Source: a virus. Taken from it: a stretch of 44,090 nt of DNA. A program made the position numbers and the translations under genes. Under the pieces are notes generated by a model. The model was not told the origin of the DNA, ran no database searches, and was given only the letters and a program-made list of their open reading frames with translations. Shown here piece by piece: positions 1 to 44,090 of this stretch. Location of the stretch: the IMG/VR virus record IMGVR_UViG_3300044491_002247, positions 1 through 44,090 of that record; one strand, 5' to 3'. Numbering within the stretch: the first letter of the stretch is position 1; each line of letters begins with the position of its first letter.

Positions 1-14
1 TTAAATAACGGCAT
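1..14 (-). CDS. Start of a minus-strand gene cut by the left window edge
   Basis: Only four codons (M-P-L-F) plus two bases lie in the window. The reverse complement shows AGGAGT (positions 24-19), a 4-base spacer and ATG at 14-12, so a strong ribosome binding site decides this start. It lies about 50 bases downstream of the gp55 stop on the same strand, probably in the same transcript. Recombination genes often follow gene 55 in T4-like phages, but four residues cannot identify the product. Confidence 0.55.
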
Positions 15-64
15 TTTTACTCCTTATGTTATTGTAACTAACTTTAGGTGTTTTGTCAAGTCTA

Positions 65-901
65 TTATTCTTCGGATTTTTTATCAGTAGTCCTGGGTGC
101 TTCCATTCCATTATTCCGACCCGATTCCTGTCTAGACCAACTAGGATTCATGCCGTTCATTTCGAGAATATCGTCTCTAATGTTTTGATTGCGTTTTTCA
201 ATGTTAATAATACGCACAAACGAGTTAGTGACTGCTGCTGTGTAGTAAGCAAACGGGTTGTTGCTTTTAGACTCATCAAACTGTAAACCAATTTGAGCAA
301 GTTGTAGTATTGCTTGTCCTTTCATTTCGTCATTGTAAGTGTATCCTCTCACGTTACCACGGGTAGCATAGCGATCGCACAGTTTCATAAACATTCTAGC
401 AAGGTCATTAGTCATCTGCCCTTTTTTGAGAGCAAACTGTCCATTTTCCATTCCGCCGTCCCAATGGCTCTTGCCAACGCACACTAGGTTGTCCTTGGCA
501 TCAAATTTCCAATGTTGGAATGGGGGAAAGTTAACCTTAACGTGCCTATCTGCTGTGCTTTTTTTGGTTTTCTTTCTTGTACTGTCCTCTGGAATGTGTT
601 CAAATGTCATTATGCGGAAAATTAAATCCGTTTTTTCCATTTTTCGATAATCAATTTCAAACTGTTTTGCTGGAATCTTTTTACCTGCTGCCTCTACGGC
701 TGCTTCGTGATTTTGTTTAGCCAATCTAGCAGCACGATTCCTTTTTGCTTCTGCTATGGTTCTTATGTTAATTTTTTCTAGGTTTGGCAGAATAATGTCA
801 TATTGATGGTATTCTTCGTCTACGAATGAGCAAAATGTGTTTTTACTGCGGTGTATCTCTGCCAATAGGTCTTTGTTTGTAAGATATTTAATTTTTTGCA
901 T
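65..901 (-). CDS. gp55: Late-transcription sigma factor, T4 gp55-like
   Basis: Predicted sigma-like factor that directs host RNA polymerase to phage late promoters. In 278 residues, two blocks match T4 gp55 as I remember it: an N-terminal NKDLLAEI (residues 9-16; T4 has NKELLQAI) and a conserved region at about 162-247 with GLQFDESKSNNPFAYYTAAV (T4: [20 protein letters not shown]) followed by FVRIINIEKR. Between them sits an extra stretch of roughly 100 residues, very basic at 50-80 and 108-120, so the protein is well above T4's ~185 residues. The C-terminus (PRTTDKKSEE) shows no hydrophobic clamp-binding tail like T4's SLDFLYE. The start has AGGAG at 918-914 on the minus strand. It is transcribed away from the structural genes. 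Confidence 0.88.
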   Translation of the reverse strand: MQKIKYLTNKDLLAEIHRSKNTFCSFVDEEYHQYDIILPNLEKINIRTIAEAKRNRAARLAKQNHEAAVEAAGKKIPAKQFEIDYRKMEKTDLIFRIMTFEHIPEDSTRKKTKKSTADRHVKVNFPPFQHWKFDAKDNLVCVGKSHWDGGMENGQFALKKGQMTNDLARMFMKLCDRYATRGNVRGYTYNDEMKGQAILQLAQIGLQFDESKSNNPFAYYTAAVTNSFVRIINIEKRNQNIRDDILEMNGMNPSWSRQESGRNNGMEAPRTTDKKSEE

Positions 902-985
902 GTTTTAGATAGTTCTCCTAATATTTATTATAATAGCACATAATGAAAGAAATAAATAGAGTAAAGATAAGGAAATATTACCAAA
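902..985. promoter_or_regulatory. Divergent intergenic regulatory region
   Basis: Eighty-four AT-rich bases separate gp55 (minus) from the structural operon (plus). Plus strand: AATAAATA at 951-958, then AAGGA at 969-973 before the ATG at 986. Minus strand: TATAAT at 932-927 running into AATAAATA at 929-922, then AGGAG at 918-914 before the ATG at 901. The minus-strand box could be a host-type -10 element or a late box; no convincing -35 (best TTATTT) is visible. Confidence 0.55.
951..958 (+). promoter_or_regulatory. Putative late promoter box AATAAATA for the baseplate operon
   Basis: Matches the T4 late consensus TATAAATA at seven of eight positions. If its last base is at -6, transcription would begin near 964, leaving a short leader that contains AAGGA (969-973) ahead of the ATG at 986. 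Confidence 0.5.
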
Positions 986-2116
986 ATGGCAGGATTAAAC
1001 ATAAACCCATTACCGTTCCTAGTACAGAAGGTTGATCAGGGGATTCAACAGGCAATAGCAGCCTATGATGAAGCAAAACCTAAGATTGGAGCAGCACTGG
1101 AAAAAGAAAATTTAGATGCAAAGATTGCACAATTGGCAGGAGAGTTAGGAAGCGGACATAATCAGGCATCAGGCGCAGGAGGAACATTCTTTGATCAAAT
1201 AAACACAGGAATGGGACAGGTAAAAGACACTGTTAACAGTCCTTTAGGAATCGGATCAGTAAGTTCACTGACTGACGGAGGAACATTTGGAGCCATCGGA
1301 GACGCTGCTAGAAATGTCGGCAAGGACATAAGCGGAGTATTAGGAAAGTTTACAGGTGGTGATCTAGCCGGAGGATTCCAGGATTTAGCAAAAGGAATTT
1401 CAAAGGGCGCAGGTGCACTTAATGATTTATTAAGCCTAAAGAGAGCAGAAAATTTACCGCAGAACGGAGAATTATTTAAAAATACAGGACAGGGAATTAC
1501 AGTGCAGCCTCACGATAGTGATGACTGGCGTGTTAGAATTTCATGTGACTGGACTCTGTTTCAAGGCAATCCTTTGTTTGCACCATTGAACGATGAAGGA
1601 ACCAAGGGGGTTGTATTTCCTATGTTGCCATCGGTTTCATATTCAACCAAGGCAAATTATACTTCCATAGATCCTATACACAACAACTATCCATTCCAGG
1701 CCTATAAAAATAGTGAAGTGGACGCAATTAATATAGATGGAACATTTGTTTGCGAAAACGAAAAACAAGCAGCCTATTGGATTAGTTCAGTAGCATTTTT
1801 TAGAACCATGACAAAAATGTTTTTTGGTCGAGGTGCCAATGCAGGTGCTCCGCCTCCCGTTTGTCAACTCAGCGGTTATGGTGCTAGTTTCTTTGATAAT
1901 GTTCCTGTGGTAGTCAAATCATTTAGCGTGGATATGCCCAACGATGTCAACTATATACGTTGTGACAGATTTGGAACAAACACGTGGGTTCCTGTTACAA
2001 GCACGATCAATGTTCAAGTACAGCCAGTTTACAATAGAAGAAATCTAAGACAGTTTAGTTTAACAGATTATGCACGAGGAACACTAAAAACTCCGACAGG
2101 ACAAGGATACTTATAA
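986..2116 (+). CDS. Baseplate tail-tube cap/initiator protein, gp48/gp54-like
   Basis: Probably caps the baseplate and nucleates tail-tube assembly. Of 376 residues, the first ~150 are low-complexity, Gly/Ala-rich and helical-looking. The rest (about 165-376) resembles the tube-initiator domain seen in marine T4-like phages: DWRVRISCDW, then a VVFPMLPSVSYSTKANY strand, an AAYWISSVAFFRTMTKMFFG helix, a PPPVCQLSGYGASFFDNVPV strand pair and a final YIRCDRFG segment. It heads the rightward structural operon, two bases before gp53. I cannot decide between gp48 and gp54 by eye, and only one such gene occurs here. AAGGA at 969-973 supports the start. Confidence 0.7.
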   Translation: MAGLNINPLPFLVQKVDQGIQQAIAAYDEAKPKIGAALEKENLDAKIAQLAGELGSGHNQASGAGGTFFDQINTGMGQVKDTVNSPLGIGSVSSLTDGGTFGAIGDAARNVGKDISGVLGKFTGGDLAGGFQDLAKGISKGAGALNDLLSLKRAENLPQNGELFKNTGQGITVQPHDSDDWRVRISCDWTLFQGNPLFAPLNDEGTKGVVFPMLPSVSYSTKANYTSIDPIHNNYPFQAYKNSEVDAINIDGTFVCENEKQAAYWISSVAFFRTMTKMFFGRGANAGAPPPVCQLSGYGASFFDNVPVVVKSFSVDMPNDVNYIRCDRFGTNTWVPVTSTINVQVQPVYNRRNLRQFSLTDYARGTLKTPTGQGYL

Positions 2117-2117
2117 T

Positions 2118-2417
2118 ATGGCAACCTATAGTTCATCATCACCGTACGCTGTCACTGAACAGAATAATCTTTATCTTGAATTACTAAGGATTAGACCAGT
2201 ACCAGCCGAGTCGGATGATTTTCTTTACACAATTGAAAATCAATACAAGCATAGACCCGACCTGTTGGCATACGACCTGTACGGAGATCCTAAACTATGG
2301 TGGGTGTTCATACAAAGAAACATGGAATCAATAAAGGATCCAATTTACGATTTTGAACCAGGAAAAAGAATTTACATTCCCAAAGAGTCCAACTTGAGAA
2401 AATTCTTAGGAGTCTAG
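2118..2417 (+). CDS. gp53: Baseplate wedge protein gp53-like
   Basis: Wedge component that, in T4, helps join the wedges into a ring around the hub. At 99 residues it is about half of T4 gp53 (~196) and appears to hold only the conserved core. Residues 43-90 read YKHRPDLLAYDLYGDPKLWW, then VFIQRNME, IKDPIYDF and GKRIYIP, the usual gp53-domain series. It starts one base after the previous stop and is followed at once by the hub candidate. I see no C-terminal extension and no frameshift hiding one, since the next gene starts promptly in another frame with its own Shine-Dalgarno. Confidence 0.82.
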   Translation: MATYSSSSPYAVTEQNNLYLELLRIRPVPAESDDFLYTIENQYKHRPDLLAYDLYGDPKLWWVFIQRNMESIKDPIYDFEPGKRIYIPKESNLRKFLGV

Positions 2418-2418
2418 T

Positions 2419-4983
2419 ATGAATGCTGAATTCGTAGAAAGAAGAATACAGAGCAATGGTAACACAACCAATGTTAACATTGATAGATCCCAGCCTTACG
2501 TTGACAAGATAGTATTTGGCCAAAAGACTCGTATTTACGGAACACAGGAACAGTTAGATAGATATCAAAACAAAAAGCCAGACGGAACTATACAACAGTA
2601 TGTTGCAGCAGACACGGCCGTCACAAAGGCGTTTGCCTTTATAACACAGAAAAAAGAAGGCGCCACAACAAAGGTAGATGCAGAACCTGGCACACAAGAA
2701 TACAAAAAAGAAACGGTAAACACAACTTCCGAGGAAACATTACCTGCAAACGGAGGATACAATCTAAAGAATGTTGTTTCGAATCCCCTTTCAGGATTTG
2801 CTACTTACAATTCTCTTTGGACAATGGCGGTACTAACTCCTAAACAGTTTAATAATCCAAGCCTTTACAGACTGGCAACCGGATTAAGTTTTGCCGCACA
2901 GAGCTATGATGTTAAAACAAAATTTGTTGATGATGATGGAGGATTTGAGGGAACAAAAACAACCAGTCTATCATCAGGGATTATATTTTCTTCCGGGGGT
3001 AGAGATTTCGAGAAGGACGGAAAGTCTTCTAGGGTAGCAACCGAATATGGCACTCCAGAATATTTTGTAGACAACTTTGAGATGACAGCAGTGATTGCTG
3101 CAAATCCAAAGACAGGAAATCAGAACGCAGTTAGTTTTACGTTTACCGTTAGAGAACCATTCAGCATGGGTTTGTTCCTGCAAAGCATGCAAGTAGCAGC
3201 GATCAAGGCAGGATATGTAAACTATCTAGATTCTCCCTTCCTCTTAAAACTTGATGTGATTGGTTTTGATGAAGACGGCACGATAAAGAAATCTATCAAG
3301 CCTAAGTATTTTATTTTAAAACTTAAAAAGGTTACTTTTAATGTCGATGAGTCGGGTAGTAACTATAATGTTGAAGCCTATCCATATAATCATCAGGGGT
3401 TTGCAGATACTGTGGACACGGCATGGACTGACATTAATATTCAAGGCACCGGAGACTTCAGAGGAGAAGCAGCATTTAATAATGATGCTGATAGAAATAC
3501 CGTAAAGGATGTATTGGCAACGGGTGCAAAGAGTCTTGTAAAACTCCTAAACGATAACGAACAAAAACTTGTTCAGGAAGGAAAATACAAGATTCCTGAT
3601 GTTTATGAAATACACTTTCCTGAAGTTGCCAGCAAGCGATACACAGAACAAACAGCAGATGACGTTGCTGATGATGCCGGAGCAACAGCAGATCCAAACG
3701 GCAAAGGCAAGCAAACTGTGGGCGGCAGTGATGTACAAACGACAACAAATAAAAATATCGGTAACAATGCTATTGCTAAATCCGGATTTGGGTTTGGTAT
3801 AGGCAAAGGCGGAAACTTTCCTTTCAAGGATGATAAGGAAGTTGCTGATGAAAAAACTGGCAGAATAAAAAGAGGAGCCATGGAAGTTCACGAAGGAAAC
3901 AGATCCTTTCACTTCACACAGGCTCAGAAACTAACAGACATTATCACCCAGGTGATCATGAGTTCAACATTTGCAAAACAGGCGACACAGAAATCAACTA
4001 AAGCAGACGGAATGATTGATTGGTTTAAGATTGACGTGCAGGTTGAATTTCTAGAGTATGATGACTTGATAGGTGATTATGCAAAGAAATTTATCTACAG
4101 GGTAGTTCCTTTCAAGGTCCATTCTAGTATCTTTGGTAACCCCAATTCAATTCCGGTGGGAATAACTGAAATAGAAAAAACTATCGTTAAGAGATATGAT
4201 TACATATATACCGGATTAAACACAGAAGTTTTAAACTTTGAAATTAAAATAGACTACTTGTTTTATACCGGTGGTGCACCTGCGACAGAAGCAAAAACCA
4301 AAAACGAACAAGCACCGGATCAAAAGGGTGTTGCTGAAGATCCAGCAAAGAAAACCACAACCGGCGAGGGTAATGAAAAGAAAGCGCAGACTGCGTTTCT
4401 TGGCAAATCTAAAATTAAGAAAACCCCAGACCAGTTTACTCTAATGAAGGGCGGTGCAGGATCAACCGACGTTGAACAAAAAGTTGCCGAAGCATTTCAA
4501 AATGCATTCATTAATGTAACATCTGCGGATTTGGTCAAGGTAGAATTAGAAATTATGGGAGATACGTATTGGTTAGTTGATAGTGGATTTTCAAATTACT
4601 TTGCAAAGGAATCAGAAAAATCTCCATTAATAACTGATGATGGAACGGCAAACTACGAAGGACAGGATGTATACATTTTTATAACATTTAGAACTCCTGC
4701 TGACGTTAATCAAAGAACTGGTAATTTTGAATTTAATAAAGACAAGGTTAGTCCGTTCACAGGAATCTATAGAGTTGTTAAGTGTGTAAGCAAATTTGCA
4801 GACGGACAATTTAGACAGACACTAACCTGCGTTAGATTACAAGCACAGCCTAGCGACTTTGATAGCAAACTTAAAACAGACAAAACGACTAACAAAACTG
4901 TGGAAGTCGGCGGAGAAACTAAACCACCAACTAATACTTCAGAGGCAACAAACTATGATTTTGAGGATGATTTTTATATCTAA
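2419..4983 (+). CDS. Large virion structural protein, probable baseplate hub (gp27-position)
   Basis: 854 residues, recognised from position and composition rather than a diagnostic motif. It sits between gp53 and gp5, where marine T4-like phages carry a large hub/structural protein that may replace T4 gp27. Beta-rich blocks (about 105-330, 490-620, 670-815) are separated by hydrophilic Lys/Thr/Glu linkers (about 400-450, 620-665 and the C-terminus), suggesting three or four domains. No signal peptide, transmembrane segment or catalytic motif is visible. AGGAG at 2409-2413 precedes the ATG. Calling it the hub is inference; a structural role is much safer. Confidence 0.6.
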   Translation: MNAEFVERRIQSNGNTTNVNIDRSQPYVDKIVFGQKTRIYGTQEQLDRYQNKKPDGTIQQYVAADTAVTKAFAFITQKKEGATTKVDAEPGTQEYKKETVNTTSEETLPANGGYNLKNVVSNPLSGFATYNSLWTMAVLTPKQFNNPSLYRLATGLSFAAQSYDVKTKFVDDDGGFEGTKTTSLSSGIIFSSGGRDFEKDGKSSRVATEYGTPEYFVDNFEMTAVIAANPKTGNQNAVSFTFTVREPFSMGLFLQSMQVAAIKAGYVNYLDSPFLLKLDVIGFDEDGTIKKSIKPKYFILKLKKVTFNVDESGSNYNVEAYPYNHQGFADTVDTAWTDINIQGTGDFRGEAAFNNDADRNTVKDVLATGAKSLVKLLNDNEQKLVQEGKYKIPDVYEIHFPEVASKRYTEQTADDVADDAGATADPNGKGKQTVGGSDVQTTTNKNIGNNAIAKSGFGFGIGKGGNFPFKDDKEVADEKTGRIKRGAMEVHEGNRSFHFTQAQKLTDIITQVIMSSTFAKQATQKSTKADGMIDWFKIDVQVEFLEYDDLIGDYAKKFIYRVVPFKVHSSIFGNPNSIPVGITEIEKTIVKRYDYIYTGLNTEVLNFEIKIDYLFYTGGAPATEAKTKNEQAPDQKGVAEDPAKKTTTGEGNEKKAQTAFLGKSKIKKTPDQFTLMKGGAGSTDVEQKVAEAFQNAFINVTSADLVKVELEIMGDTYWLVDSGFSNYFAKESEKSPLITDDGTANYEGQDVYIFITFRTPADVNQRTGNFEFNKDKVSPFTGIYRVVKCVSKFADGQFRQTLTCVRLQAQPSDFDSKLKTDKTTNKTVEVGGETKPPTNTSEATNYDFEDDFYI

Positions 4984-4995
4984 GGATAATAATTA

Positions 4996-6798
4996 ATGGC
5001 AATACAAAGAAGAGCACCGGCAAGAGAAGCCTACAGCAAGGGGCTGGGTGCTGGTGTACACATGGCCAGAGTAGTAAGCGTTATGGATCCTACCTTTAAT
5101 GGTAGGCTGAGAGTAACACTGCTCAAGGATCAGGGTAACGATATGGGAGATGATAATCAAACCTATATCCTAAACTATGCTTCTCCTTTCTTTGGTTACA
5201 CTCCTTTTGAGGCAATGGGCAAGAATAACAATGATTTTAACGACACGCAAAAATCCTACGGAATGTGGTTTGTTCCACCTGATGTCGGAGTCACGGTCTT
5301 GTGTGCATTCGTTGATGGCGATCCATCGGAAGGATACTGGTTTGCTTGTTTACCTCCTTCTTTTGCCAATCATATGGTTCCTGCTATTGCCGGAACTGAG
5401 CAAGTAGATTTAACGGCCGCAGATGCAGACAAGTACGATACTGATAGAGCATTGCCAACTGGAGAAATTAATAAAAGGAAAAATGCGGACGAACCCGAAA
5501 AAAATCCTGAAAAAATAAAAAAGCCCGTGCATCCTATTGCGGATAGATTTTTAGAACAAGGAACTCTAGAAGACGATGTGCGAGGAACAGTAACATCCAC
5601 CGGCCGCCGCCAAACGCCTAATTCAGTTTTTGGAATTTCAACTCCTGGTCCCCTTGATTGGAGAGACGGATCCAAGAGAATGAATACAGGACCGTCACAA
5701 AATCAATCCTTAACAGGAGTTGCAGTTAGTAGGCTAGGCGGAACACAGTTTGTGATTGATGACGGCGATGATCGCTATGTGAGAAATACAGACGCAGGTA
5801 CAGGACCTGTAAAATATATTGACGTCATTAACGGAGAGGATGCAGTCACCGGAGAAAAGACCAATTCCAAAGGACGTCCAGACATTCCGTATAATGAATA
5901 CACAAGAATTAGAACCAGAACCGGTCACCAACTATTGCTGCACAATTCAGAAGATTTAATTTACATTGGGAATAGTAAAGGCACTGCTTGGGTTGAACTA
6001 ACCTCCAATGGTAAGATAGATATCTATGCTGCAGATAGTATTAGTATTCATACAGAAAATGATTTGAATATCAAGGCGGACAGAGACGTTAACATTGAAG
6101 CCGGTCGAAATATCAATATGAAGGCAACGGCAGAATATGTTTCTCCGGATACACTTCATAGAAGAGATGATGACGGTAATCCTATTCCTAAGATACAGGA
6201 TGGTGCAACATTTGAAGCGGGTAGAATACAAATCGAAAGTGCATTTAACACAAACATATTGATAGGCGCTAATGGTAGAATAGAAACTAGAAATTATGAA
6301 AATGCCGAAGGTGTTCCTACTGACGGTGACTTGGATATCAGCATAATTGGTAGCACAAGATTTTCTACAGGTTATGGAGTTGTTGCTCCGCATGATTACG
6401 AAGTAAAAGTTTTTGGAGACACGCTAATTAAAACCACTGGCAATTTAGATCTTAACACAGATGGAAATAATGCTTACACTGCTGGCGGAACAACAGACAT
6501 TCTAAGCGGAGGCAATCATACAGAAACTGCTTCGCAGATACACATGAACGGCCCACAGGCAAGACAGGCAGAAGAAGCAGTTATAGCAAATACCATTACA
6601 GATCTGCATCTACATACTAATCTGTTTACAAACCCAGACAAGGGTTGGCCTAAACTTAGATATTTAGACGGAAAAATTAAGTCAATAATGAAGAGAGTTC
6701 CTATGCACGAACCTTGGGCATTGCATGAAAATAATTCTCCTGCGTTACAGGGTACTTCGTTTACCGATAGGGAACTAGAAGAAGGAGACGAGGAATAA
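4996..6798 (+). CDS. gp5: Central spike / hub protein gp5-like, without lysozyme domain
   Basis: Central tail-spike protein that pierces the host envelope. In 600 residues I see an N-terminal OB-fold-type segment (about 18-130: GVHMARVVSVMDPTFNGRLR, then FVPPDVGVTVLCAFVDGDPS and GYWFACLP) and a C-terminal beta-helix segment (about 338-376) with the alternating pattern KIDIYAADSISIHT, DLNIKADRDVNIEAGRNINM. This is the gp5/VgrG layout. The region between (about 135-310) is a charged, Gly/Pro-rich linker with no recognisable lysozyme domain, unlike T4 gp5. Residues 540-550 contain LHLHTN, a possible His-rich tip feature. It lies directly upstream of gp25. Confidence 0.8.
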   Translation: MAIQRRAPAREAYSKGLGAGVHMARVVSVMDPTFNGRLRVTLLKDQGNDMGDDNQTYILNYASPFFGYTPFEAMGKNNNDFNDTQKSYGMWFVPPDVGVTVLCAFVDGDPSEGYWFACLPPSFANHMVPAIAGTEQVDLTAADADKYDTDRALPTGEINKRKNADEPEKNPEKIKKPVHPIADRFLEQGTLEDDVRGTVTSTGRRQTPNSVFGISTPGPLDWRDGSKRMNTGPSQNQSLTGVAVSRLGGTQFVIDDGDDRYVRNTDAGTGPVKYIDVINGEDAVTGEKTNSKGRPDIPYNEYTRIRTRTGHQLLLHNSEDLIYIGNSKGTAWVELTSNGKIDIYAADSISIHTENDLNIKADRDVNIEAGRNINMKATAEYVSPDTLHRRDDDGNPIPKIQDGATFEAGRIQIESAFNTNILIGANGRIETRNYENAEGVPTDGDLDISIIGSTRFSTGYGVVAPHDYEVKVFGDTLIKTTGNLDLNTDGNNAYTAGGTTDILSGGNHTETASQIHMNGPQARQAEEAVIANTITDLHLHTNLFTNPDKGWPKLRYLDGKIKSIMKRVPMHEPWALHENNSPALQGTSFTDRELEEGDEE

Positions 6799-6799
6799 T

Positions 6800-7237
6800 A
6801 TGAAGAAGATATACAATCAAAAATCAGTGGCAGTTAACAAGGCGTCTGTTGGTGATTCTAACAGCGGAGCATTTACATACAAAGGATTTAACTCTAAAAA
6901 CAAGGAAAAGGGGTTCAAACTGTACGACATAGATTTGGTCAAGCAGGATATAATAAACCATTTCTATATTAGAAAGGGTGAAAAGTTAGAAAATCCTAAC
7001 TTTGGAACTGTTATATGGGACATGATATTTGAACAGTTTACTCCTGAAGTTAAAAATATAATAGCAAAAGACGTAGAAACTATTATAAACTACGATCCTA
7101 GGGTAGTGGTGCAATCAGTAAGTGTTGACAGCACAGAACAGGGTATGAGGGTTGAAGCAGACCTAGTTTATATACCGTTTAACATTAACGAAAGGATGAC
7201 CTTTGACTTTGACAGAAATAGTTCGGTAATAAACTAA
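6800..7237 (+). CDS. gp25: Baseplate wedge protein gp25
   Basis: Sheath-nucleating wedge subunit of the family once annotated as lysozyme-like. The 145 residues match T4 gp25 (132) in size. After a Lys-rich N-terminus (1-40), residues 41-108 carry the family core: YDIDLVKQDIINHFYIRKGE, NPNFGTVIWDMIFE, TPEVKNIIAKDVETIINYDP and RV. It begins one base after the gp5 stop and is followed by a 43-base gap with a late-promoter-like box before gp6. The gp25-gp6 adjacency is conserved in contractile tails and supports both calls. Confidence 0.9.
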   Translation: MKKIYNQKSVAVNKASVGDSNSGAFTYKGFNSKNKEKGFKLYDIDLVKQDIINHFYIRKGEKLENPNFGTVIWDMIFEQFTPEVKNIIAKDVETIINYDPRVVVQSVSVDSTEQGMRVEADLVYIPFNINERMTFDFDRNSSVIN

Positions 7238-7253
7238 GCAGTTAATTAAATGG

Positions 7254-7261
7254 GCTAAATA
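7254..7261 (+). promoter_or_regulatory. Putative late promoter box GCTAAATA upstream of gp6
   Basis: TAAATA core in the 43-base gp25-gp6 gap, 19 bases before the gp6 start, followed by AGGAAA (7269-7274) at normal ribosome-binding spacing. The first two positions depart from TATAAATA, so this is a weaker match than the fibre-region boxes. Confidence 0.4.
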
Positions 7262-7280
7262 TTACAATAGGAAATAGCAA

Positions 7281-10200
7281 ATGAGCACCACATCAAGACA
7301 GAATAACTTAATACTAAACGAAGACTGGAAACGAATCTATCAGACGTTTAAGAATGCGGATTTCAAGTCATATGACTTTGAAAACATCCGCAGGGTGATC
7401 ATTACCTATCTCCGAGAGAATTATCCGGAAGATTTTAACGATTACATTGAGAGTTCGGAATATCTTGCTCTAATTGATGCAATGGCTTTTCTTGGACAGA
7501 GCCTAAGTTTCCGTCTTGATCTTGCTTCAAGAGAAAACTTTATTGAACTAGCAGAAAGAAAAGAAAGCGTTCTAAGAATTGCAAGAATGCTAGGATATAA
7601 TGCCAAGCGAAATCAAGGAGCATCTGGACTATTAAAATTTAATTCAGTTACCACAACAGAAAATATTATAGATAGCAACGGAAGAAACCTAGCCCAACAA
7701 ACTGTAAGATGGAACGATCCTACGAATACTAACTGGGCTGAACAGTTTATTTTAATTCTAAATACAGCCATGTCTGAAAACACAGAATTTGGTAGAAGCC
7801 AAGGTAGTGAGACCATACAAGGAATTCCCACAGAACAGTATCGTTTTAGATCAACAACCACTGACGTTCCTTTGTACACATACACTAAGTCCGTTGCTGG
7901 TAGAAACATGACTTTTGAAGTTGTTAGTACTTCCTTCAAGGACGCTGAAGAAATTTATGAAGAAGCACCGACACCCGGCAATCAACTAGGATTTGTTTAT
8001 AGACAAGACGGCAAAGGTCCTGGAAGTGCCAACACTGGATTTTACATGATGTTCAAACAAGGAAGTTTGGAACTTGCAGATTTTAGTATTGCTACTCCCA
8101 CAACCAACGAGTCTGTGTCAGTCGAAAGCAGTAACATCAACAACGACGATGTTTGGCTATTCGGATTAAACAGCGCAGGCGGCCAAACAACTCAATGGAC
8201 GCAAGTAAGTAATCTGGTTGGAAACAATATTGCATACAATTCAATCCTTGGAAACATAAGAAACATTTACTCAGTTTCAACACAGCAGAATGATAGAATT
8301 AATTTGTTATTTGCTGACGGAGTTTACGGAAACCTACCACAAGGAAGTTTTAGAGTTTACTATAGAGTAAGCAATGGTTTAGAATATTCTATCTCGCCTA
8401 CGGAAATGAGAGGAATATCAATCGATGTAAATTATATTAACAGTGCTGGAGTTGGTCATACACTGACTATCAATCTAGGATTACAGTACACAGTTAATAA
8501 TGCATCAGCAACAGAATCAACAGATAATATTAGAACTAATGCTCCTGCACTTTATTATACGCAGAATAGAATGATCACTGGAGAGGATTATAATCTTGCT
8601 CCTTTAGGCAGTTCACAAAATGTTTTAAAAGTAAAAGCAATTAACAGAACTTCAAGTGGTATTAGCAGAAATTTTGATATCATTGATGCAAGTGGAAAGT
8701 ATAGTGCGGTTAATGTTTTTGCAGATGATGGATACATTTATAAAAATGAAAACGAAAGAATTCTTAATTTTAAGTATACCAGCAAGACAGATATTATTAA
8801 TTTTATAAGAAATAATATTGAAGGAAGTTTCTCAGATACCGATTTATATAATTTTTATCTAACAAAATTTGAAAGAGTATTGTTCAGTGAAACTACAACG
8901 GTCTGGGAAGCAATAACAAATGATATTAACATCGGAACTGGTTATTTCAAGAATACTGTTGATAATGCATTGTTAAAGGTAGGAACTTATGCTACCAACA
9001 CATTAAAATATCTAACAGTTGGAGCCAACATCAAATTTACAGCACCGTCAGGATATTCCTTTAAGAAAGGATTATTAGTTGCAACAAATTCCAGTGATAT
9101 TGAACAGACTGATTATATCTGGACAAAAGTAGTAAATGTTGTAGGAGATGGAACCAATGCAGGTAGAGGTGCATTAGATACAGGCCTTGGACCGATCACT
9201 TTTAATGAAAACGTGCCAAGTGGTTCTATAGCAACTAGCATTGTTCCTAAATTTGTGAATGATCTAAGCACAGCACTAGAAACTGAAATGACTAATTTAA
9301 TATTTGCTGGATTAAATTTTGGTTTAAGATATGACACTGCGAATGCTGAATGGAAAATTATTCAAAGCCAAAACTTAGATACAACAAATAATTTTAGTCT
9401 AGGTAAGGCCGGAGATACAACCAGCGAAAATTTAGACTCTTCGTGGTTAATGGCATTCATCAAAGACAATGATCAATATATTGTTAGACTTAGAGTGCTT
9501 GATTATATTTTTGGTAGTCTATCTCAGAATAGATTTTACTTTGATAAGAATGAAAGAGCCTATAATAATGTCACAGGCAAACTTATTAAAGATACAGTAA
9601 AAGTTTTGAATATTAATTCAACTATCAAATCTGCACAAAGTTTAAACAGAGATTATGATTTTGAAATTTCAGATACGATCGAATTTGATGATGGATACGA
9701 AAGTACTAAGGAAATTAAAGTAGGATTTAGTGATTCTGATAGTGACGGAGTTGTGGATGACCCTGATGCTTTTATAAAAGTAGCAGGTGAAGACGTAGAT
9801 CAAAATTATCTATTTTTCCAAAGTACTGTAGATTCTTACGGAACAACAGTGTTTAATTTATTTGATAACTCTAACAACACTATACTGATTGCAGAAAAAG
9901 AAACACTAATCAATGTAAACGATTATAATGATGGACAACTAATTTACTTTACTGATATTTCGGAGAATAGAGTTAAGAAAGTGGACAGAACAACAAACAC
10001 ACTGGTATTGCAGAGTAACTATAGAGCAAACATTGGAAGAAGAGACATTAAATTCCAATACACTCATGCGGCAAGCGAGGATAGAAGAATAGATCCTAGC
10101 GTTACAAATATTGTTGATCTGTATCTATTAACTAAAAATTATGATACAGATTTTAGAAATTATCTTGCTGGAGCAATTGCTGAACCAGCAGCACCGACAA

Positions 10201-10679
10201 CTGATGCTTTAAGAATTGAATTTGGTTCAACATTAAACAGCATCAAGTCCATAAGCGATGAAATTGTTTTTCATCCAGTAAAATATAAAGTGTTGTTTGG
10301 TCAAACAGCAACACCAAAATTACAGGCACAATTTAAGGTTGTTAAGAACCCAGGTAAGACTATTAATAATAATAATTTAAAGGTAAGAATTGTTAATGCA
10401 ATTAATGCTTTCTTTGATATTAATAATTGGGACTTTGGGGATAGATTTTATCTAAGTGAACTAACAACATTTGTAATTAATACTGTTTCTCCGGATGTCA
10501 CTAATTTTGTTATATTGCCGAGACAACAAGATCAAGGATTCGGAAGTTTATTTGAAATCCAAGGAAAGCCAGACGAAATTTTTGTAAGCGGTGCGACAGT
10601 TGATGATATTGAAATTGTATCTAGTATTACCGCTGCTGAAATTAATGTTGGCTCAGGCACAGTAGTGAGTAATACCTAA
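7281..10679 (+). CDS. gp6: Baseplate wedge protein gp6 (J-like)
   Basis: Main wedge protein that forms the inner baseplate ring. The N-terminus (about 1-115) is highly characteristic: NEDWKRIYQTFKNADFKSYD, YLRENYPEDFNDYIESSEYL, ALIDAMAFLGQSLSFRLDLA, SRENFIELAERKESVLRIAR. The C-terminal third includes a J-like segment (about 975-1100) with VKYKVLFGQTATPKLQAQFK and INAINAFFDINNWDFGDRFY. At 1132 residues it is far longer than T4 gp6 (~660); the extra length is mainly beta-rich sequence between about 180 and 960. AGGAAA precedes the ATG, and its stop shares one base with the next start, so the giant gene downstream is translationally coupled. Confidence 0.88.
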   Translation: MSTTSRQNNLILNEDWKRIYQTFKNADFKSYDFENIRRVIITYLRENYPEDFNDYIESSEYLALIDAMAFLGQSLSFRLDLASRENFIELAERKESVLRIARMLGYNAKRNQGASGLLKFNSVTTTENIIDSNGRNLAQQTVRWNDPTNTNWAEQFILILNTAMSENTEFGRSQGSETIQGIPTEQYRFRSTTTDVPLYTYTKSVAGRNMTFEVVSTSFKDAEEIYEEAPTPGNQLGFVYRQDGKGPGSANTGFYMMFKQGSLELADFSIATPTTNESVSVESSNINNDDVWLFGLNSAGGQTTQWTQVSNLVGNNIAYNSILGNIRNIYSVSTQQNDRINLLFADGVYGNLPQGSFRVYYRVSNGLEYSISPTEMRGISIDVNYINSAGVGHTLTINLGLQYTVNNASATESTDNIRTNAPALYYTQNRMITGEDYNLAPLGSSQNVLKVKAINRTSSGISRNFDIIDASGKYSAVNVFADDGYIYKNENERILNFKYTSKTDIINFIRNNIEGSFSDTDLYNFYLTKFERVLFSETTTVWEAITNDINIGTGYFKNTVDNALLKVGTYATNTLKYLTVGANIKFTAPSGYSFKKGLLVATNSSDIEQTDYIWTKVVNVVGDGTNAGRGALDTGLGPITFNENVPSGSIATSIVPKFVNDLSTALETEMTNLIFAGLNFGLRYDTANAEWKIIQSQNLDTTNNFSLGKAGDTTSENLDSSWLMAFIKDNDQYIVRLRVLDYIFGSLSQNRFYFDKNERAYNNVTGKLIKDTVKVLNINSTIKSAQSLNRDYDFEISDTIEFDDGYESTKEIKVGFSDSDSDGVVDDPDAFIKVAGEDVDQNYLFFQSTVDSYGTTVFNLFDNSNNTILIAEKETLINVNDYNDGQLIYFTDISENRVKKVDRTTNTLVLQSNYRANIGRRDIKFQYTHAASEDRRIDPSVTNIVDLYLLTKNYDTDFRNYLAGAIAEPAAPTTDALRIEFGSTLNSIKSISDEIVFHPVKYKVLFGQTATPKLQAQFKVVKNPGKTINNNNLKVRIVNAINAFFDINNWDFGDRFYLSELTTFVINTVSPDVTNFVILPRQQDQGFGSLFEIQGKPDEIFVSGATVDDIEIVSSITAAEINVGSGTVVSNT

Positions 10680-13600
10680 TGGCTGATAAAAAATATCCTA
10701 AAAGTGATTTACCAATTAGAAAGTCGATAGACCTTCTACCGAATACCTTTAGAACAGATCCTAATAATAAATTTTTATCTGGTGTCGTTGATCCCTTTAT
10801 TCAACCAGGCGCCTTAGATAAACTTTCTGGTTATGTTGGAAAGCGTTACGGAAAAACCTTTAATGGTAATGATGTTTATCTTGATACTGATCAAACACTA
10901 AGAAGTCGTTATCAACTGGAGCCAGGCGTTACAGTTGAAAAAGATCAAAACTTACAAAAGTTTTATGATTATCTAGATCTAAAGAACATGGTTAAGTTCT
11001 TTGGTAATGATATTGACAGAGACGACAAGATAACATATCAAGAACATTATAGTTGGAATCCTCCCATCGATTGGGATAAGTTTATTAATTACAGTGAATA
11101 CTATTGGATGCCTGCTGGTCCACCTTCGGTGTCAGTGCAAGGACAAACGCAATCGGTACAATCAACATATAAGGTTAATCAAGGAATAGGTTCGACCTGG
11201 CTATTCACACCAGACGGCATAACAAATAATCCAACCATTACTTTATACAGAGGTCAGACTTATAAGTTTGATGTTAACTCTCCCGGAGAACCGTTTGTAC
11301 TAAGAACTAATTACGATACAGGATCACTCAATTATGATCCTCTTAAGACTTACTTTCCTGGAGACCTTGCAGTATATAATTCTCAGTTATGGAGAGCCAA
11401 ACAGGAAATTTCACCGCGTGATGGTAGTAGCATCGACATTGATTCTCAGGATTGGGAATTAATAGATAGTTCAGCATCTCTGGCTTCTTTAGTTTATAAC
11501 CAAGGGGTTACAAATAATTCTATAGAAGTTGGAACACTAACATTTAAAGTTCCTAACAATTCGCCTGATGTAATTTATTATCAGAGTGCAACTAATCCTA
11601 ATAGATTAGGTAGATTTATTATTGCTGATATTGATAGTAATACATTTATTGATGTTGAAAAGGATATTGTAGGAAAAAAATATTATACAAGTTCTAACGG
11701 TATTGAACTTTCTAACGGATTAGTATTAGAATTTAGAGGACAAGTACAGCCTGAAAAATATGCTTCGGATACTTGGTTAGTTGAAGGAGTGGGTAAAGAA
11801 ATTAGATTAACAAGGTTTGCAGATTTAGTTCCTCCCGTTATTACATCTGATACTCCGGAAATACTTTTTGATAACCAAGGATTTGACACATTACCTTTTG
11901 ATGATGCTCGCCAATATCCTGGTCAGAAAGATTATATCACTATTAACAGAGCAAGCAAGGATTCAAATCCTTGGAGTCGTTACAATAGATGGTTCCACAG
12001 ATCTGTATTAGAATATTCATACAAAAATAGAGATAGTGATTTTGATGCTCCAGAAACAGCAAGGGCAAAAAGACCAATTATTGAATTCCATCCTGGAATA
12101 CAACTTTATCAACACGGTACGGTTGCCAAGACAACTGTTGACTATGTTGACGATTATACAACTGATGTGTTTTCTACAATTGAAGGCAGCACAGGATATA
12201 GCGTTGATGGAGAGTTTCTATTTGAAGGAGCAAGAGTTCTAGTAACAGCAGATACTGACAGTCTTGCAAACAACAAGATTTATATTGTAAATTTTGTTAT
12301 TCATAATGGTGTAAGACAAATTAATTTACGAGAAGCAAGCGATTCTGGATCAATACTTGATGAGTGTGTTCTTGTAAGGAGAGGAAAAAATAATACTGGT
12401 AACATGTTCTTCTTTAACGGAACAGCATGGAAACCTAGTCAAGAAAAGACAACAGTTAATCAACCACCATTGTTTAACATATTTGATGACAACGGTGTGA
12501 GTCTAGGCGATCAAGATACATATCCTGTTACTACATTTAAAGGAAACAAACTTGTTAGTTATAAAGTAGGTAACGGAACAGTAGACAAAGAATTAGGATT
12601 TGCCCTTTCGTATCTTAACATTGATAATGTTGGCGACATTCGATTTGAATGGAATTTTGATATCGATTCAATCAGTTATACAGAAAATCAAAAAGTTTAT
12701 TCAAAAAAAATAAACACTTCTTATTTTAAAATTAATGGAAATTTAGATAACGGCTGGATATTAACAAATAAGAAATACCTTCAGCCAATAGTAGATTCCG
12801 TTATTGTCACAGAAGAAACATCTTCAGTTGTTTTTGATACTGTTGATTGGGAATTGTTAACTTCTGATATGGAAATTAATTTCTATCAAAATTCAGTTAA
12901 ATTAGCAGATGATTCATATTCAAGAGATCAACAAAAATTTACTTTTAATAAAACATTTTTAGTTAATGATGTAATTACTGTTAAGGTTGTCGGAGAGATA
13001 GAACCCGTTGGAGGATATTATGAAATACCAGTTGGGCTTGAAAAGAATCCGTTAAACGCAGTATTAACTTCTTTTACACTAGGTCAAGCAACCGACCACA
13101 TTAGAACTTCTCTAGAGTTTGATGACAGATTTACTGGATCATTACCTGGTGCAAATAATTTAAGAGATATTTCAGATTTCCAACAAAATTCGAAAAGATT
13201 CTTAAAGCATAGTGGAATTGCTGCATCAGCAGTAGCGATGATTTGTGATAGACAAATTAACTTAATTAAATCATTACAATTTGCTAAGAAGCAGTATTCT
13301 GTGTTCAAAGAAAATTTCTTAAAGAAAGCAACAGAAATACAGTTTACCAATGATGATCCTTCTAGCCAAGTAGATCAAATTATTGAAAACCTTACAAAAA
13401 CAAAAACTATTAACAGTCCTTTCTCTGACTCAGACATGGTTGGTACTGGTGCATATAATCTTTTAACTTACACAGTTGAAGATATAGGAATTAAAACTTT
13501 TACTCTTAGTGAAAAATTTGATTTGAAGACACTAAGCAGACGTGCAGTTTACATTTATAAAAATAATTCACAATTATTGAATGGCAGAGATTATGTCTTT

Positions 13601-16600
13601 GATTCAACGTTTGGTTTTGTTAGATTAACGTTGGATCTAAACGAAGGTGATGTTATTGAAATAAAAGAATACGTTTCAACAGCATTTAGCCACATTCCTG
13701 CAACACCAACATCGATAGGATTGTATAAAAAATATACACCTATGAAGTTCTTGGATGATACCTACAGAGATCCTCAATTTGTTATACAAGGACATGATGG
13801 CAGCATCACCGTTGCATATGGCGATTACAGAGATGATCTCTTATTAGAACTAGAATACAGAATTTATAATAATATCAAACAAGAATACGATCCTAAAGTT
13901 TTTGATGTTGATGCGAACCTTGGAGGATATTACAAGAATGCATTGTTTACAAAGGATGATTTTGATAGCATAGCAAGTCAGGAGTTTTTAAGATGGGTTG
14001 CAAACACTAATCTATCATATACAACAAACGACTACTTCAAAGAAAACGAAACGTTTACATATACCTATTCAAATATGACGGATCCATCTATGTTGGAAAA
14101 TATTCCAGGATGGTGGAGAGGTGTATACAAATATTTTTATGATACAGACAGACCACATCGTTGTCCTTGGGAGTGTTTAGGATTCAGCGAAAAGCCCACT
14201 TGGTGGGAAGACGAATATGGTCCAGCACCGTATACCAGTGGAAACTTAATTCTTTGGGAAGATATTAGAGATGGTATAATCAGGCATGGCGAGAGGGCAG
14301 GAACACACAAGAGATATGCCCGCACATCGATCATGTCTCATCTTCCTGTTGACGCTGACGGAATATTATTAAGCCCATTAGATAGCGGCTTGGCAACTAA
14401 CTTTACTTTAATTAATAATAAGGGAAGTTTTAAACTTGGTGATATTGCACCGTCGGAATATGCTTATAGATCGAGCAGTGAATTTCCTTTTGTGATAATG
14501 ATTGCGTTATCATTACTTAGACCTTTCGAATTCATAATTAGCAACTTTGATAGATCTAAAACAAAAAGAAATGCAGTTAATCAAATCGTAGATGTAACGT
14601 CAAATGTTTTTATTACATCTAATCAGATTACTCTGCCAGTTCCGGGTGTAACACAATCTTCTGGATTGAGCATGTACATTTCCAGTTACATTAAAAGTTT
14701 AGGAAATGCAATACAATCAGGACAGGATATACTTTCCAACATCAATGTAAGATTATCATCTAGATTGAACGGTTTTGTTGATAAGGATCAACAGAAATAT
14801 CTTCTAGATAGCAAGAGTCCTAGTTCTTCCTCTTCTAGTATATTTGTTCCAGCAGAAAATTACAACATTATCTTTAATGTAAGTTCTCCGATTGCAAGTG
14901 TTTCATACAGCGGAGTAATTTTTGAGAAAACAGAAGGCGGTTGGATAGTCAACGGATATGATGATATTAATCCTTACTTTCCGTATTACACATCCATTGC
15001 AAATCAAAAAGATCCAACACTTTCAGTTGGCGGTGTGTCAACAACATACATTAATTGGTCGGAAAATCAAAAGTTTAATAATGGTGCAATAGTACAATAC
15101 AGAAATGATTATTTTAGAGCAAAAGAAACTCATACAAGCACTAATACATTTGAATCTGATAAATGGACAAAGTTACCAGAGTTACCAGTCAACGGTGCAG
15201 TAACAGCACAGAAAAGAAGGAACTTTAATAAGTTTTCCTTAAACAAATTAAGTTATGGAACAACTTTGAATTCTATTCAAGGTGTTGTGGACTTTTTATT
15301 AGGATACGAAGAATATCTAAAAGCTCAAGGAATAGTTTTTGAAAATTACGATCCTGATAATCAAGTTATACAAGATTTTACAACTGCCTGTAAAGAATTT
15401 ATGTACTGGACCAGTCACAATTGGGCAGTTGGAAGTTTAATCACAATTAGCCCCGGAGCAGAAAGATTAAAAATTTCAGTGCCTGTTGGTGTTGCTGATA
15501 ATTTATTTGATGGTTTTTATGATTATAATGTCTTAACAGACAATGGAGAAGCAATACAACCTCAGAATATTGATGTTCTTAGAGATTTTCAAACATTTGT
15601 TATCTCTACAACTAATACCACGAGGGGAATATATTATCTTAAAGTAAATTATGTGTTAAAAGAACACGTAACTATATTCTCTGATAGAACAGTTTTTAAT
15701 GATGTTATTTTTGACAAGCCAACAGGTTATCGTCAAGAAAGAATCAAGGTACTAGGCTTCCGTACAGTTGACTGGGACGGAGATTATACCTCTCCTGGCT
15801 TCTTGTTTGATAACGTAGATATTGCATCATGGGAACCATTTAAGGATTATAGACTTGGAGATATTGTAAACTATCAAGGTATAAATTACACAAGTAAGTA
15901 TAATCACACAAGCAAAGAAGAATTTAATGCAGACAACTGGACTAAGTTAGATTCTACTCCTACCAAAAAATTGATTCCTAACTTTGATTACAGAGTTAAT
16001 CAAATAGAAGATTATTTTGATGTTGATTCGGAAGGATTAAGTTCAAGCCAGCGAGATTTAGCAAGACACACTGTTGGTTATCAAACCAGAGAGTATCTAC
16101 AAAATCTTGCCGAAGATCAAGTCACTCAGTTTAGAATTTATCAAGGTTTCATTAGAGAAAAAGGAACGGCAAATTCTTTAACCAAGGTATTTGATAAGTT
16201 AGGAAGAACGGCAGATACCGGAATTAAGTTAAAAGAGGAATGGGCATTTAAACTAGGAGAGTTTGGCGGTAGTGATCAATCAAATAATATTGAAATTAAA
16301 TTAGAAACTGATCAATTTAAAATAAATCCACAACCGGTTATTGTGACCGAAACAGCTCAAGGAAATTTTGCTGATAGATATTATAGAGTTGACAATTCGG
16401 ACTTCCTTTATGCTCCAATACCATATACTACATCTATCAACGCAACAGCAACTGACGTTGTTCAGAAAACAGCAGGTTATGTAAAAAATACTCAGGTAAA
16501 ATACATTGTAAAGAATAGAGATGATATTCTAAACATTGACATAAACAACGTCAATGAAAATGATCATGTTTGGGTAACGTTTGACAATACTTCGTGGACA

Positions 16601-19600
16601 GTTCTAAGAATTAATTATGTTCCAGAACTTGTCATGACAGACATTGCAGCGAACAAAACTACAATCACAATTACTTTTAATAAAAGGCACGGGCTGACTG
16701 CAGGAGATATCATCGGATTAACTGATCTAGGAGACATTACTGGTTTCCACAAAATTACTTCGGTTGATGCATTTCATATTTCTTTCGAGATATCCACGGC
16801 AACGGTAGAAATAGGGTTTGAACCAAGTTCTATAAAATATCCGATATTGCTAACCAAGGCAAGATTTAACGATTATACTTCTATTGATGTGGAACATCTT
16901 GCGTTATTATCAACCGGATCAAAACTTTTTGTTGACAGAAACGAAAATGGTATATGGGAAGTTGTACAGAAAAATAAACAATACTCTCCTAAGAAACTTA
17001 TCAACTACGGAACAAGCACACCGTTAAACGCAGGTAAAAAAGTAGTTTACGCCGAGGTTAGAAAACAAATAGTAAGTTCGATTACCGGTTCAGGAATAGT
17101 TGTTTGCTATCTAGAAACACCGTCAGGTTTGGACGTAAAACAAATATTAGAACCACCTGTTTCTTTTAGAGCAACAACTACTGGAACCTTTGGACAGGAG
17201 ATTGCATTAAGTCCTGACAATGAATGGTTGGTAATTGGTGCTCCTTATGCTAGTGGAATTAGAAGCAATTATCAAGGAGTGTTTAGTTCGATAGAAAGTT
17301 ATTCAGCCAATGATATTGTTCTCTATGCAGGACAATTATGGAAGGCAAAAACTTCTATCACAGGCGATGGAAGCACCATTAACGTTTATAGTGATGACTG
17401 GGAAATTGTTAAAAATGTACAAGCACTAGAGACAGGAACTAATGAAGGCTACGAACAGCAGGGAATGATCTCTGTATATAGGTATATTGGTAATCAATGG
17501 ACATTACAAGATAACTTTGTAAGTCCAAGAGCCGACGGCGATAAACTATTTGGTAGTAAGATAGCACTTGCAAAAAATGGCAGCAATTATTCTATGGTAG
17601 TTTCTGCACCAGGAGCAAGCGAAGAAAAGGGAAGAGTTTATACTTACATCTATGATGCAACAGATGGTTGGGTACTAGATCAAAATTCTGATTATAAAGG
17701 AACTTACGAACCAGGCGGAACATTTGCAGCCACTGAAATGAAACCAGGTAGAACTTACACTATTGCTTCATCTGGTACTACTAATTTTGGTCTTGTAGGT
17801 GCTCCAAATAATTCTCCGGGCACGGTGTTTGTTTCTTTAGGACCAACAGAAGGAACGGGAACAGTAACTCAACAAACATTTTATCCTAAAGACAGTGTTG
17901 TATATTATGCTGGTAATTTATGGAAGGCATTAGCAGATAATGAAGGTGACGGTAGTACAATTACAATAGAGTCTTCGGATTGGATTAAACTAGATACCAT
18001 TAATACGTTAACATCTTTACCTCAAAGTGTTAGCATCGAAGATGACGGTTCTACCCTAGCAACAGGAATTTTAACTAATTCGCAATTGGCAGAACTTATT
18101 AAAGCCGGAGATAAATTTGGTAGTTCTGTTGCATTAGATTATACAGGAAACACTCTTGTAATCAGTGCCGTGGAGGCTGATGGACAATATTTTGCAAACT
18201 ATAGAGGAAATTGGCAGGCAAACTTTGAATACATCCAAGGAGATGTTGTAAAATATCAAAACGGTTATCATAGATTAGATAACATAGGTAGTAATGCAGT
18301 TGGGCCTGACAGTTCAATTAGAAGTTACAACCAACCACCTGATAGCGGTTATCCGTGGGTTAATGTTGGCGACAGTTCATCAGAATCTGTAGGTAAGGTT
18401 TTCATCTATAAGAAAAATGAACTAGGATATTATTATCTAATACAAACTATTACGGCAGACTCATTAGCAGAGATTAGTGACCTAGCACAAACGGAAACTA
18501 TCAACAGCGGAGATCAATTAGGCTATGCTGTATCAATTGATCACAGCGGTAATACTTTGGTAATTACAAGTCCTAAAGCAGATAGAAACTATCAGAATCA
18601 AGGAAGTGCGTACATCTTTAAGTATGAAACAGATTCTAGTGAAAACAGATTTAGATTAAAACAAAAAATTGATAGTTACGGAAAATATCCAAATGAATAT
18701 TTTGGACAAAGTGTTTCTATATCACCTAGCACAAATAAAATAGTTGTAGGTGCAAATAACACAGGATATAATTTACCGATTAGATTTGACGAAAGTCAAA
18801 CATCATTTGATACTTCTAAAACAACATTTAAAACATACGGCGGTTATTCTGGAGCAGTTTATGTTTATGAGAAAAAAGGAGATTTGTATTTCCTAGCAGA
18901 AAAACTACAAGACGATCTTTCACTTAATGAATCTTTTGGTTATTCAGTTCATGCTTCTGCAGATATTATTTTAGTTGGATCGCCTGATTATATTGAACCA
19001 ACCACACACGGTGCAACACTAGATTTTAGTGGAACTGCTGTTGGTATGGTTAGACTTTTTAGAAAACAGTTAGGTATTAATTCTTTAGAAATAATTGGTC
19101 AACAAACAGAAAAAGTTGATTTAGAATCGATCAAGAGAATTGCACTTTATGATACAACAACTGATACAAAGATACAGGATCTTGAAGTGTATGATCCTGC
19201 TAAACTAAAAATCTTAAGAGAAGCAGAAAGAGAATTGTCTTTTAAAACTCCGTATGATCCTGCAACATATAATGTAGGTATTGACGGAGTCACGGTTGAT
19301 TCGAGCATTGCTTGGTATGATAAGAATGTTGGAAAATTATGGTGGAATATTTCAACAGCCAAGTGGATTGATTATGAGCAAGGAGATACTGCTTATAGAT
19401 TAGCAAACTGGGGTAAACAAGCCCAAGGTTCAAGCATTGATGTTTATGAATGGGTAGAATCACCATTGCTACCAAGCGAGTGGTCATCAGTGGCAGATTC
19501 AACTGAAGGTTTGCAGTTAGGAATAAGCGGCCAACCTTTATACCCTGATGATACAGTTTATAGTTATAAAGAATTTTTAAATGTAAACACCGGCTTAGTT

Positions 19601-22600
19601 AGTGAAACAAAATACTATTACTGGGTAAAAAATAAAACAACGATTCCTTCAAATACGAAAGGCAGAACAATTTCGTCAGCATCCGTTGCATTATCAATCA
19701 GCGACCCGTCGACGGTTGGAAACACCTACATAGCACTGGCTGATTCAAATAAAGTGTTTTTCTATAATTACAGAGCAATTGTATCTGGTGATACAACAAT
19801 TTTAAACATAGAACACTACACTGACAAAAGTGCTAAGAATGCAATTCATAACGAATATCAATTATTAACCGAAGGTGTTGCTGACAGCGTTCCACCTAAA
19901 AAATTAGAAACAAAATGGATTGATAGTTTAATAGGATATGACAAACAAGGAAACAGAGTTCCTGATCCTGCTATACCTGCAAAACAACAATTTGGTATTG
20001 GCTTTAGACCGAGACAAAGTATGTTTGTCAATAGAAAACAAATTCTAAAACAAACTATTGAAACCGTTAATGGAATTCTTAAGAAACAACCATTTGCTAA
20101 CATTATTAGTTTTGATAATTTAAACTTGTTTGACGCCCAGCCTGATACAAGTTTATATCTGTATGATGTTAGTGTATCAACTTTAATTGATTTAGAAACT
20201 GTTGGTACAGTTAGAGTAGAACAAGCACAACTTACTCCTAATATCATAAACAATGAAATTAGTTCTGTTAATATTGTTAATCCTGGTTTTGGATATAGAC
20301 CACAAGAAATATTTGACCAAGAAATTGCAGGAGTATATGCAGGTCCTGCCGTTACTATTGAAGGTGATGGTACTGGAGCAGAAGCAGTATGTCATATAGA
20401 TGGTCAAGGTAGAGTCACTGCTGTTGTTGTTACCAAACCTGGTAAGAATTACACATATGCAAATGTTTCCGTAAGAAGATTTTCTGTCTTAGTCGAAACA
20501 GACAATACAGCAAATAACTATTGGTCAATCTATGCCTGGGATAATGTTAGAAAATCTTTCTTCAGAAGTTCCTCACAAGGATTTGATACTAGAAAGTATT
20601 GGTCCTATGCCGATTGGTGGAAAACAGGATATGGTCCTACATCTAGAGTAACAACAGAAATATCTGACGTTTCCAAAGAACCAACAATCATTACCGAGAT
20701 TGGTGATCTTATTAGAATAAAAGAATATGGTTCCGGCGGCTGGGCAATTTTTGAAAAGATGTCTGATTCCAGCAGTGTTCCTTTAGGAAACTATCAACTA
20801 GTTGGAAGGTTCAACGGAACAATACAGTTATCTAATACATTGTATGATATTACAACAAGTGGTATAGGTTTTGATAATAACGTGAGCTTTGACACAGGAT
20901 TGTATGATTTAGAACCAACGACAGAATTAAGAAATATTTTCAAAGCAATCAAAGAGGATATCTTTATTGGTGATTATGACATTCATTGGAATGAAATATT
21001 CTTTAATTGTGTCAGATATGTAATGCATGAACAGACTTACGTCGACTGGGCATTTAAGACAAGTTTCTTGAATGCTACACACAACGTTGGTGATTTTAAA
21101 ACAACTACTAATTATAAAAACGATAACTTAGAAAGTTTTGAAAGTTATATTAGCGAAGTAAAACCATATCGAACAACGGTTAGAGAATATGTAAGTAGAT
21201 ATGATTCGATACAGACTAATCCTATTTCAACAACAGACTTTGATTTACCAACTGTATATTCTCAAGAATTAGGGAAGTTTAGTACTATAAATCAATTCAG
21301 CACAGAACTAAATTCTTATCCTTGGAAATACTGGCTTGATAATAATGGATATAGTATTGTTCAAATAGTTATATCTAAACCTGGTAGTGGTTATACTAGT
21401 GTTCCTAAGGTAGTAATTGAAGGAAACGGATCAGGTGCAATAGCACAAGCATTTATTTCTAACGGTAAAGTTTCTGGTGTTAGGATGATACAGACAGGAT
21501 CCGGATATACTAAAACTCCTACAATTTCATTAGTTGGAGGTAACGGTAGTTCAACGGATATTGCAAAAGCAGTAGCAGTTCTTGGAGAAACAAAAGTTAG
21601 AACTTTTGATATCAATATTAAGTTTGATAGAATAAACAAGACTGGATACTACAATAACTTTACAGATACTCAAACGTTTACCGCTAACGGGCAGACAGCA
21701 ATATTCGATCTAAAGTATGCTCCGACTAGAGATAAGTCAAAAATCACTATTACTAAAAACAATGGTGTTGTGCTAGGAAGTGATTATACAATCAATCTCT
21801 ATAAAAATAGCACTGATGACTTTAATGTTCTTAGAGGAAGGATTGTTTTTAATATTGCACCGGATGTTGGAGATATTATAAAAGTAACTTACGAAAAGAA
21901 CGACGAATTATTTGATGCTGTTAATAGAATTAACAAATACTATGCTCCGGTAGAAGGAATGAAAGGAGATGACTTGGGTCAATTAATGACCGGAGTTGAT
22001 TTTGGTGGTGTACAAATTCAAGGAACCACATTTGATGTTACAGGTGGTTGGGACGCACTTCCTTGGTTTACAGATAGTTGGGATAGTGTTGAAGCAAGTG
22101 CGGATTATTATCATGTATGTGACGGAAGCACAGAAGATGTGACACTTCCGTTTATCCCTGCCGACGGACAGGAAATTAATATCTATCTTAAGCGTGCAGG
22201 TGAGGGAACCCTACCAACAATTGATAATTTACAATACAGCGAAAGCGTAAAGAATCCACCAGTAATTAGAATAGATGATCCTTTCTTCTTTGACGGAAAC
22301 GACTCTTCAACGTCTACAAGTCCAAATGCACAAATGCCAACATTTGTCGGAGATGGTTCAACAAGTGTTATTGAGATAGGTCGTTATATTACAACTAATG
22401 ATGGCGATATCTTAATATTTAGACCACAGGAAAGCGACGGTAGTGTAACCATTACTGATCCTAATATTGTTGATACAAATGTAAGTGGCGGAACATTATC
22501 TGCAATTGATCAAGCATATGTAACTGCTTCGGGAATTTCTGCAGAAGAAATACAGATCGAAGGCGGAAGATTTATAGGACCAGATCAAGTTCCTGCAACA

Positions 22601-24622
22601 GAAGAAAATATTCCTGGACAGGTACTAGACAGCCTTAGCATTAAGGTTTATCAAACTACTAATGACGGTGTTGCTCCGATTCAATCAAAAGTTATTATTT
22701 CAGACGGATCAACAACAACATTTGATGCTGGACAAAAAGTTTTTGAAAAGAAATCTGTGCTAGTCTATGTAGATGGTATTAGAAAAGAATTAGGAACAGA
22801 TTATAATATAGAAGGTGATCGAACCGTAGAATTTGTTATAGCACCCGATGCTAATAAGAAGATTGAAATTATTTCTATAGGATTAGGAGGAGTTTCTCTG
22901 TTAGACTATCAAGAATTTGTGGCAGATGGAGAAACAGGATTATTCTTAACAAATGCTCCGTATGAATTAACAAGTAGTGTATTTGTTACAGTCAACGGTG
23001 TTGAAACAGATGTACAATTTACGAATAGTACCGGAGTTGTGGATACTGTTGGAAGAACATTAGTGCAGTTTGGAATTATTCCTTCTTCAAATTCTATAAT
23101 TAAAATTATTTCTTTAGGTTCTTCGACAGATGTTGACTCTAGTAACTTATCAATTGTAAGGGTGAATAAGCAAACAACAATTTATAATGGAGTTGATAGA
23201 AATTATAATCTAGACAATTTTGTTGAACTAACAAGAGATAGTTCTTTGTCCTCGATGATAGTTGAAGTCAATGATGTCAAATTAAATGGACCTGACACCG
23301 TTTATGAAATATATGACGGTACAACTAATTCTTATACGCTAGGACAGGACCCTAACGAATCAGCAGGTGCAATTCTTTCTGCAAACATCAAGGTGTTCGT
23401 TAATGGTGAAAGAAAAACATTCATCCAGGATTATGTATATGATGGTACTACAAAGATATTAACATTTACCACAGGACTTCTTAATACCGGTGATGTAATT
23501 AAAATTGAAAATAACTTAAGAAGTGAATACTCGATTAGTAACGGAGATATTATAATTTCAAATGATGTTTCTCTAACTAATGGCGATGAAATTGTTATTA
23601 CATGGTTTAATGAATATCCTAGCATGAAGATAGTAAGCGATGTTGCTGTTGGTGGGAAAGTTAATTACCAATTACCATTTGTTCCACTAGGAGTCGATTA
23701 TGTTTGGGTTTATAAAAACGGAGTTAAATTAATACAGGACATCGATTATCATGTGTCATTGCCTAGAGGGGTTGTTTACCTTGAGGTAGCAAATACAGAT
23801 TCTGATACAATTAGCATCACCACGTTTGGTGCTGATATTTACAGATTACCTAGTGCTTACGAAATCAATAAGGATATGCTGAACGTTTACAGATATAATC
23901 GCTACAGCAGAAACGAAGTTAAACTTGCTAAGAACTTAAATTACTACGATCAAACAATTGAAGTAAATGACGCCAGCGGTTTATATCAACCTGTAAGAAA
24001 TAGAAATATTTCAGGAGTTATTGAAATAAACGGAGAAAAAATCGAGTACATGACAGTAACTGGAAATGTTCTTGGACAATTAAGACGTGGTGTTCAAGGA
24101 ACAGCAATAAAAGAATTGCATAGTATTGAAGATTTTGTGATAGATCTAGGACCACGAGAGGCACTACCATATGCAGAAACACAAGATAGAACTGATTTTA
24201 TAGGTGATGGAAGTAGTTTGCTGATTGGTCCGTTGGATTTTGTTCCTATAAAATCTACAGTAGGTACTTGGAATGCCACTAGTATTCCAACAGATTATGG
24301 TAGATGCGATGTTGTTGAAGTATTTGTGGGTGGTAAGAGACTTAGAAAAACACCACTTACAGTGTTTGACGAAACAATTGGAGCAATAAGTCCAGCCGGA
24401 GATAGAGAATTAGAAGCAGAATTTTCGGTAAATGGAACAGATCCATACATTAGATTAACCGTTCCTGCAACTGCTGGAACTAGAATAACTGTAATAAAAA
24501 GGACAGGACAAGCATGGTATGATAGAGGCACAAGCACCGCTAGTGCTGGCGTAACACTACTTGCTAATAATACTCCAATTAGTAAGTTCATTGCTGCCAA
24601 GAGTACCAAGTTACCTGAATAA
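10679..24622 (+). CDS. Giant multidomain baseplate/virion structural protein (gp7 position)
   Basis: One intact 4647-residue frame, read without interruption. Its place right after gp6, and an N-terminus starting with KSDLPIRKSIDLLPNTFRTD, fit the large structural protein that marine T4-like phages carry where T4 has gp7 (1032 residues). Visible modules: TITLYRGQTYKFDV strand (about 180-210); six segments of the GDxVxYxGxxWxA...DxW type resembling CBM5/12 chitin-binding modules (about 225-262, 1465-1499, 1724-1758, 2208-2243, 2401-2438, 2517-2563); FG-GAP-like repeats (about 2170-2775); GSGYTxxPxVxIxGxGxGA repeats (about 3199-3265 and 3565-3628); and at least five beta-sandwich-like repeats of xVxVNGxxxxxxxDY type (about 3660-4440). 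The C-terminus (FIAAKSTKLPE) is typical of the family. Probably wedge plus adhesin; no enzymatic motif recognised. Confidence 0.75.
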   Translation: MADKKYPKSDLPIRKSIDLLPNTFRTDPNNKFLSGVVDPFIQPGALDKLSGYVGKRYGKTFNGNDVYLDTDQTLRSRYQLEPGVTVEKDQNLQKFYDYLDLKNMVKFFGNDIDRDDKITYQEHYSWNPPIDWDKFINYSEYYWMPAGPPSVSVQGQTQSVQSTYKVNQGIGSTWLFTPDGITNNPTITLYRGQTYKFDVNSPGEPFVLRTNYDTGSLNYDPLKTYFPGDLAVYNSQLWRAKQEISPRDGSSIDIDSQDWELIDSSASLASLVYNQGVTNNSIEVGTLTFKVPNNSPDVIYYQSATNPNRLGRFIIADIDSNTFIDVEKDIVGKKYYTSSNGIELSNGLVLEFRGQVQPEKYASDTWLVEGVGKEIRLTRFADLVPPVITSDTPEILFDNQGFDTLPFDDARQYPGQKDYITINRASKDSNPWSRYNRWFHRSVLEYSYKNRDSDFDAPETARAKRPIIEFHPGIQLYQHGTVAKTTVDYVDDYTTDVFSTIEGSTGYSVDGEFLFEGARVLVTADTDSLANNKIYIVNFVIHNGVRQINLREASDSGSILDECVLVRRGKNNTGNMFFFNGTAWKPSQEKTTVNQPPLFNIFDDNGVSLGDQDTYPVTTFKGNKLVSYKVGNGTVDKELGFALSYLNIDNVGDIRFEWNFDIDSISYTENQKVYSKKINTSYFKINGNLDNGWILTNKKYLQPIVDSVIVTEETSSVVFDTVDWELLTSDMEINFYQNSVKLADDSYSRDQQKFTFNKTFLVNDVITVKVVGEIEPVGGYYEIPVGLEKNPLNAVLTSFTLGQATDHIRTSLEFDDRFTGSLPGANNLRDISDFQQNSKRFLKHSGIAASAVAMICDRQINLIKSLQFAKKQYSVFKENFLKKATEIQFTNDDPSSQVDQIIENLTKTKTINSPFSDSDMVGTGAYNLLTYTVEDIGIKTFTLSEKFDLKTLSRRAVYIYKNNSQLLNGRDYVFDSTFGFVRLTLDLNEGDVIEIKEYVSTAFSHIPATPTSIGLYKKYTPMKFLDDTYRDPQFVIQGHDGSITVAYGDYRDDLLLELEYRIYNNIKQEYDPKVFDVDANLGGYYKNALFTKDDFDSIASQEFLRWVANTNLSYTTNDYFKENETFTYTYSNMTDPSMLENIPGWWRGVYKYFYDTDRPHRCPWECLGFSEKPTWWEDEYGPAPYTSGNLILWEDIRDGIIRHGERAGTHKRYARTSIMSHLPVDADGILLSPLDSGLATNFTLINNKGSFKLGDIAPSEYAYRSSSEFPFVIMIALSLLRPFEFIISNFDRSKTKRNAVNQIVDVTSNVFITSNQITLPVPGVTQSSGLSMYISSYIKSLGNAIQSGQDILSNINVRLSSRLNGFVDKDQQKYLLDSKSPSSSSSSIFVPAENYNIIFNVSSPIASVSYSGVIFEKTEGGWIVNGYDDINPYFPYYTSIANQKDPTLSVGGVSTTYINWSENQKFNNGAIVQYRNDYFRAKETHTSTNTFESDKWTKLPELPVNGAVTAQKRRNFNKFSLNKLSYGTTLNSIQGVVDFLLGYEEYLKAQGIVFENYDPDNQVIQDFTTACKEFMYWTSHNWAVGSLITISPGAERLKISVPVGVADNLFDGFYDYNVLTDNGEAIQPQNIDVLRDFQTFVISTTNTTRGIYYLKVNYVLKEHVTIFSDRTVFNDVIFDKPTGYRQERIKVLGFRTVDWDGDYTSPGFLFDNVDIASWEPFKDYRLGDIVNYQGINYTSKYNHTSKEEFNADNWTKLDSTPTKKLIPNFDYRVNQIEDYFDVDSEGLSSSQRDLARHTVGYQTREYLQNLAEDQVTQFRIYQGFIREKGTANSLTKVFDKLGRTADTGIKLKEEWAFKLGEFGGSDQSNNIEIKLETDQFKINPQPVIVTETAQGNFADRYYRVDNSDFLYAPIPYTTSINATATDVVQKTAGYVKNTQVKYIVKNRDDILNIDINNVNENDHVWVTFDNTSWTVLRINYVPELVMTDIAANKTTITITFNKRHGLTAGDIIGLTDLGDITGFHKITSVDAFHISFEISTATVEIGFEPSSIKYPILLTKARFNDYTSIDVEHLALLSTGSKLFVDRNENGIWEVVQKNKQYSPKKLINYGTSTPLNAGKKVVYAEVRKQIVSSITGSGIVVCYLETPSGLDVKQILEPPVSFRATTTGTFGQEIALSPDNEWLVIGAPYASGIRSNYQGVFSSIESYSANDIVLYAGQLWKAKTSITGDGSTINVYSDDWEIVKNVQALETGTNEGYEQQGMISVYRYIGNQWTLQDNFVSPRADGDKLFGSKIALAKNGSNYSMVVSAPGASEEKGRVYTYIYDATDGWVLDQNSDYKGTYEPGGTFAATEMKPGRTYTIASSGTTNFGLVGAPNNSPGTVFVSLGPTEGTGTVTQQTFYPKDSVVYYAGNLWKALADNEGDGSTITIESSDWIKLDTINTLTSLPQSVSIEDDGSTLATGILTNSQLAELIKAGDKFGSSVALDYTGNTLVISAVEADGQYFANYRGNWQANFEYIQGDVVKYQNGYHRLDNIGSNAVGPDSSIRSYNQPPDSGYPWVNVGDSSSESVGKVFIYKKNELGYYYLIQTITADSLAEISDLAQTETINSGDQLGYAVSIDHSGNTLVITSPKADRNYQNQGSAYIFKYETDSSENRFRLKQKIDSYGKYPNEYFGQSVSISPSTNKIVVGANNTGYNLPIRFDESQTSFDTSKTTFKTYGGYSGAVYVYEKKGDLYFLAEKLQDDLSLNESFGYSVHASADIILVGSPDYIEPTTHGATLDFSGTAVGMVRLFRKQLGINSLEIIGQQTEKVDLESIKRIALYDTTTDTKIQDLEVYDPAKLKILREAERELSFKTPYDPATYNVGIDGVTVDSSIAWYDKNVGKLWWNISTAKWIDYEQGDTAYRLANWGKQAQGSSIDVYEWVESPLLPSEWSSVADSTEGLQLGISGQPLYPDDTVYSYKEFLNVNTGLVSETKYYYWVKNKTTIPSNTKGRTISSASVALSISDPSTVGNTYIALADSNKVFFYNYRAIVSGDTTILNIEHYTDKSAKNAIHNEYQLLTEGVADSVPPKKLETKWIDSLIGYDKQGNRVPDPAIPAKQQFGIGFRPRQSMFVNRKQILKQTIETVNGILKKQPFANIISFDNLNLFDAQPDTSLYLYDVSVSTLIDLETVGTVRVEQAQLTPNIINNEISSVNIVNPGFGYRPQEIFDQEIAGVYAGPAVTIEGDGTGAEAVCHIDGQGRVTAVVVTKPGKNYTYANVSVRRFSVLVETDNTANNYWSIYAWDNVRKSFFRSSSQGFDTRKYWSYADWWKTGYGPTSRVTTEISDVSKEPTIITEIGDLIRIKEYGSGGWAIFEKMSDSSSVPLGNYQLVGRFNGTIQLSNTLYDITTSGIGFDNNVSFDTGLYDLEPTTELRNIFKAIKEDIFIGDYDIHWNEIFFNCVRYVMHEQTYVDWAFKTSFLNATHNVGDFKTTTNYKNDNLESFESYISEVKPYRTTVREYVSRYDSIQTNPISTTDFDLPTVYSQELGKFSTINQFSTELNSYPWKYWLDNNGYSIVQIVISKPGSGYTSVPKVVIEGNGSGAIAQAFISNGKVSGVRMIQTGSGYTKTPTISLVGGNGSSTDIAKAVAVLGETKVRTFDINIKFDRINKTGYYNNFTDTQTFTANGQTAIFDLKYAPTRDKSKITITKNNGVVLGSDYTINLYKNSTDDFNVLRGRIVFNIAPDVGDIIKVTYEKNDELFDAVNRINKYYAPVEGMKGDDLGQLMTGVDFGGVQIQGTTFDVTGGWDALPWFTDSWDSVEASADYYHVCDGSTEDVTLPFIPADGQEINIYLKRAGEGTLPTIDNLQYSESVKNPPVIRIDDPFFFDGNDSSTSTSPNAQMPTFVGDGSTSVIEIGRYITTNDGDILIFRPQESDGSVTITDPNIVDTNVSGGTLSAIDQAYVTASGISAEEIQIEGGRFIGPDQVPATEENIPGQVLDSLSIKVYQTTNDGVAPIQSKVIISDGSTTTFDAGQKVFEKKSVLVYVDGIRKELGTDYNIEGDRTVEFVIAPDANKKIEIISIGLGGVSLLDYQEFVADGETGLFLTNAPYELTSSVFVTVNGVETDVQFTNSTGVVDTVGRTLVQFGIIPSSNSIIKIISLGSSTDVDSSNLSIVRVNKQTTIYNGVDRNYNLDNFVELTRDSSLSSMIVEVNDVKLNGPDTVYEIYDGTTNSYTLGQDPNESAGAILSANIKVFVNGERKTFIQDYVYDGTTKILTFTTGLLNTGDVIKIENNLRSEYSISNGDIIISNDVSLTNGDEIVITWFNEYPSMKIVSDVAVGGKVNYQLPFVPLGVDYVWVYKNGVKLIQDIDYHVSLPRGVVYLEVANTDSDTISITTFGADIYRLPSAYEINKDMLNVYRYNRYSRNEVKLAKNLNYYDQTIEVNDASGLYQPVRNRNISGVIEINGEKIEYMTVTGNVLGQLRRGVQGTAIKELHSIEDFVIDLGPREALPYAETQDRTDFIGDGSSLLIGPLDFVPIKSTVGTWNATSIPTDYGRCDVVEVFVGGKRLRKTPLTVFDETIGAISPAGDRELEAEFSVNGTDPYIRLTVPATAGTRITVIKRTGQAWYDRGTSTASAGVTLLANNTPISKFIAAKSTKLPE

Positions 24623-24625
24623 ATA
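24618..24625 (+). promoter_or_regulatory. Putative late promoter box AATAAATA at the end of the giant gene
   Basis: AATAAATAC overlaps the stop codon of the giant gene. With T4-like spacing the transcript would start near 24631, inside the first candidate ATG (24630) and upstream of the second (24651), which has its own purine-rich ribosome site. The box therefore argues for the later start. Confidence 0.45.
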
Positions 24626-24650
24626 CACTATGAAACGTGAAGAGAAAGAT

Positions 24651-25298
24651 ATGCCAAAGGAAAACATGCAAGATAAACAGACACCTAAACCTGCTGTAAA
24701 TGAAACCGGAGGGTTTCATTTTGAAGGACACATTAAGATTTTTGACCCAGAAACTGGAGAAGTTTTCCAGGACAAGCGCAATGCTATTCATTACGAGAAT
24801 ATGAGCGTTGCTATGGTACAATCGCTGTCAAATCAGGGATTAGGAACACTATATGAAATGGCGTTTGGATCAGGTGGAACAACTGTCGATCCTACGGGCC
24901 TAATCACGTATCTTACTCCAAACACAGTTGGTATTAATTCGAGTTTATATAACCAAACATACAAAAAAGTTATTGATCAAAATGCAACCACGAACGTTGA
25001 CCCGACTAGAAATAAAATGGAAATTAGGCATGTCAGTGGAGCAACATACAGTGATATCGTTGTAAGTTGTTTACTAGATTACGGCGAGCCAGACGATCAA
25101 GAGGCATTTGATAACAGTGTAAATCTAGACGGTAACTTTGTTTTTGATGAACTAGGCTTAAAATCATACAATCCAAACGGAGATGGTAAGTTGTTAACAC
25201 ACGTTATCTTCCATCCTGTGCAAAAATCATTGAACAGATTATTGCAAATTGATTACACGATAAGAGTTCAAAGTTTAACAGGTTTTAACGAGGGGTAA
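24651..25298 (+). CDS. Conserved virion structural protein, possible baseplate-fibre connector
   Basis: About 215 residues; function not recognised with certainty. After a hydrophilic N-terminus comes FHFEGHIKIFDPETGEVFQD followed by KRNAIHYENMS, then a beta-rich body ending in YTIRVQSLTGF. I associate this with a structural family encoded between the giant baseplate protein and the fibre genes of marine T4-like phages. Start choice: the frame stays open upstream to 24561, but that overlaps the previous gene; ATG 24630 lies 4 bases after a late box with no ribosome site; ATG 24651 follows GAAGAGAAAG and is preferred. The first fibre gene starts three bases after its stop. Confidence 0.6.
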   Translation: MPKENMQDKQTPKPAVNETGGFHFEGHIKIFDPETGEVFQDKRNAIHYENMSVAMVQSLSNQGLGTLYEMAFGSGGTTVDPTGLITYLTPNTVGINSSLYNQTYKKVIDQNATTNVDPTRNKMEIRHVSGATYSDIVVSCLLDYGEPDDQEAFDNSVNLDGNFVFDELGLKSYNPNGDGKLLTHVIFHPVQKSLNRLLQIDYTIRVQSLTGFNEG

Positions 25299-25301
25299 TA
25301 G

Positions 25302-27449
25302 ATGCCATATATTGTAAATTTTACAGACAGCGAAAACAAGTCACCTATTACCGTTTTCGATAATACGTCAAGTCAGGATACCAGTCTAACATTTCCAGGA
25401 CGTAATGTCACAGGGTATGGACAGATTATCGCTGAAAACTTTCTAAGCCTTTTAGAAAATTTTGCTTCAGCAAGCCAACCAGTTAATCCTGTGGAAGGTC
25501 AATTGTGGTACGATACCACAAATGGTGTTTTACAATTATACGATAACACAAACTGGAAGGCAGCATCAAACATTCAGAAAGGACCAACTGAACCATCGGT
25601 TGCTAATTCCAAGGTTGGTGAATTATGGGTTGATACTACAAATCAACAATTAAGAATTTATACTGGATCAAGATGGTTGCTAGTTGGACCAAGCGAGAGT
25701 GCAATTGACGGTAAGAGATATGGTCCTGCAATTGAAAAGATTGTTGATCAGGACAATTTTGATAGAAACGTTTTAACATTTTATATTGCTGACACACCTG
25801 TAACAATACTTTCTAGAGATACATTTACTCCTAAGATTGAAATTAAAGGTTTTGATCAAATTAAGGCAGGACTTAATATTGCAACTCCTGCAAACGCAAG
25901 TGAAAGATTAGAATTTGAATCAATTTTCTTGGGTGGAGAATTACCTAAGTTAATTGGTACTGCTTCAAATGCAGATGCATTGAACATTGGCGGCGTAGAA
26001 ATTGCTGCTGCTAAATTTTTAAGAAGTGATGTAACCAACACAACAGAATTTGGTTTTAACATTAGAAATAACCAAGGTTTAACAATTGGTCTTGATGGAA
26101 ACTTTCAGTTAACAACATCAGCAACTTCTGCAAAAATTTATAACAGTGCTGCTGGTAGTTCATTAGACCTACAGGTAAACAGAAACGGTATTCCTGATAC
26201 AATTTTAAGAATTTTAGATGATAAAGTTGGCATTAACGTTGCCGCTCCTAATAGCGAATTAGACGTTGACGGAGACATTGGCCTTACTGGATCTCTAGTA
26301 ATTACTAATACAACTGAAACTATTAACTTAAACACAGGTAGTATTAGAACAGACGGCGGCGCAGCAATCAAGAAGAGTGTTAGAATAGGACAGAATCTTA
26401 ATGTTGATGGAGCCACAAATACAAAAAACATTTTACCTACGGCAACTGAAACTTATGATCTAGGTTCGTCAGCACTAAGATGGAATAATGTCAGAGCAAA
26501 AACAATCATCGCTGATGAAATTCAAGGTACAATCAGCGGTAACATCACTGGTAATGCTAACACCGCAACTAACTTAAGAAATGTTACTAATTTTACAATG
26601 GCAGGCGATGTTGTTTCTAGTGGTTTTACTTTTGACGGTATTGGTGATGCTAAAGTCTTTAATACACAATTAACTGCAAACATCATTACAAATAAGAGTG
26701 CTCCGTTGCCTAATAGATCGGCAGGACAGGATCAAATACTTGTTTATAGAGCCAACCCTGAGAGAGCAAGTTCATCAGTTGGTCTTTTAAAACAAACACG
26801 AGATACATTTGTAGGAGATTTAGGAGTTCCAATAGGAGCAATATTACCTTACTCCGGCCCAACAGCACCTTATGGTTATTTACTATGTGACGGCGGTGAA
26901 GTTGAAATTGCAAAATATAGAACATTGTATGATGTTATAGGAACAAGATATAACGGTAGTGCTGCACTCAATGGTGCTGCTGGTAAGACGTTTAGAGTTC
27001 CAGACCTAAGAGGTAGATTTGCCCTTGGTAAGCATAACATGGATAATAATATCGATGTTCCAAACGATGTCGGTGGAACGGTAGACAACGGTGGCGGATC
27101 ACCAGTTCCAGCAAGAATTTCGGGTACAGAACCAGAAACATTAGCAGCATCAAGTGGTTCAAGTTCTGTAACATTAACATTGTCCAATTTACCAGAACAC
27201 TCGCACACATTACAAGGTGATGGCGAACAGTTCTATGCAGTTAGGGTTGACACTGCTCCTACGATTAGTTCAGTATCAAATAATGGACCAAATAACCCAG
27301 GCGAGGCGCAATACTTACCAGACACCGGAGGAATTAAGAAACCTACAGGAACTGTATTAGGTTCTGCGGTTGGTATAATGAACCCTTACTTAACATTAAA
27401 TTATATTATTAGATCAGGACCACCTGCATTCGAAACAATAGGAACGTAA
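25302..27449 (+). CDS. Tail fibre / short-fibre-like protein with tail collar domain
   Basis: 715-residue fibre. Residues 1-130 form the N-terminal module shared by four fibres in this window (YGQIIAENFLSLLENFA, then GQLWYDTTNGVLQLYD, a second GELWVDTTNQQLRIY, and a VGP end). A shaft follows with an LGSSALRWNNVRA module (about 390) and ISGNITGNANTATNL. From about 510 there is a phage tail collar domain: GAILPYSGPTAPYGYLLCDG, then KTFRVPDLRGRFALGKHNM, LPEHSHT (about 630; His pair as in T4 gp12-type metal sites) and the terminal MNPYLTLNYIIRSGP. It probably contacts the host surface. The next fibre starts three bases after its stop. Confidence 0.85.
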   Translation: MPYIVNFTDSENKSPITVFDNTSSQDTSLTFPGRNVTGYGQIIAENFLSLLENFASASQPVNPVEGQLWYDTTNGVLQLYDNTNWKAASNIQKGPTEPSVANSKVGELWVDTTNQQLRIYTGSRWLLVGPSESAIDGKRYGPAIEKIVDQDNFDRNVLTFYIADTPVTILSRDTFTPKIEIKGFDQIKAGLNIATPANASERLEFESIFLGGELPKLIGTASNADALNIGGVEIAAAKFLRSDVTNTTEFGFNIRNNQGLTIGLDGNFQLTTSATSAKIYNSAAGSSLDLQVNRNGIPDTILRILDDKVGINVAAPNSELDVDGDIGLTGSLVITNTTETINLNTGSIRTDGGAAIKKSVRIGQNLNVDGATNTKNILPTATETYDLGSSALRWNNVRAKTIIADEIQGTISGNITGNANTATNLRNVTNFTMAGDVVSSGFTFDGIGDAKVFNTQLTANIITNKSAPLPNRSAGQDQILVYRANPERASSSVGLLKQTRDTFVGDLGVPIGAILPYSGPTAPYGYLLCDGGEVEIAKYRTLYDVIGTRYNGSAALNGAAGKTFRVPDLRGRFALGKHNMDNNIDVPNDVGGTVDNGGGSPVPARISGTEPETLAASSGSSSVTLTLSNLPEHSHTLQGDGEQFYAVRVDTAPTISSVSNNGPNNPGEAQYLPDTGGIKKPTGTVLGSAVGIMNPYLTLNYIIRSGPPAFETIGT

Positions 27450-27452
27450 TAG

Positions 27453-29348
27453 ATGGCTTATCAGATTAATAAAACAGATGGAACAATTGTAGCAACGGTA
27501 GCAGACGGCCAGGTGGATACTATTTCCACAGACATTACGCTTATTGGTAAGAACTACAGTGGTTTCGGTGAAGCACTTAATGAGAATTTTATCAAACTGC
27601 TTGAAAATTTCTCGAGCACCACACAGCCAACAAATCCTATTAAGGGTCAGATTTGGTTTGATGGAACTGAAAATAAATTAAAAGTATACAGTGGAACTGC
27701 ATTTGTACCTGTAAGTTCTGCAACAATTTCAAACACACAGCCTACAACATTAGGTGTTGGTGACCTTTGGTTCAACGATACACAGAAACAATTATATTTC
27801 TTTGACGGCACTACAACGATTTTATTAGGACCTGACTATTCAGAAACACAGGGTGTTAGTGGATTTAGAGTTTCAAGCATACTTGACTCATTAAACCAAA
27901 CTCGTGTTATTACACTATTATATAACAATGGTGTCTTACTTGGAATTTTCAGCAAGGATTCATTTACTCCTAAAAATGCAATAGAAGGTTTTACAGGAAG
28001 CATTGCACCCGGATTCAATCAAGGAACACTAGCAGGAATGAAGTTTGATGTTACTGTTACTAACTCGGAGAAGTTAGGATCGGTTGACGCAACAACTTAT
28101 GCAAGGAGAGATACATCAAATCAGTTTGCAGGACAGATTAGAATTAATTCTGATCTAGGAATTGTGTTTGGTGCAGGTGACCAAGGTAACCTTACAGTTG
28201 ATACCAACGGTAATGTATTCTTTTCAAACTCAGCATCGGACAAGACTCTTACAATTAATGTAAGAAAGGGCATTGTTCAGGAAGAAGCAATAATCATTGA
28301 TGCGGCGGATAGAAAGATTAGTCTCTATGACGGATTTGCAGGTAGTGAAGTTGTCATGGGAGGCGATGTTGAGATCAAGGGTAACACAATAATTAGAGGT
28401 CAGTTAACCATCGAGGATGGAGACATACTTGCTCTTAATACACAAAATTTAGTTGTTGAAAACAAACAAATTGAATTGGCACAAACAGGTGATGCCTCAA
28501 CAAACAGTGATACTGTTGCAGATGGAGGCGGGATAGTTCTTAAAGGTCCGGCAGGAAATATCGATCATGTATTACTTTGGTCAAATCTAGGACTAGCGTC
28601 GACGGCAAGAACACCAACACTAGCAGCACAATCTTGGACTTCATCAGAACACATTAACCTTGCAACGGGCAAGGCATTTAAGATTAACGGTGTAACAGTA
28701 CTTGATGGTAGCAGCCTAGGAACAGGAATTACTAGCATTCCAGGTGTGACATCCTTTGGTACACAGAACGTTGTTAACATTGGTGCTTCACCTCCGACTG
28801 CTGACATGAAGTTACAGACCGATCCCGGTAGTAGTAAGCCTAGAATCACAACATTGATATCAAACAGTGATTTGGAACTAGCACCGGACGGTACCGGTAA
28901 TGTTGCACTAATAGGTAGTCCAAAAATTACAGGACTAGCAGATCCTACTGATTTGCAGGATGCGGCAACCAAAGAATACGTTGACAATGTACTCGAATCA
29001 AGAAGCCTTGCGTTTTCGATGGACCTATCGGACGGTAAACCAAACAGTTATATTGCTTCAAGCATTTTAGCAGCATTGGCACCACCAGCAGAATATAGAA
29101 ACGGTACCATAGCAAGAATTTTATGTACAACACTTTCAAATTCAACTACGAGTTTGAACATTAATCCGTTGTTAAGCGAAACCACAGCAGAATTTGATAC
29201 ACCTACGGGAACAGCCTACGCAATCACAAACGTTGCGTTTTCATCAGCAACAATTTCTGCACCTACCATTACAACAACTAGAATTATTAAAACATTCCAA
29301 TTGTTGGCAGGAGCATGGAGTTATGTTTCTGAGGTAGTATTACCATAA
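27453..29348 (+). CDS. Tail fibre protein with shared N-terminal attachment module
   Basis: 631 residues. The shared N-terminal module (about 1-130: YSGFGEALNENFIKLLENFS, GQIWFDGTENKLKVYSG, DLWFNDTQKQLYFFDG) indicates common attachment to the baseplate. The shaft carries a module I know from marine T4-like fibres: NTQNLVVENKQIELAQTGDA then GGGIVLKGPAGN (about 328-370). Further on come a GNVALIGSPKITGLADPTDL stretch and DAATKEYVDN (about 505-515), a coiled-coil trimerisation signature in fibres. The C-terminus (about 520-631) is unlike the other three fibres and may be the receptor-binding end. No collar domain or catalytic motif is visible. It starts three bases after the previous stop. Confidence 0.78.
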   Translation: MAYQINKTDGTIVATVADGQVDTISTDITLIGKNYSGFGEALNENFIKLLENFSSTTQPTNPIKGQIWFDGTENKLKVYSGTAFVPVSSATISNTQPTTLGVGDLWFNDTQKQLYFFDGTTTILLGPDYSETQGVSGFRVSSILDSLNQTRVITLLYNNGVLLGIFSKDSFTPKNAIEGFTGSIAPGFNQGTLAGMKFDVTVTNSEKLGSVDATTYARRDTSNQFAGQIRINSDLGIVFGAGDQGNLTVDTNGNVFFSNSASDKTLTINVRKGIVQEEAIIIDAADRKISLYDGFAGSEVVMGGDVEIKGNTIIRGQLTIEDGDILALNTQNLVVENKQIELAQTGDASTNSDTVADGGGIVLKGPAGNIDHVLLWSNLGLASTARTPTLAAQSWTSSEHINLATGKAFKINGVTVLDGSSLGTGITSIPGVTSFGTQNVVNIGASPPTADMKLQTDPGSSKPRITTLISNSDLELAPDGTGNVALIGSPKITGLADPTDLQDAATKEYVDNVLESRSLAFSMDLSDGKPNSYIASSILAALAPPAEYRNGTIARILCTTLSNSTTSLNINPLLSETTAEFDTPTGTAYAITNVAFSSATISAPTITTTRIIKTFQLLAGAWSYVSEVVLP

Positions 29349-29367
29349 GGATGAACAGGAGCGTTAA

Positions 29368-31374
29368 ATGGCATATGTAATTAATAAGAGCGATGGAACA
29401 GCGTTTACCACACTAGAAGACGCTACCATTAATACCGATTCTAGTCTTGTTCTGGTAGGCAGAAATTACATAGGTTATGGTGAAGCACAAAATGAAAACT
29501 TCCTGTTCCTATTAGAAAATTTTGCAAATAGCTCAGCACCGGCAAGACCAATCGCAGGACAGTTATGGTTTGATACCACAGTTAATGTTCTAAAGGCATA
29601 TGATGGTACAAAATGGGTAGCAGTTGGATCAGCAGCAATTTCTGCAACACCACCAGTTAACCCACCAGCAGGATCATTTTGGTTTAAAACCCCAATCAAT
29701 ACTCTACACACATGGGACGGAACACAGTGGGTGTTCATTGGACCAGAGGCAGTGGAAGGTTACGGAACGACAAGAGCAAGAAGCACGACATTGCTTTCAG
29801 ACACAGGAATTACGTATCCGGTAATACTATTAACAGTTAGTGACTTAGTAGTTGGAATAATATCAACTGGATCTTTTACAATAGCAAGTTCAAATGCCAT
29901 TGCAGGATTTAGCAGCCTGGATGCAGGAATAACACTAAGCACCTCGTATAATTTTAAGGGCAACATCAATGGAAATGCTTCAACGGCAACGGCACTTGAC
30001 ACGCTCAGAACAATTAACGGAATAGGTTTCGATGGAACACAGAACATCACAATTAAGGCAAGCACCACAAACAAATTAATAGCAGGTGATTATTTACTTG
30101 GAACTGATTTCGACGGTGGAACGCAACAAACATGGAGCGTTGATGCAACAGCGGCCAACTCCATTGGCAAGATAGTTGCAAGAAACGCATCCGGCGGATT
30201 TAGTGCAGGATTAATCACAGCAAATCTAGCAGGCGATGTAACTGGAAACGTTACAGCATCGACAGGTACTTCTAGGTTTAACATAGTTGAAGCAAACACC
30301 TTTGTTGGTGCAACACTAACAGGTAATGCTTTCAGCGCAACAAAACTAAGAACTGCACGCAATATTAATGGCGTTCCTTTTGATGGACAGTCTGATATTA
30401 CCGTAACTGCCAGCGCCAGAACACTAACTGACACAGCATTGGCTGCTGGTATCGTTAGTTCACAATTAGAGTCAGTAGGACTTTTAAACAAGTTAGATGT
30501 TAATGGTTTAGTAACCGTAAGCAGTAATTTTACGATCGGAGCATCCGGCAGCGATACAAATTTAACCGCAACAAGAGTACTACGCTTAACAGCAAATGAT
30601 GGAACCGATACTTCAGTAGTTGATCTAATTTCACCAGACGTTTCAAGCCTAGCAGGATATGGAGCCAAGGGTGCAATCATTCCTAACGTGGATCAGGATC
30701 TTGATCTAGGTAAGAGTGGAAGAAAGTGGGACAAAGTCCATGCAAATACATTTGTTGGAGACCTACAGGGTAATGCTGATACGGCCACTCTCGCAACTAC
30801 CGCTACAAATCTTGCGGGCGGAGCCGCAGGCTCTATCGCTTACCAGACTGCGTCTGGAACTACCGCGCTGCTCCCTGCGGGATCGCCTGATCAGGTTCTT
30901 GCATCTCGAGGAACTGCTGCACCACCTGTATGGGTTGATAACGTTTATGAATCGTCACAAGCAGTTAAATTAAAAACTTCAAGAACTATCAATGGTGTAA
31001 GTTTCGACGGTACTGCGAACATTACAATAACTGACAACACAAGAGTAGCACTTGCCGGTGATACCATGACAGGTTTCCTAACCCTTCATGCTAATCCTAC
31101 AGCAAATTTACATGCAACTCCAAAGCAGTATGTTGACAGTGCGATAGCAACAGCAATTGCAACAGTTCCAACACCACTCTGGGCAGGTGCAACGACACTA
31201 TCAAATGTCACATCGACGTTTGCTGGTTATGCAGCAGGAACGAGAGTTTCATTCTGGAATGAAAGAGTTTACAATGCACCGAGATACGGTAACGGTGGTG
31301 CGGCAACTGTATATGATAGATACAAAGAGACCGTTGAAAAACAGTCTAATGGCACGTGGATAACGGTAGGATAA
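29368..31374 (+). CDS. Tail fibre protein with three INGxxFDG repeats and a GC-rich inserted module
   Basis: 668 residues. N-terminal shared module (about 1-130: YIGYGEAQNENFLFLLENFA, GQLWFDTTVNVLKAYDG, WVFIGPEA). The shaft has three copies of a LxTxRxINGxxFDGxxxITI repeat (about 211-233, 326-350, 533-555) and an LDLGKSGRKWDKVHANTFVG module (about 445-470). Residues ~474-520 (NLAGGAAGSIAYQTASGTT and onward) are coded by a markedly GC-rich stretch. HATPKQYVDSAI (about 575) is a coiled-coil signature near the C-terminal domain, which ends in KQSNGTWITVG. CAGGAG (29356-29361) precedes the ATG. Confidence 0.8.
   Translation: MAYVINKSDGTAFTTLEDATINTDSSLVLVGRNYIGYGEAQNENFLFLLENFANSSAPARPIAGQLWFDTTVNVLKAYDGTKWVAVGSAAISATPPVNPPAGSFWFKTPINTLHTWDGTQWVFIGPEAVEGYGTTRARSTTLLSDTGITYPVILLTVSDLVVGIISTGSFTIASSNAIAGFSSLDAGITLSTSYNFKGNINGNASTATALDTLRTINGIGFDGTQNITIKASTTNKLIAGDYLLGTDFDGGTQQTWSVDATAANSIGKIVARNASGGFSAGLITANLAGDVTGNVTASTGTSRFNIVEANTFVGATLTGNAFSATKLRTARNINGVPFDGQSDITVTASARTLTDTALAAGIVSSQLESVGLLNKLDVNGLVTVSSNFTIGASGSDTNLTATRVLRLTANDGTDTSVVDLISPDVSSLAGYGAKGAIIPNVDQDLDLGKSGRKWDKVHANTFVGDLQGNADTATLATTATNLAGGAAGSIAYQTASGTTALLPAGSPDQVLASRGTAAPPVWVDNVYESSQAVKLKTSRTINGVSFDGTANITITDNTRVALAGDTMTGFLTLHANPTANLHATPKQYVDSAIATAIATVPTPLWAGATTLSNVTSTFAGYAAGTRVSFWNERVYNAPRYGNGGAATVYDRYKETVEKQSNGTWITVG
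30781..30925 (+). other. GC-rich module inside a fibre gene (likely recombinational swap)
   Basis: By my count 73 of the 120 bases at 30781-30900 are G or C (61%). The flanking 60-base blocks at 30601 and 30961 give 42% and 37%. Codons such as GCG, GGC, CTC and CTG, rare elsewhere in the fibre genes, cluster here. The encoded NLAGGAAGSIAYQTASGTTA type sequence is a module I recall from many marine phage fibres. A recent module exchange is the simplest reading. Confidence 0.65.
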
Positions 31375-31377
31375 ATA
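31370..31377 (+). promoter_or_regulatory. Putative late promoter box GATAAATA
   Basis: Seven of eight match to TATAAATA, overlapping the stop codon of the preceding fibre gene. With T4-type spacing (box at -13 to -6) transcription would start at 31383, the A of the next gene's ATG. It would then give a leaderless message for that gene, or serve the genes after it. Confidence 0.5.
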
Positions 31378-31382
31378 TTGAT

Positions 31383-31889
31383 ATGAATAGGCAATCAGCA
31401 CTAGCACAGTTTAACAAACTCAATAAGAAATTCACAACAGTCTTGGCATTGATCGAAGATCAATCCTTGTTAAATCATGACCTCTATCTTTACAGAGAAA
31501 TTGAAATTGACATTAATAATGAAAATGTCAGAGGAACCTACGACAGTTATGAAATTTATGATGTGAATGCAACTCCTCTAATGACAGAGGATCTGTTAAA
31601 CACCATGGCTAGAAATAGAATAGTTGAAAAATATCCTTTGGAATCTCAACTAAGCATCTTGGGAAGTGTGTTAGAACAGGTTGCTGATGCAAATGCAATC
31701 AGTTGCAATGAATTAAAAGAGATGAATGACTTCATATCGGAAGTTAAGCGTGTAAACGGAATTAGAAAAGAATTTTACAGAACGAATTCTCAATTTGAAT
31801 ACAAGAGTACCGAAGATATTGATGCAGAAATTGCAGAAAAATATGAGGGTGCTATTCAGGAATATGGTGATGACATACGTGATCTCTAA
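31383..31889 (+). CDS. Hypothetical protein between fibre genes
   Basis: 168 residues, not recognised. It looks soluble and largely helical with a strongly acidic C-terminal half (DIDAEIAEKYEGAIQEYGDD); no Cys clusters, signal peptide or membrane segment. The frame stays open upstream to 31356, but that start lies inside the preceding fibre gene; ATG 31383 lies just after its stop and is preferred. There is no Shine-Dalgarno in front of it, which fits either a leaderless transcript from the adjacent late box or coupling to the upstream gene. It overlaps the 2OG oxygenase gene by about 20 bases, suggesting a linked role. Confidence 0.6.
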   Translation: MNRQSALAQFNKLNKKFTTVLALIEDQSLLNHDLYLYREIEIDINNENVRGTYDSYEIYDVNATPLMTEDLLNTMARNRIVEKYPLESQLSILGSVLEQVADANAISCNELKEMNDFISEVKRVNGIRKEFYRTNSQFEYKSTEDIDAEIAEKYEGAIQEYGDDIRDL

Positions 31890-32343
31890 ATATCTAGATA
31901 AGGAAACAGCGGCCAAAGCCAGAGAGTACGCTGAACAACTTGAAGAACCTAGATGGATCAGAAGATCATCGATGCCTACTCCTAGACAGGTTGACGGTTC
32001 GACCTGTGCATATGATTTTTGTGGGCATTCTCAAATGCCTAAGCACATAATTGAATTTTATAAATCGATCGCTCCTTTTTTTGAGGATCATAGGCTTGCA
32101 GAGATAGCCATAAATAGATACAAGATCGGTGATTACCTTGGTAAGCACAGAGATGTTGATTATTATAGAAAGAATTTGGTCATCTCGTTACAGGACGGTG
32201 ATGATGGATTGATCATAGATGACGATAATGAATTTATTAAGGATTCTATGGGACAGGGAGTTTGTATTGAGGGAATAGGACCGGTGCACAGTGTTGCACC
32301 TGTAAACAACAAAAGATATTCTTTGGTTTATCTTTACGAGTAG
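31870..32343 (+). CDS. 2-oxoglutarate/Fe(II)-dependent oxygenase
   Basis: Predicted dioxygenase that couples 2-oxoglutarate decarboxylation to hydroxylation of an unknown substrate. With the start at 31870 it has 157 residues, about the size of a minimal prolyl-4-hydroxylase-like domain. INRYKIGDYLGKHRDVDYY (81-99) holds the iron ligands H93 and D95; the distal His is H140 (GPVHSVAPV) and the 2-oxoglutarate-binding Arg is R149 (NKRYSLVYLY). All four key residues are in order. Start: AGGA at 31858-31861 lies 8 bases before ATG 31870 and only 2 before ATG 31864, so 31870 is preferred. Such enzymes are common in marine T4-like phages with mostly unknown substrates; its place among fibre genes suggests a virion protein, but that is inference. 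Confidence 0.82.
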   Translation: MTYVISKYLDKETAAKAREYAEQLEEPRWIRRSSMPTPRQVDGSTCAYDFCGHSQMPKHIIEFYKSIAPFFEDHRLAEIAINRYKIGDYLGKHRDVDYYRKNLVISLQDGDDGLIIDDDNEFIKDSMGQGVCIEGIGPVHSVAPVNNKRYSLVYLYE

Positions 32344-32349
32344 GGAAAT

Positions 32350-32811
32350 ATGTATACACTTAGAGACGCATTAAGTTCGGATAATTTAGCAACATTAAAC
32401 ACACTAAGATCAGGTGTGGACTTTGTATCAACTAGAACACGATTGGGTGCTAACAGTTTTGACAAATTAAGTGTTTATGAATATTCGAAATGGAAAAATT
32501 GGACCAGAGAACAGAGAGCTAGTTTTAAGGCTTGCTTCTCAGAGGCTGATATCAGCAAAGCGGTCATAGGATACTTTCTAAAATTTCCGGCAAACACAGG
32601 ATTTTTAGATGAAATGAATGCTTGGCAGGATGCAACATCAGCAGGAACTATTGTGGCATACAGCCTAACAGCAAATAACAGCATTACGATAGATAATCAA
32701 GCAATTTCCGTAGAACAGGGCAAGGGAATAGAGTTTTCCCTAGCACAATTGCACTCTGTAAGTGCTTCTTCCACGGAAGGTAACTGGGCATGCTTAATGC
32801 TTATGAAGTAA
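32350..32811 (+). CDS. Hypothetical protein downstream of the 2OG oxygenase
   Basis: 153 residues, not recognised. The N-terminal half is polar and helical with a Trp-rich patch (EYSKWKNWTREQR). The C-terminal half (about 95-153) looks like beta strands ending in IEFSLAQLHSVSASS and GNWACLMLMK, loosely echoing the distal His strand of cupin or 2OG folds (compare GPVHSVAPV and YSLVYLYE in the neighbour). No HxD motif is present, so an active oxygenase is unlikely; a degenerate or cupin-like partner is possible. TAGGGAAAT precedes the ATG, six bases after the neighbour's stop. Confidence 0.55.
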   Translation: MYTLRDALSSDNLATLNTLRSGVDFVSTRTRLGANSFDKLSVYEYSKWKNWTREQRASFKACFSEADISKAVIGYFLKFPANTGFLDEMNAWQDATSAGTIVAYSLTANNSITIDNQAISVEQGKGIEFSLAQLHSVSASSTEGNWACLMLMK

Positions 32812-32816
32812 AAAAC

Positions 32817-32824
32817 GATAAATA
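32817..32824 (+). promoter_or_regulatory. Putative late promoter box GATAAATA upstream of the fourth fibre
   Basis: ACGATAAATACA in the 37-base gap between genes, followed by AGGAAA (32835-32840) and the ATG at 32849. The extended context matches the boxes at 35497 and 36530. Confidence 0.6.
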
Positions 32825-32848
32825 CAAGTGAACTAGGAAAAACGCAAA

Positions 32849-34591
32849 ATGGCATACCAAGTAGATAAATTTAACGGAACATTTTTAACGTCTGTAGAAG
32901 ACGGAACCATCGATACAACCACGGATTTGAGATTCGTTGGTAAGAACTATGCTGGTTACGGCGAGGTGCAGAACGAAAACTTCCTGCATTTATTAGAAAA
33001 TTTTGCAAACACCACTAGTCCTCCAAAGGCAGTAGAAGGTCAAGTTTGGTATGACAGCGGAAATAAAAAATTAAAATTTTACGATGGTACAAAATTTAAG
33101 TCTGCAAGCGGAGCAGAAACAAGTGCAACAGCACCTGGAGGTTTAGGTTCTGGAGATTTTTGGTGGGATACTTCTGCCAAACAGTTATATGCATATGACG
33201 GAGCAGCATTTGTACTAATTGGACCAGAAGCATCACCAGATCTAGGAACCAGCGGTGTTACAGCACAAGTAGTCAAGGATACAGGAAATACCAACCACTC
33301 AATTCTAAAGGTATTGGCTGGCGGAAAGACGGTAGCAATTGCTTCACAGACAGCATTTACACTTAATAGTTCTGTTAATCCTATAGATGATTTTACAGCA
33401 ATTAAGAAAGGTATTACATTAGCCAACACAGATACCAACGGTATCAGTTCTAATGATTATGTTTATTGGGGAACAGCATCAAACGCACTTAGACTTGGCG
33501 GATTCCCAGCGTCAGATTATGTTACAAAATCTTCAGTTGAATTTAACACAACTGTTTTCTTTGATGATGATGGATTTAAAGTTGGTGATCAGAGAGATTT
33601 ATTTGTTTATGTTGAGTCAGGTGACCAACCTAGAATTAATAGTTTATTAGGTAATCCCATTGATCTAGTAGTTACAGATGGTGGAGTTGATTATAAATCT
33701 TTACAGGTAACATTGAGTGGAATTAGACCCGGCACAGACAACACATTTGACTTAGGTACTTCTAGTTTAAAATGGAAAGATGTACATGCAGGAGATGTGT
33801 ATGCAAATCTTACAGGTAATGTTACAGGTAATACGGTAGGAACACACACAGGAAACCTACTAGCAAGTGATACACAAATTATGGTAAATGCAACAACCAA
33901 GGAAATTGGTTATGCAAGTGCTACATTAAAAGGAACTTTGATCGGTAACGTTAGCGGTAACGTCACAGGTACAGCATCAAACGCTACCCAATTAAACAAT
34001 ATTTCACCATCTATTGGTGTTCCAAGTCCTTTGACAACATCTATTCCTGTGAGAGATTCCAGCGGCGATATTACTGCAAATCAGTTTATCGGAACTGCAA
34101 ATCAGTCAGATAAACTTGATGTTGATGGTACTTACAGAGTAGCAGATACGGATCCTGTGGCAAACACAGTTGCAGCAAGAGATAGTTCAGGTAACTTGGA
34201 AGCAGTTTTATTCGAAGGAACTGCTACAGCAGCGAGATATGCTGACCTTGCAGAAAAATATTTAACAGATAAAGTTTATGATGCAGGAACAGTAGTTTCG
34301 GTTGGAGGAGCACAGGAAGTGACTGAAGCCAAAGAAGGCGATAGAGCACTTGGTGTAATTTCAGCACAACCTGCTTTTATGATGAACGCACATCTAGCAG
34401 GCGGACAGTTTGTAGCACTTAAAGGAAGACTACAGGTTAAGGTAGTTGGAAAAGTTAAAAAGGGTGACAGACTCGTAGCAACTGATAATGGATGTGCTAG
34501 AGTATCACAAGCATCGCCTGATGTATTTGGAATTGCCCTTCAAGACAGTTATCTCGAAACTGAAAAAATGATTGAAGCGGTAGTTCTATAA
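32849..34591 (+). CDS. Tail fibre protein, fourth paralog, with distinct C-terminal domain
   Basis: 580 residues. The shared N-terminal module spans about 1-132 (YAGYGEVQNENFLHLLENFA, GQVWYDSGNKKLKFYDG, DFWWDTSAKQLYAYDG, IGPEA). The shaft has FDLGTSSLKWKDVHAGDVYA (about 303) and LTGNVTGN / VSGNVTGTASNATQL repeats. The last ~115 residues form a separate domain: ARYADLAEKYLTDKVYDAGT followed by VVSVGG, then GDRALGVIS, KVKKGDRLVATDNG and a final MIEAVVL. I recall this ending from other marine phage fibres; it looks like a small beta domain, perhaps the tip or a trimerisation cap. Its stop overlaps the next start by one base. Confidence 0.8.
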   Translation: MAYQVDKFNGTFLTSVEDGTIDTTTDLRFVGKNYAGYGEVQNENFLHLLENFANTTSPPKAVEGQVWYDSGNKKLKFYDGTKFKSASGAETSATAPGGLGSGDFWWDTSAKQLYAYDGAAFVLIGPEASPDLGTSGVTAQVVKDTGNTNHSILKVLAGGKTVAIASQTAFTLNSSVNPIDDFTAIKKGITLANTDTNGISSNDYVYWGTASNALRLGGFPASDYVTKSSVEFNTTVFFDDDGFKVGDQRDLFVYVESGDQPRINSLLGNPIDLVVTDGGVDYKSLQVTLSGIRPGTDNTFDLGTSSLKWKDVHAGDVYANLTGNVTGNTVGTHTGNLLASDTQIMVNATTKEIGYASATLKGTLIGNVSGNVTGTASNATQLNNISPSIGVPSPLTTSIPVRDSSGDITANQFIGTANQSDKLDVDGTYRVADTDPVANTVAARDSSGNLEAVLFEGTATAARYADLAEKYLTDKVYDAGTVVSVGGAQEVTEAKEGDRALGVISAQPAFMMNAHLAGGQFVALKGRLQVKVVGKVKKGDRLVATDNGCARVSQASPDVFGIALQDSYLETEKMIEAVVL

Positions 34592-35487
34592 TGGCAAATA
34601 TTTTCGCAAGTGACCTCAACACGATTAGAACTAAAATTGCTGATGTCCTAGGACCAGGTGCCAATACCTTTGGTTATGGACAGACAGTTTATAGTTCAGC
34701 AGTTACATCTGGACAGTTGATCGAAAAAACAAACTGGGACGCAGTTCGATTTGATATTGTAAATGCGTATATCCATCAAACAGGAAATACTCCTAGTACA
34801 ATTATAGTAAGCACGGCCGATACAATTAACGATGATGCCAGTGGAGCATATCAAAATTATGATTATTATGCTGATGTTCTAAGAAATAATAGATTTGATG
34901 TAGCAACAGGACAATATACGATCTCGGCAATTGATTCAAAATCAACAACTGCAACATGGAACACAACTGCATCTTCCGAACTTACAATTACATTTGGTTC
35001 ATCGGTAGAAGCAAGATACTTTTTTAACTCGGGAGGAGCGATTAGAGTATCAAGTTCGCTTACCGGAGGAACAACAGCACAGGCAAATGCTTGGACCAAT
35101 CTATTATTATCAGCCGGAGATCAGGATTTCGTCGGCGACTTAATAGCATCCAATGGATTTTATACACTAACTAATTCATATCAATCATATTATTCTATTG
35201 CTGCCAGTACTCCATACAGTGCAAATACATATAGATTAAGAGCAAAATGTGATGTTGCTGATAATTCTGCAGGAACTGCAACTATTGTTTATATACAGGC
35301 AGAATTGGTAGATTCATACGTAGATCCGGGACCAGGAGGTCCTCCATATACAGGAGATCTTGTAGATGGAACACTAGTAATAACAGCACAAGAACTAAGA
35401 GCAACAGGAACATTGCAACCAACAGGTGATCCTTTCACAGTAAATCCGCCAGATTCTTACAGCATGTCAACAATTAGTGTCACGTAA
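34591..35487 (+). CDS. Virion structural protein, first of a tandem paralogous pair
   Basis: 298 residues. It is clearly paralogous to the next gene: FGYGQTVYSSAVTSG against SGYGQTVLSSQVTVS near the N-terminus, AVRFDIVNAYIHQTGNTPS against ALRYDIINVNKHIFNATPS, EARYFFNSGGAIRVSSSLTG against QARFFFNSGSSIQFTSSRTG in the middle, and VDGTLVITAQELRATGTLQP against VDGTVSLTVQTVKASGVLEP at the C-terminus. Beta-rich, with no signal peptide or membrane span. Location and composition say structural (tail, fibre tip or decoration), but no defined fold is recognised. It starts on the last base of the preceding stop, so it is probably translated by coupling with the fourth fibre. Confidence 0.68.
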   Translation: MANIFASDLNTIRTKIADVLGPGANTFGYGQTVYSSAVTSGQLIEKTNWDAVRFDIVNAYIHQTGNTPSTIIVSTADTINDDASGAYQNYDYYADVLRNNRFDVATGQYTISAIDSKSTTATWNTTASSELTITFGSSVEARYFFNSGGAIRVSSSLTGGTTAQANAWTNLLLSAGDQDFVGDLIASNGFYTLTNSYQSYYSIAASTPYSANTYRLRAKCDVADNSAGTATIVYIQAELVDSYVDPGPGGPPYTGDLVDGTLVITAQELRATGTLQPTGDPFTVNPPDSYSMSTISVT

Positions 35488-35496
35488 TTCTTTACC

Positions 35497-35504
35497 GATA
35501 AATA
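35497..35504 (+). promoter_or_regulatory. Putative late promoter box GATAAATA between the paralogs
   Basis: CCGATAAATACG in the 32-base gap, followed by GAGGT (35510-35514) and the ATG at 35520. Predicted start of transcription about 35510, leaving a very short leader. Confidence 0.6.
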
Positions 35505-35519
35505 CGTTTGAGGTAGATT

Positions 35520-36506
35520 ATGGCTGGTATTAATACAAAAATAGACAAAGACGATTATAACGCTATTCAGTCGGTTATTGCTAGAATTTTGGGAGTTGGA
35601 TCTGCTAACAGCGGATACGGACAAACAGTACTCAGTTCGCAAGTAACGGTTTCTGACGCAGTAACGGTTAATGAATATGCTGCACTTCGTTATGATATCA
35701 TTAATGTAAATAAACACATCTTCAATGCAACTCCATCTGGAATAAATGATCAAACCATTGGAGCAAAAGTTAGATATGATGCTGCCAATGCCCCTATTAA
35801 CTATTGGCTTTCTATTGCAAACTCACTAGACACTGTACGTTTAACACTTGCTCCTGCAGGACAGCGTGTTTCGATAAATCACGGAACAAACACTTTTACG
35901 GGTGCTTGGGGTTCCAACACCAATCCACAATTGGCATGCGTAGTGACATGTGAGTGGACAAACAGTGAACAGGCTAGATTCTTTTTTAATTCAGGAAGTT
36001 CGATTCAATTTACCAGTTCAAGAACGGGCGGTTCCTCAACGGCACAGAACACTTCATGGACCACTTTATTAAGCACCGCTGGTGCTAGGATTTTTGGTGG
36101 AGCAACACCAGGAACAGGAACTTCACCTGCTGATGGACAAAATTTCTTTAGGTTAACTGATGCAGGTCAAACTTGGAGCAATGTTGTTGCTTCGTCTCCT
36201 TATTCATTAAATGAATTTTCAATCACTGCTGAAACAGATGATACTCCTGTTGTATCAAACAACAGCGCAGGAACTTCAAAAAAATTAAGGTTTGAAGTTT
36301 TTTGGAACGATAACCACTTTCCACTAGGTGGAGATTCAGCATCAGGAACACCAGTACAGCCAGGCACATTTGGTCCGGATACTGTTGACGGAACAGTCTC
36401 GCTGACAGTCCAAACAGTCAAGGCTTCTGGTGTTTTGGAACCAACAGGTTCTGGCAATTTTACTATCGAAACTCCAACAGTTACGATAGGTCCTATTACT
36501 AATTAA
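35520..36506 (+). CDS. Virion structural protein, second of a tandem paralogous pair
   Basis: 328 residues, sharing the layout of its upstream paralog: N-terminal SGYGQTVLSSQV block (about 35-50), a central ARFFFNSGSSIQFTSSRTGG block (about 155-175), and a C-terminal VDGTVSLTVQTVKASGVLEP block (about 290-310). It is about 30 residues longer, mostly from an insertion near 190-205 (GGATPGTGTSPADGQ). The pair reads as an old tandem duplication with strong divergence. It has its own late box and Shine-Dalgarno, unlike its paralog, so the two could be made in different amounts. The exact virion location is unknown. Confidence 0.68.
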   Translation: MAGINTKIDKDDYNAIQSVIARILGVGSANSGYGQTVLSSQVTVSDAVTVNEYAALRYDIINVNKHIFNATPSGINDQTIGAKVRYDAANAPINYWLSIANSLDTVRLTLAPAGQRVSINHGTNTFTGAWGSNTNPQLACVVTCEWTNSEQARFFFNSGSSIQFTSSRTGGSSTAQNTSWTTLLSTAGARIFGGATPGTGTSPADGQNFFRLTDAGQTWSNVVASSPYSLNEFSITAETDDTPVVSNNSAGTSKKLRFEVFWNDNHFPLGGDSASGTPVQPGTFGPDTVDGTVSLTVQTVKASGVLEPTGSGNFTIETPTVTIGPITN

Positions 36507-36529
36507 TTTTTCGCACCCTTTCAACCCTC

Positions 36530-36537
36530 GATAAATA
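36530..36537 (+). promoter_or_regulatory. Putative late promoter box GATAAATA heading the glycosyltransferase/radical SAM cassette
   Basis: TCGATAAATAAT in the 59-base gap, followed by AGGAGGT (36556-36562), the strongest Shine-Dalgarno seen in the window, 3 bases before the ATG at 36566. No other box or gap of note occurs from here to the right edge, so this is the likely promoter for the whole cassette. Confidence 0.6.
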
Positions 36538-36565
36538 ATATGCTACTATAATTATAGGAGGTATT

Positions 36566-36916
36566 ATGCAAGAGGAATTCCAAAAAGCATTGGATTTTTC
36601 TAACTATAGAAAAACATTTGCTATTCAGAGAAAAACCCTTAAAGAAAAAATTGAAGCCAAATTAACCTACGGCCATAACGGAGGTGTCTTCAAGATTGAT
36701 AGAACACTTCTTAACTTTGTGGAAATGTTAATCTACAAAGACAGATCTGAAGATGTTGTGGTTTTGGATGCAAATGAAAATCCAATCCTTATAAAAAATT
36801 TGGTAGAGTTCAGAGAAGAAATATTTGACAGATACTTTACAGCAACTAATGAGTATTTTGAAGAATATCAAAAAATTAAAAAAGCGAGATCAGTAGAATC
36901 TCTATTGGAAGTATAA
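36566..36916 (+). CDS. Small conserved phage protein at the head of the cassette
   Basis: 116 residues, function unknown. I recall similar short proteins (FANYR-like start, NGGTFKI-like middle, KYFEATNEY-like end) in marine T4-like phages; here the matching parts are LDFSNYRKTF (9-18), HNGGVFKIDRTLLNFVEMLI (37-56) and DRYFTATNEYFEEYQKIKKA (88-107). It appears helical with one central hairpin (DVVVLDANENPILI) and a C-terminal coiled-coil-like helix. No enzymatic motif. It has a near-perfect Shine-Dalgarno and a late box, so it is probably made in quantity. Confidence 0.6.
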   Translation: MQEEFQKALDFSNYRKTFAIQRKTLKEKIEAKLTYGHNGGVFKIDRTLLNFVEMLIYKDRSEDVVVLDANENPILIKNLVEFREEIFDRYFTATNEYFEEYQKIKKARSVESLLEV

Positions 36917-36919
36917 CAA

Positions 36920-37777
36920 ATGAATAAGGGTGTAATCCTATTTGCTCACAACAATAGGCAGATTGATTATGCCTTGATGAGCCTCCTAACAGCAAAATTA
37001 GCAAAGAAACATTTAGAAGTTCCTGTGAGTTTAATAACTGATCCTTCAACGATTGATTGGATGAAGGAATCGGATATTCTTAAAAAAGCAACTGAAACCT
37101 TTGAACAGATAATAATTACCCAGCGTCCGGAAGATGGCAATATGAGAAATTTTGCCGACGGTAAGAATATTAATCCTGCACCATTTAGTAACGGTAATAG
37201 ATTTTCTGCTTATGATCTTACTCCGTATGATAGAACGCTATTGATCGATACGGATTATCTAATATTGTCTAAAAATCTAAACGAGTATTGGGATGTTGAT
37301 AGCGACTTATTAATGTCTCCTAAGTACAATGATATCATAGGCAAGGAAAGAATAGGATACTTAGATTCACACATATCGGAAACCGGAGTCGAAATGTATT
37401 GGGCAACAACGGTAATGTTTACAAAAAATGAATATACCAAGATGTTTTTTGACCTAGTGGAATACATTAAAACAGAATATAAAATGTTTGCAGATGTTTT
37501 TAGATTTGATCCTAGAGTTTATAGAAATGACATATCCTTTAGCATCGCTAAACACATTCTCAACGGTTATCAAAAAGTAAACGAATACAACCTTCCTGAT
37601 GTGTTTTCAACAACAGACAAGGATATTTTACACAGCATATCTGAAAATAAATTACAATTTTTAGTTTCTGACAAGGATAATTTTATCGCTGCTTCAGTTA
37701 ACAACAAAGATGTGCATGTCATGAATAAGTTTAGCATAGTTCGCAATTACGAAAAGTTAATGGAGTTAGCAGAATGA
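36920..37777 (+). CDS. Glycosyltransferase, GT8-like, first of two
   Basis: 285 residues. Predicted GT-A-fold sugar transferase: an N-terminal Rossmann-like half begins GVILFAHNNRQIDYALMSLL, and the nucleotide-sugar/metal motif is DTD at 110-112 within DRTLLIDTDYLILS. The later WATTVMFTKNEYTKMFFDLV and DPRVYRNDISFSIAKHIL segments match the acceptor-side layout of GT8-like enzymes. Donor and acceptor are not predictable. It shares overall layout with the next gene (TPYDRTLLIDTDYLILSKNL against SPWDQTICLDADMLFLRDYS), so the two are probably diverged copies. Its stop overlaps the next start (ATGA), giving translational coupling. Confidence 0.72.
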   Translation: MNKGVILFAHNNRQIDYALMSLLTAKLAKKHLEVPVSLITDPSTIDWMKESDILKKATETFEQIIITQRPEDGNMRNFADGKNINPAPFSNGNRFSAYDLTPYDRTLLIDTDYLILSKNLNEYWDVDSDLLMSPKYNDIIGKERIGYLDSHISETGVEMYWATTVMFTKNEYTKMFFDLVEYIKTEYKMFADVFRFDPRVYRNDISFSIAKHILNGYQKVNEYNLPDVFSTTDKDILHSISENKLQFLVSDKDNFIAASVNNKDVHVMNKFSIVRNYEKLMELAE

Positions 37778-38616
37778 CATTTGGATATCTATTAGTTGTG
37801 TCGGAAAAGGATGATACCAATTATGCAAGGCTCGCATATGCTCTTGCTCTGAGCATTAAGAATACACAAAAAGAAGGATACGACAAGGTAGCACTAGTAA
37901 TTAATGATAAGAAAAGGCTAGAAGGATTTACTTCAACGTGGGTATTTGACGAAATTATCGAATGGGATGGAGCAGAATTTTGGGACGGTAGATCTCATAT
38001 GGATTTATTAAGTCCTTGGGATCAAACAATATGCCTTGATGCCGATATGCTGTTCCTTAGAGACTACAGTCACTGGGCTGAATATTTTATTAAGAATAGC
38101 GAATTATATGTTGCCAACAAATCCTATACCTATCGAGGAGAAGTCGTAACTGATGATTATTACAGAAAAACTTTTTTAGCGAACGAATTGCCTAATTTAT
38201 ATTCCTTTTACACATTCTTTGTTAAGGACAGCCAGTTGGCTAAAGAATTTTTTAACTTGCAAAGAGAAATTATTAAAAATCCTAAGGAGTTTAGTAATCT
38301 ATTCCTAAACAATTATAAACCCAAGATTGTAGGAACCGACGAAGCATTTGCGTTAGCAGCCAAGATACTAGACATATCAGATCAGATTTCATATGATTTA
38401 GAATTTCCTAGAGTCGTACACATGAAAGGCATGATACAAAAGTGGCCTTACCCTGCGGATAGTTGTTATGATCACATTGGATTTTATTTTAATAGACAGG
38501 GTAAATTAAAACTAGGAAACTTTGAACAAACTGATATTGTCCACTACGTAGATAAGGACAAGATCACTCTAGAAACAATAAACATATTGGAGGAAATAGC
38601 ATGGAAGAAAAACTAA
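37774..38616 (+). CDS. Glycosyltransferase, GT8-like, second of two
   Basis: 280 residues. The DxD-type motif is DAD at 89-91 in QTICLDADMLFLRD. The N-terminus (TFGYLLVVSEKDDTNYARLA) resembles GT8-like proteins that act on stored or surface sugars. GTDEAFALAAKILDISDQ (about 189-206) and FPRVVHMKG (about 212) sit where these enzymes carry acceptor and metal-binding residues. Substrates are unknown. It overlaps the preceding gene by four bases and the following one by sixteen. Confidence 0.7.
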   Translation: MTFGYLLVVSEKDDTNYARLAYALALSIKNTQKEGYDKVALVINDKKRLEGFTSTWVFDEIIEWDGAEFWDGRSHMDLLSPWDQTICLDADMLFLRDYSHWAEYFIKNSELYVANKSYTYRGEVVTDDYYRKTFLANELPNLYSFYTFFVKDSQLAKEFFNLQREIIKNPKEFSNLFLNNYKPKIVGTDEAFALAAKILDISDQISYDLEFPRVVHMKGMIQKWPYPADSCYDHIGFYFNRQGKLKLGNFEQTDIVHYVDKDKITLETINILEEIAWKKN

Positions 38617-39245
38617 AACTTCCGGATTTTGACGAGTGGATCAAGAACTACAAACCGGAGCCGGTAGTTTATTGTGCTGCTTTTGATCCAGAATCAGGAA
38701 AGGTATTAGCAGTAGGTCCTAATCACGCCGTTAATGAAAAACAATATAGCAATGTAATAGAATTAGATTCTGACGTTGCTGAAAAAATTATATCTGGTGA
38801 TATAAGGATGAGCAAGTGTTTTGTTGATCCACACGAAGGAAAACTAGAAATAGTAGAAGTAAAAGACCTATTTAAGATTGACGATATGTTGCACAGAATT
38901 ATTGTTAAGGAATGGTCAGACATTAAGAAGCCTGATATTCACTTGACACACTACGCTGATGGTAATACACTAATGATACAATTATCAGAAGAATATGGTG
39001 GAACATATAAGCAAGATGAGGAACACCAGCCAGTGGCAAAAAGAAAAATGTTTTGGGATGGTGATACGGTATTAGACTTTACTATAACTGATTACAATGA
39101 TCCTAATGTTATTGCTGATAACTTTAGCATTAAAATTAACGAATTAGTTGGAAACAAAGTTATTAAGTCCGAACTAAACATTCCAACATATTTTAGTGTA
39201 TACACTAGAAGACTATTTAAAAATTACATGATTGAGGAAAAATGA
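38601..39245 (+). CDS. Hypothetical protein within the glycosyltransferase cassette
   Basis: 214 residues, not assigned. The N-terminal part (about 20-100) looks like a small alpha/beta unit (PVVYCAAFDPESGKVLAVGP, then SNVIELDSDVAEKIISGDIR). The C-terminal part (about 110-205) is mostly beta with DIHLTHYADGNTLMIQLSEE and TVLDFTITDYNDPNVIADNF, and could be a carbohydrate-binding or scaffold-like domain, though no signature supports that. The start has GGAGGA at 38589-38594 and lies inside the end of the preceding gene. Coupling on both sides ties it to the enzymes around it. Confidence 0.6.
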   Translation: MEEKLKLPDFDEWIKNYKPEPVVYCAAFDPESGKVLAVGPNHAVNEKQYSNVIELDSDVAEKIISGDIRMSKCFVDPHEGKLEIVEVKDLFKIDDMLHRIIVKEWSDIKKPDIHLTHYADGNTLMIQLSEEYGGTYKQDEEHQPVAKRKMFWDGDTVLDFTITDYNDPNVIADNFSIKINELVGNKVIKSELNIPTYFSVYTRRLFKNYMIEEK

Positions 39246-40147
39246 AAAAAGTAGTTGAGTTTGATGTTTTCTTTTTGAGTTACGATGAGCCTAATGCAGA
39301 TTTACATTACGCTGATCTATGTAACAAAGTGCCTTGGGCCAAAAGAATACACGGTGTAAAGGGTTCTGACCACGCACACAAGGCAGCAGCAGAACAATCA
39401 GAAACTGATTGGGTTTTAACCGTTGATGCTGACAACATTGTATATCCAGAATTCTTTGACATAGAAATAGACATGGACAATCCGGACATTCGTGCATACA
39501 GTTGGTGTGGTCGCAACAATGTTAATGGCCTGCGCTATGGTAATGGCGGATTAAAACTGTGGAACAGAGATCATGTGCTTAATATGAAAACGCATGAAAA
39601 CGCAGACAGTGAAAGAGCTCAGGTTGATTTTTGTTGGGAAGATGGTTATAGAAATTTTCCTAAAACATTTAGTGACACGGTAATTAATGCAACACCCTTT
39701 ATGGCATGGCGTGCTGGATTTCGCGAAGGTGTAAAAATGACACTGGATGGCGGATTAAAGGTTCCTTCACAAGAAATTGAAAAACGTGTTTGGTGGCACA
39801 ATATGCACAGGCTAAGAATGTGGAGCACAGTTGGAAGCCATGTTGAAAATGGTTTGTTTGCCGTATATGGAGCAAGGCTAGGAACATATCTTACAAACTG
39901 TACGGATTGGGATCATGTTCAGGTTAGAGATTTTGAATCGTTACGTGAATTGTATAATGAACAGTGCAAGGATTATGAGGACGGCTTTGGACTTGAACAA
40001 GAAGTTAAAAGATTAGGAAGTGAATTAAGACATGAACTAGGATTTAACTATCCCAACCTGGATCCGTCAATGAGCAAGTATGTTATGGATCTATACGAAG
40101 AATCAATTAATTTAGGAAAAACATACTTCAGTCAAACTTATGTATGA
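39242..40147 (+). CDS. Glycosyltransferase-like protein with DAD motif
   Basis: 301 residues. Shows a GT-A-type core: FDVFFLSYDEPNADLHYADL at the N-terminus, KGSDHAHKAAAEQSETDW, then VDADN with D62 and D64, the expected nucleotide-sugar/metal site. GLRYGNGGLKLWNRDHVLNM (about 96-115) has a close counterpart in the next gene (DLEYGYGGVKLFPREATLNM), showing that they are paralogs. The C-terminal part is helical and acidic. I know similar proteins from marine phages but no demonstrated substrate. Arg codons switch from almost all AGA to a mix with CGT/CGC. Starts by ATGA overlap after the hypothetical gene. Confidence 0.65.
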   Translation: MKKVVEFDVFFLSYDEPNADLHYADLCNKVPWAKRIHGVKGSDHAHKAAAEQSETDWVLTVDADNIVYPEFFDIEIDMDNPDIRAYSWCGRNNVNGLRYGNGGLKLWNRDHVLNMKTHENADSERAQVDFCWEDGYRNFPKTFSDTVINATPFMAWRAGFREGVKMTLDGGLKVPSQEIEKRVWWHNMHRLRMWSTVGSHVENGLFAVYGARLGTYLTNCTDWDHVQVRDFESLRELYNEQCKDYEDGFGLEQEVKRLGSELRHELGFNYPNLDPSMSKYVMDLYEESINLGKTYFSQTYV

Positions 40148-41195
40148 TATATTTTTTGTCAGCAAGGAAAAAATTAATAATGATGCTTGGACGAGGTTCA
40201 AGCAATCAGTACCTCATGCACAAAAAATAGAAAATTGTGATACCTTTGAAAAGGTAGCAAACAAGTCTCTAACAAAACACTTCTGGGTAGTATGGGATAA
40301 CATCACAGTCAATCCTAATTTTGAATTTGATTATAGAATACCCGAGTGGGATGAAAAATATATTCACGTGTTTCGAAATGGTGCATACCATGATGGTATC
40401 TGCATATTTCCTAAACGTTCTAAGATACTCCAGAGGGAGTGGGACTATCGATTCTTTACCAACAAGAAAGAAATGGACACAACAGCAAGCCAGCCCATTC
40501 CATACGATGTTGCTTTCATATCATATCATGAGGAGCATGCGGAAGAGAATTTTAATAAGTTATTAAAGAAAGCACCGCATGCACAATGGACACGTGATGT
40601 CAAGGGCATACACCAAGCACACATAGAAGCAGCAAGGCGTGCAACCACGGACATGTTTTACATAGTTGATGCTGATGCTGACGTGTTGGAAGATTTTCAA
40701 TTTGACATGCAGATTCCCTACTATGATTTTAATGCGAGAAAGAGCGTGTATGTTTGGCGCAGCAGGAATCCAATCACTGATTTGGAATATGGCTATGGTG
40801 GTGTTAAACTGTTTCCCAGAGAAGCAACGCTTAACATGGACACGGATACTCCGGACATGACCACTAGCCTTTCTGACAGTTTCCGTGCAATGGAACAAGT
40901 AAGTAACATAACAGCATTTAACACGGATGCATTCTCTACCTGGAAGAGCGCATTTAGAGAATGCTGTAAGTTGGCAAGTAGAACCATAAGGGGACAAAAT
41001 GATGATGAAACGGATCAAAGACTTAGCAAGTGGTGTTCGGACTATGGACGCGACAGACCTTTTGGCGACTATGCAATCAATGGTGCCCGTGCTGGCAGGG
41101 TTTATGGTGTGGCTAATAGTGCTGATCCTGATGCTCTTCGGTTGATAAATGATTTTGATTGGTTAAAGGAACAGTTTGATGCAGGACAAAGATAG
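40140..41195 (+). CDS. Glycosyltransferase-like protein with an internal duplication (degenerate plus intact half)
   Basis: 351 residues in two related halves. Residues ~1-108 begin YDIFFVSKE and contain SVPHAQKIE and HFWVVWDNITV (W52-D53-N54). Residues ~121-345 repeat the pattern with YDVAFISYHEE, KAPHAQWTR, and MFYIVDADADVLEDF (D177, D179, D181). The first half therefore lacks the metal-binding acidic pair and is shortened, while the second half looks complete and is paralogous to the preceding gene (shared GYGGVKLFPREATLNM block, NGARAG near the end). A regulatory or substrate-binding pseudo-domain next to an active domain is the likely reading. Overlaps the preceding gene by eight bases and the next by seventeen. 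Confidence 0.66.
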   Translation: MYDIFFVSKEKINNDAWTRFKQSVPHAQKIENCDTFEKVANKSLTKHFWVVWDNITVNPNFEFDYRIPEWDEKYIHVFRNGAYHDGICIFPKRSKILQREWDYRFFTNKKEMDTTASQPIPYDVAFISYHEEHAEENFNKLLKKAPHAQWTRDVKGIHQAHIEAARRATTDMFYIVDADADVLEDFQFDMQIPYYDFNARKSVYVWRSRNPITDLEYGYGGVKLFPREATLNMDTDTPDMTTSLSDSFRAMEQVSNITAFNTDAFSTWKSAFRECCKLASRTIRGQNDDETDQRLSKWCSDYGRDRPFGDYAINGARAGRVYGVANSADPDALRLINDFDWLKEQFDAGQR

Positions 41196-42543
41196 AATAG
41201 AAAAATTCATACCCATTATGGAGGAGATATCTCCTACATTCTGCTTGGCCAAATGGCACCACACGACCATCTATTTACAAACAGGTGAAACACACAGTTG
41301 TTATCATCCTGCACCGCACGCAATACCAATACCAGGACTTGAGGAGAATCCAAGTCAACTGCACAATACTCCGCAGAAAAAAGCAGAGCGCAAGGAAATG
41401 CTTGAAGGCAAGAAGCCAAGCGGATGCCAATACTGCTGGAACATTGAATGCATGGGCAAGGATTACATAAGTGATAGGAAGGAAAGAAATGCAAGTATCT
41501 ATACTGAAGAAAGATTTGCTGCAATTAAGGCAGACCCTTTGGCTGATGTTAATCCGCAGTATGTAGAAATATCATTTGGTAATGAGTGTAACTTCAAGTG
41601 CGGCTACTGCCATCCTAAGCACAGTTCAGCATACCACAAGGAAATACGTGACCACGGTCCATACACGATGGTCAAGAATCATCGCAATGACATTGATTGG
41701 TTCAAGGTATATGAGGAAGAGGATAATCCATACGTTAAGGCATTCTGGAAGTGGTGGCCCGAACTGCGCAAGACTCTTACGATATTGAGAATAACGGGCG
41801 GCGAGCCTCTGCTACAGCAGAGCACGTGGCGCATGTTTGAAGAACTTGAAAAGAACCCAATGCCAAATCTTGAACTAAACATTAATTCAAACTTTGGTGT
41901 AAAGCCCTTACTGATAGAACGCTTTGCGGACAAGGTTAATAACCTAGTAGAAAAAGGTTGTATCAAGGAGTTTAAGGTATTCACTAGCATGGATACTTGG
42001 GGTCCACAGGCCGAATACATTAGAACTGGATTGGATTTAGAATTGTGGGAACGCAATCTTGACACATACATGACCAAGACTAATATGCCGTTAACATTCA
42101 TGATTACGTTTAATATTCTAACTGTAACAAACTTTAACAAACTGCTTAAAAAGATTCTTGAATGGCGTGTAAAATATAATATTGACGATCAAACTAAGTG
42201 GCAACGTATAAGATTTGATACTCCGTATTTAAAGGAACCTTTACAGTACGATATGAACATACTGCCCAAGGACGAGTTTATACCTTATATGGAATCGCAT
42301 CTACAGTTTATTAAGAACAATTTAGATGATTTTAACAAACACAAGTTTTCAGAACTAGAATATGAAAAGTTTCGACGTGTGGTTGATTACATGGCATCAA
42401 CTGATTATACTGTTGAAAAATTAACGGAAGGTAGAAAAGATTTTTATAATTGGTTTACAGAATATGATCGAAGAAGAGATCTTGACTTTGTTAAGACCTT
42501 TCCTGAATTAGAGAACTTTTATTATGACTGCCGAACCGTCTAA
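41179..42543 (+). CDS. Radical SAM protein with N-terminal cysteine cluster (first of two)
   Basis: 454 residues from ATG 41179; the TTG three bases upstream is less likely, and AAAGGA at 41165-41170 fits the ATG. The radical SAM cluster motif is CNFKCGYC (C137, C141, C144), followed by the SAM-binding ITGGEPLL. N-terminal cysteines C22, C41, C83, C86 and C91 (FCLAKW, SCYHP, GCQYCW, ECMG) could hold an auxiliary iron-sulfur cluster, in the layout of radical SAM proteins with an N-terminal twitch-like domain. INSNFG and FTSMDTWGPQAEYIRTG complete the barrel and match the next gene. The reaction is unknown; relatives modify peptides, sugars or cofactors. It carries many CGC/CGT Arg codons. Confidence 0.8.
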   Translation: MQDKDRIEKFIPIMEEISPTFCLAKWHHTTIYLQTGETHSCYHPAPHAIPIPGLEENPSQLHNTPQKKAERKEMLEGKKPSGCQYCWNIECMGKDYISDRKERNASIYTEERFAAIKADPLADVNPQYVEISFGNECNFKCGYCHPKHSSAYHKEIRDHGPYTMVKNHRNDIDWFKVYEEEDNPYVKAFWKWWPELRKTLTILRITGGEPLLQQSTWRMFEELEKNPMPNLELNINSNFGVKPLLIERFADKVNNLVEKGCIKEFKVFTSMDTWGPQAEYIRTGLDLELWERNLDTYMTKTNMPLTFMITFNILTVTNFNKLLKKILEWRVKYNIDDQTKWQRIRFDTPYLKEPLQYDMNILPKDEFIPYMESHLQFIKNNLDDFNKHKFSELEYEKFRRVVDYMASTDYTVEKLTEGRKDFYNWFTEYDRRRDLDFVKTFPELENFYYDCRTV

Positions 42544-43708
42544 AACATTTTGTATATTGCCCTGGATACACATATATGCCAACCCAGATGGTAATGTATT
42601 GCCTTGTTGTATAGGAGATTGGAATAAACCTCTAGGAAACATACAGAATAATACTCTTGATCAAGTCTTTAATAACAATAAATTTAAAAAGATGAGACAG
42701 AACATGCTGCAAGGAAAGCAATGTGCAGAGTGTTCCGTTTGTTACAGAGATGAAGCAACCGGTAATTCTAGTTTTAGAATACATTCTAACGAACAGTTTT
42801 CAAAATATATCCCCCAAGCATTAGAAACTAATCCAGATGGTTCACTAAAAGATTTTAAATTAAGATACTTGGATATAAGATGGAGTAATATATGCAATTT
42901 TAGTTGCAGGTCCTGTAGTAGCACATATTCATCTAGTTGGGCAAAGGAAGATGGCAAGAAAAATGTTTACATATTTGCCGGAGGAAACTCCAACGATGAA
43001 TTGTATAATCAATTTGAACCTCATTTTGATACAATAGAAGAATTTTATTTTGCAGGCGGAGAACCGTTATTAACTGATAAGCACTACGACATATTGGAAT
43101 ATCTTATTGAACACAATAAAACAGACGTTAAGTTAAGATACAATTCTAATCTATCAGTATTAAGATACAAGGACAAGAACATATTAGAATTGTGGAACAA
43201 GTTTAATAATGTTTATGTCGGAGCGAGCCTGGATAGTTGGGGCAAGCGTGCTGAGTATATTAGGCACGGAACAAAATGGAATCTAATAGAGGATAACATC
43301 AATAGAATTAGAAAAGAAACACCGCATGTTAATCTTCAAACAAATACAGTTGTGTCAATATTTAATATACACACTCTTCCTGAATTTATAAACTATTTGA
43401 TTGATAACAATCTAGTTGACATTAATAATTACAAACCTCATTTTTATAATATACAGAATCCAGATTTTTATAGTTTTAATATCTTAACTAACGACTTTAA
43501 AGAAAAAACTCTAACAAAATTAAAAGAGTTTATGAATAATTCTTCGGATAATATAAAGTATGCTGTACAGGGTGTAATAAATGAACTTGAATCTTCGAAA
43601 TATACACCTGAATTAAAAAGCAAATTAGTTATTAAGACAGAATACTATGACATGCTAAGGAATGAAAACGTGTTAGAAACATTTCCAGAAATAACGGAGT
43701 TGTTTTAA
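42524..43708 (+). CDS. Radical SAM protein with N-terminal twitch domain (second of two)
   Basis: 394 residues. The N-terminal twitch/SPASM-like domain (about 8-75) has FCILPWIHIYANPDGNVLPC (C10, C28, C29), an NNTLDQVFNN linker and CAECSVC (C67, C70, C73), suited to an auxiliary iron-sulfur cluster. The radical SAM motif is CNFSCRSC (C124, C128, C131), with FAGGEPLL as the SAM-binding GGEP and SLDSWGKRAEYIRHG further along, paralogous to the previous gene. This architecture matches the N-terminal-twitch radical SAM family found in phages and environmental bacteria, whose substrates are mostly unknown. It overlaps the preceding gene by twenty bases, and its TAA shares one base with the next ATG. 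Confidence 0.84.
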   Translation: MTAEPSKTFCILPWIHIYANPDGNVLPCCIGDWNKPLGNIQNNTLDQVFNNNKFKKMRQNMLQGKQCAECSVCYRDEATGNSSFRIHSNEQFSKYIPQALETNPDGSLKDFKLRYLDIRWSNICNFSCRSCSSTYSSSWAKEDGKKNVYIFAGGNSNDELYNQFEPHFDTIEEFYFAGGEPLLTDKHYDILEYLIEHNKTDVKLRYNSNLSVLRYKDKNILELWNKFNNVYVGASLDSWGKRAEYIRHGTKWNLIEDNINRIRKETPHVNLQTNTVVSIFNIHTLPEFINYLIDNNLVDINNYKPHFYNIQNPDFYSFNILTNDFKEKTLTKLKEFMNNSSDNIKYAVQGVINELESSKYTPELKSKLVIKTEYYDMLRNENVLETFPEITELF

Positions 43709-44090
43709 TGAAAGCATATTTTGATAACCTTAATCTAAATGAGTCTAATTGTAGACATTTAGAATCCACAAAGGAAACAGATAATTGGTATGTTGCTCCA
43801 GGTTCGATGATTAAGAAGAACTTATCAGCATTACAAATAGAAATGGATACCCTAGATAATCTTACAGATCCAGGTTGGTACTATGTTGATGTTAGGAATG
43901 ATCCTAACTGGTGGTCAGGAGCAATCGATCCGACAGGTGCTGTAGGAGTAGTACCCACTAAGCACGTTATAGAATGCTTGCCTAATAATGTTCTAAATCT
44001 AGTAAGAGAAAAGAAACTAAGATTAGTAATTGCTGCTGACAGAGAAGGTGGTCCAATGGTATGTGAGCATTACGATGCCTTTAGAGAGAC
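43708..44090 (+). CDS. Partial conserved phage protein cut by the right edge
   Basis: The frame is open from ATG 43708 to the window end: 127 codons plus two bases. The start codon overlaps the preceding stop (TAATG), so it is translationally coupled to the radical SAM gene. Visible sequence includes DNWYVAPGSMIKKNL (about 25-40), DPGWYYVDVRNDPNWWSG (about 55-72) and LRLVIAADREGGPMVCEHYD (about 103-122), a Rossmann-like strand-turn. I associate this pattern with a family that travels with N-twitch radical SAM genes in marine phages. No function can be named. Confidence 0.7.
   Translation, partial: MKAYFDNLNLNESNCRHLESTKETDNWYVAPGSMIKKNLSALQIEMDTLDNLTDPGWYYVDVRNDPNWWSGAIDPTGAVGVVPTKHVIECLPNNVLNLVREKKLRLVIAADREGGPMVCEHYDAFRE

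Follow-up and report, generated by a model that had tools for sequence, protein, structure and literature searches.

A glycosyltransferase and radical SAM gene module of fixed order and content behind a fibre gene in an aquatic jumbo-myophage lineage

Introduction

Pelagimyophages, a group of marine T4-like phages, carry a host recognition cluster in which glycosyltransferases, most commonly of family GT8, and radical SAM cassettes lie beside the fibre genes (Zaragoza-Solas et al., 2020, PMC7029224). This cluster is defined as a hypervariable island between VrlC and gp14; it is non-syntenic, and its radical SAM cassettes come and go. In moraphages, which are delimited by a core lysyl-tRNA synthetase (present in 24 genomes), an Hc1 histone and a Bacteroidota host, four glycosyltransferase orthogroups are core, with gp6 and gp25 (Perez-Hernandez et al., 2025, PMC12619734); an operon, radical SAM genes and a late promoter are not described in that paper. 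In PBCV-1 (capsid enzyme 2p6w) and in mycobacteriophages (Freeman et al., 2023, cited in PMC12619734), virion proteins are the targets of virus-encoded glycosyltransferases. Neither system is known to have a fixed operon behind a fibre gene, and no sequence homology to the genes described below was detected.

The window analysed here, a 44,090-nucleotide stretch of viral DNA (IMG/VR record IMGVR_UViG_3300044491_002247), holds an operon, q1 to q9, that shares with the pelagimyophage cluster a T4-type setting and the placement of glycosyltransferase and radical SAM genes by the tail fibres, in the late structural region. A first-pass annotation had proposed that this combination could be undescribed; the gene content was confirmed, but fibre-side cassettes of this kind had already been published for pelagimyophages (PMC7029224). 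What is new relative to the pelagimyophage islands, as judged by sequence comparison, is a glycosyltransferase/radical SAM module that is fixed in order and content: q1-q7 kept both across the lineage, in contrast to the hypervariable island between VrlC and gp14. Like the moraphages, this lineage comprises uncultured aquatic jumbo phages with conserved glycosyltransferases; in nine contigs, all incomplete, the moraphage lysyl-tRNA synthetase was found in none and the Hc1 histone in one. Two 255-kb Vibrio phages, K566 and K567 (OZ196521, OZ196593), carry four N_Twi_rSAM-related genes amid GT8-like and GT4-like genes and a gene for a fibre-like protein, with glycosyltransferase and fibre labels assigned by eye, but their radical SAM genes were only 21-25% identical, lay in another genome context and were accompanied by no q1-q6 homologues among the genes tested. 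Searches with q1, q2, q3 and q5 by tblastn against 50,697 phage records gave no match, nor did the operon DNA match isolated phages.

Results

Layout and expression signals of the operon

The fibre gene, the late-promoter-like box and q1-q9 all lie on the plus strand. The operon follows a gene for a fibre-family protein of 328 aa with an N-terminal LGxGSxxxGYGQ motif (35520..36506), itself preceded by fibre genes with phrog tail matches. A late-promoter-like GATAAATA box (36530..36537) lies 36 bases before q1, with AGGAGGT between this box and the q1 ATG at 36566. Behind this single box, nine tightly packed or overlapping ORFs extend from 36566 to the right edge at 44090, with a 3-base gap between q1 and q2 and then overlaps of 4, 16, 4, 8, 17, 20 and 1 bases. 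These ORFs and junctions were present exactly as given in the first-pass annotation, as were the one box and near-perfect Shine-Dalgarno sequence at the operon head. The rightward extension that it had called for was provided by an overlapping IMG/VR contig (L003; 99.9% over 3000 bases), which completed the edge gene q9 and added an SGNH-motif hydrolase (q10), a q9 paralogue (q11) and a nucleotide-sugar dehydrogenase (q12); the resulting 12-gene operon ends at convergent genes. No clear membrane segment and no lipid-carrier flippase or polymerase was found among q1-q12, as expected for a cytosolic acceptor.

T4-type late promoters are characterized by a TATAAATA-like -10 box before late genes in a phage that encodes a gp55-like sigma factor. 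Of 69 distinct relatives, 52 had NATAAATA at a distance of 34-39 bases ahead of q1; none of the 435 distinct upstream regions of the inner genes q2-q7 contained it. A gp55-like factor is encoded at 65-901 (E 9e-77). This conserved position at the operon head, and nowhere inside the core, points to the late-type expression that had been proposed earlier. The abundance of GATAAATA in the window was rejected as late-promoter evidence because its count was at chance level (4 seen versus 3.6 expected); its conserved position alone counts. Translational coupling, also proposed earlier, is suggested by overlaps that were conserved among relatives, at -4 for q2/q3 in 153 of 159 and at -8 for q5/q6 in 136 of 164.

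Conservation of q1-q7 and of the fibre neighbour

By sequence comparison, q1-q7 are the fixed seven-gene core of an uncultured aquatic jumbo-myophage lineage. With a gp6-like baseplate gene outside the cassette as independent bait, and with only those contigs counted that reached far enough downstream, q2, q5/q6 and a q7-type radical SAM gene were present in all 11 contigs. Core gene order was constant over about 190 loci, and distant members (32-54% identity) retained the succession of fibre-like neighbour, q1, q2, q3, q4-like gene and q5. The co-occurrence survey suggested by the first-pass annotation thus did not find the genes scattered independently in relatives. Core dN/dS values were about 0.02-0.14, and core protein identities tracked those of the baseplate protein (rho 0.69-0.92); median identity was 70% for q3, 69% for q5 and 79% for q7, versus 69% for gp6. 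Shared synteny could partly reflect plain descent in one lineage. Unlike the fixed q1-q7, genes q8-q12 differed among relatives and form a swappable appendix.

A homologue of the fibre-family protein was the 5' neighbour of q1 in 80 of 81 distinct cases, and in some relatives it was fused to Gly-rich, fibre-like proteins of 650-907 aa. The earlier idea of a functional unit tied to the fibre genes was supported by this constancy, limited to q1-q7. The neighbour, a candidate acceptor, evolves faster than the operon enzymes (identity down to about 32%).

Glycosyltransferase-type genes and their phage-specific companions

The operon head, q1 (36566..36916; 116 aa), is of unknown function and had no significant Pfam, PHROG or PDB match; it was conserved down to 29% identity in distant loci, with dN/dS of 0.02-0.05. 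Genes q2 (36920..37777) and q3 (37774..38616) encode probable glycosyltransferases, with invariant D110/D112 (alignment A8) and D89/D91 (alignment A7), respectively, and are remote paralogues (E 2e-5). Both thereby keep the conserved D-x-D of GT8 enzymes, the family to which they were likened at first reading. Neither reached the gathering score of PF01501: a Glyco_transf_8 match was obtained for 1 of 33 q2 relatives (E 0.0028) and for none of q3, which had no Pfam match and matched phrog_1903 (E 9e-5). Assignment of q2 and q3 to GT8 is weak.

Gene q5 (39242..40147) yielded an AF2 model with pLDDT 83 and pTM 0.82, whose best matches in the Foldseek search proposed earlier were glycosyltransferases, led by the PBCV-1 capsid enzyme 2p6w (E 6e-5), with low full-length TM-scores to glycosyltransferases (0.3-0.4). 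Its D62-A63-D64 motif was invariant (alignment A5), and q5 models as a GT-A glycosyltransferase, a class marked by its fold and a metal-binding D-x-D. Its paralogue q6 (40140..41195; 31% identity, E 1e-26) has an additional truncated domain copy at the N-terminus according to domain mapping, and q6 relatives range from 221 to 972 aa. The model bears out for q5 the DAD-type transferase recognized at first reading, and q6 is the paralogue of this enzyme. Apparently bacterial relatives of q5 were rejected as pointers to a host pathway: L202 and L206 proved to be contigs of jumbo phages within a bacterial MAG, and L203 and L205 have phage-like fibre neighbours. The only cellular-looking relative was L204 (Rhodobacteraceae, 32%), whose neighbours gave no clue.

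Between these enzymes lies q4 (38601..39245), which encodes a phage-specific, beta-rich protein of 214 aa and is the fastest-evolving core gene. Its AF2 model (pLDDT 78) matched only uncharacterized proteins of uncultured phages (best E 6e-12) and nothing in a fold search against the PDB, a result whose meaning is restricted by the pTM of 0.57. The q4 product may be an adaptor or structural protein. PDB profile searches with q1, q2, q3, q4, q7, q9/q11 and q10 gave nothing convincing, and the q9/q11 family was not confirmed by them. The 5' part of q9 reaches the window edge (43708..44090), and the complete 413-aa protein is encoded at L003:2618-3859. It has a TEKxFKPIxxGHP motif with invariant E..EK and is probably a GT-B/GT10-like transferase. 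For q10, without a profile match, an invariant G-C-S close to the N-terminus corresponds to the block I Ser of SGNH enzymes, and D199-x-H201 to their block V D-x-x-H or D-x-H.

Radical SAM enzymes

Profile matches identify q7 (41179..42543; alternative TTG start at 41176) and q8 (42524..43708), which opens the variable downstream part, as N_Twi_rSAM enzymes: against NF033640, with a curated cut-off of 170 bits, they scored 322 and 387 bits, respectively, each over 1-398, and q8 also matched SPASM PF13186 (E 9e-12). CxxxCxxC was kept in all 86 distinct q7 relatives and all 46 distinct q8 relatives, nearly all of which had 4-7 upstream cysteines, the N-terminal auxiliary-cluster cysteines. The annotation of two radical SAM enzymes with N-terminal cysteine clusters was borne out in full. 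The SPASM/twitch enzymes BtrN, MoaA, PqqE and SuiB share with q7 and q8 the CxxxCxxC motif and auxiliary-cluster cysteines, whereas the auxiliary domain of N_Twi_rSAM is N-terminal. BtrN oxidizes an aminocyclitol and PqqE makes a C-C bond in a peptide (PMC9012708); the literature searched described no NF033640 member whose reaction is known.

Discussion

The constant, late sugar- and radical-enzyme genes behind a fibre gene suggest that an unusual sugar is probably put on the phages' own fibres, or on the surface of the host, whenever a particle is made. The reading tentatively preferred here, with slightly less than an even chance, is late glycan synthesis on an acceptor shared by the whole lineage; the likeliest candidate is the fibre or some other virion protein from the genes just upstream. 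Transcription would start late from one GATAAATA-type promoter, as its conservation suggests, and coupled translation of the overlapping genes may fix product proportions. The putative transferases q2, q3, q5 and q6, of which q5 has a predicted fold, would attach sugars sequentially; q7 and q8, whose family is established, might oxidize or rearrange a sugar or protein side chain; and the swappable set, with GT-B-like q9/q11, esterase-like q10 and sugar-nucleotide dehydrogenase q12, may supply and tailor the outer glycan.

A virion acceptor is favoured by the virus capsid enzyme as the top fold match of the q5 model and, at sequence level, by a core whose tested genes were found in all 11 contigs of sufficient reach, with fixed order, a late box at its head only and a constant fibre neighbour. 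Against this reading stand the faster evolution of this neighbour relative to the enzymes and the weak link of q2/q3 to GT8. LPS-core glycosyltransferases likewise have no membrane segments, and no characterized virion-glycosylation pathway, those of mycobacteriophages and PBCV-1 included, is known to use radical SAM enzymes. The main rival, unlikely but to be taken seriously, is that the gene products alter the host envelope late in infection, through LPS core or O-chain sugars, which would keep new particles from sticking to debris and exclude rival phages. Such a role has been proposed for GT8 genes in the pelagimyophage fibre region (PMC7029224), q9-q12 resemble genes for surface polysaccharides, with a nucleotide-sugar dehydrogenase, an SGNH-type esterase and a GT10-like motif among them, and in one divergent phage an HldE-like heptose adenylyltransferase accompanies genes of the q7-q12 type. 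Yet host glycans change fast, whereas q3, q5 and q7 are conserved like the baseplate; the fixed core always lies behind the fibre gene, and the operon lacks a membrane protein or flippase.

It is improbable that only q8-q12 make a glycan while q1-q7 serve fibre assembly or maturation, with q1 and q4 as chaperones or adaptors and with processing of the fibre polypeptide by q7 and the transferase-like proteins. The phage-specific q1 and q4, without enzyme matches and at fixed positions among glycosyltransferases, would suit such a set, as would the variability of q4, expected for a partner of variable fibres; the invariant D-x-D residues of q2, q3 and q5 and the modelled GT-A fold of q5 instead favour real sugar transfer. 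Modification of phage DNA bases (glycosylated or hypermodified) against host restriction is the best-known role of phage glycosyltransferases (discussed in PMC12619734), but is very improbable here: the late-type promoter lies by fibre genes and not among genes for replication, no base-hypermodification gene was recognized in the operon, and q10 and q12 suit glycans, not bases.

Under the preferred reading of a virion acceptor, the strongest version, held to be rather doubtful, is that q1-q7 form a dedicated, lineage-essential pathway that places a glycan and a radical-SAM-made modification on the tail fibres of widespread aquatic jumbo phages. If this is true, no virion modification system before it would have joined glycosyltransferases with SPASM/twitch radical chemistry. 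Glycosyltransferase/radical SAM islands in phages have so far been treated as variable host-modifying cargo; conserved like the baseplate wedge and fixed behind a fibre gene, this module looks like part of particle building. The question is testable in the Vibrio phages that carry the same enzyme families. If the fibre is the acceptor, virion modification of a new kind would occur in common aquatic phages and would bear on how they recognize their hosts.

Operon layout and encoded proteins

In the 44,090-base IMG/VR record, the nine open reading frames and all junctions of the first-pass annotation were re-derived with an exact match, and both its box GATAAATA at 36530 and AGGAGGT ahead of the ATG at 36566 were present. 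The rightward extension that it had proposed was achieved with an overlapping IMG/VR contig (L003, IMGVR_UViG_3300021961_007396), which showed 99.9% identity to window positions 41091-44090 in the overlap. With this contig the edge gene q9 reached its full length of 413 aa, and three further genes came into view: q10 (263 aa), with SGNH motif residues; q11 (386 aa), a paralogue of q9; and q12, a nucleotide-sugar dehydrogenase (PF03721, E 8e-21). Since convergent minus-strand genes followed 3' of q12, the operon comprises 12 genes (q1-q12). Downstream of it, a minus-strand Fe-S/radical-SAM-type protein (L003:11436-12449), presumably a QueE look-alike, had profile support from Fer4_12 only (E 0.004).

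The two radical SAM enzymes annotated initially, q7 and q8, both belonged to the N_Twi_rSAM family (NF033640) and had intact motifs. The GT8-like character ascribed to q2 and q3 was weakly supported: D-x-D was kept in both, although the GT8 assignment fell below Pfam's cut-off. The predicted model of q5 (pLDDT 83, pTM 0.82) matched 38 PDB entries at E ≤ 1e-3, first among them the PBCV-1 capsid glycosyltransferase, and all were glycosyltransferases except one sugar nucleotidyltransferase (HddC). Because TM-scores of these matches were modest (0.3-0.4), the support extends to a GT-A fold, not to any particular donor. Relatives of q6 (40140-41195), a q5 paralogue in which the domain recurs as an additional, truncated copy, ranged from 221 to 972 aa; their added length (e.g., L152:4949-7864) contains degenerate or undetected GT-A-like domain copies. 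A motif common to q9 and q11 resembles, we assume, that of GT10; PDB searches with both proteins left a GT10-like family unconfirmed. Structure and sequence searches yielded no identity for q1 and q4, and q1-q12 contained no clear membrane segment, with one marginal window in q9.

Conservation of a seven-gene core

Per-gene profiles over about 190 loci showed an almost everywhere constant order q1-q2-q3-q4-q5-q6-q7, and overlaps between these core genes were conserved across relatives. Content after q7 varied: near relatives had q8-q12, and other loci had either radical SAM genes in tandem or sets that were reversed. As these loci had been fetched with cassette genes as baits, the T4-type baseplate wedge gene gp6 was used as an independent bait. 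Twelve contigs were tested; eleven extended at least about 36 kb downstream, and the twelfth was too short to reach the site. In all eleven, q2 and q5 were present together with a q6-like domain and a q7-related radical SAM gene (a weak match in one), in some with the radical SAM genes on the opposite strand; in these contigs the co-occurrence that the first-pass annotation had proposed to survey was conserved. Distant loci retained the series fibre-like neighbour, q1, q2, q3, q4-like gene and q5.

Core proteins varied in step with gp6 (rho 0.69-0.92); q3, q5 and q7 were at least as conserved as gp6, and q4 changed fastest. Pairwise dN/dS values were 0.02-0.14, with some dS values near saturation. 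Together, the low ratios and the change in step with gp6 indicate that all seven core genes are maintained.

A different phage (L010, IMGVR_UViG_3300013286_000830) carried q7-q12-type genes with a B12-type radical SAM gene and an HldE-like heptose adenylyltransferase gene. Neither q1-q6 nor gp6 occurred in the L010 sequence examined, which indicates that the genes downstream of the core are mobile in their own right.

Phage lineage

Baseplate and late-sigma genes of the window phage were T4-type. Its gp6-like protein shared at best ~36% identity with isolated phages, and the matches listed among isolates were jumbo or large myophages (e.g., SCTP-2, Atu_ph07, PA5oct). Lineage gp6 (62-84% identity) was present in 14 of 18 cassette contigs; the L010 contig, one of the other four, had no q1-q6 in the stretch read. 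These relationships place the cassette in one uncultured jumbo-myophage lineage. Two contigs of Neomarinimicrobiota MAG RS350 (L202 and L206; PBPT01000016 and PBPT01000082) carried the phage cassette and fibre genes; a gp6-like baseplate gene in the same genome bin indicates jumbo phages binned as a bacterium.

Promoter, fibre neighbour and proposed acceptor

Of 69 distinct relatives, 52 had NATAAATA 34-39 bases 5' of q1, and none of 435 distinct stretches 5' of the inner genes q2-q7 contained it; its raw count within the window showed no excess over chance. Among 81 distinct genes immediately 5' of q1, 80 belonged to the fibre family of the window gene at this place (35520-36506, plus strand), with fusion to glycine-rich proteins (650-907 aa) in some relatives. 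Elsewhere in the window, a single 4647-aa virion protein (phrog_10938; 10679-24622) occupied almost a third of its length. Within the fibre region, an endonuclease-like frame (phrog_2297; 31795-32343) overlapped another frame (31356-31889), and the stretch 31356-32343 may hold a homing-endonuclease insertion.

From one late-infection transcript, four transferases and either one or two radical SAM enzymes would be made in coupled amounts, along with two proteins specific to phages, and these products would act on an acceptor constant across the lineage. Glycosyltransferase and radical SAM genes also lie near fibres in marine T4-like pelagimyophages, for which host-envelope remodelling was proposed (PMC7029224); the same role here is the main rival reading, somewhat less likely than virion modification. 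Since a host surface changes fast, a lineage-constant acceptor would more plausibly be a virion protein, foremost the fibre encoded just 5' of the operon.

The first-pass annotation suggested that the system could be undescribed. Already published are the pelagimyophage genes, 12 radical SAM genes in a T4-like environmental genome (PMC5332604) and core glycosyltransferases in moraphages (PMC12619734), but the literature searched yielded no late core of seven genes with this composition that is fixed throughout a lineage. The jumbo Vibrio phage K566 (VPHK566_0303-0311; L201) has four N_Twi_rSAM-related genes interspersed with others of GT8-like and GT4-like type and one for a fibre-like protein, and offers a test bed for the combination of glycosyltransferases and radical SAM enzymes.
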